DNA of 64,000 nucleotides, taken from NCBI GenBank assembly GCA_947095585.1, contig OX352761.1:142134277-142198276 (forward strand), in the 5' to 3' direction. Made by a program: the position numbers and the translations under genes. The notes below the pieces were generated by a model, which was not told the origin of the DNA, made no database searches, and worked only from the letters and a program-made list of their open reading frames with translations. Of the stretch, positions 1-64,000 are shown in pieces. The first letter of the stretch is position 1; every line of letters starts with the position of its first letter. The DNA comes from Nephrocerus scutellatus (taxonomy: Eukaryota; Arthropoda; Insecta; Diptera; Pipunculidae).

Positions 1-1154
1 ATTTAGAATTGGTTTAGATTTAGGTTTAGATTTAGTTTTAGAAATAGATTTAGTCTTAGATTTAGGTTTTGATTTATATTTAGGTTTAGATTTAGATATA
101 AGATATAGATTTAGATTTAAAATAGGTTTAGAATTAGAATAGGTTTAGATTTAGGTTTAGATTCAGATTTAGAATAAGGTTTTGATTTAGATAGAGATTA
201 AGGTTTAGAATTAGGTATAGATTTAGATTAGGATATAGATTTAGATTTAGAATAGGTTCAGATTTAGATTTAGATTCAGATTAAGCTTAAGATATAGATT
301 TAGATTAAGAATAGGTTTAGTTTTAGGTTTAGAATAGGTTTAGATTTAGATTTTGAGTAAGGTTTAGATTTAGATAGAGATTTAGGTTTAGAATTAGGTA
401 TAGATTAAGATTAGGATAGATTTAGAATAGGTTCACATTTAGATTCAGATTTAGCTTAAGATATAGATTTAGATTAAGAATAGGTTTAGATTTAGGTTTA
501 GAATAGGTTTAGATTTAGAATAAGGTTTAGATTTAGATAGAGATTTAGGTTTAGAATTTGGTATAGATTAAGATTAGGATATAGATTTAGATTTAGAATA
601 GGTTCAGATTTAGATTCAGATTTAGCTTAAGATATAGATTTAGATTAAGAATAGGTTTAGATTTAGGTTTAGGATAGGTTTAGATTTAGATTTAGACTAA
701 GGTTTAGATTTAGAATAGGTTCAGATTTAGATTTAGATTCAGATTTTAGCTTAAGATATAGATTTAGATTAAGAATAGGTTTATATTTAGGTTTAGAATA
801 GGTTTAGATTCAGATTTAGAATAAGGTTTAGATTTAGATAGAGATTTAGGTTTAGAAATAGGTATAGATTAAGTTTAGGATATAGGTTTAGATTCAGAAT
901 AGGTTCAGATTTAGATTTAGATTCAGATATAGATTTAGATTAAGAATAGGTTTAGATTTAGGTTTAGAATAGGTTTAGATTTAGATTTAGAATAAGGTTT
1001 AGAATTAGAATAGGTTCAGATTTAGATTTAGATTCAGATTTAGCTTAAGAAATATAGATTTAGATTAAGAATAGGTTTAGATTTAGGTTTAGAATAGGTT
1101 TAGATTTAGATTTAAAAAAGGTTTAGATAGAGATTTAGATTTAGGTTTTAGATT
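1..1154. repeat. Right part of a hexamer tract (partial unit)
   Basis: Degenerate TTTAGR hexamers, with variants such as GAATAGG, TTCAGA, TTAAGA and GATATAGA. This tract matches 5152-6305 base for base wherever I compared them, so it is the tail of a unit that begins outside the window. The + strand is the G-bearing, almost C-free strand. Confidence 0.95.
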
Positions 1155-1225
1155 TTTTTGGTGGATGGATAGGTGGATGGATAGGGAGATAAAAAGTAGG
1201 AAAATATTCAAAAATTATTTTTGCT

Positions 1226-1560
1226 TTCGGGGTCACCCTCGACATTGTAATTGCCTTCGGGATCAACCTGGGCATACGAAATTCGTCATCTAGGGTCGAT
1301 ATGTGATCAGATGTCCAATCAGAAGTTGAAAATAACTTATTCAACATCGTAATTGATCTCCTGATCGATCTCGACATAGGAAAGTCCGTCAACTAGGGTC
1401 GATATAAAGCCAGAAGTTCAATCAGAGGTTGAAAATAACATATTCAAAACCTTGATTGACTTCGCCTAGGGTCAATATGAATCCAAAGGCTCAATCAGAA
1501 GTTGAAAAATAACATATTCAACATCATGATTGTCCCTGGAAAATCCGTCAACTTCTATGT
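1226..1560. repeat. About 100-bp tandem repeats inside the core (four partial or complete monomers)
   Basis: Recurring blocks of the type 'TTCGGGATCAACC...GACATA...GTC..CTAGGGTCGATAT...CAATCAGAAGTTGAAAATAACATATTCAA'. The CTAGGGTC phrase falls at 1291, 1394 and 1467, giving spacings of 103 and 73, so one monomer has a roughly 30-bp deletion. The array recurs in every full core at +5,151-bp steps. Diverged relatives occur at 49262-49353, 51583-51760, about 62700-62790 and about 63411-63500. Confidence 0.85.
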
Positions 1561-3062
1561 AATAGGTATGTATATATATGTTTAAGATAAATGTTGTATT
1601 GTTATGGTTATGAAAAACATTTTATTAAACGGTAATAGTAAAAATAATAAAAGTGGTATATTAGAGAGACAGACAGATAGGCCGTTTTTGTTGATCGACC
1701 GTTTTTGAGACGGAAGATTTTCCCGTGAAGGGTTCTTAAAACAACTAGGTTGTTTTTGTTGGTGGCTCGTAACGTTTTCGACCCCCACCACGAGGTCTCT
1801 TCAGCGAGCTTACTCGGCCTGAATTTTGAAGGGTTAAATTTGGTACGAAACCAAGACATAGGGGCAAGGGTTTTATGGTTAAATGATAGTACATGAGTTT
1901 AAATAAAATATAAGAAATATATTTGACATACCATGAGCTTTTTTAAAGGTGTAGAATATATTGATTGTTTTTGAATATTTTGTGTTTTAATCCTGACGTC
2001 TGTAGTATTCAGTTGTTGTCCGTTGTGGTTAATTTCGTCCTTTTCTTTTTAGGTTTATTTAAAAACCAAACATATAATTTTTACACAACACTGTTTTTTA
2101 TATATACAACACTGTTTTTAACTGAGATTGTATAGTTAAAAGAGCCATGTCTGTTTTAAGAAACAGAAGACTTAGACACCGAACGAACTATTTGTAACCA
2201 CGATTTTGGAGAAGAAACTTGGGTATTGATCATACCAAACACACGCGGAAAACGAGTGTATCGTTTTGTTGCTCAGACTTGAATGATATCTGTGGTGATA
2301 TCTTGTGCCGAAGTTAGGCTGCGTTCCTCTCCTTGTACGTTGCAAATTGCAAACGTGATAAGGGTTGAAGATGTGCATACATGATCGAAGCATTGCAGAC
2401 ATTGAAGGACGGTCTGTGTGTGTTTTGACGTGGGCGCCATGCGTTAATTGTGTCTAGGTTTTTCAACGACAAATACCCAGAAAAATGTGTTGTAGACGAT
2501 TTTGTGCATTATTAGTTGTAGACGATAATTTAGGAATTATGAGTACCGGCGTACATTTGAGATGTCCGTCTGGTATTCATAATTCGTGAGTATAATTTTT
2601 ACCACATGACAGTGGGAACGAAAACCTATGTAGTGGCGAATAATATATAAAAATATAAATATAATATATATTCTGCCAGTGTGGATGTTTTGAGAAGATC
2701 TATACCTGAATAAGCTGCAGACAACGCGTCGATTTGTGAACATTCGGTGATGCGTGCATGTATATCGTGAGGACATGCATACATCATTGAATGTTATTGT
2801 GTATAAATGACATAATTTGATCAAGTGTAAACGTATGGTTTAACTTGATGTGACCAGGAATTGGGTTGAGGCCAACCAATTCAAGATCAAATATTATTTG
2901 AGGATGTTGTGAGGTTCCGAGAGTCCAAAGGATTCTGGGAACAATTTTTGGTGATAGGGAAAAGCAAATGTTTCCCAGATAAGCCAGGAAACGTGAAATT
3001 TAAAAAAATTGAATTTAAGCTACTTAAAAACTACCTATCTGATGGAAGCTACTGGTATGATA
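1561..3062. other. Middle of the core, no gene recognised
   Basis: AT-rich complex sequence that is single copy within each unit. It contains two ACAACACTGTTTTT phrases about 30 bp apart (near 2086 and 2107) and a pyrimidine tract ending in TTTTTAG (2041-2052) that could act as a splice acceptor. I found no long open frame on either strand. The 69-95-codon minus-strand frames show no recognisable domain. Confidence 0.6.
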
Positions 3063-3235
3063 ACATATATTTTTCGTAGATCGTCGAACGTTGGGGCCTG
3101 GATGAGAGTGATGTCCCAAGGCAAGTGCCCGGGCAGCGACAGACATCCTGCAGGTAATGACCTGCTTCTAACCTAGCCAGAACAAACGAAAGTTTTTGTG
3201 CCAGATGGTTGTGGGTTTAGGTTCCACAACCATGG
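3063..3235. repeat. Conserved module, 13 copies in the window, possibly structured RNA or a recombination border
   Basis: It begins ACATATATTTTTCGTAG and has a conserved centre with GGCCTGGATGAGAG, a GCCCGGGC palindrome and GACAGACATCCTGCAGG. Copies start at 3063, 8214, 13365, 18516, 23667, 28818, 33969, 39120, 41778, 44053, 46700, 49354 and 52449. Unlike the core around it, it also occurs inside the GATA array with different left neighbours. Visible pairings are GATGTC (3110-3115) with GACATC (3142-3147), and GCAGGT (3150-3155) with ACCTGC (3160-3165). In the GATA-array copies the second stem survives as GCAGG/CCTGC while the loop changes. I could not assign it to a known RNA family. Confidence 0.8.
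3205..3233. other. Perfect 10-bp hairpin with TTTAGG in the loop
   Basis: ATGGTTGTGG (3205-3214) pairs perfectly with CCACAACCAT (3224-3233) around a 9-nt loop, GTTTAGGTT. The loop spells the hexamer of the surrounding array. It is retained in the eight full cores and in the three truncated units (near 41920, 44195 and 46842), but not in the two GATA-array module copies, which diverge before it. Function unknown. Confidence 0.7.
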
Positions 3236-6200
3236 TAACCAGTTAAGAATAGCATGATAGAAAGATAGGTAGGTTGTTAGATGGTTAGATAGTGAGATAG
3301 AGAGAGTGTTAGTGAGATATGGATTTAGAATAGGTTTAGAATTAGAATAGGTTTAGATTTAGATTTTAGATTTGGAAATAGATTTAGATTTAGGTTTTAG
3401 ATTTAGTTTTAGATTCAGATTTAGATTAAGATATAGATTTAGATTAGGTTTAGGTTTAGATTTAGATTCAGATGTAGATTAAGATATAGATTTAGATTAA
3501 GAGTAGGTTTGGAATTAGAATAGGTTTAGATATAGATTCAGTTATAGATTAGATTTAGAATTGGTTTAGATTAAGGTTTAGATTTAGTTTTAGAAATAGA
3601 TTTAGTCTTAGATTTAGGTTTTGATTTATATTTAGGTTTAGATTTAGATATAAGATATAGATTTGGATTTAAAATAGGTTTAGAATTAGAATAGGTTTAG
3701 ATTTAGGTTTAGATTCAGATTTAGAATAAGGTTTAGATTTAGATAGAGATTTAGGTTTAGAATTAGGTATAGATTTAGATTAGGATATAGATTTAGATTT
3801 AGAATAGGTTCAGATTTAGATTTAGATTCAGATTTAGCTTAAGATATAGATTTAGATTAAGAATAGGTTTAGTTTTAGGTTTAGAATAGGTTTAGATTTA
3901 GATTTAGAATAAGGTTTAGATTAAGATAGAGATTTAGGTTTAGAATTAGGTATAGATTAAGATTAGGATATAGATTTAGATTTAGAATAGGTTCAGATTT
4001 AGATTCAGATTTAGCTTAAGATATAGATTTAGATTAAGAATAGGTTTAGATTTAGGTTTAGAATAGGTTTAGATTTAGATTTAGAATAAGGTTTAGATTT
4101 AGAATAGGTTCAGATTTAGATTTAGATTCAGATTTTAGCTTAAGATATAGATTTAGATTTAGAATAGGTTCAGATTTAGATTTAGATTCAGTTATAGATT
4201 AGATTTAGAATTGGTTTAGATTTAGGTTTAGATTTAGTTTTAGAAATAGATTTAGTCTTAGATTTAGGTTTTGATTTATATTTAGGTTTAGATTTAGATA
4301 TAAGATATAGATTTAGATTTAAAATAGGTTTAGAATTAGAATAGGTTTAGATTTAGGTTTAGATTCAGATTTAGAATAAGGTTTAGATTTAGATAGAGAT
4401 TTAGGTTTAGAATTAGGTATAGATTTAGATTAGGATATAGATTTAGATTTAGAATAGGTTCAGATTTAGATTTAGATTCAGATTAAGCTTAAGATATAGA
4501 TTTAGATTAAGAATAGGTTTAGTTTTAGGTTTAGAATAGGTTTAGATTTAGATTTAGATTTAGAGTAAGGTTTAGATTTAGATAGAGATTTAGGTTTAGA
4601 ATTAGGTATAGATTAAGATTAGGATAGATTTAGAATAGGTTCAGATTTAGATTCAGATTTAGCTTAAGATATAGATTTAGATTAAGAATAGGTTTAGATT
4701 TAGGTTTAGAATAGGTTTAGATTTAGATTTAGAATAAGGTTTAGATTTAGATAGAGATTTAGGTTTAGAATTTGGTATAGATTAAGATTAGGATATAGAT
4801 TTAGATTTAGAATAGGTTCAGATTTAGATTCAGATTTAGCTTAAGATATAGATTTAGATTAAGAATAGGTTTAGATTTAGGTTTAGAATAGGTTTAGATT
4901 TAGATTTAGAATAAGGTTTAGATTTAGAATAGGTTCAGATTTAGATTTAGATTCAGATTTTAGCTTAAGATATAGATTTAGATTAAGAATAGGTTTAGAT
5001 TTAGGTTTAGAATAGGATTAGATTCAGATTTAGAATAAGGTTTAGATTTAGATAGAGATTTAGGTTTAGAATTAGGTATAGATTAAGTTTAGGATATAGA
5101 TTTAGATTTAGAATAGGTTCAGATTTAGATTTAGATTCAGTTATAGAATAGATTTAGAATTGGTTTAGATTTAGGTTTAGATTTAGTTTTAGAAATAGAT
5201 TTAGTCTTAGATTTAGGTTTTGATTTATATTTAGGTTTAGATTTAGATATAAGATATAGATTTAGATTTAAAATAGGTTTAGAATTAGAATAGGTTTAGA
5301 TTTAGGTTTAGATTCAGATTTAGAATAAGGTTTTGATTTAGATAGAGATTAAGGTTTAGAATTAGGTATAGATTTAGATTAGGATATAGATTTAGATTTA
5401 GAATAGGTTCAGATTTAGATTTAGATTCAGATTAAGCTTAAGATATAGATTTAGATTAAGAATAGGTTTAGTTTTAGGTTTAGAATAGGTTTAGATTTAG
5501 ATTTTGAGTAAGGTTTAGATTTAGATAGAGATTTAGGTTTAGAATTAGGTATAGATTAAGATTAGGATAGATTTAGAATAGGTTCACATTTAGATTCAGA
5601 TTTAGCTTAAGATATAGATTTAGATTAAGAATAGGTTTAGATTTAGGTTTAGAATAGGTTTAGATTTAGAATAAGGTTTAGATTTAGATAGAGATTTAGG
5701 TTTAGAATTTGGTATAGATTAAGATTAGGATATAGATTTAGATTTAGAATAGGTTCAGATTTAGATTCAGATTTAGCTTAAGATATAGATTTAGATTAAG
5801 AATAGGTTTAGATTTAGGTTTAGGATAGGTTTAGATTTAGATTTAGACTAAGGTTTAGATTTAGAATAGGTTCAGATTTAGATTTAGATTCAGATTTTAG
5901 CTTAAGATATAGATTTAGATTAAGAATAGGTTTATATTTAGGTTTAGAATAGGTTTAGATTCAGATTTAGAATAAGGTTTAGATTTAGATAGAGATTTAG
6001 GTTTAGAAATAGGTATAGATTAAGTTTAGGATATAGGTTTAGATTCAGAATAGGTTCAGATTTAGATTTAGATTCAGATATAGATTTAGATTAAGAATAG
6101 GTTTAGATTTAGGTTTAGAATAGGTTTAGATTTAGATTTAGAATAAGGTTTAGAATTAGAATAGGTTCAGATTTAGATTTAGATTCAGATTTAGCTTAAG

Positions 6201-6305
6201 AAATATAGATTTAGATTAAGAATAGGTTTAGATTTAGGTTTAGAATAGGTTTAGATTTAGATTTAAAAAAGGTTTAGATAGAGATTTAGATTTAGGTTTT
6301 AGATT

Positions 6306-9300
6306 TTTTTGGTGGATGGATAGGTGGATGGATAGGGAGATAAAAAGTAGGAAAATATTCAAAAATTATTTTTGCTTTCGGGGTCACCCTCGACATTGTA
6401 ATTGCCTTCGGGATCAACCTGGGCATACGAAATTCGTCATCTAGGGTCGATATGTGATCAGATGTCCAATCAGAAGTTGAAAATAACTTATTCAACATCG
6501 TAATTGATCTCCTGATCGATCTCGACATAGGAAAGTCCGTCAACTAGGGTCGATATAAAGCCAGAAGTTCAATCAGAGGTTGAAAATAACATATTCAAAA
6601 CCTTGATTGACTTCGCCTAGGGTCAATATGAATCCAAAGGCTCAATCAGAAGTTGAAAAATAACATATTCAACATCATGATTGTCCCTGGAAAATCCGTC
6701 AACTTCTATGTAATAGGTATGTATATATATGTTTAAGATAAATGTTGTATTGTTATGGTTATGAAAAACATTTTATTAAACGGTAATAGTAAAAATAATA
6801 AAAGTGGTATATTAGAGAGACAGACAGATAGGCCGTTTTTGTTGATCGACCGTTTTTGAGACGGAAGATTTTCCCGTGAAGGGTTCTTAAAACAACTAGG
6901 TTGTTTTTGTTGGTGGCTCGTAACGTTTTCGACCCCCACCACGAGGTCTCTTCAGCGAGCTTACTCGGCCTGAATTTTGAAGGGTTAAATTTGGTACGAA
7001 ACCAAGACATAGGGGCAAGGGTTTTATGGTTAAATGATAGTACATGAGTTTAAATAAAATATAAGAAATATATTTGACATACCATGAGCTTTTTTAAAGG
7101 TGTAGAATATATTGATTGTTTTTGAATATTTTGTGTTTTAATCCTGACGTCTGTAGTATTCAGTTGTTGTCCGTTGTGGTTAATTTCGTCCTTTTCTTTT
7201 TAGGTTTATTTAAAAACCAAACATATAATTTTTACACAACACTGTTTTTTATATATACAACACTGTTTTTAACTGAGATTGTATAGTTAAAAGAGCCATG
7301 TCTGTTTTAAGAAACAGAAGACTTAGACACCGAACGAACTATTTGTAACCACGATTTTGGAGAAGAAACTTGGGTATTGATCATACCAAACACACGCGGA
7401 AAACGAGTGTATCGTTTTGTTGCTCAGACTTGAATGATATCTGTGGTGATATCTTGTGCCGAAGTTAGGCTGCGTTCCTCTCCTTGTACGTTGCAAATTG
7501 CAAACGTGATAAGGGTTGAAGATGTGCATACATGATCGAAGCATTGCAGACATTGAAGGACGGTCTGTGTGTGTTTTGACGTGGGCGCCATGCGTTAATT
7601 GTGTCTAGGTTTTTCAACGACAAATACCCAGAAAAATGTGTTGTAGACGATTTTGTGCATTATTAGTTGTAGACGATAATTTAGGAATTATGAGTACCGG
7701 CGTACATTTGAGATGTCCGTCTGGTATTCATAATTCGTGAGTATAATTTTTACCACATGACAGTGGGAACGAAAACCTATGTAGTGGCGAATAATATATA
7801 AAAATATAAATATAATATATATTCTGCCAGTGTGGATGTTTTGAGAAGATCTATACCTGAATAAGCTGCAGACAACGCGTCGATTTGTGAACATTCGGTG
7901 ATGCGTGCATGTATATCGTGAGGACATGCATACATCATTGAATGTTATTGTGTATAAATGACATAATTTGATCAAGTGTAAACGTATGGTTTAACTTGAT
8001 GTGACCAGGAATTGGGTTGAGGCCAACCAATTCAAGATCAAATATTATTTGAGGATGTTGTGAGGTTCCGAGAGTCCAAAGGATTCTGGGAACAATTTTT
8101 GGTGATAGGGAAAAGCAAATGTTTCCCAGATAAGCCAGGAAACGTGAAATTTAAAAAAATTGAATTTAAACTACTTAAAAACTACCTATCTGATGGAAGC
8201 TACTGGTATGATAACATATATTTTTCGTAGATCGTCGAACGTTGGGGCCTGGATGAGAGTGATGTCCCAAGGCAAGTGCCCGGGCAGCGACAGACATCCT
8301 GCAGGTAATGACCTGCTTCTAACCTAGCCAGAACAAACGAAAGTTTTTGTGCCAGATGGTTGTGGGTTTAGGTTCCACAACCATGGTAACCAGTTAAGAA
8401 TAGCATGATAGAAAGATAGGTAGGTTGTTAGATGGTTAGATAGTGAGATAGAGAGAGTGTTAGTGAGATATGGATTTAGAATAGGTTTAGAATTAGAATA
8501 GGTTTAGATTTAGATTTTAGATTTGGAAATAGATTTAGATTTAGGTTTTAGATTTAGTTTTAGATTCAGATTTAGATTAAGATATAGATTTAGATTAGGT
8601 TTAGGTTTAGATTTAGATTCAGATGTAGATTAAGATATAGATTTAGATTAAGAGTAGGTTTGGAATTAGAATAGGTTTAGATATAGATTCAGTTATAGAT
8701 TAGATTTAGAATTGGTTTAGATTAAGGTTTAGATTTAGTTTTAGAAATAGATTTAGTCTTAGATTTAGGTTTTGATTTATATTTAGGTTTAGATTTAGAT
8801 ATAAGATATAGATTTGGATTTAAAATAGGTTTAGAATTAGAATAGGTTTAGATTTAGGTTTAGATTCAGATTTAGAATAAGGTTTAGATTTAGATAGAGA
8901 TTTAGGTTTAGAATTAGGTATAGATTTAGATTAGGATATAGATTTAGATTTAGAATAGGTTCAGATTTAGATTTAGATTCAGATTTAGCTTAAGATATAG
9001 ATTTAGATTAAGAATAGGTTTAGTTTTAGGTTTAGAATAGGTTTAGATTTAGATTTAGAATAAGGTTTAGATTAAGATAGAGATTTAGGTTTAGAATTAG
9101 GTATAGATTAAGATTAGGATATAGATTTAGATTTAGAATAGGTTCAGATTTAGATTCAGATTTAGCTTAAGATATAGATTTAGATTAAGAATAGGTTTAG
9201 ATTTAGGTTTAGAATAGGTTTAGATTTAGATTTAGAATAAGGTTTAGATTTAGAATAGGTTCAGATTTAGATTTAGATTCAGATTTTAGCTTAAGATATA

Positions 9301-11456
9301 GATTTAGATTTAGAATAGGTTCAGATTTAGATTTAGATTCAGTTATAGATTAGATTTAGAATTGGTTTAGATTTAGGTTTAGATTTAGTTTTAGAAATAG
9401 ATTTAGTCTTAGATTTAGGTTTTGATTTATATTTAGGTTTAGATTTAGATATAAGATATAGATTTAGATTTAAAATAGGTTTAGAATTAGAATAGGTTTA
9501 GATTTAGGTTTAGATTCAGATTTAGAATAAGGTTTAGATTTAGATAGAGATTTAGGTTTAGAATTAGGTATAGATTTAGATTAGGATATAGATTTAGATT
9601 TAGAATAGGTTCAGATTTAGATTTAGATTCAGATTAAGCTTAAGATATAGATTTAGATTAAGAATAGGTTTAGTTTTAGGTTTAGAATAGGTTTAGATTT
9701 AGATTTAGATTTAGAGTAAGGTTTAGATTTAGATAGAGATTTAGGTTTAGAATTAGGTATAGATTAAGATTAGGATAGATTTAGAATAGGTTCAGATTTA
9801 GATTCAGATTTAGCTTAAGATATAGATTTAGATTAAGAATAGGTTTAGATTTAGGTTTAGAATAGGTTTAGATTTAGATTTAGAATAAGGTTTAGATTTA
9901 GATAGAGATTTAGGTTTAGAATTTGGTATAGATTAAGATTAGGATATAGATTTAGATTTAGAATAGGTTCAGATTTAGATTCAGATTTAGCTTAAGATAT
10001 AGATTTAGATTAAGAATAGGTTTAGATTTAGGTTTAGAATAGGTTTAGATTTAGATTTAGAATAAGGTTTAGATTTAGAATAGGTTCAGATTTAGATTTA
10101 GATTCAGATTTTAGCTTAAGATATAGATTTAGATTAAGAATAGGTTTAGATTTAGGTTTAGAATAGGATTAGATTCAGATTTAGAATAAGGTTTAGATTT
10201 AGATAGAGATTTAGGTTTAGAATTAGGTATAGATTAAGTTTAGGATATAGATTTAGATTTAGAATAGGTTCAGATTTAGATTTAGATTCAGTTATAGAAT
10301 AGATTTAGAATTGGTTTAGATTTAGGTTTAGATTTAGTTTTAGAAATAGATTTAGTCTTAGATTTAGGTTTTGATTTATATTTAGGTTTAGATTTAGATA
10401 TAAGATATAGATTTAGATTTAAAATAGGTTTAGAATTAGAATAGGTTTAGATTTAGGTTTAGATTCAGATTTAGAATAAGGTTTTGATTTAGATAGAGAT
10501 TAAGGTTTAGAATTAGGTATAGATTTAGATTAGGATATAGATTTAGATTTAGAATAGGTTCAGATTTAGATTTAGATTCAGATTAAGCTTAAGATATAGA
10601 TTTAGATTAAGAATAGGTTTAGTTTTAGGTTTAGAATAGGTTTAGATTTAGATTTTGAGTAAGGTTTAGATTTAGATAGAGATTTAGGTTTAGAATTAGG
10701 TATAGATTAAGATTAGGATAGATTTAGAATAGGTTCACATTTAGATTCAGATTTAGCTTAAGATATAGATTTAGATTAAGAATAGGTTTAGATTTAGGTT
10801 TAGAATAGGTTTAGATTTAGAATAAGGTTTAGATTTAGATAGAGATTTAGGTTTAGAATTTGGTATAGATTAAGATTAGGATATAGATTTAGATTTAGAT
10901 TAGGTTCAGATTTAGATTCAGATTTAGCTTAAGATATAGATTTAGATTAAGAATAGGTTTAGATTTAGGTTTAGGATAGGTTTAGATTTAGATTTAGACT
11001 AAGGTTTAGATTTAGAATAGGTTCAGATTTAGATTTAGATTCAGATTTTAGCTTAAGATATAGATTTAGATTAAGAATAGGTTTATATTTAGGTTTAGAA
11101 TAGGTTTAGATTCAGATTTAGAATAAGGTTTAGATTTAGATAGAGATTTAGGTTTAGAAATAGGTATAGATTAAGTTTAGGATATAGGTTTAGATTCAGA
11201 ATAGGTTCAGATTTAGATTTAGATTCAGATATAGATTTAGATTAAGAATAGGTTTAGATTTAGGTTTAGAATAGGTTTAGATTTAGATTTAGAATAAGGT
11301 TTAGAATTAGAATAGGTTCAGATTTAGATTTAGATTCAGATTTAGCTTAAGAAATATAGATTTAGATTAAGAATAGGTTTAGATTTAGGTTTAGAATAGG
11401 TTTAGATTTAGATTTAAAAAAGGTTTAGATAGAGATTTAGATTTAGGTTTTAGATT
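6306..11456. repeat. 5,151-bp unit, copy 2
   Basis: Core 6306-8473, hexamers 8474-11456. It carries a private T at 10900, in a GATTTAGATTAGG context, where copy 1 has A at 5749. Confidence 0.95.
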
Positions 11457-14400
11457 TTTTTGGTGGATGGATAGGTGGATGGATAGGGAGATAAAAAGTA
11501 GGAAAATATTCAAAAATTATTTTTGCTTTCGGGGTCACCCTCGACATTGTAATTGCCTTCGGGATCAACCTGGGCATACGAAATTCGTCATCTAGGGTCG
11601 ATATGTGATCAGATGTCCAATCAGAAGTTGAAAATAACTTATTCAACATCGTAATTGATCTCCTGATCGATCTCGACATAGGAAAGTCCGTCAACTAGGG
11701 TCGATATAAAGCCAGAAGTTCAATCAGAGGTTGAAAATAACATATTCAAAACCTTGATTGACTTCGCCTAGGGTCAATATGAATCCAAAGGCTCAATCAG
11801 AAGTTGAAAAATAACATATTCAACATCATGATTGTCCCTGGAAAATCCGTCAACTTCTATGTAATAGGTATGTATATATATGTTTAAGATAAATGTTGTA
11901 TTGTTATGGTTATGAAAAACATTTTATTAAACGGTAATAGTAAAAATAATAAAAGTGGTATATTAGAGAGACAGACAGATAGGCCGTTTTTGTTGATCGA
12001 CCGTTTTTGAGACGGAAGATTTTCCCGTGAAGGGTTCTTAAAACAACTAGGTTGTTTTTGTTGGTGGCTCGTAACGTTTTCGACCCCCACCACGAGGTCT
12101 CTTCAGCGAGCTTACTCGGCCTGAATTTTGAAGGGTTAAATTTGGTACGAAACCAAGACATAGGGGCAAGGGTTTTATGGTTAAATGATAGTACATGAGT
12201 TTAAATAAAATATAAGAAATATATTTGACATACCATGAGCTTTTTTAAAGGTGTAGAATATATTGATTGTTTTTGAATATTTTGTGTTTTAATCCTGACG
12301 TCTGTAGTATTCAGTTGTTGTCCGTTGTGGTTAATTTCGTCCTTTTCTTTTTAGGTTTATTTAAAAACCAAACATATAATTTTTACACAACACTGTTTTT
12401 TATATATACAACACTGTTTTTAACTGAGATTGTATAGTTAAAAGAGCCATGTCTGTTTTAAGAAACAGAAGACTTAGACACCGAACGAACTATTTGTAAC
12501 CACGATTTTGGAGAAGAAACTTGGGTATTGATCATACCAAACACACGCGGAAAACGAGTGTATCGTTTTGTTGCTCAGACTTGAATGATATCTGTGGTGA
12601 TATCTTGTGCCGAAGTTAGGCTGCGTTCCTCTCCTTGTACGTTGCAAATTGCAAACGTGATAAGGGTTGAAGATGTGCATACATGATCGAAGCATTGCAG
12701 ACATTGAAGGACGGTCTGTGTGTGTTTTGACGTGGGCGCCATGCGTTAATTGTGTCTAGGTTTTTCAACGACAAATACCCAGAAAAATGTGTTGTAGACG
12801 ATTTTGTGCATTATTAGTTGTAGACGATAATTTAGGAATTATGAGTACCGGCGTACATTTGAGATGTCCGTCTGGTATTCATAATTCGTGAGTATAATTT
12901 TTACCACATGACAGTGGGAACGAAAACCTATGTAGTGGCGAATAATATATAAAAATATAAATATAATATATATTCTGCCAGTGTGGATGTTTTGAGAAGA
13001 TCTATACCTGAATAAGCTGCAGACAACGCGTCGATTTGTGAACATTCGGTGATGCGTGCATGTATATCGTGAGGACATGCATACATCATTGAATGTTATT
13101 GTGTATAAATGACATAATTTGATCAAGTGTAAACGTATGGTTTAACTTGATGTGACCAGGAATTGGGTTGAGGCCAACCAATTCAAGATCAAATATTATT
13201 TGAGGATGTTGTGAGGTTCCGAGAGTCCAAAGGATTCTGGGAACAATTTTTGGTGATAGGGAAAAGCAAATGTTTCCCAGATAAGCCAGGAAACGTGAAA
13301 TTTAAAAAAATTGAATTTAAACTACTTAAAAACTACCTATCTGATGGAAGCTACTGGTATGATAACATATATTTTTCGTAGATCGTCGAACGTTGGGGCC
13401 TGGATGAGAGTGATGTCCCAAGGCAAGTGCCCGGGCAGCGACAGACATCCTGCAGGTAATGACCTGCTTCTAACCTAGCCAGAACAAACGAAAGTTTTTG
13501 TGCCAGATGGTTGTGGGTTTAGGTTCCACAACCATGGTAACCAGTTAAGAATAGCATGATAGAAAGATAGGTAGGTTGTTAGATGGTTAGATAGTGAGAT
13601 AGAGAGAGTGTTAGTGAGATATGGATTTAGAATAGGTTTAGAATTAGAATAGGTTTAGATTTAGATTTTAGATTTGGAAATAGATTTAGATTTAGGTTTT
13701 AGATTTAGTTTTAGATTCAGATTTAGATTAAGATATAGATTTAGATTAGGTTTAGGTTTAGATTTAGATTCAGATGTAGATTAAGATATAGATTTAGATT
13801 AAGAGTAGGTTTGGAATTAGAATAGGTTTAGATATAGATTCAGTTATAGATTAGATTTAGAATTGGTTTAGATTAAGGTTTAGATTTAGTTTTAGAAATA
13901 GATTTAGTCTTAGATTTAGGTTTTGATTTATATTTAGGTTTAGATTTAGATATAAGATATAGATTTGGATTTAAAATAGGTTTAGAATTAGAATAGGTTT
14001 AGATTTAGGTTTAGATTCAGATTTAGAATAAGGTTTAGATTTAGATAGAGATTTAGGTTTAGAATTAGGTATAGATTTAGATTAGGATATAGATTTAGAT
14101 TTAGAATAGGTTCAGATTTAGATTTAGATTCAGATTTAGCTTAAGATATAGATTTAGATTAAGAATAGGTTTAGTTTTAGGTTTAGAATAGGTTTAGATT
14201 TAGATTTAGAATAAGGTTTAGATTAAGATAGAGATTTAGGTTTAGAATTAGGTATAGATTAAGATTAGGATATAGATTTAGATTTAGAATAGGTTCAGAT
14301 TTAGATTCAGATTTAGCTTAAGATATAGATTTAGATTAAGAATAGGTTTAGATTTAGGTTTAGAATAGGTTTAGATTTAGATTTAGAATAAGGTTTAGAT

Positions 14401-16607
14401 TTAGAATAGGTTCAGATTTAGATTTAGATTCAGATTTTAGCTTAAGATATAGATTTAGATTTAGAATAGGTTCAGATTTAGATTTAGATTCAGTTATAGA
14501 TTAGATTTAGAATTGGTTTAGATTTAGGTTTAGATTTAGTTTTAGAAATAGATTTAGTCTTAGATTTAGGTTTTGATTTATATTTAGGTTTAGATTTAGA
14601 TATAAGATATAGATTTAGATTTAAAATAGGTTTAGAATTAGAATAGGTTTAGATTTAGGTTTAGATTCAGATTTAGAATAAGGTTTAGATTTAGATAGAG
14701 ATTTAGGTTTAGAATTAGGTATAGATTTAGATTAGGATATAGATTTAGATTTAGAATAGGTTCAGATTTAGATTTAGATTCAGATTAAGCTTAAGATATA
14801 GATTTAGATTAAGAATAGGTTTAGTTTTAGGTTTAGAATAGGTTTAGATTTAGATTTAGATTTAGAGTAAGGTTTAGATTTAGATAGAGATTTAGGTTTA
14901 GAATTAGGTATAGATTAAGATTAGGATAGATTTAGAATAGGTTCAGATTTAGATTCAGATTTAGCTTAAGATATAGATTTAGATTAAGAATAGGTTTAGA
15001 TTTAGGTTTAGAATAGGTTTAGATTTAGATTTAGAATAAGGTTTAGATTTAGATAGAGATTTAGGTTTAGAATTTGGTATAGATTAAGATTAGGATATAG
15101 ATTTAGATTTAGAATAGGTTCAGATTTAGATTCAGATTTAGCTTAAGATATAGATTTAGATTAAGAATAGGTTTAGATTTAGGTTTAGAATAGGTTTAGA
15201 TTTAGATTTAGAATAAGGTTTAGATTTAGAATAGGTTCAGATTTAGATTTAGATTCAGATTTTAGCTTAAGATATAGATTTAGATTAAGAATAGGTTTAG
15301 ATTTAGGTTTAGAATAGGATTAGATTCAGATTTAGAATAAGGTTTAGATTTAGATAGAGATTTAGGTTTAGAATTAGGTATAGATTAAGTTTAGGATATA
15401 GATTTAGATTTAGAATAGGTTCAGATTTAGATTTAGATTCAGTTATAGAATAGATTTAGAATTGGTTTAGATTTAGGTTTAGATTTAGTTTTAGAAATAG
15501 ATTTAGTCTTAGATTTAGGTTTTGATTTATATTTAGGTTTAGATTTAGATATAAGATATAGATTTAGATTTAAAATAGGTTTAGAATTAGAATAGGTTTA
15601 GATTTAGGTTTAGATTCAGATTTAGAATAAGGTTTTGATTTAGATAGAGATTAAGGTTTAGAATTAGGTATAGATTTAGATTAGGATATAGATTTAGATT
15701 TAGAATAGGTTCAGATTTAGATTTAGATTCAGATTAAGCTTAAGATATAGATTTAGATTAAGAATAGGTTTAGTTTTAGGTTTAGAATAGGTTTAGATTT
15801 AGATTTTGAGTAAGGTTTAGATTTAGATAGAGATTTAGGTTTAGAATTAGGTATAGATTAAGATTAGGATAGATTTAGAATAGGTTCACATTTAGATTCA
15901 GATTTAGCTTAAGATATAGATTTAGATTAAGAATAGGTTTAGATTTAGGTTTAGAATAGGTTTAGATTTAGAATAAGGTTTAGATTTAGATAGAGATTTA
16001 GGTTTAGAATTTGGTATAGATTAAGATTAGGATATAGATTTAGATTTAGAATAGGTTCAGATTTAGATTCAGATTTAGCTTAAGATATAGATTTAGATTA
16101 AGAATAGGTTTAGATTTAGGTTTAGGATAGGTTTAGATTTAGATTTAGACTAAGGTTTAGATTTAGAATAGGTTCAGATTTAGATTTAGATTCAGATTTT
16201 AGCTTAAGATATAGATTTAGATTAAGAATAGGTTTATATTTAGGTTTAGAATAGGTTTAGATTCAGATTTAGAATAAGGTTTAGATTTAGATAGAGATTT
16301 AGGTTTAGAAATAGGTATAGATTAAGTTTAGGATATAGGTTTAGATTCAGAATAGGTTCAGATTTAGATTTAGATTCAGATATAGATTTAGATTAAGAAT
16401 AGGTTTAGATTTAGGTTTAGAATAGGTTTAGATTTAGATTTAGAATAAGGTTTAGAATTAGAATAGGTTCAGATTTAGATTTAGATTCAGATTTAGCTTA
16501 AGAAATATAGATTTAGATTAAGAATAGGTTTAGATTTAGGTTTAGAATAGGTTTAGATTTAGATTTAAAAAAGGTTTAGATAGAGATTTAGATTTAGGTT
16601 TTAGATT
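11457..16607. repeat. 5,151-bp unit, copy 3
   Basis: Core 11457-13624, hexamers 13625-16607. I noticed no private base. Confidence 0.95.
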
Positions 16608-19600
16608 TTTTTGGTGGATGGATAGGTGGATGGATAGGGAGATAAAAAGTAGGAAAATATTCAAAAATTATTTTTGCTTTCGGGGTCACCCTCGACATTG
16701 TAATTGCCTTCGGGATCAACCTGGGCATACGAAATTCGTCATCTAGGGTCGATATGTGATCAGATGTCCAATCAGAAGTTGAAAATAACTTATTCAACAT
16801 CGTAATTGATCTCCTGATCGATCTCGACATAGGAAAGTCCGTCAACTAGGGTCGATATAAAGCCAGAAGTTCAATCAGAGGTTGAAAATAACATATTCAA
16901 AACCTTGATTGACTTCGCCTAGGGTCAATATGAATCCAAAGGCTCAATCAGAAGTTGAAAAATAACATATTCAACATCATGATTGTCCCTGGAAAATCCG
17001 TCAACTTCTATGTAATAGGTATGTATATATATGTTTAAGATAAATGTTGTATTGTTATGGTTATGAAAAACATTTTATTAAACGGTAATAGTAAAAATAA
17101 TAAAAGTGGTATATTAGAGAGACAGACAGATAGGCCGTTTTTGTTGATCGACCGTTTTTGAGACGGAAGATTTTCCCGTGAAGGGTTCTTAAAACAACTA
17201 GGTTGTTTTTGTTGGTGGCTCGTAACGTTTTCGACCCCCACCACGAGGTCTCTTCAGCGAGCTTACTCGGCCTGAATTTTGAAGGGTTAAATTTGGTACG
17301 AAACCAAGACATAGGGGCAAGGGTTTTATGGTTAAATGATAGTACATGAGTTTAAATAAAATATAAGAAATATATTTGACATACCATGAGCTTTTTTAAA
17401 GGTGTAGAATATATTGATTGTTTTTGAATATTTTGTGTTTTAATCCTGACGTCTGTAGTATTCAGTTGTTGTCCGTTGTGGTTAATTTCGTCCTTTTCTT
17501 TTTAGGTTTATTTAAAAACCAAACATATAATTTTTACACAACACTGTTTTTTATATATACAACACTGTTTTTAACTGAGATTGTATAGTTAAAAGAGCCA
17601 TGTCTGTTTTAAGAAACAGAAGACTTAGACACCGAACGAACTATTTGTAACCACGATTTTGGAGAAGAAACTTGGGTATTGATCATACCAAACACACGCG
17701 GAAAACGAGTGTATCGTTTTGTTGCTCAGACTTGAATGATATCTGTGGTGATATCTTGTGCCGAAGTTAGGCTGCGTTCCTCTCCTTGTACGTTGCAAAT
17801 TGCAAACGTGATAAGGGTTGAAGATGTGCATACATGATCGAAGCATTGCAGACATTGAAGGACGGTCTGTGTGTGTTTTGACGTGGGCGCCATGCGTTAA
17901 TTGTGTCTAGGTTTTTCAACGACAAATACCCAGAAAAATGTGTTGTAGACGATTTTGTGCATTATTAGTTGTAGACGATAATTTAGGAATTATGAGTACC
18001 GGCGTACATTTGAGATGTCCGTCTGGTATTCATAATTCGTGAGTATAATTTTTACCACATGACAGTGGGAACGAAAACCTATGTAGTGGCGAATAATATA
18101 TAAAAATATAAATATAATATATATTCTGCCAGTGTGGATGTTTTGAGAAGATCTATACCTGAATAAGCTGCAGACAACGCGTCGATTTGTGAACATTCGG
18201 TGATGCGTGCATGTATATCGTGAGGACATGCATACATCATTGAATGTTATTGTGTATAAATGACATAATTTGATCAAGTGTAAACGTATGGTTTAACTTG
18301 ATGTGACCAGGAATTGGGTTGAGGCCAACCAATTCAAGATCAAATATTATTTGAGGATGTTGTGAGGTTCCGAGAGTCCAAAGGATTCTGGGAACAATTT
18401 TTGGTGATAGGGAAAAGCAAATGTTTCCCAGATAAGCCAGGAAACGTGAAATTTAAAAAAATTGAATTTAAACTACTTAAAAACTACCTATCTGATGGAA
18501 GCTACTGGTATGATAACATATATTTTTCGTAGATCGTCGAACGTTGGGGCCTGGATGAGAGTGATGTCCCAAGGCAAGTGCCCGGGCAGCGACAGACATC
18601 CTGCAGGTAATGACCTGCTTCTAACCTAGCCAGAACAAACGAAAGTTTTTGTGCCAGATGGTTGTGGGTTTAGGTTCCACAACCATGGTAACCAGTTAAG
18701 AATAGCATGATAGAAAGATAGGTAGGTTGTTAGATGGTTAGATAGTGAGATAGAGAGAGTGTTAGTGAGATATGGATTTAGAATAGGTTTAGAATTAGAA
18801 TAGGTTTAGATTTAGATTTTAGATTTGGAAATAGATTTAGATTTAGGTTTTAGATTTAGTTTTAGATTCAGATTTAGATTAAGATATAGATTTAGATTAG
18901 GTTTAGGTTTAGATTTAGATTCAGATGTAGATTAAGATATAGATTTAGATTAAGAGTAGGTTTGGAATTAGAATAGGTTTAGATATAGATTCAGTTATAG
19001 ATTAGATTTAGAATTGGTTTAGATTAAGGTTTAGATTTAGTTTTAGAAATAGATTTAGTCTTAGATTTAGGTTTTGATTTATATTTAGGTTTAGATTTAG
19101 ATATAAGATATAGATTTGGATTTAAAATAGGTTTAGAATTAGAATAGGTTTAGATTTAGGTTTAGATTCAGATTTAGAATAAGGTTTAGATTTAGATAGA
19201 GATTTAGGTTTAGAATTAGGTATAGATTTAGATTAGGATATAGATTTAGATTTAGAATAGGTTCAGATTTAGATTTAGATTCAGATTTAGCTTAAGATAT
19301 AGATTTAGATTAAGAATAGGTTTAGTTTTAGGTTTAGAATAGGTTTAGATTTAGATTTAGAATAAGGTTTAGATTAAGATAGAGATTTAGGTTTAGAATT
19401 AGGTATAGATTAAGATTAGGATATAGATTTAGATTTAGAATAGGTTCAGATTTAGATTCAGATTTAGCTTAAGATATAGATTTAGATTAAGAATAGGTTT
19501 AGATTTAGGTTTAGAATAGGTTTAGATTTAGATTTAGAATAAGGTTTAGATTTAGAATAGGTTCAGATTTAGATTTAGATTCAGATTTTAGCTTAAGATA

Positions 19601-21758
19601 TAGATTTAGATTTAGAATAGGTTCAGATTTAGATTTAGATTCAGTTATAGATTAGATTTAGAATTGGTTTAGATTTAGGTTTAGATTTAGTTTTAGAAAT
19701 AGATTTAGTCTTAGATTTAGGTTTTGATTTATATTTAGGTTTAGATTTAGATATAAGATATAGATTTAGATTTAAAATAGGTTTAGAATTAGAATAGGTT
19801 TAGATTTAGGTTTAGATTCAGATTTAGAATAAGGTTTAGATTTAGATAGAGATTTAGGTTTAGAATTAGGTATAGATTTAGATTAGGATATAGATTTAGA
19901 TTTAGAATAGGTTCAGATTTAGATTTAGATTCAGATTAAGCTTAAGATATAGATTTAGATTAAGAATAGGTTTAGTTTTAGGTTTAGAATAGGTTTAGAT
20001 TTAGATTTAGATTTAGAGTAAGGTTTAGATTTAGATAGAGATTTAGGTTTAGAATTAGGTATAGATTAAGATTAGGATAGATTTAGAATAGGTTCAGATT
20101 TAGATTCAGATTTAGCTTAAGATATAGATTTAGATTAAGAATAGGTTTAGATTTAGGTTTAGAATAGGTTTAGATTTAGATTTAGAATAAGGTTTAGATT
20201 TAGATAGAGATTTAGGTTTAGAATTTGGTATAGATTAAGATTAGGATATAGATTTAGATTTAGAATAGGTTCAGATTTAGATTCAGATTTAGCTTAAGAT
20301 ATAGATTTAGATTAAGAATAGGTTTAGATTTAGGTTTAGAATAGGTTTAGATTTAGATTTAGAATAAGGTTTAGATTTAGAATAGGTTCAGATTTAGATT
20401 TAGATTCAGATTTTAGCTTAAGATATAGATTTAGATTAAGAATAGGTTTAGATTTAGGTTTAGAATAGGATTAGATTCAGATTTAGAATAAGGTTTAGAT
20501 TTAGATAGAGATTTAGGTTTAGAATTAGGTATAGATTAAGTTTAGGATATAGATTTAGATTTAGAATAGGTTCAGATTTAGATTTAGATTCAGTTATAGA
20601 ATAGATTTAGAATTGGTTTAGATTTAGGTTTAGATTTAGTTTTAGAAATAGATTTAGTCTTAGATTTAGGTTTTGATTTATATTTAGGTTTAGATTTAGA
20701 TATAAGATATAGATTTAGATTTAAAATAGGTTTAGAATTAGAATAGGTTTAGATTTAGGTTTAGATTCAGATTTAGAATAAGGTTTTGATTTAGATAGAG
20801 ATTAAGGTTTAGAATTAGGTATAGATTTAGATTAGGATATAGATTTAGATTTAGAATAGGTTCAGATTTAGATTTAGATTCAGATTAAGCTTAAGATATA
20901 GATTTAGATTAAGAATAGGTTTAGTTTTAGGTTTAGAATAGGTTTAGATTTAGATTTTGAGTAAGGTTTAGATTTAGATAGAGATTTAGGTTTAGAATTA
21001 GGTATAGATTAAGATTAGGATAGATTTAGAATAGGTTCACATTTAGATTCAGATTTAGCTTAAGATATAGATTTAGATTAAGAATAGGTTTAGATTTAGG
21101 TTTAGAATAGGTTTAGATTTAGAATAAGGTTTAGATTTAGATAGAGATTTAGGTTTAGAATTTGGTATAGATTAAGATTAGGATATAGATTTAGATTTAG
21201 AATAGGTTCAGATTTAGATTCAGATTTAGCTTAAGATATAGATTTAGATTAAGAATAGGTTTAGATTTAGGTTTAGGATAGGTTTAGATTTAGATTTAGA
21301 CTAAGGTTTAGATTTAGAATAGGTTCAGATTTAGATTTAGATTCAGATTTTAGCTTAAGATATAGATTTAGATTAAGAATAGGTTTATATTTAGGTTTAG
21401 AATAGGTTTAGATTCAGATTTAGAATAAGGTTTAGATTTAGATAGAGATTTAGGTTTAGAAATAGGTATAGATTAAGTTTAGGATATAGGTTTAGATTCA
21501 GAATAGGTTCAGATTTAGATTTAGATTCAGATATAGATTTAGATTAAGAATAGGTTTAGATTTAGGTTTAGAATAGGTTTAGATTTAGATTTAGAATAAG
21601 GTTTAGAATTAGAATAGGTTCAGATTTAGATTTAGATTCAGATTTAGCTTAAGAAATATAGATTTAGATTAAGAATAGGTTTAGATTTAGGTTTAGAATA
21701 GGTTTAGATTTAGATTTAAAAAAGGTTTAGATAGAGATTTAGATTTAGGTTTTAGATT
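16608..21758. repeat. 5,151-bp unit, copy 4
   Basis: Core 16608-18775, hexamers 18776-21758. I noticed no private base. Confidence 0.95.
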
Positions 21759-24700
21759 TTTTTGGTGGATGGATAGGTGGATGGATAGGGAGATAAAAAG
21801 TAGGAAAATATTCAAAAATTATTTTTGCTTTCGGGGTCACCCTCGACATTGTAATTGCCTTCGGGATCAACCTGGGCATACGAAATTCGTCATCTAGGGT
21901 CGATATGTGATCAGATGTCCAATCAGAAGTTGAAAATAACTTATTCAACATCGTAATTGATCTCCTGATCGATCTCGACATAGGAAAGTCCGTCAACTAG
22001 GGTCGATATAAAGCCAGAAGTTCAATCAGAGGTTGAAAATAACATATTCAAAACCTTGATTGACTTCGCCTAGGGTCAATATGAATCCAAAGGCTCAATC
22101 AGAAGTTGAAAAATAACATATTCAACATCATGATTGTCCCTGGAAAATCCGTCAACTTCTATGTAATAGGTATGTATATATATGTTTAAGATAAATGTTG
22201 TATTGTTATGGTTATGAAAAACATTTTATTAAACGGTAATAGTAAAAATAATAAAAGTGGTATATTAGAGAGACAGACAGATAGGCCGTTTTTGTTGATC
22301 GACCGTTTTTGAGACGGAAGATTTTCCCGTGAAGGGTTCTTAAAACAACTAGGTTGTTTTTGTTGGTGGCTCGTAACGTTTTCGACCCCCACCACGAGGT
22401 CTCTTCAGCGAGCTTACTCGGCCTGAATTTTGAAGGGTTAAATTTGGTACGAAACCAAGACATAGGGGCAAGGGTTTTATGGTTAAATGATAGTACATGA
22501 GTTTAAATAAAATATAAGAAATATATTTGACATACCATGAGCTTTTTTAAAGGTGTAGAATATATTGATTGTTTTTGAATATTTTGTGTTTTAATCCTGA
22601 CGTCTGTAGTATTCAGTTGTTGTCCGTTGTGGTTAATTTCGTCCTTTTCTTTTTAGGTTTATTTAAAAACCAAACATATAATTTTTACACAACACTGTTT
22701 TTTATATATACAACACTGTTTTTAACTGAGATTGTATAGTTAAAAGAGCCATGTCTGTTTTAAGAAACAGAAGACTTAGACACCGAACGAACTATTTGTA
22801 ACCACGATTTTGGAGAAGAAACTTGGGTATTGATCATACCAAACACACGCGGAAAACGAGTGTATCGTTTTGTTGCTCAGGCTTGAATGATATCTGTGGT
22901 GATATCTTGTGCCGAAGTTAGGCTGCGTTCCTCTCCTTGTACGTTGCAAATTGCAAACGTGATAAGGGTTGAAGATGTGCATACATGATCGAAGCATTGC
23001 AGACATTGAAGGACGGTCTGTGTGTGTTTTGACGTGGGCGCCATGCGTTAATTGTGTCTAGGTTTTTCAACGACAAATACCCAGAAAAATGTGTTGTAGA
23101 CGATTTTGTGCATTATTAGTTGTAGACGATAATTTAGGAATTATGAGTACCGGCGTACATTTGAGATGTCCGTCTGGTATTCATAATTCGTGAGTATAAT
23201 TTTTACCACATGACAGTGGGAACGAAAACCTATGTAGTGGCGAATAATATATAAAAATATAAATATAATATATATTCTGCCAGTGTGGATGTTTTGAGAA
23301 GATCTATACCTGAATAAGCTGCAGACAACGCGTCGATTTGTGAACATTCGGTGATGCGTGCATGTATATCGTGAGGACATGCATACATCATTGAATGTTA
23401 TTGTGTATAAATGACATAATTTGATCAAGTGTAAACGTATGGTTTAACTTGATGTGACCAGGAATTGGGTTGAGGCCAACCAATTCAAGATCAAATATTA
23501 TTTGAGGATGTTGTGAGGTTCCGAGAGTCCAAAGGATTCTGGGAACAATTTTTGGTGATAGGGAAAAGCAAATGTTTCCCAGATAAGCCAGGAAACGTGA
23601 AATTTAAAAAAATTGAATTTAAACTACTTAAAAACTACCTATCTGATGGAAGCTACTGGTATGATAACATATATTTTTCGTAGATCGTCGAACGTTGGGG
23701 CCTGGATGAGAGTGATGTCCCAAGGCAAGTGCCCGGGCAGCGACAGACATCCTGCAGGTAATGACCTGCTTCTAACCTAGCCAGAACAAACGAAAGTTTT
23801 TGTGCCAGATGGTTGTGGGTTTAGGTTCCACAACCATGGTAACCAGTTAAGAATAGCATGATAGAAAGATAGGTAGGTTGTTAGATGGTTAGATAGTGAG
23901 ATAGAGAGAGTGTTAGTGAGATATGGATTTAGAATAGGTTTAGAATTAGAATAGGTTTAGATTTAGATTTTAGATTTGGAAATAGATTTAGATTTAGGTT
24001 TTAGATTTAGTTTTAGATTCAGATTTAGATTAAGATATAGATTTAGATTAGGTTTAGGTTTAGATTTAGATTCAGATGTAGATTAAGATATAGATTTAGA
24101 TTAAGAGTAGGTTTGGAATTAGAATAGGTTTAGATATAGATTCAGTTATAGATTAGATTTAGAATTGGTTTAGATTAAGGTTTAGATTTAGTTTTAGAAA
24201 TAGATTTAGTCTTAGATTTAGGTTTTGATTTATATTTAGGTTTAGATTTAGATATAAGATATAGATTTGGATTTAAAATAGGTTTAGAATTAGAATAGGT
24301 TTAGATTTAGGTTTAGATTCAGATTTAGAATAAGGTTTAGATTTAGATAGAGATTTAGGTTTAGAATTAGGTATAGATTTAGATTAGGATATAGATTTAG
24401 ATTTAGAATAGGTTCAGATTTAGATTTAGATTCAGATTTAGCTTAAGATATAGATTTAGATTAAGAATAGGTTTAGTTTTAGGTTTAGAATAGGTTTAGA
24501 TTTAGATTTAGAATAAGGTTTAGATTAAGATAGAGATTTAGGTTTAGAATTAGGTATAGATTAAGATTAGGATATAGATTTAGATTTAGAATAGGTTCAG
24601 ATTTAGATTCAGATTTAGCTTAAGATATAGATTTAGATTAAGAATAGGTTTAGATTTAGGTTTAGAATAGGTTTAGATTTAGATTTAGAATAAGGTTTAG

Positions 24701-26909
24701 ATTTAGAATAGGTTCAGATTTAGATTTAGATTCAGATTTTAGCTTAAGATATAGATTTAGATTTAGAATAGGTTCAGATTTAGATTTAGATTCAGTTATA
24801 GATTAGATTTAGAATTGGTTTAGATTTAGGTTTAGATTTAGTTTTAGAAATAGATTTAGTCTTAGATTTAGGTTTTGATTTATATTTAGGTTTAGATTTA
24901 GATATAAGATATAGATTTAGATTTAAAATAGGTTTAGAATTAGAATAGGTTTAGATTTAGGTTTAGATTCAGATTTAGAATAAGGTTTAGATTTAGATAG
25001 AGATTTAGGTTTAGAATTAGGTATAGATTTAGATTAGGATATAGATTTAGATTTAGAATAGGTTCAGATTTAGATTTAGATTCAGATTAAGCTTAAGATA
25101 TAGATTTAGATTAAGAATAGGTTTAGTTTTAGGTTTAGAATAGGTTTAGATTTAGATTTAGATTTAGAGTAAGGTTTAGATTTAGATAGAGATTTAGGTT
25201 TAGAATTAGGTATAGATTAAGATTAGGATAGATTTAGAATAGGTTCAGATTTAGATTCAGATTTAGCTTAAGATATAGATTTAGATTAAGAATAGGTTTA
25301 GATTTAGGTTTAGAATAGGTTTAGATTTAGATTTAGAATAAGGTTTAGATTTAGATAGAGATTTAGGTTTAGAATTTGGTATAGATTAAGATTAGGATAT
25401 AGATTTAGATTTAGAATAGGTTCAGATTTAGATTCAGATTTAGCTTAAGATATAGATTTAGATTAAGAATAGGTTTAGATTTAGGTTTAGAATAGGTTTA
25501 GATTTAGATTTAGAATAAGGTTTAGATTTAGAATAGGTTCAGATTTAGATTTAGATTCAGATTTTAGCTTAAGATATAGATTTAGATTAAGAATAGGTTT
25601 AGATTTAGGTTTAGAATAGGATTAGATTCAGATTTAGAATAAGGTTTAGATTTAGATAGAGATTTAGGTTTAGAATTAGGTATAGATTAAGTTTAGGATA
25701 TAGATTTAGATTTAGAATAGGTTCAGATTTAGATTTAGATTCAGTTATAGAATAGATTTAGAATTGGTTTAGATTTAGGTTTAGATTTAGTTTTAGAAAT
25801 AGATTTAGTCTTAGATTTAGGTTTTGATTTATATTTAGGTTTAGATTTAGATATAAGATATAGATTTAGATTTAAAATAGGTTTAGAATTAGAATAGGTT
25901 TAGATTTAGGTTTAGATTCAGATTTAGAATAAGGTTTTGATTTAGATAGAGATTAAGGTTTAGAATTAGGTATAGATTTAGATTAGGATATAGATTTAGA
26001 TTTAGAATAGGTTCAGATTTAGATTTAGATTCAGATTAAGCTTAAGATATAGATTTAGATTAAGAATAGGTTTAGTTTTAGGTTTAGAATAGGTTTAGAT
26101 TTAGATTTTGAGTAAGGTTTAGATTTAGATAGAGATTTAGGTTTAGAATTAGGTATAGATTAAGATTAGGATAGATTTAGAATAGGTTCACATTTAGATT
26201 CAGATTTAGCTTAAGATATAGATTTAGATTAAGAATAGGTTTAGATTTAGGTTTAGAATAGGTTTAGATTTAGAATAAGGTTTAGATTTAGATAGAGATT
26301 TAGGTTTAGAATTTGGTATAGATTAAGATTAGGATATAGATTTAGATTTAGAATAGGTTCAGATTTAGATTCAGATTTAGCTTAAGATATAGATTTAGAT
26401 TAAGAATAGGTTTAGATTTAGGTTTAGGATAGGTTTAGATTTAGATTTAGACTAAGGTTTAGATTTAGAATAGGTTCAGATTTAGATTTAGATTCAGATT
26501 TTAGCTTAAGATATAGATTTAGATTAAGAATAGGTTTATATTTAGGTTTAGAATAGGTTTAGATTCAGATTTAGAATAAGGTTTAGATTTAGATAGAGAT
26601 TTAGGTTTAGAAATAGGTATAGATTAAGTTTAGGATATAGGTTTAGATTCAGAATAGGTTCAGATTTAGATTTAGATTCAGATATAGATTTAGATTAAGA
26701 ATAGGTTTAGATTTAGGTTTAGAATAGGTTTAGATTTAGATTTAGAATAAGGTTTAGAATTAGAATAGGTTCAGATTTAGATTTAGATTCAGATTTAGCT
26801 TAAGAAATATAGATTTAGATTAAGAATAGGTTTAGATTTAGGTTTAGAATAGGTTTAGATTTAGATTTAAAAAAGGTTTAGATAGAGATTTAGATTTAGG
26901 TTTTAGATT
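21759..26909. repeat. 5,151-bp unit, copy 5
   Basis: Core 21759-23926, hexamers 23927-26909. It carries a private G at 22881, where copy 1 has A at 2277. Confidence 0.95.
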
Positions 26910-29900
26910 TTTTTGGTGGATGGATAGGTGGATGGATAGGGAGATAAAAAGTAGGAAAATATTCAAAAATTATTTTTGCTTTCGGGGTCACCCTCGACAT
27001 TGTAATTGCCTTCGGGATCAACCTGGGCATACGAAATTCGTCATCTAGGGTCGATATGTGATCAGATGTCCAATCAGAAGTTGAAAATAACTTATTCAAC
27101 ATCGTAATTGATCTCCTGATCGATCTCGACATAGGAAAGTCCGTCAACTAGGGTCGATATAAAGCCAGAAGTTCAATCAGAGGTTGAAAATAACATATTC
27201 AAAACCTTGATTGACTTCGCCTAGGGTCAATATGAATCCAAAGGCTCAATCAGAAGTTGAAAAATAACATATTCAACATCATGATTGTCCCTGGAAAATC
27301 CGTCAACTTCTATGTAATAGGTATGTATATATATGTTTAAGATAAATGTTGTATTGTTATGGTTATGAAAAACATTTTATTAAACGGTAATAGTAAAAAT
27401 AATAAAAGTGGTATATTAGAGAGACAGACAGATAGGCCGTTTTTGTTGATCGACCGTTTTTGAGACGGAAGATTTTCCCGTGAAGGGTTCTTAAAACAAC
27501 TAGGTTGTTTTTGTTGGTGGCTCGTAACGTTTTCGACCCCCACCACGAGGTCTCTTCAGCGAGCTTACTCGGCCTGAATTTTGAAGGGTTAAATTTGGTA
27601 CGAAACCAAGACATAGGGGCAAGGGTTTTATGGTTAAATGATAGTACATGAGTTTAAATAAAATATAAGAAATATATTTGACATACCATGAGCTTTTTTA
27701 AAGGTGTAGAATATATTGATTGTTTTTGAATATTTTGTGTTTTAATCCTGACGTCTGTAGTATTCAGTTGTTGTCCGTTGTGGTTAATTTCGTCCTTTTC
27801 TTTTTAGGTTTATTTAAAAACCAAACATATAATTTTTACACAACACTGTTTTTTATATATACAACACTGTTTTTAACTGAGATTGTATAGTTAAAAGAGC
27901 CATGTCTGTTTTAAGAAACAGAAGACTTAGACACCGAACGAACTATTTGTAACCACGATTTTGGAGAAGAAACTTGGGTATTGATCATACCAAACACACG
28001 CGGAAAACGAGTGTATCGTTTTGTTGCTCAGACTTGAATGATATCTGTGGTGATATCTTGTGCCGAAGTTAGGCTGCGTTCCTCTCCTTGTACGTTGCAA
28101 ATTGCAAACGTGATAAGGGTTGAAGATGTGCATACATGATCGAAGCATTGCAGACATTGAAGGACGGTCTGTGTGTGTTTTGACGTGGGCGCCATGCGTT
28201 AATTGTGTCTAGGTTTTTCAACGACAAATACCCAGAAAAATGTGTTGTAGACGATTTTGTGCATTATTAGTTGTAGACGATAATTTAGGAATTATGAGTA
28301 CCGGCGTACATTTGAGATGTCCGTCTGGTATTCATAATTCGTGAGTATAATTTTTACCACATGACAGTGGGAACGAAAACCTATGTAGTGGCGAATAATA
28401 TATAAAAATATAAATATAATATATATTCTGCCAGTGTGGATGTTTTGAGAAGATCTATACCTGAATAAGCTGCAGACAACGCGTCGATTTGTGAACATTC
28501 GGTGATGCGTGCATGTATATCGTGAGGACATGCATACATCATTGAATGTTATTGTGTATAAATGACATAATTTGATCAAGTGTAAACGTATGGTTTAACT
28601 TGATGTGACCAGGAATTGGGTTGAGGCCAACCAATTCAAGATCAAATATTATTTGAGGATGTTGTGAGGTTCCGAGAGTCCAAAGGATTCTGGGAACAAT
28701 TTTTGGTGATAGGGAAAAGCAAATGTTTCCCAGATAAGCCAGGAAACGTGAAATTTAAAAAAATTGAATTTAAACTACTTAAAAACTACCTATCTGATGG
28801 AAGCTACTGGTATGATAACATATATTTTTCGTAGATCGTCGAACGTTGGGGCCTGGATGAGAGTGATGTCCCAAGGCAAGTGCCCGGGCAGCGACAGACA
28901 TCCTGCAGGTAATGACCTGCTTCTAACCTAGCCAGAACAAACGAAAGTTTTTGTGCCAGATGGTTGTGGGTTTAGGTTCCACAACCATGGTAACCAGTTA
29001 AGAATAGCATGATAGAAAGATAGGTAGGTTGTTAGATGGTTAGATAGTGAGATAGAGAGAGTGTTAGTGAGATATGGATTTAGAATAGGTTTAGAATTAG
29101 AATAGGTTTAGATTTAGATTTTAGATTTGGAAATAGATTTAGATTTAGGTTTTAGATTTAGTTTTAGATTCAGATTTAGATTAAGATATAGATTTAGATT
29201 AGGTTTAGGTTTAGATTTAGATTCAGATGTAGATTAAGATATAGATTTAGATTAAGAGTAGGTTTGGAATTAGAATAGGTTTAGATATAGATTCAGTTAT
29301 AGATTAGATTTAGAATTGGTTTAGATTAAGGTTTAGATTTAGTTTTAGAAATAGATTTAGTCTTAGATTTAGGTTTTGATTTATATTTAGGTTTAGATTT
29401 AGATATAAGATATAGATTTGGATTTAAAATAGGTTTAGAATTAGAATAGGTTTAGATTTAGGTTTAGATTCAGATTTAGAATAAGGTTTAGATTTAGATA
29501 GAGATTTAGGTTTAGAATTAGGTATAGATTTAGATTAGGATATAGATTTAGATTTAGAATAGGTTCAGATTTAGATTTAGATTCAGATTTAGCTTAAGAT
29601 ATAGATTTAGATTAAGAATAGGTTTAGTTTTAGGTTTAGAATAGGTTTAGATTTAGATTTAGAATAAGGTTTAGATTAAGATAGAGATTTAGGTTTAGAA
29701 TTAGGTATAGATTAAGATTAGGATATAGATTTAGATTTAGAATAGGTTCAGATTTAGATTCAGATTTAGCTTAAGATATAGATTTAGATTAAGAATAGGT
29801 TTAGATTTAGGTTTAGAATAGGTTTAGATTTAGATTTAGAATAAGGTTTAGATTTAGAATAGGTTCAGATTTAGATTTAGATTCAGATTTTAGCTTAAGA

Positions 29901-32060
29901 TATAGATTTAGATTTAGAATAGGTTCAGATTTAGATTTAGATTCAGTTATAGATTAGATTTAGAATTGGTTTAGATTTAGGTTTAGATTTAGTTTTAGAA
30001 ATAGATTTAGTCTTAGATTTAGGTTTTGATTTATATTTAGGTTTAGATTTAGATATAAGATATAGATTTAGATTTAAAATAGGTTTAGAATTAGAATAGG
30101 TTTAGATTTAGGTTTAGATTCAGATTTAGAATAAGGTTTAGATTTAGATAGAGATTTAGGTTTAGAATTAGGTATAGATTTAGATTAGGATATAGATTTA
30201 GATTTAGAATAGGTTCAGATTTAGATTTAGATTCAGATTAAGCTTAAGATATAGATTTAGATTAAGAATAGGTTTAGTTTTAGGTTTAGAATAGGTTTAG
30301 ATTTAGATTTAGATTTAGAGTAAGGTTTAGATTTAGATAGAGATTTAGGTTTAGAATTAGGTATAGATTAAGATTAGGATAGATTTAGAATAGGTTCAGA
30401 TTTAGATTCAGATTTAGCTTAAGATATAGATTTAGATTAAGAATAGGTTTAGATTTAGGTTTAGAATAGGTTTAGATTTAGATTTAGAATAAGGTTTAGA
30501 TTTAGATAGAGATTTAGGTTTAGAATTTGGTATAGATTAAGATTAGGATATAGATTTAGATTTAGAATAGGTTCAGATTTAGATTCAGATTTAGCTTAAG
30601 ATATAGATTTAGATTAAGAATAGGTTTAGATTTAGGTTTAGAATAGGTTTAGATTTAGATTTAGAATAAGGTTTAGATTTAGAATAGGTTCAGATTTAGA
30701 TTTAGATTCAGATTTTAGCTTAAGATATAGATTTAGATTAAGAATAGGTTTAGATTTAGGTTTAGAATAGGATTAGATTCAGATTTAGAATAAGGTTTAG
30801 ATTTAGATAGAGATTTAGGTTTAGAATTAGGTATAGATTAAGTTTAGGATATAGATTTAGATTTAGAATAGGTTCAGATTTAGATTTAGATTCAGTTATA
30901 GAATAGATTTAGAATTGGTTTAGATTTAGGTTTAGATTTAGTTTTAGAAATAGATTTAGTCTTAGATTTAGGTTTTGATTTATATTTAGGTTTAGATTTA
31001 GATATAAGATATAGATTTAGATTTAAAATAGGTTTAGAATTAGAATAGGTTTAGATTTAGGTTTAGATTCAGATTTAGAATAAGGTTTTGATTTAGATAG
31101 AGATTAAGGTTTAGAATTAGGTATAGATTTAGATTAGGATATAGATTTAGATTTAGAATAGGTTCAGATTTAGATTTAGATTCAGATTAAGCTTAAGATA
31201 TAGATTTAGATTAAGAATAGGTTTAGTTTTAGGTTTAGAATAGGTTTAGATTTAGATTTTGAGTAAGGTTTAGATTTAGATAGAGATTTAGGTTTAGAAT
31301 TAGGTATAGATTAAGATTAGGATAGATTTAGAATAGGTTCACATTTAGATTCAGATTTAGCTTAAGATATAGATTTAGATTAAGAATAGGTTTAGATTTA
31401 GGTTTAGAATAGGTTTAGATTTAGAATAAGGTTTAGATTTAGATAGAGATTTAGGTTTAGAATTTGGTATAGATTAAGATTAGGATATAGATTTAGATTT
31501 AGAATAGGTTCAGATTTAGATTCAGATTTAGCTTAAGATATAGATTTAGATTAAGAATAGGTTTAGATTTAGGTTTAGGATAGGTTTAGATTTAGATTTA
31601 GACTAAGGTTTAGATTTAGAATAGGTTCAGATTTAGATTTAGATTCAGATTTTAGCTTAAGATATAGATTTAGATTAAGAATAGGTTTATATTTAGGTTT
31701 AGAATAGGTTTAGATTCAGATTTAGAATAAGGTTTAGATTTAGATAGAGATTTAGGTTTAGAAATAGGTATAGATTAAGTTTAGGATATAGGTTTAGATT
31801 CAGAATAGGTTCAGATTTAGATTTAGATTCAGATATAGATTTAGATTAAGAATAGGTTTAGATTTAGGTTTAGAATAGGTTTAGATTTAGATTTAGAATA
31901 AGGTTTAGAATTAGAATAGGTTCAGATTTAGATTTAGATTCAGATTTAGCTTAAGAAATATAGATTTAGATTAAGAATAGGTTTAGATTTAGGTTTAGAA
32001 TAGGTTTAGATTTAGATTTAAAAAAGGTTTAGATAGAGATTTAGATTTAGGTTTTAGATT
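26910..32060. repeat. 5,151-bp unit, copy 6
   Basis: Core 26910-29077, hexamers 29078-32060. I noticed no private base. Confidence 0.95.
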
Positions 32061-35000
32061 TTTTTGGTGGATGGATAGGTGGATGGATAGGGAGATAAAA
32101 AGTAGGAAAATATTCAAAAATTATTTTTGCTTTCGGGGTCACCCTCGACATTGTAATTGCCTTCGGGATCAACCTGGGCATACGAAATTCGTCATCTAGG
32201 GTCGATATGTGATCAGATGTCCAATCAGAAGTTGAAAATAACTTATTCAACATCGTAATTGATCTCCTGATCGATCTCGACATAGGAAAGTCCGTCAACT
32301 AGGGTCGATATAAAGCCAGAAGTTCAATCAGAGGTTGAAAATAACATATTCAAAACCTTGATTGACTTCGCCTAGGGTCAATATGAATCCAAAGGCTCAA
32401 TCAGAAGTTGAAAAATAACATATTCAACATCATGATTGTCCCTGGAAAATCCGTCAACTTCTATGTAATAGGTATGTATATATATGTTTAAGATAAATGT
32501 TGTATTGTTATGGTTATGAAAAACATTTTATTAAACGGTAATAGTAAAAATAATAAAAGTGGTATATTAGAGAGACAGACAGATAGGCCGTTTTTGTTGA
32601 TCGACCGTTTTTGAGACGGAAGATTTTCCCGTGAAGGGTTCTTAAAACAACTAGGTTGTTTTTGTTGGTGGCTCGTAACGTTTTCGACCCCCACCACGAG
32701 GTCTCTTCAGCGAGCTTACTCGGCCTGAATTTTGAAGGGTTAAATTTGGTACGAAACCAAGACATAGGGGCAAGGGTTTTATGGTTAAATGATAGTACAT
32801 GAGTTTAAATAAAATATAAGAAATATATTTGACATACCATGAGCTTTTTTAAAGGTGTAGAATATATTGATTGTTTTTGAATATTTTGTGTTTTAATCCT
32901 GACGTCTGTAGTATTCAGTTGTTGTCCGTTGTGGTTAATTTCGTCCTTTTCTTTTTAGGTTTATTTAAAAACCAAACATATAATTTTTACACAACACTGT
33001 TTTTTATATATACAACACTGTTTTTAACTGAGATTGTATAGTTAAAAGAGCCATGTCTGTTTTAAGAAACAGAAGACTTAGACACCGAACGAACTATTTG
33101 TAACCACGATTTTGGAGAAGAAACTTGGGTATTGATCATACCAAACACACGCGGAAAACGAGTGTATCGTTTTGTTGCTCAGACTTGAATGATATCTGTG
33201 GTGATATCTTGTGCCGAAGTTAGGCTGCGTTCCTCTCCTTGTACGTTGCAAATTGCAAACGTGATAAGGGTTGAAGATGTGCATACATGATCGAAGCATT
33301 GCAGACATTGAAGGACGGTCTGTGTGTGTTTTGACGTGGGCGCCATGCGTTAATTGTGTCTAGGTTTTTCAACGACAAATACCCAGAAAAATGTGTTGTA
33401 GACGATTTTGTGCATTATTAGTTGTAGACGATAATTTAGGAATTATGAGTACCGGCGTACATTTGAGATGTCCGTCTGGTATTCATAATTCGTGAGTATA
33501 ATTTTTACCACATGACAGTGGGAACGAAAACCTATGTAGTGGCGAATAATATATAAAAATATAAATATAATATATATTCTGCCAGTGTGGATGTTTTGAG
33601 AAGATCTATACCTGAATAAGCTGCAGACAACGCGTCGATTTGTGAACATTCGGTGATGCGTGCATGTATATCGTGAGGACATGCATACATCATTGAATGT
33701 TATTGTGTATAAATGACATAATTTGATCAAGTGTAAACGTATGGTTTAACTTGATGTGACCAGGAATTGGGTTGAGGCCAACCAATTCAAGATCAAATAT
33801 TATTTGAGGATGTTGTGAGGTTCCGAGAGTCCAAAGGATTCTGGGAACAATTTTTGGTGATAGGGAAAAGCAAATGTTTCCCAGATAAGCCAGGAAACGT
33901 GAAATTTAAAAAAATTGAATTTAAACTACTTAAAAACTACCTATCTGATGGAAGCTACTGGTATGATAACATATATTTTTCGTAGATCGTCGAACGTTGG
34001 GGCCTGGATGAGAGTGATGTCCCAAGGCAAGTGCCCGGGCAGCGACAGACATCCTGCAGGTAATGACCTGCTTCTAACCTAGCCAGAACAAACGAAAGTT
34101 TTTGTGCCAGATGGTTGTGGGTTTAGGTTCCACAACCATGGTAACCAGTTAAGAATAGCATGATAGAAAGATAGGTAGGTTGTTAGATGGTTAGATAGTG
34201 AGATAGAGAGAGTGTTAGTGAGATATGGATTTAGAATAGGTTTAGAATTAGAATAGGTTTAGATTTAGATTTTAGATTTGGAAATAGATTTAGATTTAGG
34301 TTTTAGATTTAGTTTTAGATTCAGATTTAGATTAAGATATAGATTTAGATTAGGTTTAGGTTTAGATTTAGATTCAGATGTAGATTAAGATATAGATTTA
34401 GATTAAGAGTAGGTTTGGAATTAGAATAGGTTTAGATATAGATTCAGTTATAGATTAGATTTAGAATTGGTTTAGATTAAGGTTTAGATTTAGTTTTAGA
34501 AATAGATTTAGTCTTAGATTTAGGTTTTGATTTATATTTAGGTTTAGATTTAGATATAAGATATAGATTTGGATTTAAAATAGGTTTAGAATTAGAATAG
34601 GTTTAGATTTAGGTTTAGATTCAGATTTAGAATAAGGTTTAGATTTAGATAGAGATTTAGGTTTAGAATTAGGTATAGATTTAGATTAGGATATAGATTT
34701 AGATTTAGAATAGGTTCAGATTTAGATTTAGATTCAGATTTAGCTTAAGATATAGATTTAGATTAAGAATAGGTTTAGTTTTAGGTTTAGAATAGGTTTA
34801 GATTTAGATTTAGAATAAGGTTTAGATTAAGATAGAGATTTAGGTTTAGAATTAGGTATAGATTAAGATTAGGATATAGATTTAGATTTAGAATAGGTTC
34901 AGATTTAGATTCAGATTTAGCTTAAGATATAGATTTAGATTAAGAATAGGTTTAGATTTAGGTTTAGAATAGGTTTAGATTTAGATTTAGAATAAGGTTT

Positions 35001-37211
35001 AGATTTAGAATAGGTTCAGATTTAGATTTAGATTCAGATTTTAGCTTAAGATATAGATTTAGATTTAGAATAGGTTCAGATTTAGATTTAGATTCAGTTA
35101 TAGATTAGATTTAGAATTGGTTTAGATTTAGGTTTAGATTTAGTTTTAGAAATAGATTTAGTCTTAGATTTAGGTTTTGATTTATATTTAGGTTTAGATT
35201 TAGATATAAGATATAGATTTAGATTTAAAATAGGTTTAGAATTAGAATAGGTTTAGATTTAGGTTTAGATTCAGATTTAGAATAAGGTTTAGATTTAGAT
35301 AGAGATTTAGGTTTAGAATTAGGTATAGATTTAGATTAGGATATAGATTTAGATTTAGAATAGGTTCAGATTTAGATTTAGATTCAGATTAAGCTTAAGA
35401 TATAGATTTAGATTAAGAATAGGTTTAGTTTTAGGTTTAGAATAGGTTTAGATTTAGATTTAGATTTAGAGTAAGGTTTAGATTTAGATAGAGATTTAGG
35501 TTTAGAATTAGGTATAGATTAAGATTAGGATAGATTTAGAATAGGTTCAGATTTAGATTCAGATTTAGCTTAAGATATAGATTTAGATTAAGAATAGGTT
35601 TAGATTTAGGTTTAGAATAGGTTTAGATTTAGATTTAGAATAAGGTTTAGATTTAGATAGAGATTTAGGTTTAGAATTTGGTATAGATTAAGATTAGGAT
35701 ATAGATTTAGATTTAGAATAGGTTCAGATTTAGATTCAGATTTAGCTTAAGATATAGATTTAGATTAAGAATAGGTTTAGATTTAGGTTTAGAATAGGTT
35801 TAGATTTAGATTTAGAATAAGGTTTAGATTTAGAATAGGTTCAGATTTAGATTTAGATTCAGATTTTAGCTTAAGATATAGATTTAGATTAAGAATAGGT
35901 TTAGATTTAGGTTTAGAATAGGATTAGATTCAGATTTAGAATAAGGTTTAGATTTAGATAGAGATTTAGGTTTAGAATTAGGTATAGATTAAGTTTAGGA
36001 TATAGATTTAGATTTAGAATAGGTTCAGATTTAGATTTAGATTCAGTTATAGAATAGATTTAGAATTGGTTTAGATTTAGGTTTAGATTTAGTTTTAGAA
36101 ATAGATTTAGTCTTAGATTTAGGTTTTGATTTATATTTAGGTTTAGATTTAGATATAAGATATAGATTTAGATTTAAAATAGGTTTAGAATTAGAATAGG
36201 TTTAGATTTAGGTTTAGATTCAGATTTAGAATAAGGTTTTGATTTAGATAGAGATTAAGGTTTAGAATTAGGTATAGATTTAGATTAGGATATAGATTTA
36301 GATTTAGAATAGGTTCAGATTTAGATTTAGATTCAGATTAAGCTTAAGATATAGATTTAGATTAAGAATAGGTTTAGTTTTAGGTTTAGAATAGGTTTAG
36401 ATTTAGATTTTGAGTAAGGTTTAGATTTAGATAGAGATTTAGGTTTAGAATTAGGTATAGATTAAGATTAGGATAGATTTAGAATAGGTTCACATTTAGA
36501 TTCAGATTTAGCTTAAGATATAGATTTAGATTAAGAATAGGTTTAGATTTAGGTTTAGAATAGGTTTAGATTTAGAATAAGGTTTAGATTTAGATAGAGA
36601 TTTAGGTTTAGAATTTGGTATAGATTAAGATTAGGATATAGATTTAGATTTAGAATAGGTTCAGATTTAGATTCAGATTTAGCTTAAGATATAGATTTAG
36701 ATTAAGAATAGGTTTAGATTTAGGTTTAGGATAGGTTTAGATTTAGATTTAGACTAAGGTTTAGATTTAGAATAGGTTCAGATTTAGATTTAGATTCAGA
36801 TTTTAGCTTAAGATATAGATTTAGATTAAGAATAGGTTTATATTTAGGTTTAGAATAGGTTTAGATTCAGATTTAGAATAAGGTTTAGATTTAGATAGAG
36901 ATTTAGGTTTAGAAATAGGTATAGATTAAGTTTAGGATATAGGTTTAGATTCAGAATAGGTTCAGATTTAGATTTAGATTCAGATATAGATTTAGATTAA
37001 GAATAGGTTTAGATTTAGGTTTAGAATAGGTTTAGATTTAGATTTAGAATAAGGTTTAGAATTAGAATAGGTTCAGATTTAGATTTAGATTCAGATTTAG
37101 CTTAAGAAATATAGATTTAGATTAAGAATAGGTTTAGATTTAGGTTTAGAATAGGTTTAGATTTAGATTTAAAAAAGGTTTAGATAGAGATTTAGATTTA
37201 GGTTTTAGATT
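32061..37211. repeat. 5,151-bp unit, copy 7
   Basis: Core 32061-34228, hexamers 34229-37211. I noticed no private base. Confidence 0.95.
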
Positions 37212-40200
37212 TTTTTGGTGGATGGATAGGTGGATGGATAGGGAGATAAAAAGTAGGAAAATATTCAAAAATTATTTTTGCTTTCGGGGTCACCCTCGAC
37301 ATTGTAATTGCCTTCGGGATCAACCTGGGCATACGAAATTCGTCATCTAGGGTCGATATGTGATCAGATGTCCAATCAGAAGTTGAAAATAACTTATTCA
37401 ACATCGTAATTGATCTCCTGATCGATCTCGACATAGGAAAGTCCGTCAACTAGGGTCGATATAAAGCCAGAAGTTCAATCAGAGGTTGAAAATAACATAT
37501 TCAAAACCTTGATTGACTTCGCCTAGGGTCAATATGAATCCAAAGGCTCAATCAGAAGTTGAAAAATAACATATTCAACATCATGATTGTCCCTGGAAAA
37601 TCCGTCAACTTCTATGTAATAGGTATGTATATATATGTTTAAGATAAATGTTGTATTGTTATGGTTATGAAAAACATTTTATTAAACGGTAATAGTAAAA
37701 ATAATAAAAGTGGTATATTAGAGAGACAGACAGATAGGCCGTTTTTGTTGATCGACCGTTTTTGAGACGGAAGATTTTCCCGTGAAGGGTTCTTAAAACA
37801 ACTAGGTTGTTTTTGTTGGTGGCTCGTAACGTTTTCGACCCCCACCACGAGGTCTCTTCAGCGAGCTTACTCGGCCTGAATTTTGAAGGGTTAAATTTGG
37901 TACGAAACCAAGACATAGGGGCAAGGGTTTTATGGTTAAATGATAGTACATGAGTTTAAATAAAATATAAGAAATATATTTGACATACCATGAGCTTTTT
38001 TAAAGGTGTAGAATATATTGATTGTTTTTGAATATTTTGTGTTTTAATCCTGACGTCTGTAGTATTCAGTTGTTGTCCGTTGTGGTTAATTTCGTCCTTT
38101 TCTTTTTAGGTTTATTTAAAAACCAAACATATAATTTTTACACAACACTGTTTTTTATATATACAACACTGTTTTTAACTGAGATTGTATAGTTAAAAGA
38201 GCCATGTCTGTTTTAAGAAACAGAAGACTTAGACACCGAACGAACTATTTGTAACCACGATTTTGGAGAAGAAACTTGGGTATTGATCATACCAAACACA
38301 CGCGGAAAACGAGTGTATCGTTTTGTTGCTCAGACTTGAATGATATCTGTGGTGATATCTTGTGCCGAAGTTAGGCTGCGTTCCTCTCCTTGTACGTTGC
38401 AAATTGCAAACGTGATAAGGGTTGAAGATGTGCATACATGATCGAAGCATTGCAGACATTGAAGGACGGTCTGTGTGTGTTTTGACGTGGGCGCCATGCG
38501 TTAATTGTGTCTAGGTTTTTCAACGACAAATACCCAGAAAAATGTGTTGTAGACGATTTTGTGCATTATTAGTTGTAGACGATAATTTAGGAATTATGAG
38601 TACCGGCGTACATTTGAGATGTCCGTCTGGTATTCATAATTCGTGAGTATAATTTTTACCACATGACAGTGGGAACGAAAACCTATGTAGTGGCGAATAA
38701 TATATAAAAATATAAATATAATATATATTCTGCCAGTGTGGATGTTTTGAGAAGATCTATACCTGAATAAGCTGCAGACAACGCGTCGATTTGTGAACAT
38801 TCGGTGATGCGTGCATGTATATCGTGAGGACATGCATACATCATTGAATGTTATTGTGTATAAATGACATAATTTGATCAAGTGTAAACGTATGGTTTAA
38901 CTTGATGTGACCAGGAATTGGGTTGAGGCCAACCAATTCAAGATCAAATATTATTTGAGGATGTTGTGAGGTTCCGAGAGTCCAAAGGATTCTGGGAACA
39001 ATTTTTGGTGATAGGGAAAAGCAAATGTTTCCCAGATAAGCCAGGAAACGTGAAATTTAAAAAAATTGAATTTAAACTACTTAAAAACTACCTATCTGAT
39101 GGAAGCTACTGGTATGATAACATATATTTTTCGTAGATCGTCGAACGTTGGGGCCTGGATGAGAGTGATGTCCCAAGGCAAGTGCCCGGGCAGCGACAGA
39201 CATCCTGCAGGTAATGACCTGCTTCTAACCTAGCCAGAACAAACGAAAGTTTTTGTGCCAGATGGTTGTGGGTTTAGGTTCCACAACCATGGTAACCAGT
39301 TAAGAATAGCATGATAGAAAGATAGGTAGGTTGTTAGATGGTTAGATAGTGAGATAGAGAGAGTGTTAGTGAGATATGGATTTAGAATAGGTTTAGAATT
39401 AGAATAGGTTTAGATTTAGATTTTAGATTTGGAAATAGATTTAGATTTAGGTTTTAGATTTAGTTTTAGATTCAGATTTAGATTAAGATATAGATTTAGA
39501 TTAGGTTTAGGTTTAGATTTAGATTCAGATGTAGATTAAGATATAGATTTAGATTAAGAGTAGGTTTGGAATTAGAATAGGTTTAGATATAGATTCAGTT
39601 ATAGATTAGATTTAGAATTGGTTTAGATTAAGGTTTAGATTTAGTTTTAGAAATAGATTTAGTCTTAGATTTAGGTTTTGATTTATATTTAGGTTTAGAT
39701 TTAGATATAAGATATAGATTTGGATTTAAAATAGGTTTAGAATTAGAATAGGTTTAGATTTAGGTTTAGATTCAGATTTAGAATAAGGTTTAGATTTAGA
39801 TAGAGATTTAGGTTTAGAATTAGGTATAGATTTAGATTAGGATATAGATTTAGATTTAGAATAGGTTCAGATTTAGATTTAGATTCAGATTTAGCTTAAG
39901 ATATAGATTTAGATTAAGAATAGGTTTAGTTTTAGGTTTAGAATAGGTTTAGATTTAGATTTAGAATAAGGTTTAGATTAAGATAGAGATTTAGGTTTAG
40001 AATTAGGTATAGATTAAGATTAGGATATAGATTTAGATTTAGAATAGGTTCAGATTTAGATTCAGATTTAGCTTAAGATATAGATTTAGATTAAGAATAG
40101 GTTTAGATTTAGGTTTAGAATAGGTTTAGATTTAGATTTAGAATAAGGTTTAGATTTAGAATAGGTTCAGATTTAGATTTAGATTCAGATTTTAGCTTAA

Positions 40201-41777
40201 GATATAGATTTAGATTTAGAATAGGTTCAGATTTAGATTTAGATTCAGTTATAGATTAGATTTAGAATTGGTTTAGATTTAGGTTTAGATTTAGTTTTAG
40301 AAATAGATTTAGTCTTAGATTTAGGTTTTGATTTATATTTAGGTTTAGATTTAGATATAAGATATAGATTTAGATTTAAAATAGGTTTAGAATTAGAATA
40401 GGTTTAGATTTAGGTTTAGATTCAGATTTAGAATAAGGTTTAGATTTAGATAGAGATTTAGGTTTAGAATTAGGTATAGATTTAGATTAGGATATAGATT
40501 TAGATTTAGAATAGGTTCAGATTTAGATTTAGATTCAGATTAAGCTTAAGATATAGATTTAGATTAAGAATAGGTTTAGTTTTAGGTTTAGAATAGGTTT
40601 AGATTTAGATTTAGATTTAGAGTAAGGTTTAGATTTAGATAGAGATTTAGGTTTAGAATTAGGTATAGATTAAGATTAGGATAGATTTAGAATAGGTTCA
40701 GATTTAGATTCAGATTTAGCTTAAGATATAGATTTAGATTAAGAATAGGTTTAGATTTAGGTTTAGAATAGGTTTAGATTTAGATTTAGAATAAGGTTTA
40801 GATTTAGATAGAGATTTAGGTTTAGAATTTGGTATAGATTAAGATTAGGATATAGATTTAGATTTAGAATAGGTTCAGATTTAGATTCAGATTTAGCTTA
40901 AGATATAGATTTAGATTAAGAATAGGTTTAGATTTAGGTTTAGAATAGGTTTAGATTTAGATTTAGAATAAGGTTTAGATTTAGAATAGGTTCAGATTTA
41001 GATTTAGATTCAGATTTTAGCTTAAGATATAGATTTAGATTAAGAATAGGTTTAGATTTAGGTTTAGAATAGGATTAGATTCAGATTTAGAATAAGGTTT
41101 AGATTTAGATAGAGATTTAGGTTTAGAATTAGGTATAGATTAAGTTTAGGATATAGATTTAGATTTAGAATAGGTTCAGATTTAGATTTAGATTCAGTTA
41201 TAGAATAGATTTAGAATTGGTTTAGATTTAGGTTTAGATTTAGTTTTAGAAATAGATTTAGTCTTAGATTTAGGTTTTGATTTATATTTAGGTTTAGATT
41301 TAGATATAAGATATAGATTTAGATTTAAAATAGGTTTAGAATTAGAATAGGTTTAGATTTAGGTTTAGATTCAGATTTAGAATAAGGTTTTGATTTAGAT
41401 AGAGATTAAGGTTTAGAATTAGGTATAGATTTAGATTAGGATATAGATTTAGATTTAGAATAGGTTCAGATTTAGATTTAGATTCAGATTAAGCTTAAGA
41501 TATAGATTTAGATTAAGAATAGGTTTAGTTTTAGGTTTAGAATAGGTTTAGATTTAGATTTTGAGTAAGGTTTAGATTTAGATAGAGATTTAGGTTTAGA
41601 ATTAGGTATAGATTAAGATTAGGATAGATTTAGAATAGGTTCACATTTAGATTCAGATTTAGCTTAAGATATAGATTTAGATTAAGAATAGGTTTAGATT
41701 TAGGTTTAGAATAGGTTTAGATTTAGAATAAGGTTTAGATTTAGATAGAGATTTAGGTTTAGAATTTGGTATAGATT
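37212..41777. repeat. Unit copy 8, hexamer tract cut short
   Basis: Core 37212-39379 is complete. The hexamer tract stops after 2,398 bp, at 41777. There the sequence jumps straight into the core at the base equivalent to 3063, skipping the end of the tract and the first 1.9 kb of the next core. Confidence 0.93.
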
Positions 41778-44052
41778 ACATATATTTTTCGTAGATCGTC
41801 GAACGTTGGGGCCTGGATGAGAGTGATGTCCCAAGGCAAGTGCCCGGGCAGCGACAGACATCCTGCAGGTAATGACCTACTTCTAACCTAGCCAGAACAA
41901 ACGAAAGTTTTTGTGCCAGATGGTTGTGGGTTTAGGTTCCACAACCATGGTAACCAGTTAAGAATAGCATGATAGAAAGATAGGTAGGTTGTTAGATGGT
42001 TAGATAGTGAGATAGAGAGAGTGTTAGTGAGATATGGATTTAGAATAGGTTTAGAATTAGAATAGGTTTAGATTTAGATTTTAGATTTGGAAATAAATTT
42101 AGATTTAGGTTTAAGATATAGTTTTAGATTCAGATTTAGATTAAGATATAGATTTAGATTAGGTTTAGGTTTAGATTTAGATTCAGATGTAGATTAAGAT
42201 ATAGATTTAGATTAAGAGTAGGTTTGGAATTAGAATAGGTTTAGATATAGATTCAGTTATAGATTAGATTTAGAATTGGTTTAGATTAAGGTTTAGATTT
42301 AGTTTTAGAAATAGATTTAGTCTTAGATTTAGGTTTTGATTTATATTTAGGTTTAGATTTAGATATAAGATATAGATTTGGATTTAAAATAGGTTTAGAG
42401 TTAGAATAGGTTTAGATTTAGGTTTAGATTCAGATTTAGAATAAGGTTTATATTTAGATAGAGATTTAGGTTTAGAATTAGGTATAGATTTAGATTAGGA
42501 TATAGATTTAGATTTAGAATAGGTTCAGATTTAGATTTAGATTCAGATTTAGCTTAAGATATAGATTTAGATTAAGAATAGGTTTAGTTTTAGGTTTAGA
42601 ATAGGTTTAGATTTAGATTTAGAATAAGGTTTAGATTAAGATAGAGATTTAGGTTTAGAATTAGGTATAGATTAAGATTAGGATATAGATTTAGATTTAG
42701 AATAGGTTCAGATTTAGATTCAGATTTAGCTTAAGATATAGATTTAGATTAAGAATAGGTTTAGATTTAGGTTTAGAATAGGTTTAGATTTAGATTTAGA
42801 AAAAGGTTTAGATTTAGAATAGGTTCAGATTTAGATTTAGAATAGGTTCAGATTTAGATTTAGATTCAGATTTTAGCTTAAGATATAGATTTAGATTAAG
42901 AATAGGTTTAGATTTAGGTTAAGAATAGGTTTAGATTCAGATTTAGAATAAGGTTTAGATTTAGATAGAGATTTAGGTTTAGAATTAGGTATAGATTAAG
43001 TTTAGGATATAGGATTAGATTTAGAATAGGTTCAGATTTAGATTTAGATTCAGTTATAGATTAGATTTAGAATTGGTTTAGATTTAGGTTTAGATTTAGT
43101 TTTAGAAATAGATTTAGTCTTAGATTTAGGTTTTGATTTATATTTAGGTTTAGATTTAGATATAAGATATAGATATAGATTTAAAATAGGTTTAGAATTA
43201 GAATAGGTTTAGATTTAGGTTTAGATTCAGATTTAGAATAAGGTTTAGATTTAGATAGAGATTTAGGTTTTGAGTTAGGTATAGATTTAGATTAGGATAT
43301 AGATTTAGATTTAGAATAGGTTCAGATTTAGATTTAGATTCAGATTAAGCTTAAGATATAGATTTAGATTAAGAATAGGTTTAGTTTTAGGTTTAGAATA
43401 GGTTTAGATTTAGATTTAGAGTAAGGTTTAGATTTAGATAGAGATTTAGGTTTAGAATTAGGTATAGATTAAGATTAGGATAGATTTAGAATAGGTTCAG
43501 ATTTAGATTCAGATTTAGCTTAAGATATAGATTTAGATTAAGAATAGGTTTAGATTTAGGTTTAGAATAGGTTTAGATTTAGATTTAGAATAAGGTTTAG
43601 ATTTAGATAGAGATTTAGGTTTAGAATTTGGTATAGATTAAGATTAGGATATAGATTTAGATTTAGAATAGGTTCAGATTTAGATTCAGATTTAGCTTAA
43701 GATATAGATTTAGATTAAGAATAGGTTTAGATTTAGGTTTAGAATAGGTTTAGATTTAGATTTAGAATAAGGTTTAGATTTAGAATAGGTTCAGATTTAG
43801 ATTTAGATTCAGATTTTAGCTTAAGATATAGATTTAGATTAAGAATAGGTTTAGATTTAGGTTTAGAATAGGATTAGATTCAGATTTAGAATAAGGTTTA
43901 GATTTAGATAGAGATTTAGGTTTAGAATTAGGTATAGATTAAGTTTAGGATATAGATTTAGATTTAGAATAGGTTCAGATTTAGATTTAGATTCAGTTAT
44001 AGATTAGATTTAGAATTGGTTTAGATTTAGGTTTAGATTTAGTTTTAGAAAT
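41778..44052. repeat. Truncated unit (260-bp core fragment plus hexamers)
   Basis: 41778-42037 equals core positions 3063-3322, followed by about 2.0 kb of hexamers. It shares variants with the next truncated unit that the full units lack: A in the CCTACTTC phrase near 41879, and AAATAAATTTAG plus TTAAGATATAG around 42094-42120. The two were therefore duplicated from one another after the full units diverged. Confidence 0.92.
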
Positions 44053-46699
44053 CATATATTTTTCGTAGATCGTCGAACGTTGGGGCCTGGATGAGAGTGA
44101 TGTCCCAAGGCAAGTGCCCGGGCAGCGACAGACATCCTGCAGGTAATGACCTACTTCTAACCTAGCCAGAACAAACGAAAGTTTTTGTGCCAGATGGTTG
44201 TGGGTTTAGGTTCCACAACCATGGTAACCAGTTAAGAATAGCATGATAGAAAGATAGGTAGGTTGTTAGATGGTTAGATAGTGAGATAGAGAGAGTGTTA
44301 GTGAGATATGGATTTAGAATAGGTTTAGAATTAGAATAGGTTTAGATTTAGATTTTAGATTTGGAAATAAATTTAGATTTAGGTTTAAGATATAGTTTTA
44401 GATTCAGATTTAGATTAAGATATAGATTTAGATTAGGTTTAGGTTTAGATTTAGATTCAGATGTAGATTAAGATATAGATTTAGATTAAGAGTAGGTTTG
44501 GAATTAGAATAGGTTTAGATATAGATTCAGTTATAGATTAGATTTAGAATTGGTTTAGATTAAGGTTTAGATTTAGTTTTAGAAATAGATTTAGTCTTAG
44601 ATTTAGGTTTTGATTTATATTTAGGTTTAGATTTAGATATAAGATATAGATTTGGATTTAAAATAGGTTTAGAGTTAGAATAGGTTTAGATTTAGGTTTA
44701 GATTCAGATTTAGAATAAGGTTTATATTTAGATAGAGATTTAGGTTTAGAATTAGGTATAGATTTAGATTAGGATATAGATTTAGATTTAGAATAGGTTC
44801 AGATTTAGATTTAGATTCAGATTTAGCTTAAGATATAGATTTAGATTAAGAATAGGTTTAGTTTTAGGTTTAGAATAGGTTTAGATTTAGATTTAGAATA
44901 AGGTTTAGATTAAGATAGAGATTTAGGTTTAGAATTAGGTATAGATTAAGATTAGGATATAGATTTAGATTTAGAATAGGTTCAGATTTAGATTCAGATT
45001 TAGCTTAAGATATAGATTTAGATTAAGAATAGGTTTAGATTTAGGTTTAGAATAGGTTTAGATTTAGATTTAGAAAAAGGTTTAGATTTAGAATAGGTTC
45101 AGATTTAGATTTAGAATAGGTTCAGATTTAGATTTAGATTCAGATTTTAGCTTAAGATATAGATTTAGATTAAGAATAGGTTTAGATTTAGGTTAAGAAT
45201 AGGTTTAGATTCAGATTTAGAATAAGGTTTAGATTTAGATAGAGATTTAGGTTTAGAATTAGGTATAGATTAAGTTTAGGATATAGGATTAGATTTAGAA
45301 TAGGTTCAGATTTAGATTTAGATTCAGTTATAGATTAGATTTAGAATTGGTTTAGATTTAGGTTTAGATTTAGTTTTAGAAATAGATTTAGTCTTAGATT
45401 TAGGTTTTGATTTATATTTAGGTTTAGATTTAGATATAAGATATAGATATAGATTTAAAATAGGTTTAGAATTAGAATAGGTTTAGATTTAGGTTTAGAT
45501 TCAGATTTAGAATAAGGTTTAGATTTAGATAGAGATTTAGGTTTTGAGTTAGGTATAGATTTAGATTAGGATATAGATTTAGATTTAGAATAGGTTCAGA
45601 TTTAGATTTAGATTCAGATTAAGCTTAAGATATAGATTTAGATTAAGAATAGGTTTAGTTTTAGGTTTAGAATAGGTTTAGATTTAGATTTAGAGTAAGG
45701 TTTAGATTTAGATAGAGATTTAGGTTTAGAATTAGGTATAGATTAAGATTAGGATAGATTTAGAATAGGTTCAGATTTAGATTCAGATTTAGCTTAAGAT
45801 ATAGATTTAGATTAAGAATAGGTTTAGATTTAGGTTTAGAATAGGTTTAGATTTAGATTTAGAATAAGGTTTAGATTTAGATAGAGATTTAGGTTTAGAA
45901 TTTGGTATAGATTAAGATTAGGATATAGATTTAGATTTAGAATAGGTTCAGATTTAGATTCAGATTTAGCTTAAGATATAGATTTAGATTAAGAATAGGT
46001 TTAGATTTAGGTTTAGAATAGGTTTAGATTTAGATTTAGAATAAGGTTTAGATTTAGAATAGGTTCAGATTTAGATTTAGATTCAGATTTTAGCTTAAGA
46101 TATAGATTTAGATTAAGAATAGGTTTAGATTTAGGTTTAGAATAGGATTAGATTCAGATTTAGAATAAGGTTTAGATTTAGATAGAGATTTAGGTTTAGA
46201 ATTAGGTATAGATTAAGTTTAGGATATAGATTTAGATTTAGAATAGGTTCAGATTTAGATTTAGATTCAGTTATAGATTAGATTTAGAATTGGTTTAGAT
46301 TTAGGTTTAGATTTAGTTTTAGAAATAGATTTAGTCTTAGATTTAGGTTTTGATTTATATTTAGGTTTAGATTTAGATATAAGATATAGATTTAGATTTA
46401 AAATAGGTTTAGAATTAGAATAGGTTTAGATTTAGGTTTAGATTCAGATTTAGAATAAGGTTTAGATTTAGATAGAGATTTAGGTTTAGAATTAGGTATA
46501 GATTTAGATTAGGATATAGATTTAGATTTAGAATAGGTTCAGATTTAGATTTAGATTCAGATTAAGCTTAAGATATAGATTTAGATTAAGAATAGGTTTA
46601 GTTTTAGGTTTAGAATAGGTTTAGATTTAGATTTAGAGTAAGGTTTAGATTTAGATAGAGATTTAGGTTTAGAATTAGGTATAGATTAAGATTAGGATA
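44053..46699. repeat. Truncated unit, sister of the preceding one
   Basis: Core fragment 44053-44311, then hexamers. It carries the same diagnostic variants as the 41778 unit, at 44153 and around 44369-44395. It starts one base inside the usual module border. Confidence 0.92.
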
Positions 46700-48693
46700 A
46701 CATATATTTTTCGTAGATCGTCGAACGTTGGGGCCTGGATGAGAGTGATGTCCCAAGGCAAGTGCCCGGGCAGCGACAGACATCCTGCAGGTAATGACCT
46801 GCTTCTAACCTAGCCAGAACAAACGAAAGTTTTTGTGCCAGATGGTTGTGGGTTTAGGTTCCACAACCATGGTAACCAGTTAAGAATAGCATGATAGAAA
46901 GATAGGTAGGTTGTTAGATGGTTAGATAGTGAGATAGAGAGAGTGTTAGTGAGATATGGATTTAGAATAGGTTTAGAATTAGAATAGGTTTAGATTTAGA
47001 TTTTAGATTTGGAAATAGATTTAGATTTAGGTTTTAGATTTAGTTTTAGATTCAGATTTAGATTAAGATATAGATTTAGATTAGGTTTAGGTTTAGATTT
47101 AGATTCAGATGTAGATTAAGATATAGATTTAGATTAAGAGTAGGTTTGGAATTAGAATAGGTTTAGATATAGATTCAGTTATAGATTAGATTTAGAATTG
47201 GTTTAGATTAAGGTTTAGATTTAGTTTTAGAAATAGATTTAGTCTTAGATTTAGGTTTTGATTTATATTTAGGTTTAGATTTAGATATAAGATATAGATT
47301 TGGATTTAAAATAGGTTTAGAATTAGAATAGGTTTAGATTTAGGTTTAGATTCAGATTTAGAATAAGGTTTAGATTTAGATAGAGATTTAGGTTTAGAAT
47401 TAGGTATAGATTTAGATTAGGATATAGATTTAGATTTAGAATAGGTTCAGATTTAGATTTAGATTCAGATTTAGCTTAAGATATAGATTTAGATTAAGAA
47501 TAGGTTTAGTTTTAGGTTTAGAATAGGTTTAGATTTAGATTTAGAATAAGGTTTAGATTAAGATAGAGATTTAGGTTTAGAATTAGGTATAGATTAAGAT
47601 TAGGATATAGATTTAGATTTAGAATAGGTTCAGATTTAGATTCAGATTTAGCTTAAGATATAGATTTAGATTAAGAATAGGTTTAGATTTAGGTTTAGAA
47701 TAGGTTTAGATTTAGATTTAGAATAAGGTTTAGATTTAGAATAGGTTCAGATTTAGATTTAGATTCAGATTTTAGCTTAAGATATAGATTTAGATTTAGA
47801 ATAGGTTCAGATTTAGATTTAGATTCAGTTATAGATTAGATTTAGAATTGGTTTAGATTTAGGTTTAGATTTAGTTTTAGAAATAGATTTAGTCTTAGAT
47901 TTAGGTTTTGATTTATATTTAGGTTTAGATTTAGATATAAGATATAGATTTAGATTTAAAATAGGTTTAGAATTAGAATAGGTTTAGATTTAGGTTTAGA
48001 TTCAGATTTAGAATAAGGTTTAGATTTAGATAGAGATTTAGGTTTAGAATTAGGTATAGATTTAGATTAGGATATAGATTTAGATTTAGAATAGGTTCAG
48101 ATTTAGATTTAGATTCAGATTAAGCTTAAGATATAGATTTAGATTAAGAATAGGTTTAGTTTTAGGTTTAGAATAGGTTTAGATTTAGATTTAGATTTAG
48201 AGTAAGGTTTAGATTTAGATAGAGATTTAGGTTTAGAATTAGGTATAGATTAAGATTAGGATAGATTTAGAATAGGTTCAGATTTAGATTCAGATTTAGC
48301 TTAAGATATAGATTTAGATTAAGAATAGGTTTAGATTTAGGTTTAGAATAGGTTTAGATTTAGATTTAGAATAAGGTTTAGATTTAGATAGAGATTTAGG
48401 TTTAGAATTTGGTATAGATTAAGATTAGGATATAGATTTAGATTTAGAATAGGTTCAGATTTAGATTCAGATTTAGCTTAAGATATAGATTTAGATTAAG
48501 AATAGGTTTAGATTTAGGTTTAGAATAGGTTTAGATTTAGATTTAGAATAAGGTTTAGATTTAGAATAGGTTCAGATTTAGATTTAGATTCAGATTTTAG
48601 CTTAAGATATAGATTTAGATTAAGAATAGGTTTAGATTTAGGTTTAGAATAGGATTAGATTCAGATTTAGAATAAGGTTTAGATTTAGATAGA
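46700..48693. repeat. Truncated unit ending in the assembly gap
   Basis: Core fragment 46700-46959, then hexamers up to the N run. It has the full-unit variant (CCTGCTTC near 46800), so it derives from a full unit rather than from its two left neighbours. Confidence 0.92.
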
Positions 48694-48893
48694 NNNNNNN
48701 NNNNNNNNNNNNNNNNNNNNNNNNNNNNNNNNNNNNNNNNNNNNNNNNNNNNNNNNNNNNNNNNNNNNNNNNNNNNNNNNNNNNNNNNNNNNNNNNNNNN
48801 NNNNNNNNNNNNNNNNNNNNNNNNNNNNNNNNNNNNNNNNNNNNNNNNNNNNNNNNNNNNNNNNNNNNNNNNNNNNNNNNNNNNNNNNNNNNN
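48694..48893. other. Assembly gap (200 N)
   Basis: Exactly 200 undefined bases between the hexamer array and the GATA array. The round number suggests a placeholder gap, so the real distance and what it holds are unknown. Confidence 0.99.
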
Positions 48894-48913
48894 TAGGTAG
48901 ATAGATAAGTGGG

Positions 48914-48949
<36 letters not shown>

Positions 48950-49205
48950 AGGATAGTCAGGTGGATGGATAGGTAGATAGATAGATAGATAGATAGATAA
49001 ATAGTTAGATAGATGGATAGATAGATAGATAGATATATAGATAGATAGGTAGATAGATAGGTAGATAGATAGGTAGATAGATAGGTGGGTAGATAGATAG
49101 ATAGATAGATTGATTGATAGATAGATAGGTGGAAAGATAGTTGGGTAGATAGATAGAGAGATAGACAGATAGATAGATGGATAGATAGATAGCAGGATAG
49201 TTAGG

Positions 49206-49253
<48 letters not shown>

Positions 49254-49354
49254 GAGATAGACAGATAGATTTGGTCTCTGGATCATCCTTGACATAAGAA
49301 AGTTCATCCGCTGGGGTCAATATGAAATCAGAAGTTCAATCAGAAGTTGAAGAA
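48894..49354. repeat. Left copy of a 2,321-bp-spaced duplication
   Basis: Matches 51215-51675 in order and length, with identical translated frames at 49005-49307 and 51326-51628. It runs from the gap edge through the short satellite at 49262. The two copies part at the phrase GTTGAAGAA. This one then joins directly to the conserved module (49354), whereas the right copy continues for about 770 bp before its module. Confidence 0.9.
49262..49353. repeat. Dispersed ~100-bp satellite monomer (GATA-array copy 1)
   Basis: The GGTCTCTGGATCATCC..GACATAAGAAAG.. block aligns by eye with the core repeats at 1254-1350, including the GGGGTCAATATGAA and CAATCAGAAGTTGAA phrases. Confidence 0.75.
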
Positions 49355-49575
49355 CATATATTTTCTCGTAGAACGTCGAACGTTAGGGCCTGGATGAGAG
49401 TGATGTCCCAAGGCATATGCCCGGGCAGCGACAGACATCCTGCAGGTGATATCCTGCATCTAACCTAGCCGAAACAAGCGAAATTATGTGGAATATATTT
49501 GAAAGATAGTAAGATGGATATATAGAGGGACGGGGAATTAAAATTAGAAAGACAGGATGAAGGGGAATTCAAATT

Positions 49576-49580
<5 letters not shown>
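49354..49580. repeat. Conserved module, GATA-array copy 1
   Basis: Starts ACATATATTTTCTCGTAG and follows the core module through the GCCCGGGC palindrome and GACATCCTGCAGG. It then diverges (GAAACAAGCGAAATTATG) and continues with a tail shared only with the copy at 52449. It has ATATGCC where the core has AAGTGCC, and TTAGGG where most copies have TTGGGG. Confidence 0.85.
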
Positions 49581-49623
<43 letters not shown>

Positions 49624-49756
49624 GTGGGTAGATAGTTAGATATATAGATAGATAGATAGGTAGAAGGATAGTTAGATGGGTAGATAAATAGATGATAGGA
49701 GGATAGGTAGATAGAAGGATAGTTAGGTAGATAGAGAGATAGATAGAGAGATAGAC

Positions 49757-49796
<40 letters not shown>

Positions 49797-49987
49797 GGAT
49801 CGATAGAAGGATCGATAGAAGGATCGATAGAAGGATCGATAGAAGGATAGTTACATAGGTAGATAAATAGATAGAGAGATAGACGGATAGATAGATAGAT
49901 GGCTAGATGGAAGGATAGTTAGGTAGATAGATTGGTAGGTGGATAGATAGATAGATAGATAAAAGGATATTCAGGTGGATGGATAGG

Positions 49988-50018
<31 letters not shown>

Positions 50019-50091
50019 TTAGATAGATGGATAGATAGATAGATAGATAGATATATAGATATATAGATAGATAGGTAGATAGATAGGTGGG

Positions 50092-50146
<55 letters not shown>

Positions 50147-50650
50147 GTAGATAAATAGGTGGAAAGATAGTTAGGTAGATAGATAGAGAGATATACAGAT
50201 AGATAGAGAGATATACAGATAGATAGAGAGATATACAGATAGATAGATAGATAATGGATAGCAGGATAGTTAGATGGGTAGGTAAGTAGATAGATAGAAG
50301 GATAGTTAGGTAGATAGATAATAAGATAGATAGATAGATAGATAGATAGATGGATAGATAGATAGATAGATGGATAGATAGATAGATAGGTGGGTAGATA
50401 GATAGATATATAGATAGATAGATAGTTAGATAGAAGGATAGTTAAATGGGTAGATAAATAGATAGAAGGATAGATAGATAGAAGGATAGTTAGGTAGATA
50501 GAGAGATAGATAGAGAGATAGACAGATAGATAGATAGATAGATATATAGAGCGATATAAGGATAGATAGAAGGATAGTTAGATAGGTAGATAAATAGATA
50601 GAGAGATAGACGGATAGATAGATAGATGGCTAGATAGCAGGATAGTTAGG

Positions 50651-50685
<35 letters not shown>

Positions 50686-50714
50686 GTAGATAGATAGGTA
50701 GGTAGATAGGTGGG

Positions 50715-50778
<64 letters not shown>

Positions 50779-51154
50779 AGGATAGTCAGGTGGATGGATA
50801 GGTAGATAGATAGATAGATAGATAGATAAATAGTTAGATAGATGGATAGATAGATAGGTAGATATATAGGTAGATAGATAGGTGGGTAGATAGATAGATA
50901 GATAGATAGATTGCTAGATAGATAGATAGGTGGAAAGATAGTTGGGTAGATAGATAGAGAGATAGACAGATAGATAGATGGATAGATAAATAGCAGGATA
51001 GTTAGGTAGATAGATAGATAGATAGAGAGATAGACAGATAGATAGATATATAGATCGATAGAAGGATAGATAGAAGGATAGTTAGATAGGTAGATAAATA
51101 GATAGAGAGATAGACGGATAGATAGATAGATGGCTAGATAGCAGGATAGTTAGG

Positions 51155-51192
<38 letters not shown>

Positions 51193-51214
51193 TGTAGATA
51201 GATAGGTAGATAGA

Positions 51215-51234
51215 TAGGTAGATAGATAAGTGGG

Positions 51235-51270
<36 letters not shown>

Positions 51271-51526
51271 AGGATAGTCAGGTGGATGGATAGGTAGATA
51301 GATAGATAGATAGATAGATAAATAGTTAGATAGATGGATAGATAGATAGATAGATATATAGATAGATAGGTAGATAGATAGGTAGATAGATAGGTAGATA
51401 GATAGGTGGGTAGATAGATAGATAGATAGATTGATTGATAGATAGATAGGTGGAAAGATAGTTGGGTAGATAGATAGAGAGATAGACAGATAGATAGATG
51501 GATAGATAGATAGCAGGATAGTTAGG

Positions 51527-51574
<48 letters not shown>

Positions 51575-51675
51575 GAGATAGACAGATAGATTTGGTCTCT
51601 GGATCATCCTTGACATAAGAAAGTTCATCCGCTGGGGTCAATATGAAATCAGAAGTTCAATCAGAAGTTGAAGAA
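51215..51675. repeat. Right copy of the 2,321-bp-spaced duplication
   Basis: Counterpart of 48894-49354. It includes a ~100-bp satellite monomer starting near 51583, which runs on into a second, more diverged monomer (ATTGTGATTGACTTCAG.., to about 51760). Confidence 0.9.
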
Positions 51676-52448
51676 TAACATATTCAAAATTGTGATTGAC
51701 TTCAGAATAGACCTTGTCATAAGAGAATCCGTTAAACTGGAATTAGAAGCTCGTTCAGAGGTTAACAATAATGTGAATTAATTTGATATAGGCGTCACAT
51801 AGGATAGGCTTAAACTTCCAGGAATAAGTTCAGTGCCAGAGTGATAGTTTCATAGATTGCGTATGCGGTGTTAAAGCCGCTGTGTAATCGCAATGTGTGA
51901 GCTTATGAAAACTGGATATGTGGGTGACAGTGAATGCGCTTTTGTTGGTGTCAAACAATTTTCAGAATTGATGTAAAAACTGTAAGTATCCTGACTTTAG
52001 ATGTTTGTAATAATTGCATTATTAAAGTTTGGTTCTTCTTTATGTATTTTCAGGTTGATAGAAGGCGTACCAGTGGTATCAGGAAGCGACAAGGTAAGTT
52101 GTGATTTTTTTGTTTGAAACAGGAAAAAGCTTGTAGAAGCAGGTGCGTAGAACAATTATCTTTTAAATTTTCATATTTGCGAGCAGTAAAGGTTCCTGGA
52201 CGCTGCGGTATATAAATATATTTATGTGATTGTAATCAAGTATATTTTAAATTTACTAGGCTCTGAAAAGTAGTGTAAGTGCGGATTGTTTTGTTCTAGT
52301 CAATGCCCATTAGGTAAGTTGTGAATTGTATTGCGACTCTTCAGTGTTACTTCATATAGTTCGCAGAGTTTAAAAAGGTTCTTTTTGGAACTGTGAATTC
52401 GTATCTAAAAACTACAACTAGGTTGCTTGATGGTGGCTCGGAACGATA
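51676..52448. other. Complex-sequence island, no gene recognised; possible spliced non-coding exon
   Basis: About 770 bp without GATA repeats. A phrase at 52414-52445 (ACAACTAGGTTG..GGTGGCTCGGAACG) matches core 1741-1774, so the island looks like a diverged, internally deleted relative of the macrosatellite core. A segment at 52054-52093 is bracketed by TATTTTCAG and AAG|GTAAGT, a good acceptor and donor pair. A second GTAAGTTGTGAATT occurs near 52315. There is no long open frame, so any transcript would probably be non-coding. Near 51876 the phrase AAGCCGCTGTGT also matches 63851. Confidence 0.5.
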
Positions 52449-52655
52449 ACATATATTTTCTCGTAGATCGTCGAACGTTGGGGCCTGGATGAGAGTGATG
52501 TCCCAAGGCATATGCCCGGGCAGCGACAGACATCCTGCAGGTAATATCCTGCATCTAACCTAGCCGAAACAAGCGAAATTATGTGGAATATATTTGAAAA
52601 ATATATAGTCCCTCTAATTAAAATTAGAAAGACAGGATGAAGGAAAATTAAAATT

Positions 52656-52665
<10 letters not shown>
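52449..52665. repeat. Conserved module, GATA-array copy 2
   Basis: Same border and centre as the copy at 49354, with the same ATATGCC variant and the same diverged tail (GAAATTATGTGGAATATATTTG.., then an AGAAAGACAGGATGAAGG block) before GATA repeats resume near 52655. Confidence 0.85.
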
Positions 52666-52689
<24 letters not shown>

Positions 52690-53156
52690 TGATAGATAGA
52701 TAGATATGTAGGTAGATAGATATATATAGGTAAATATATAGATAGGTGGATTGATAGGTAGATTGATAGGTAGGTAGTTATATAGAGAGGTGGGCAGATA
52801 GATAGATAGGTAGATATATAGATGGATAGATAAATAGATAAATAGATAAATAGATAAATAGATAAATAGATAAATAGATGGATAGATAGATAGAAAGTTA
52901 GTTATTTATAGATAGTTAGATATTTATGATATTTTAATAGATAGATAGATAGATGGATTATTAGATAGATAGATAGATAGGTGGATAGATAGATGTATAG
53001 ATAGATAGATAGATGGATAGAGAAATAGATAGAAGGATGGTTAGGCAGATAGATAGATTGATAGAGATAGACGTATAGATGGATATATAGATAGATCGAT
53101 AGATGGTTAGATATTTAGTGATAATAGTTAGATAGATGGATGGATATATAGATAGG

Positions 53157-53198
<42 letters not shown>

Positions 53199-53216
53199 TA
53201 TAGATAGATAGATAGG

Positions 53217-53255
<39 letters not shown>

Positions 53256-53287
53256 CTAGATAGATAGATAGATAGATAGATAGGTAT

Positions 53288-53385
<98 letters not shown>

Positions 53386-53803
53386 GGATAGGTAGATAGA
53401 TAAGTGGGTAGATAGATAGATAGATAGATAGAAGGATAGTTAGATGGGTAGATAAATAGTTAGATAGAGATGGATAGATAGAAGGATAGTTAGGTAGATA
53501 GAGAGATAGATAGACAGATAGATAGATAGTTAGATCGATAGAAGGATAGGTAGAAGGATAATTAGATAGGTAGATAAATAGATAGAGAGATAGTCGGATA
53601 TATAGACAGATGGCTCGCTAGAAGGATAGTTAGGTAGATAGATTGGTAGGTGGATAGAAAAATAGATAGGTAGATAGAAGGTTAGTCAGGTGGATGAAAT
53701 AGGTAGATAGATAGATAGATAGATAGATAGTTAGATAGATGGATATATATATAGACAGACAGGTAGATGGATAGGTATATAGATAGGTAGATAGATAGGT
53801 GGG

Positions 53804-53850
<47 letters not shown>

Positions 53851-54077
53851 GTAGATAGATAGGTGGGAAGATAGTTAGGTGGGTAGGTAAAGAGATAGAC
53901 AGATAGATAGATAGATAGATAGAGAAATGGGTAGATATATGGATAGATAGATATATAGAGATAGACCGATAGATAGATGGTTAGATATTTTTGATAATAG
54001 CTAGATAGATGGATAGATAGATAGATAGGTAGATAGGTAGATAGATGGATAGATAGATAGATAGTTAGGTGGATAGT

Positions 54078-54112
<35 letters not shown>

Positions 54113-54465
54113 GTGGGTAGATAGATGGATGGATAGATGGATAGATAGTTAGACGGATAGTTAGATGGGTAGATAAATAGATAGATAGAAGGATAGATAG
54201 ATAGAAGGATGTATAGGTAGATAGAGAGATAGATAGAGAGATAGATAGAGAGATAGACAGATAGATAGATAGGTAGATAGTTAGATCGCTAGAAGGATAG
54301 TTAGGTAGGTAGATAAATAAATAGAGAGATAAATAGACGGATATATAGATAGATGGCTCGCTAGAAGGATAGTTAGGTAGATAGATTGGTAGGTGGATAG
54401 ATAGATAGGTAGGTAGATAGAAGGTTAGTCAGGTGGATAAATAGGTGGATGAATAGGTAGATAGT

Positions 54466-54504
<39 letters not shown>

Positions 54505-54615
54505 TTAGATAGATGGATAGATATATGGACAGATATATAGATATATAGATAGACAGGTAGATAGATAGGTAGATAGATAGGTAGATAGATAGGTGGGTAG
54601 ATAGATAAATAGATG

Positions 54616-54672
<57 letters not shown>

Positions 54673-55663
54673 GTAGATAGATAGATAGATAGAGAGATAG
54701 ACAGATAGATAAATAGATAGATAGATAGATAGAGGGATAGATAGATGGATAGTTAGATGGGTAGATAAAAGGGTAGATAGGGGGATAGCTAGGTAGGTAG
54801 GTAAATATATAGATAGCCGGATAGATGGGTGAATGGAAGGATAGATAGATAGGTAGGTGTATAGATAGATAGATAGAGAGATAGACAGATAGATAGATAG
54901 ATAGATAGTTAGATCGATAGAAGGATAGATGGAAGGATAGTTAGGTAGGTAGGTAAATAGATAGAGAGATAAATAGACGGATATATAGATAGATGGTTCG
55001 CTAGAAGGATAGTTAGGTGGATAGATTGGTGGGTGGATAGATAGATAGATAGATAGATAGAAGGATGGTCAGGTGGATGGATAGGTAGATGGATAGATAG
55101 ATAGATAGATAGATAGATAGTTAGATAGATGGATGGATAGATAGACAGATGTATAGATATATAGATAGACAGGTAGATAGATAGGTAGATAGATAGGTAG
55201 ATAGAAGGATAGTTGTGTAGATAGATAGATAGATAGATAGATGGATAAATAGATAGATAGGTAGATAGATAGATAGATAGGTAGATAGATAGATAGAGAG
55301 AAGACAGATAGATAAATAGATGGATAGATAGATAGAAGGATAGATAGATGGATAGTTAGATGGGTAGATAAAAGGGTAGATAGGAGGATAGCTAGATAGG
55401 TAGTTAAATATATAGATAGCCGGATGGATGGGTGAATGGAGGGATAGATAGTTGGGTAGGTGGATAGATAGATAGATAGATAGGTGGATAGGTAGATAGA
55501 AGGATAGTTAGGTAGATGGATAGGTAGGTAGTTAGGTGGATGGATAGATAGATAGCAGGATAGATAGATAGATAGCAGGATAGTTAGGTAGATAGGTAGA
55601 TATATATAGATAAATAGATAGGTAAGTAGATGGATAAGTGAATAGATGGATAGCTGGATAGAT

Positions 55664-56244
55664 GGATAGATGTATAGATAGGTAGATAGATAGTTGGTTA
55701 GATTGGTGTTATATGCTTAGGAATAGGTAGATGGATAGATAGAGAGATAAACGGATAGATGGATGGATGGATAGATAGAAGGATAGTTAGGTAGATAGAT
55801 TGGTAGGTTGATAGGTAGATAGATAGATAGATAGATATAGAGATAGATAGCGAGATAGAAAGCGAGATAGATAGATAGGTAGATAGGTAGATAGAAGGAT
55901 ATATACATAGATAGATGGATAGATCGATAGATAGGTGGGTAGATAGATAGATAGATAGATAGGTAGATAGATAGATAGATAGATAAATAGGTGGGAAGAT
56001 AGTCAGGTAGTTAGATAGATAGATAGAGAGATAGACAGATCGATAGATTGATAGATAGATTGGTAGATAGAAGGATAGTTAGATGGGTAGATAATTAGTT
56101 ATGTAGATATATAGATAAATAGATAGGTGAGTAGATAGATATGTAGATGGGTAGATATGTGAATAGAAGGATATATGGATAGATGTATAGATAGGTGGAT
56201 GGATAGTTGGTTAGATAGGTGTTATATGCTTAGGAATATAGGAT
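55664..56244. repeat. 513-bp-spaced duplication at the right edge of the GATA array
   Basis: The phrase GGATAGATGTATAGATAGG..GTTGGTTAGAT.GGTGTTATATGCTTAGGAATA occurs at 55664-55726 and again at 56177-56238. The second copy marks the end of GATA sequence. The rest of the 513 bp is GATA variants. Confidence 0.8.
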
Positions 56245-56515
56245 GATTAGGCATAATAACAGTATATAAGTAATATTTTAAGAAAGATCCATCAGAATTT
56301 TCGGCACATGGTTAATTTTGTTTCTGTAAGCCTAAAGTTGAGCTATGGCATGATTATGTGGTGTGATTTTTGGTATTCAATTTATTTTAATTAGTTGTCA
56401 GTCATTAACGACAAGGTTTCATATGTAAGTTCAATGCATTTTATGGTACCAGATGTTGGTAACAGAAACCTGGTATAAACACCCAAAAGTTTGGAATGTA
56501 TGAAAAATCCATATA

Positions 56516-56757
56516 CCAGCTGTGCTGTTGTAGCAAAAGTTTTATGGCATGTATGATTTCCGTTTTTTTAGTTATTTGGTTGAGCGAGGAAGTTTCAAGC
56601 CAGTTGTGTTGATGTAGAAGGGTTTAAAGGCATATATGGCTTTCGTTTTTTAATTGGTTGAATGAGGGATTCATAAACCATCTGTGCCGATGTAAGATAG
56701 GTTTTATGGCATGTATGGTTACCGTTTTGGTAAGTGGTTGTGAGGTTTCAGAAGTAT
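56516..56757. repeat. Three degenerate ~80-bp tandem repeats
   Basis: Monomers begin CCAGCTGTGCTG (56516), CCAGTTGTGTTG (56600) and CCATCTGTGCCG (56678). Each continues with TTTATGGCATGTATGG, then a TTCCGTTTT phrase, then TGGTTGAG. Confidence 0.75.
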
Positions 56758-56774
56758 GTGGCGAGTGTTTTTAT

Positions 56775-57040
56775 GAGTTTATGGCTTTGTATGTGCATCG
56801 AATTTACTTGGTTCATTCATTAAGGGTGGACTGCGTGTATAACACTTGGTATTTCGCGAGAATTTACCTTTTTCTTAATCGTATATGGCAAGTGAAGAAG
56901 TGTGTATTTTGTATGGCAAGTGAAGAAGTGTATATTTTTTTGGTTTATGGGTTTATGACTTTGTATGGGTATTGGGTTTTTTGGTTCATTCATTAATGGC
57001 AGACTGCATGTTATACACTTGGTATTTCCTGCGAGAGGAT
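56775..57040. repeat. Duplication with 174-bp spacing
   Basis: The block GTTTATGGCTTTGTATG..TTGGTTCATTCATTAA..ACACTTGGTATTTC at 56777 recurs at 56951 with scattered substitutions. It sits just upstream of the first gene's promoter. Confidence 0.75.
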
Positions 57041-57124
57041 CTATTTTCGTCGAATAGACAGGGATTGGTGTTTTGTCATTTAATTAATGAAAAAATATAT
57101 TAATTAGGATTATGTGAAATGGGG

Positions 57125-57132
57125 TATATAAA
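57125..57132 (+). promoter_or_regulatory. TATA box of the zinc-ribbon/SIM gene
   Basis: TATATAAA lies about 130 bp upstream of a consensus splice donor and 204 bp upstream of the ATG. A transcription start near 57155-57162 would fit the usual spacing. I saw no clear initiator element. Confidence 0.6.
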
Positions 57133-57255
57133 GGGTTGTAGGGGTGCGGATTTGTGTATTTGAGTTTATGGTTGTGGATGATCAATATAGCGTATAAACT
57201 TTTCCCGTAAGAAGAGGGACAATAAATTTGGGCCGTGATTAATTTAGTGAATCTG

Positions 57256-57327
57256 GTGAGTATGTGTTAATTGGTGTGAGAAAAGTGTTGTATAAAAGTT
57301 AAACTTCATTTACTCTTTTATTTTCAG
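57256..57327 (+). other. 5'-UTR intron of the zinc-ribbon/SIM gene (72 bp)
   Basis: Donor CTG|GTGAGT at 57256 and acceptor TTTTATTTTCAG ending at 57327. The ATG follows after a single T. In the spliced message an in-frame TGA (57248-57250) precedes the ATG, so the coding region cannot start earlier. Confidence 0.65.
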
Positions 57328-57328
57328 T

Positions 57329-58048
57329 ATGAAAATGGTAGCAAATGGTCTTCCCACATTGGTGTGTTTGAACTGTGGACGCGCTGGCTGTTCTGGAATG
57401 AGACTGTTCAAGGCATTGCGACATACGATAAGGTGCCAGAATTGTGGACGGTACCATTGGGGAAGGGGCACAGTTGGAGATCCATTTCTGCTGTCGCCTA
57501 CATCGTGTTCCTCAGAAATTGTCATTGTGGATGATGAAGAGGAAGTACGGATAAGTGGCGATTCCGGAGGTTCCTCCATGTAAGTAAACTCCATTATTGT
57601 TTAGAATAGTTCCTCATTTTAGGAGTATATACTTGAATGTATCAATCAACTGATTAATTCTTATCCGTCTCTGTTCCATTTTAGACGATTGCAATCGAGA
57701 CAAAGCGTAGAGGCCATGGCGACAACAAGTACATGCGCAGAAGGAGTCATGAGCGGACAGTTGGAGAGAAGCCAAGAGATGGTGTCGGTGGATGACATTT
57801 TAAATATGTTTGAGGGCTCCAGTGACACCGATATAATGTTGGTAGAAGCTGGGATTGCACAAGAATCCACCCTTTTGGACCAGACTTCGTCTACAGCGGA
57901 GATTGTTGTGACTGTTGGAGAGATGGATGCTGAGTCAGAACCTTCAGATGTGCAGTTTGTGGAGATAGCCGAAGGATCAGTCGATGCAGTAGATGGACAT
58001 CTGGAAGGTGTGTGTGTGGAAGATTGGGAAGTGGAATGGGAAATGTAA
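57329..58048 (+). CDS. Small acidic protein with zinc-ribbon-like N-terminus and SIM-like motifs (two coding exons)
   Basis: The predicted coding exons are 57329-57579 and 57685-58048. Splicing at AT|GTAAGT and TTTTAG|AC keeps the frame and gives 204 aa; without splicing the frame stops after 84 codons. Residues 13-39 hold CLNC..C and CQNC (Cys13, 16, 21, 36, 39), a CxxC-x19-CxxC arrangement typical of small zinc ribbons. Residues 63-72, EIVIVDDEEE, are a near-textbook SUMO-interacting motif. Weaker hydrophobic-plus-acidic stretches lie at 133-138, 156-161 and 173-178. VDDILNMFEG (119-128) resembles an acidic activation segment. The C-terminal half is strongly acidic and probably disordered. 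I do not recognise the family. Its position 0.65 kb upstream of the reverse transcriptase gene's TATA box, on the same strand and with the same architecture, suggests a partner protein or adaptor, but this is inference. Confidence 0.68.
57580..57684 (+). other. Coding intron of the zinc-ribbon/SIM gene (105 bp)
   Basis: GTAAGT donor at 57580 and a pyrimidine-rich CTGTTCCATTTTAG acceptor ending at 57684. It interrupts an isoleucine codon (AT|A). The frame continuing exactly into a long downstream open frame is the main support. Confidence 0.72.
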
Positions 58049-58128
58049 TATAATTTTGAGATATTTTACTAGGTATGTAAATAATCTCTTGTTGTAGTAT
58101 TAATGGGGTGCTTTTGTCTTAATATGTG

Positions 58129-58168
58129 AATAAAATCATGTTATTTTTTGATTTTTTTGAAAAATAAA
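58129..58168 (+). terminator. Poly(A) signals of the zinc-ribbon/SIM gene
   Basis: AATAAA at 58129-58134 and again at 58163-58168, 80-115 bp after the stop codon, followed by T-rich sequence. This indicates a transcript separate from the reverse transcriptase gene. Confidence 0.6.
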
Positions 58169-58199
58169 CTGTAAATATTCGTTATAAATATTTGAATTG

Positions 58200-58690
58200 T
58201 GTATTTAATCATCCTTTTCTTTTTCTTTTACGAAAACTTTTGTGGTTGTGTTTTTGCTGTACCTGTATTTCGTTTCTCGGAGTATAATACTTATTGTTAT
58301 GTGGGGCTCGGGTTGAATTGTTTGTAGGTTGTATTCCAGTTGGGGTGTGTAGCCGTTCAGGCTGAAACATGATTGGTATGTTCAATCTGAAGATATGTGT
58401 TTGACGTTAGGTTGCTATTGCTGATTCGCTTTTCTAATAATTTTTAACCAAAGTAGGGTGTGGGTTTTACACAAAATGCCTCGTGTTGCGTAATCATTTT
58501 TTGTGCAGGTGTATGTCTTTAAAAGGTTATTGGTCGTTATGCGTATATTTTTTTATATAAACCCTCGTATGGGTGATTAGTGGCGTGATGGACGCCTAAT
58601 TATTGCGGTAAGAGGTTTCCAGGTATGGTTGTAATTTTCCTCTCAGGGGAGGTAAGAGAGTTAGGTAGGCTGTTATGTTTTTAACTTAAT
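58200..58690. other. Intergenic stretch, nothing recognised
   Basis: G/T-rich, single copy in the window, no open frame of note and no repeat that I can see. It presumably holds the upstream regulatory region of the reverse transcriptase gene. Confidence 0.5.
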
Positions 58691-58691
58691 G

Positions 58692-58699
58692 TATATAAG
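58692..58699 (+). promoter_or_regulatory. TATA box of the reverse transcriptase gene
   Basis: TATATAAG in a GTATATAAGG context. A start near 58722-58730 would give a leader exon of about 490 bases. The leader contains short upstream frames (for example ATGAGTGAGTAA near 58745) and a TTGTGA/TCACAA inverted repeat at 58961-58981. Confidence 0.55.
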
Positions 58700-59215
58700 G
58701 ATAGGCCTGTGAAAATACGTGTACATTCGTTTTTTGGTATTCTATGAGTGAGTAACTCGTTGATCAAAGGAAAACGTCAGCAGAATTGTTATCTAAGGTG
58801 ATTTAAAACCATAAAGTAAATAGTTCATTGTGGCATTTTTTTTAAAAAAACATAAAAAATAATCTAATTAGCTAGTATAAAGCTTCGATTATAAGTCGGA
58901 TTGTTTATATAAATCTCTGAAAAGGGTTTATCGTGTGGTCGAGTTAAGTGAGCGGTGTGATTGTGAGATTCAAGATCACAAGTAGGACAAATTGAAGCTG
59001 TGAAAAATAGTGTGTGGAGATCGCTTAGTCTGATCAGTGTTAGATCGTTCAGTGAGAAACCCGTGTGTATAGCAGTTGTGAGTACGAGTGTGGATCGTCG
59101 TGTATGGTTAAGCCGTAGGACCCTGCGTGGATCACGTTGTTGTGTTCAAGATAGTCTGAGGAATTTGGAGATCGTTCTTCTACGTGTGTAAAGGATCAGA
59201 AACACGTGGACGGTG

Positions 59216-59378
59216 GTGAGTGGTAATTTTGGTCATATAATTGTATATATATATATCTATTAGCCATTGTGGTTTTTTCCGTTTATATTTCGCATTTGTA
59301 TTAGGTGTGGTATTCGCCACTGTCTTTTCCGAAAAAACGTTAAGTTTGGGTATCGTTATCGTCATTTTATTTGTATAG
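59216..59378 (+). other. 5'-UTR intron of the reverse transcriptase gene (163 bp)
   Basis: Donor GTGAGT at 59216 and acceptor TTTTATTTGTATAG ending at 59378, directly abutting the ATG. In the spliced message the upstream frame has a TAA at 59189-59191 and no ATG after it, so 59379 is the natural start. PLEs that retain introns are known, so an intron does not by itself argue for a host gene. Confidence 0.6.
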
Positions 59379-61880
59379 ATGGCTTTGCACGAAGTGCCTG
59401 GGGGTTTCTTCAATTTAACCTCCATAGATGTACCTGTCAATGTGCAAATGTTACTTAGTTACGGGCCAAAATTTGTATTACCTCGTAAGTTTGGGATTAT
59501 GGAGTATTTAGAGATGCAAGATATAATTTTCCAACGAATATTGGCAAAGTATGGGGGCGTAGTTCCTATGAGTAGCGATGATTTTAACACCATGATGCGT
59601 CCTTTGAGGGATTTGGTCAAGGGTATGGGAAATTTGGAGCCATATCAGTTTCGTCTCCTTGAGTTTTACGAAGAGGCAATGGGTTTTCTAAGGGGTAATA
59701 GGGATCTACTTATAGTGCAAGCTGATAAAGGGAAAATCACAACTTTGATGTATGCGGAAGAGTATGCATCAAAGATGAATGCATTAGTGTCAAAGGGAGT
59801 TGAGGCTGGGGTTTACTGTGAAGTAGGGGGAAGTATGTCTTTGAAGAAGAAGGCTTTACGGGATACCTTTAGATTCTTGCGTGGACAGGTTCTGGATTCA
59901 TTGAAAGAATCTCGGACTAGTTTGCCTTATAAAGTTTCCAAAGCCTTGGGTGTGGCTGATAAGGATAGTCTTTCATTGCCATATCTTTATGGTATGATAA
60001 AGTTACATAAAAAAGATAAGCCATGTAGGCCAATTGTGAGTACTCGATATTGGATAAGTGCGTCTGTGCAAAAATTGCTTCACATTATGTTATCGGATTT
60101 CCGTAAGAATGGTGATTATAATCTACGGAACATTTATATGTTGCCCAACATGTTGTCAGAAGTAGAATGTGTGGACGGTTATGCTTTTATAAAGGTGGAT
60201 ATAGTGGATATGTTCACTCGTATCCCTAGAGATGGTTTGATGGCCATTATAATGGAGTATATAGGGAGAAGCAATTATGTCAATCCATTTGGGTTGAGTG
60301 TCGTTTTGTTGAAGAGGTTGTTGGCATTCGATCTGGAAGAGTTGTCTTATGTGACGTATGCTGGTAGGATTTATCAGCAAAAGAAGGGTCTCCCCCAAGG
60401 GGGTTGTAATTCAACACTCTACGCGGAATTATATGTGGATTACCAGATGGAGAGGTGTAGGTCACATATGTGGCAAAAATTGGGAGTTCGGTTTTTCACG
60501 AAGTATGTGGATGATTTTTTGTTTTACTTGCCTGTGGGGGAAGTGGAGGGATTCCCAAAATGGTTATCGAATGAGTTGTCCTTGGAGGTGACTGTGGATC
60601 GAGAAGAAGACTTTGAGGGCAATGTCGGTATAAATTACTTAGATTATTGGATATTGAGGGATGTTAGAAATCGTCGATTCGAGTACTGTCAATATCGCAA
60701 GCCATTTGCTTCACGTAGGATGTTGAATTACCGTTCAAATCAACCGGTCTTCCAGAAAAGGGCTACCTGCATGACGCTTATGAAAAATGTGTTGAAACGG
60801 ACGAGTGTACGTTTTTTGTGGCGTGATTTGGAGGAGGCAAGATTGACCATGGAAGAGAATGGTTATCCTACTTTATGGGTTCGTCAGGTAATCACACGGT
60901 GTATAACCAGTAGGTTAGATAGTGAGAAAGAGCCTCTCTGTGTATCTATGTTAAGTTCTTATAGATCGCAGCATGGTTTGTCGATGGTAGAGCCTCAATT
61001 GAGGTTATTGAAGCCCCGTGGGGCGTCCTGGTATGATACCAAGCGAATACCTGTCTACCTAGGTGCTGCTATGGATAAATGGATGAGGTCTGTAGTGGGT
61101 TATTGGGATTTAGAAAAAAGCATATATAGGAACTCCTCTACTGTCTTTTGTGATTTACACATGAGTCTCCGTGGCACCGATCCTACATGTGATATAGCTC
61201 AGAAATGGGTGGAGATTTGTTGTGGGAATTGTAGATTAGTATTCGTGGTGTGCACATTGGATATATCTTCTGTGGTGCGTCTGGAGATGGAGGATGTGAA
61301 ATCTCCGTTGTATTTGCATGTGCAAAAGTCCGGGCATGAGCCTCTAGCCGAGGTGAGAGTGTTGTCCAAGGGTGCTCATGAATCAATGGAGGATTATTTG
61401 GTGTTGCATAGGGCATTATGTGATGTAGATGGGTTTGATTGTATTCTTCCTTTTAAGCCTCGTAGGTCTTTGAATAAGCGTCAGTTGGGAGACTTACGGC
61501 AGTGTATCGATGAGGTAAAAGGGGTTTCGGATAGTAGTGGGCACGTGCTGGAGAGTGTCCGTGGTTTCGATGGGTTGGGAATTGAAGTTATTGCGGGGTT
61601 AGCTGATCCGGATGACGGTGATTTTCAAGATATATATGTAGATGTGGGTGAGCTAGGGGATGTGGATATGGACGAGCTAGGGGATGATGAGGATAATAGG
61701 CCAGTGGGGGTCGCGGCAGAAGTGGAGATGAGTAGTTGTGTATCTGTTTCCCCTCGGTGGGCAGGAGAATTCGTGGATGAGGTTTTGGGTAGGGAGCGTG
61801 GTAATCCAAGGACTGGTATGTGTAGGAAGAGGCGTTGGAAGGAAAATAGAAAACGTAAATATGAATCAGGGTTGATGTAA
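59379..61880 (+). CDS. Penelope-like element reverse transcriptase, endonuclease-less, 833 aa
   Basis: Predicted RNA-templated DNA polymerase of the PLE group, the sister group of telomerase reverse transcriptase. The N-terminal part carries the PLE signatures GPKF (29-32) and ADKG (115-118). Fingers: YLYGMIKLHKKDKPCRPIVS (202-221). Palm motif A: KVDIVDMFTRIP (272-283, Asp274). Motif B: YQQKKGLPQGGCNS (332-345). Motif C: YVDDFLFYLP (376-385, Asp378 and Asp379). Next is INYLDYWI (418-425), then a PLE thumb signature YRKPF..NYRSNQPVFQKR (439-461). All catalytic residues are present and the frame is unbroken, so it could be active. Residues 480-740 are unassigned, with a Cys cluster at 604-625. 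I see no GIY-YIG or CCHH endonuclease at either end. An acidic stretch (742-773, with SIM-like DIYVDVGE) and a basic, nuclear-localisation-like tail (816-827) close the protein. Alternative: a domesticated host copy. Confidence 0.95.
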   Translation: MALHEVPGGFFNLTSIDVPVNVQMLLSYGPKFVLPRKFGIMEYLEMQDIIFQRILAKYGGVVPMSSDDFNTMMRPLRDLVKGMGNLEPYQFRLLEFYEEAMGFLRGNRDLLIVQADKGKITTLMYAEEYASKMNALVSKGVEAGVYCEVGGSMSLKKKALRDTFRFLRGQVLDSLKESRTSLPYKVSKALGVADKDSLSLPYLYGMIKLHKKDKPCRPIVSTRYWISASVQKLLHIMLSDFRKNGDYNLRNIYMLPNMLSEVECVDGYAFIKVDIVDMFTRIPRDGLMAIIMEYIGRSNYVNPFGLSVVLLKRLLAFDLEELSYVTYAGRIYQQKKGLPQGGCNSTLYAELYVDYQMERCRSHMWQKLGVRFFTKYVDDFLFYLPVGEVEGFPKWLSNELSLEVTVDREEDFEGNVGINYLDYWILRDVRNRRFEYCQYRKPFASRRMLNYRSNQPVFQKRATCMTLMKNVLKRTSVRFLWRDLEEARLTMEENGYPTLWVRQVITRCITSRLDSEKEPLCVSMLSSYRSQHGLSMVEPQLRLLKPRGASWYDTKRIPVYLGAAMDKWMRSVVGYWDLEKSIYRNSSTVFCDLHMSLRGTDPTCDIAQKWVEICCGNCRLVFVVCTLDISSVVRLEMEDVKSPLYLHVQKSGHEPLAEVRVLSKGAHESMEDYLVLHRALCDVDGFDCILPFKPRRSLNKRQLGDLRQCIDEVKGVSDSSGHVLESVRGFDGLGIEVIAGLADPDDGDFQDIYVDVGELGDVDMDELGDDEDNRPVGVAAEVEMSSCVSVSPRWAGEFVDEVLGRERGNPRTGMCRKRRWKENRKRKYESGLM

Positions 61881-62002
61881 ATTCAGATGTGTTTTGAAAG
61901 CATGATATTTGGGCTAGTGGATAGGTGAATTGCTGGTGTTGGAATTTTTTGTATTGGTCATTATATCTGGTCCTTCTTGGACCTGGGTGGTTTTGGATTC
62001 TT

Positions 62003-62782
62003 GTTGGTTCCAATACTGGTTCAATGCTTTATCTCAGGGTTCAAATCTGTATATTAGGTGGGAAGGATTTTAAACCTTACATAATAGCAATAAATATTCA
62101 TTAGTAAGGACTTATAATTGAGGTTTTTAACTCAGAATCGTAACCGGTTTCAAGGTTAGACCATAAGAGGATCGCTGGGCCAAAGTCAAGAACCGAAATA
62201 AAAGTTATATTTGGTTTGACGACTGGATCCCGATATAAGAAGGTCGAAAAATCAAGGTCAACAACCGAAAATACAAACCGAGGATAAAAGGCAAAAGCAG
62301 AAATAAAAATTATAAAAACAAAGCCAAAAATAAAAATGGAGGTTAAAGACGGCGTGAGTTTTTTTGTTGCAAACGTCATGTAGAAAGATGTAAAGGCGAC
62401 ATGAGTTTGGTTGTAAAAGGCGCGTAAGAGGAAGCTGTTTTTGAAAAACCAATAATTTTGAACCTATGTATCTGGTGCGAAAAACGCTGTGTAAACATAA
62501 TTGGATAGTGTGGATTTTTGGTTCTCGATTCAGATAAGGTTTCAATCCATAAGTATTAACAATGGAGCCCTAAGAGATTAAGTCTTAAGAGCTTACAATC
62601 AATTTTCTACATAAAGGAAGCATAAGTAACCAATCATAAAAACAATCATAAAGGAGCCATTACATACAGTATACAAGCACTCATGGTGTCTCGCAATTAA
62701 GTCGTAAGTGGCCTCGGGATCAATCTTGGCATGAGAGAATCAATCAAATGAAATCAGATACAGAATCATGATTATCGGTTAT
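62003..62782 (+). repeat. Downstream tandem monomer 1 (about 780 bp)
   Basis: Begins GTTCCAATACTGGTTCAATG and runs through AGGGTTCAAATCTGTATATTAGG (62036), the AATAAA phrase, an A-rich block (62250-62340) and GAGTTTTTTTGTTGCAAACGTCATGTAGAAAGATG (62355 onward). No gene; the small minus-strand frames have no domain I recognise. Confidence 0.75.
62089..62094 (+). terminator. Poly(A) signal of the reverse transcriptase gene
   Basis: AATAAA about 209 bp after the stop codon. It lies inside the first of the downstream repeat monomers. The second monomer keeps AATAAA at 62863-62868; the third has AATAAG. Confidence 0.6.
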
Positions 62783-62790
62783 GTTCCAAT
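62700..62790. repeat. Dispersed ~100-bp satellite relative inside the downstream monomers
   Basis: GGCCTCGGGATCAATCTTGGCATGAG and the following ATCAATCAA phrase resemble core 1250-1290. An equivalent block (GGCTTCGGGGTTGACCTTGGCGTGAG) lies at about 63424-63470. Divergence is high, so I call it a family relative rather than a copy. Confidence 0.5.
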
Positions 62791-63490
62791 ATTGGTTCAA
62801 GATTTTTCTCAGGGTTCAAAACTATATATTAGGTGGAAAAGACCTACTCTATATATGCTGGCAATAAAGACTCATTGTTGTGGTCTCATAATGAAGGTTT
62901 CCCAATCAGATTCGTAATCAGTTTAAAAATTAGAACATAGAACATTGACCGCAATTTTAAAATCGAAAATGGTTAGAAGGCTGAATTCTGACATAAGAAG
63001 GTCAATAACCAAGAGTTAGAAAAGGAAAATAGAAAAACGAAATTAGGGTCAAAAATAAAATTAAAATTAAAGATAAATAAATAAAAGGAAATTTAACCAA
63101 ACGATGTGAGTTTGGATGAAAACGTCATGTTGAATGTTGTTAAAACGACGTAAATTTGGTTGTAGAATTCAAGTAAGAGGATGCTGCTGCGTAACATTAA
63201 TTTTGGTACTTGTGTACATAGTGTGTAATCGTGATTGCATACAGTAAGGTCTTGAAGATTTTTATATAATAGAGTCTCACAATCAATATGTTCCAATAGT
63301 AGAGTCAATAGAAAACAGTCATAGAAAAGTCACAGTCAACAGTAGAGGCATATGAAAAGTAATGACATACAACTTTCATAATCAGTGCATAACACTGACA
63401 GAGTCTCGTAATTAAATCTTAATTGGCTTCGGGGTTGACCTTGGCGTGAGTGGATCAATCAACTAAGGCCGAGATTAAAGTTATGAGCCA
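62783..63490 (+). repeat. Downstream tandem monomer 2 (about 710 bp)
   Basis: Begins GTTCCAATATTGGTTCAAG and follows monomer 1 in the same order with many substitutions and indels. Its A-rich block lies near 63010-63090 and its AACGTCATGTTGAATG phrase near 63120. Confidence 0.72.
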
Positions 63491-64000
63491 TGTTCCCGTA
63501 TAGGTTTAATGTTTTCCTTATGGGTTTAAATCTGTATATTAGACAAAACGTACTTAATCCATACGTGATTGTAATAAGGATTCATTAGTGAGGCCTGTTG
63601 ATTAAGGTTTTCCAATCAGAATTGTGATTGGCTGCCAGATTATACCATAAGAAGGTCAGTAAGCGCAAGTCAAAACCCGAATCTAGAAAACGAAAACAAA
63701 CCAACATTAATATGAGGGTTAATGACGACGTGAGTTTGGTTGCAAACGTCATGTAGAAAGATATTAAAGTAGCGCGAGTTTTGTTGTAAACGCCATGTGT
63801 GAGGTGTTGCCTCAAAAACAATTAAAGCTGTACCTGTGCATGTAGTGTGAAAGCCGCTGTGTGAACGTGGTTGCATAATGCGGATTTTAGAAGGTTATAG
63901 TTCAGTTAAGGCCTCATAGCCAATATATACTATTAATGGAGTCAGAAGAAAAAGGAGAAAGGGCACAAAAAACACACAATCAGTATATGTCAGCACAAGA
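63491..64000 (+). repeat. Downstream tandem monomer 3 (cut by the window end)
   Basis: Begins GTTCCCGTATAGGTTTAATG, has GGGTTTAAATCTGTATATTAG at 63522 and AAACGTCATGTAGAAAGAT near 63744. AAGCCGCTGTGTGAACG at 63851 echoes 51876, in the GATA-array island. Confidence 0.7.

What the first reader, a model, noticed from the sequence alone, without database searches (positions are those of the whole stretch)
59379..61880. Intact endonuclease-less Penelope-like reverse transcriptase beside telomere-like arrays
Seen: an uninterrupted 833-aa frame with PLE signatures (GPKF, ADKG, KLHKKDKPCRPIVS, the YRKP..SNQP..K thumb) and catalytic Asp274, Asp378 and Asp379. There is no GIY-YIG signature at either end. 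Known: endonuclease-deficient PLEs in rotifers, fungi and other eukaryotes associate with chromosome ends, and PLEs and telomerase reverse transcriptase are sister groups. Inference: the element may be a telomere-targeted retroelement in a lineage where this is not well documented.
Basis: partly seen in the sequence, partly recalled or inferred. Interest (0 to 1): 0.88.

Follow-up and report, generated by a model that had tools for sequence, protein, structure and literature searches.

The report
Fly chromosome ends built by retroelements
At chromosome ends of a big-headed fly, long repeats that carry an intact gene for a telomerase-like copying enzyme appear to have been added one after another onto worn-down ends, which suggests a new way for an animal to rebuild chromosome ends without telomerase.

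Summary
Confirmed, and larger than reported. The window lies at the right end of chromosome 1 of the fly Nephrocerus scutellatus (genome and scaffold sizes match exactly). The 833-aa RT is intact, has no GIY-YIG domain, and its nearest solved folds are telomerase RTs. It sits in a 17,590-bp element, tandem to the end of the scaffold, with a second conserved gene (small zinc-finger protein) and a TAGA array. Shorter elements without either gene share its end sequences. Of 25 long RT copies scored, 19 of 21 intact ones lie within 200 kb of a scaffold end, 0 of 4 broken ones do. Key evidence: of 41 copies of a conserved start block examined, 25 follow a complete element and 16 are joined, at the same start site, to 16 different sequences; ten of these match end-located DNA, including RT elements cut in mid-body. 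That reads as erosion and re-addition, as in HeT-A/TART arrays. But the RT gene points toward the tip, opposite to HeT-A/TART, so the copied template strand is antisense to the RT gene. Interior copies exist, and 7 of 12 scaffold tips show other sequence. RT-driven end addition is inferred; no RNA data were available.

The parts
59379..61880 (+). Endonuclease-less PLE/TERT-type reverse transcriptase gene, 833 aa
   Evidence: frame; RVT_1; relatives; TERT nearest folds
61221..61337 (+). C-terminal CxxC...HxxxxxH zinc-finger-like motif of the RT (C615, C618, H647, H653)
   Evidence: invariant in 8 of 8 rows and 13 of 13 rows
57329..57579 (+). Exon 1 (predicted) of companion zinc-finger protein gene (CxxCGRxHWGxGTxxDPFLL)
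   Evidence: joining at GTAAGT...TTTTAG gives 204 aa; 48 homologous places in the genome, 38 within 10 kb of an RT match
57685..58048 (+). Exon 2 (predicted) of companion gene
   Evidence: short HLxGVCxxDW match in the C4 right-end element (E 0.008)
52450..52578 (+). Conserved start block of the RT element (fixed proximal end CATATATTTT through CTAACCTAGCCGAAACAAGCGAAA)
52657..56218 (+). Degenerate (TAGA)n array inside the RT element
52450..64000 (+). RT element (period 17,590 bp; runs on beyond the window, followed by further tandem copies up to the scaffold end)
   Evidence: next copy identical over 17,590, third copy 1 mismatch in 14,980
3064..41778 (+). 5,151-bp elements without RT or companion gene, in tandem (starts at 3064, 8215, 13366, 18517, 23668, 28819, 33970, 39121), each with start block and TTTAGA array; the last one is cut at 41778
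   Evidence: 0-2 mismatches between neighbours in 8 of 9 comparisons; longest frame 83 aa
41779..49354 (+). Successive truncated elements (starts at 41779, 44053, 46701), each joined to a TTTAGA array cut at a different place; includes the scaffold gap and a short cut piece of a C4-left-type unit after it
49355..52449 (+). Element with a C4-left-type start block and TAGA array, cut where the RT element begins
   Evidence: block identical to C4-left copies; position
48694..48893 (.). Scaffold gap (200 N)

Best explanation
This is the RT-bearing (autonomous) member of a chromosome-end retroelement system in a fly, an order reported to lack telomerase. Full elements (tandem periods about 15.0, 17.6 and 18.2 kb by subfamily) encode an endonuclease-less RT of the PLE/telomerase branch and a small zinc-finger protein; shorter elements (4.1, 4.8, 5.15 kb) without these genes share the start block and distal region and are probably copied in trans. 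Elements are added to bare, eroded chromosome ends: the G-rich 3' end of the chromosome primes copying at a fixed end of a C-rich template, so each element starts at about CATATATTTT(Y)TCGTAG and points outward; the tip then erodes until the next addition. Shown: end concentration, fixed starts, different cut attachment sites, outward orientation at right ends, shared blocks, intact RT with low dN/dS. Inferred: that the RT does the copying, that no endonuclease is needed because the end supplies the 3'-OH, and that the template is an RNA antisense to the RT gene (or the cDNA of the sense RNA). Identical tandem copies imply that recombination amplifies them too.
For: Scaffold C1 ends in the element's TAGA array. 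RT search, 60 rows (54 of 120 candidates scored): 19 of 21 long intact rows within 200 kb of an end (0.39% of the genome), 0 of 4 long rows with stops; 19 of 19 right-end rows on +. 41 start-block copies examined: 16 on 16 different flanks, 9 of them 100% over 84 nt and one 90.6% over 53 nt to held end DNA, including RT elements cut at two points, TTTAGA arrays cut at four places and two end satellites. Elements shared between different chromosomes: C1/C5 right 99.8% over 1,018 bp, C4/C6 right 99.9% over 5.9 kb. Block matches: + at right ends 22 of 22, - at left ends 8 of 8, among 40 scored. dN 0.28-0.30 vs dS 1.7-2.0 (near saturation) between three end subfamilies. 20 of 21 long intact RT copies have the companion gene within 10 kb. 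TERTs rank first in fold. Telomerase reported absent from Diptera (passages of PMC12051294, PMC7694509).
Against: The RT gene lies on the strand opposite to the inferred template, unlike HeT-A/TART. Tandem 17.6-kb copies with 0 mismatches fit DNA amplification as well as retrotransposition. The family also occurs in the interior: 10 of 40 scored block matches; 17 of 48 motif hits at up to 1 mismatch; the 52 listed 2-mismatch hits are all interior, but that list is cut on C1 before its right end; 22 of 48 companion-gene rows lie over 200 kb from an end; interior RT copies L038 and L039 are intact too, with dN below dS. RT rows near left ends (C2 at 108 kb, C1 fragments at 72 kb) are on +, that is, inward. 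Only 5 of 12 scaffold tips lie in element or related sequence (C1R, C4L, C4R, C5R, C6R); the other seven show other sequence or satellites. No expression data; assembly ends may not be true telomeres.
Confidence: 0.68

Rival explanations
1. DNA-only telomere satellites: long complex terminal tandem repeats maintained by recombination, break-induced replication or gene conversion, in which an RT gene rides as passenger.
For: Near-identical tandem units and other long satellites on several ends; recombination or gene conversion is suggested for midge telomeres (passages of PMC12051294).
Against: Recombination does not predict one fixed start joined to 16 different flanks, nor long intact RT copies concentrated at ends while most interior copies are broken or fragmentary.
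Confidence: 0.2
2. End addition happens, but by joining of linear extrachromosomal DNA with a defined end (for example cDNA made from the sense RNA, or a nicked circle), rather than by copying an RNA at the chromosome 3' end. (A variant of the best explanation, so the odds overlap.)
For: The RT gene is on the added (G-rich) strand, so sense RNA must first become cDNA; fixed starts would then mark the RNA 5' end.
Against: Needs an extra joining step; distal erosion with a fixed proximal start is simplest as primed copying from the end. Not excluded.
Confidence: 0.25
3. Ordinary Penelope-type transposon that accumulates in subtelomeric heterochromatin because selection against it is weak there.
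For: Interior copies and clusters exist.
Against: Outward orientation in 19 of 19 right-end rows, tandem elements to the end of scaffold C1, fixed starts on cut elements, and no endonuclease found.
Confidence: 0.08
4. Assembly artefact: repeat contigs misplaced at scaffold ends.
For: A 200-N gap inside the window; 267 contigs in 8 scaffolds (passage of PMC11252644).
Against: The motif lies within 200 kb of 7 of 12 scaffold ends, on + at the five right ends and - at C4 left, with C2 left (+) as the exception; of the loci read, only C1's end region and C7 held N runs (loci to L040), so the junctions there lie within contigs; identical RT proteins lie on both sides of the C1 gap.
Confidence: 0.04

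Closest known systems
HeT-A / TART / TAHRE telomeric retrotransposons of Drosophila
   Same: Fly without telomerase; head-to-tail arrays in one orientation at ends (passages of PMC5537684); fixed proximal start with truncated distal side, and related arrays inside chromosomes (both recalled for Drosophila); coding and non-coding elements sharing terminal sequence (recalled)
   Different: Those are non-LTR elements (jockey-type recalled) that point toward the centromere (passage of PMC12051294); here the RT is PLE/TERT-type, without endonuclease, and is read toward the tip
Endonuclease-deficient Penelope-like elements Athena (and the giant terminons) of bdelloid rotifers
   Same: EN-less RT of the PLE/telomerase branch at telomeres; large units with extra genes (passages of the review PMC5537684); profile match of this family to bdelloid RTs, hhalign 99.7%
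   Different: [quoted passage not shown] here the element carries its own long degenerate TAGA array and a different companion gene, in an order reported to lack telomerase; 19% identity in the profile alignment
Telomerase (TERT + template RNA)
   Same: Nearest solved folds are TERTs, aligned over model residues about 11-555, beyond the RT core; copying from a chromosome 3' end at a fixed template position is inferred
   Different: RT is encoded inside the terminal repeat, would add kilobases, and has a C-terminal zinc-finger-like motif; no telomerase RNA known here
Retrotransposon-related arrays at Bradysia coprophila chromosome ends
   Same: Dipteran end arrays with RT similarity, some pointing away from the centromere (passages of PMC12051294)
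   Different: Short 1.7-3.3 kb units; not described as PLE and no fixed-start junctions in the passages read

Membership tests
Penelope-like elements (EN-deficient) | RT core with PLE-type N-terminal extension and thumb motif | tested here: met
   hhalign 99.7%, E 1.3e-25 over 453 columns to 12 bdelloid-type RTs, from LSYGPKF to the thumb; frames of eight other RT loci of this genome 1.2%. That these bdelloid RTs are PLEs is recalled, not tested
Penelope-like elements (EN-deficient) | No GIY-YIG endonuclease | tested here: met
Penelope-like elements (EN-deficient) | Groups with PLEs next to TERT in an RT tree | not tested
   [not shown]
Penelope-like elements (EN-deficient) | Hammerhead ribozyme in terminal repeats | tested here: inconclusive
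   no Rfam match at gathering or at E<=1 (window 49200-62200 only)
Penelope-like elements (EN-deficient) | Association with chromosome ends | tested here: met
HeT-A/TART-type telomeric retrotransposons | Head-to-tail arrays in one orientation at ends | tested here: met
   exception C2 left
HeT-A/TART-type telomeric retrotransposons | Fixed proximal start, truncated distal ends | tested here: met
   16 different flanks at one start among 41 copies examined
HeT-A/TART-type telomeric retrotransposons | ORFs read toward the centromere | tested here: not met
   19 of 19 right-end RT rows on +
HeT-A/TART-type telomeric retrotransposons | jockey-type non-LTR RT | tested here: inconclusive
   relatives, profile match and fold ranking are PLE/TERT-type, but no jockey RT was compared
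Telomerase | TERT-specific RNA-binding domain family | tested here: inconclusive
   no Pfam TERT family in the RT; PF12009 not found in the genome, but nothing rang in the control either
Telomerase | Dedicated template RNA | not testable with these tools
   no transcript data

The most novel reading that the evidence does not exclude
A telomerase-like system re-evolved in flies: a TERT-related RT encoded in the terminal repeat acts in trans on a separate C-rich template RNA, antisense to its own gene, with a precise 3' end at the start block, and adds element DNA to any bare chromosome end; the shorter elements are mainly template RNA genes, and the zinc-finger protein is part of the end complex.
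Probability: 0.33. Interest if true: 0.95.

Novelty: new variant of a known kind. Interest (0 to 1): 0.88.

Why it matters
How flies other than Drosophila keep their chromosome ends after losing telomerase is open for most families. This would be an animal chromosome end made of elements with an RT from the telomerase/Penelope branch instead of the LINE branch, and a testable model for how telomerase could have arisen from, or given way to, a selfish element. The outward-pointing RT gene puts enzyme and template on opposite strands, a split that is reminiscent of telomerase.

Tried and rejected
Hammerhead or other known RNA: no Rfam match. RNA structure of the 117-nt block: z-scores -2.05, -1.44, -0.64 for three variants on one strand and -1.86 for one on the other, too weak to claim. 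Viral contigs: 36 stretches matched a pattern, none encoded a relative; plasmid tblastn no match. TERT in the genome: PF12009 0 hits but no positive control. A (TTAGG)n pattern was asked three times and not answered. Own-mRNA target-primed addition in the HeT-A geometry was rejected because of RT orientation. Eight paper searches (lists showed 20 of 32, 25 of 26, 20 of 39, 12 of 13, 12 of 13, 9 of 9, 3 of 3 and 10 of 26 papers) showed no title or abstract start that reports a Penelope-type element at fly chromosome ends; the library lacks most subscription papers, and the two Arkhipova-group papers on Athena and terminons were not held; the Lukhtanov and Pazhenkova 2023 insect survey was seen only as a citation.

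Full report
What and where. The window is G000:C1:142134277-142198276 of a 613,391,848-bp genome in 9 contigs; C1 is 142,240,654 bp. These numbers are printed for Nephrocerus scutellatus (Pipunculidae), assembly idNepScut1.1, in its genome note (passages of PMC11252644); the word telomere occurs 0 times in that text. The RT gene is 44.5 kb from the end of chromosome 1.

The element. Beyond the window the same sequence repeats with a period of 17,590 bp up to the scaffold end, which lies in a TAGA array; copy 2 is identical to copy 1 over 17,590 bp and copy 3 differs at 1 of 14,980. Per element: start block, TAGA array, companion gene, RT, a non-coding stretch of over 7 kb and a distal region. 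The companion is a predicted two-exon, 204-aa protein with CxxCGRxHWGxGTxxDPFLL; 48 homologous places were found, 38 of them within 10 kb of an RT match and 26 within 200 kb of an end; 20 of 21 long intact RT copies have it within 10 kb, C4:74.83 Mb being the exception. Its function is unknown; no Pfam family passes its cut-off. A second subfamily on C4 right (period 15,017 bp) has RT and companion matches in two neighbouring places on the 3' side of the RT. The 18.2-kb period of a third subfamily on C6 comes from coordinates alone.

Genome-wide distribution. The RT search returned 60 rows (54 of 120 candidates scored). Of 25 rows covering at least 680 residues, 21 are free of stops and 19 of these lie within 200 kb of a scaffold end (C1 right 6, C6 right 8, C4 right 4, C2 left 1); the two others are C2:36.23 Mb and C4:74.83 Mb. 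The 4 long rows with stops lie further in, as do 31 of 35 shorter rows. Tandem copies are not independent: the 19 come from four ends. All 19 right-end rows (18 long, 1 short) are on +; the four left-end rows (C2 at 108 kb; C1 fragments at 72 kb) are also on +, which is against mirror symmetry. Between three end subfamilies dN is 0.28-0.30 with dS 1.7-2.0 (near saturation; Nei-Gojobori), so the protein has been kept by selection, at least in the past; the C-terminal part is less conserved. Comparisons with the two intact interior copies also give dN below dS (0.52-0.71 vs 1.5-2.4). Copies on different chromosomes are almost identical: C1/C5 right 99.8% over 1,018 bp, C4/C6 right 99.88% over 5.9 kb, and the C2-left and C4-right RT genes do not differ over 839 codons.

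Shorter partners. The 5,151-bp units of the window and 4,790-bp units at C4 left share with the RT element a distal region (76% and 82% over about 670 bp) and the start block (91-100%). C3 right has 4,144-bp units with the same motif. The longest ATG frames in one unit of each are 83, 100 and 78 aa. The 24-bp motif occurs 267 times at up to 3 mismatches against 8 for the reversed control. Of the 48 hits with at most 1 mismatch, 31 lie within 200 kb of an end (C1R, C2L, C3R, C4L, C4R, C5R, C6R: 7 of 12 ends) and 17 are interior. The 52 listed hits with 2 mismatches are interior, many in tandem clusters, but the list stops on C1 before its right end, where the 5,151-bp units carry this very 2-mismatch form; 167 hits were not listed. 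So the family is not confined to ends. GC skew is positive in the six right-end and negative in the six left-end stretches read (3-20 kb each), though near zero at C2R, C1L and C6L: the G-rich strand tends to run to the tip. Of the 12 scaffold tips, C1R, C5R and C6R lie in RT-element sequence, C4L in the array of a shorter unit and C4R in sequence 75% like part of the C4 unit; the other seven show other sequence or satellites.

Junctions. I looked at the upstream side of 41 copies of the start block (24 in held end loci; 17 fetched). 25 have the same upstream sequence, taken as the distal end of a complete element. 16 have 16 different upstream sequences, yet the block begins within about 3 nt of the same CATATATTTT site, with substitutions in four interior copies. 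Nine of the 16 flanks match held end DNA at 100% over 84 nt and one at 90.6% over 53 nt: two are RT elements cut at different points (C1:142.070 and 142.092 Mb), four are TTTAGA arrays cut at different places, two are C4-left-type units, one is a C5-left sequence and one resembles the 180-bp C2-right satellite. One more matches partly (37 nt), and five interior flanks match nothing held; the database held only fetched end sequences. Divergence of flanks cannot explain breaks inside sequences that are otherwise identical. The pattern is what I recall of HeT-A/TART arrays: a fixed proximal start, and distal ends worn to different points before the next addition.

Mechanism. On the right arm the strand with the 3' end at the tip is the + strand, so new DNA starting with CATATATTTT is a copy of a C-rich strand that ends at the complement of that site. 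The RT gene is on +, so its mRNA is not that template. Either an antisense RNA with a precise 3' end is copied (favoured), or the sense RNA is first turned into cDNA whose 3' end is then used. No long T-run precedes the start at the 16 junctions, so a poly(A) tail seems not to be part of the template. No endonuclease is needed if the chromosome end is the primer. Large identical tandem arrays suggest that recombination adds to the growth. None of this has been seen as RNA or activity.

Novelty. Telomerase loss in Diptera, HeT-A/TART, and complex terminal repeats are known (passages of PMC12051294, PMC7694509, PMC5537684, PMC4700185). Endonuclease-less PLEs at telomeres are known from rotifers (review passages). 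Bradysia has RT-related end arrays, some pointing away from the centromere, possibly a parallel. Eight paper searches showed, in the parts listed, no PLE-type element as the substance of fly chromosome ends. I rate it a new variant of a known kind: telomeric retroelements, with a different RT lineage and a reversed gene orientation.

Noticed in passing
G000 C4:74824400-74828200 (L039 250-3459, -): An interior RT copy, 37% identical, with an unbroken 1,070-aa frame and a long repetitive C-terminal extension, and no companion-gene match within 10 kb; may be a host gene or another lineage.
   Followed up: partly
G000 C2 left, C3 left, C5 left (L017-L020, L023-L024): 1,611/1,612-bp and 256-bp tandem satellites at three left scaffold ends, C-rich on + (G-strand to the tip); C3 left then has an AAATCT (TTTAGA) array with a diverged copy of the start-block tail.
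   Followed up: partly
G000 C1:52.10-52.11 Mb, C1:61.1, 79.5, 81.2 Mb, C1:123.86 Mb (spacing 5,305): Interior tandem clusters with the start block or motif, possibly pericentromeric or former chromosome ends.
   Followed up: partly
window 62000-64000: Diverged direct repeats of several hundred bp in the stretch after the RT gene (self-comparison of the element).
   Followed up: no
P0030 (Nosema granulosis, 661 aa): A protein labelled microsporidian, about half identical to bdelloid rotifer RTs of this type; possible horizontal transfer or contamination.
   Followed up: no
G000 C7 (34,118 bp): The first 10,000 bases read as N.
   Followed up: no
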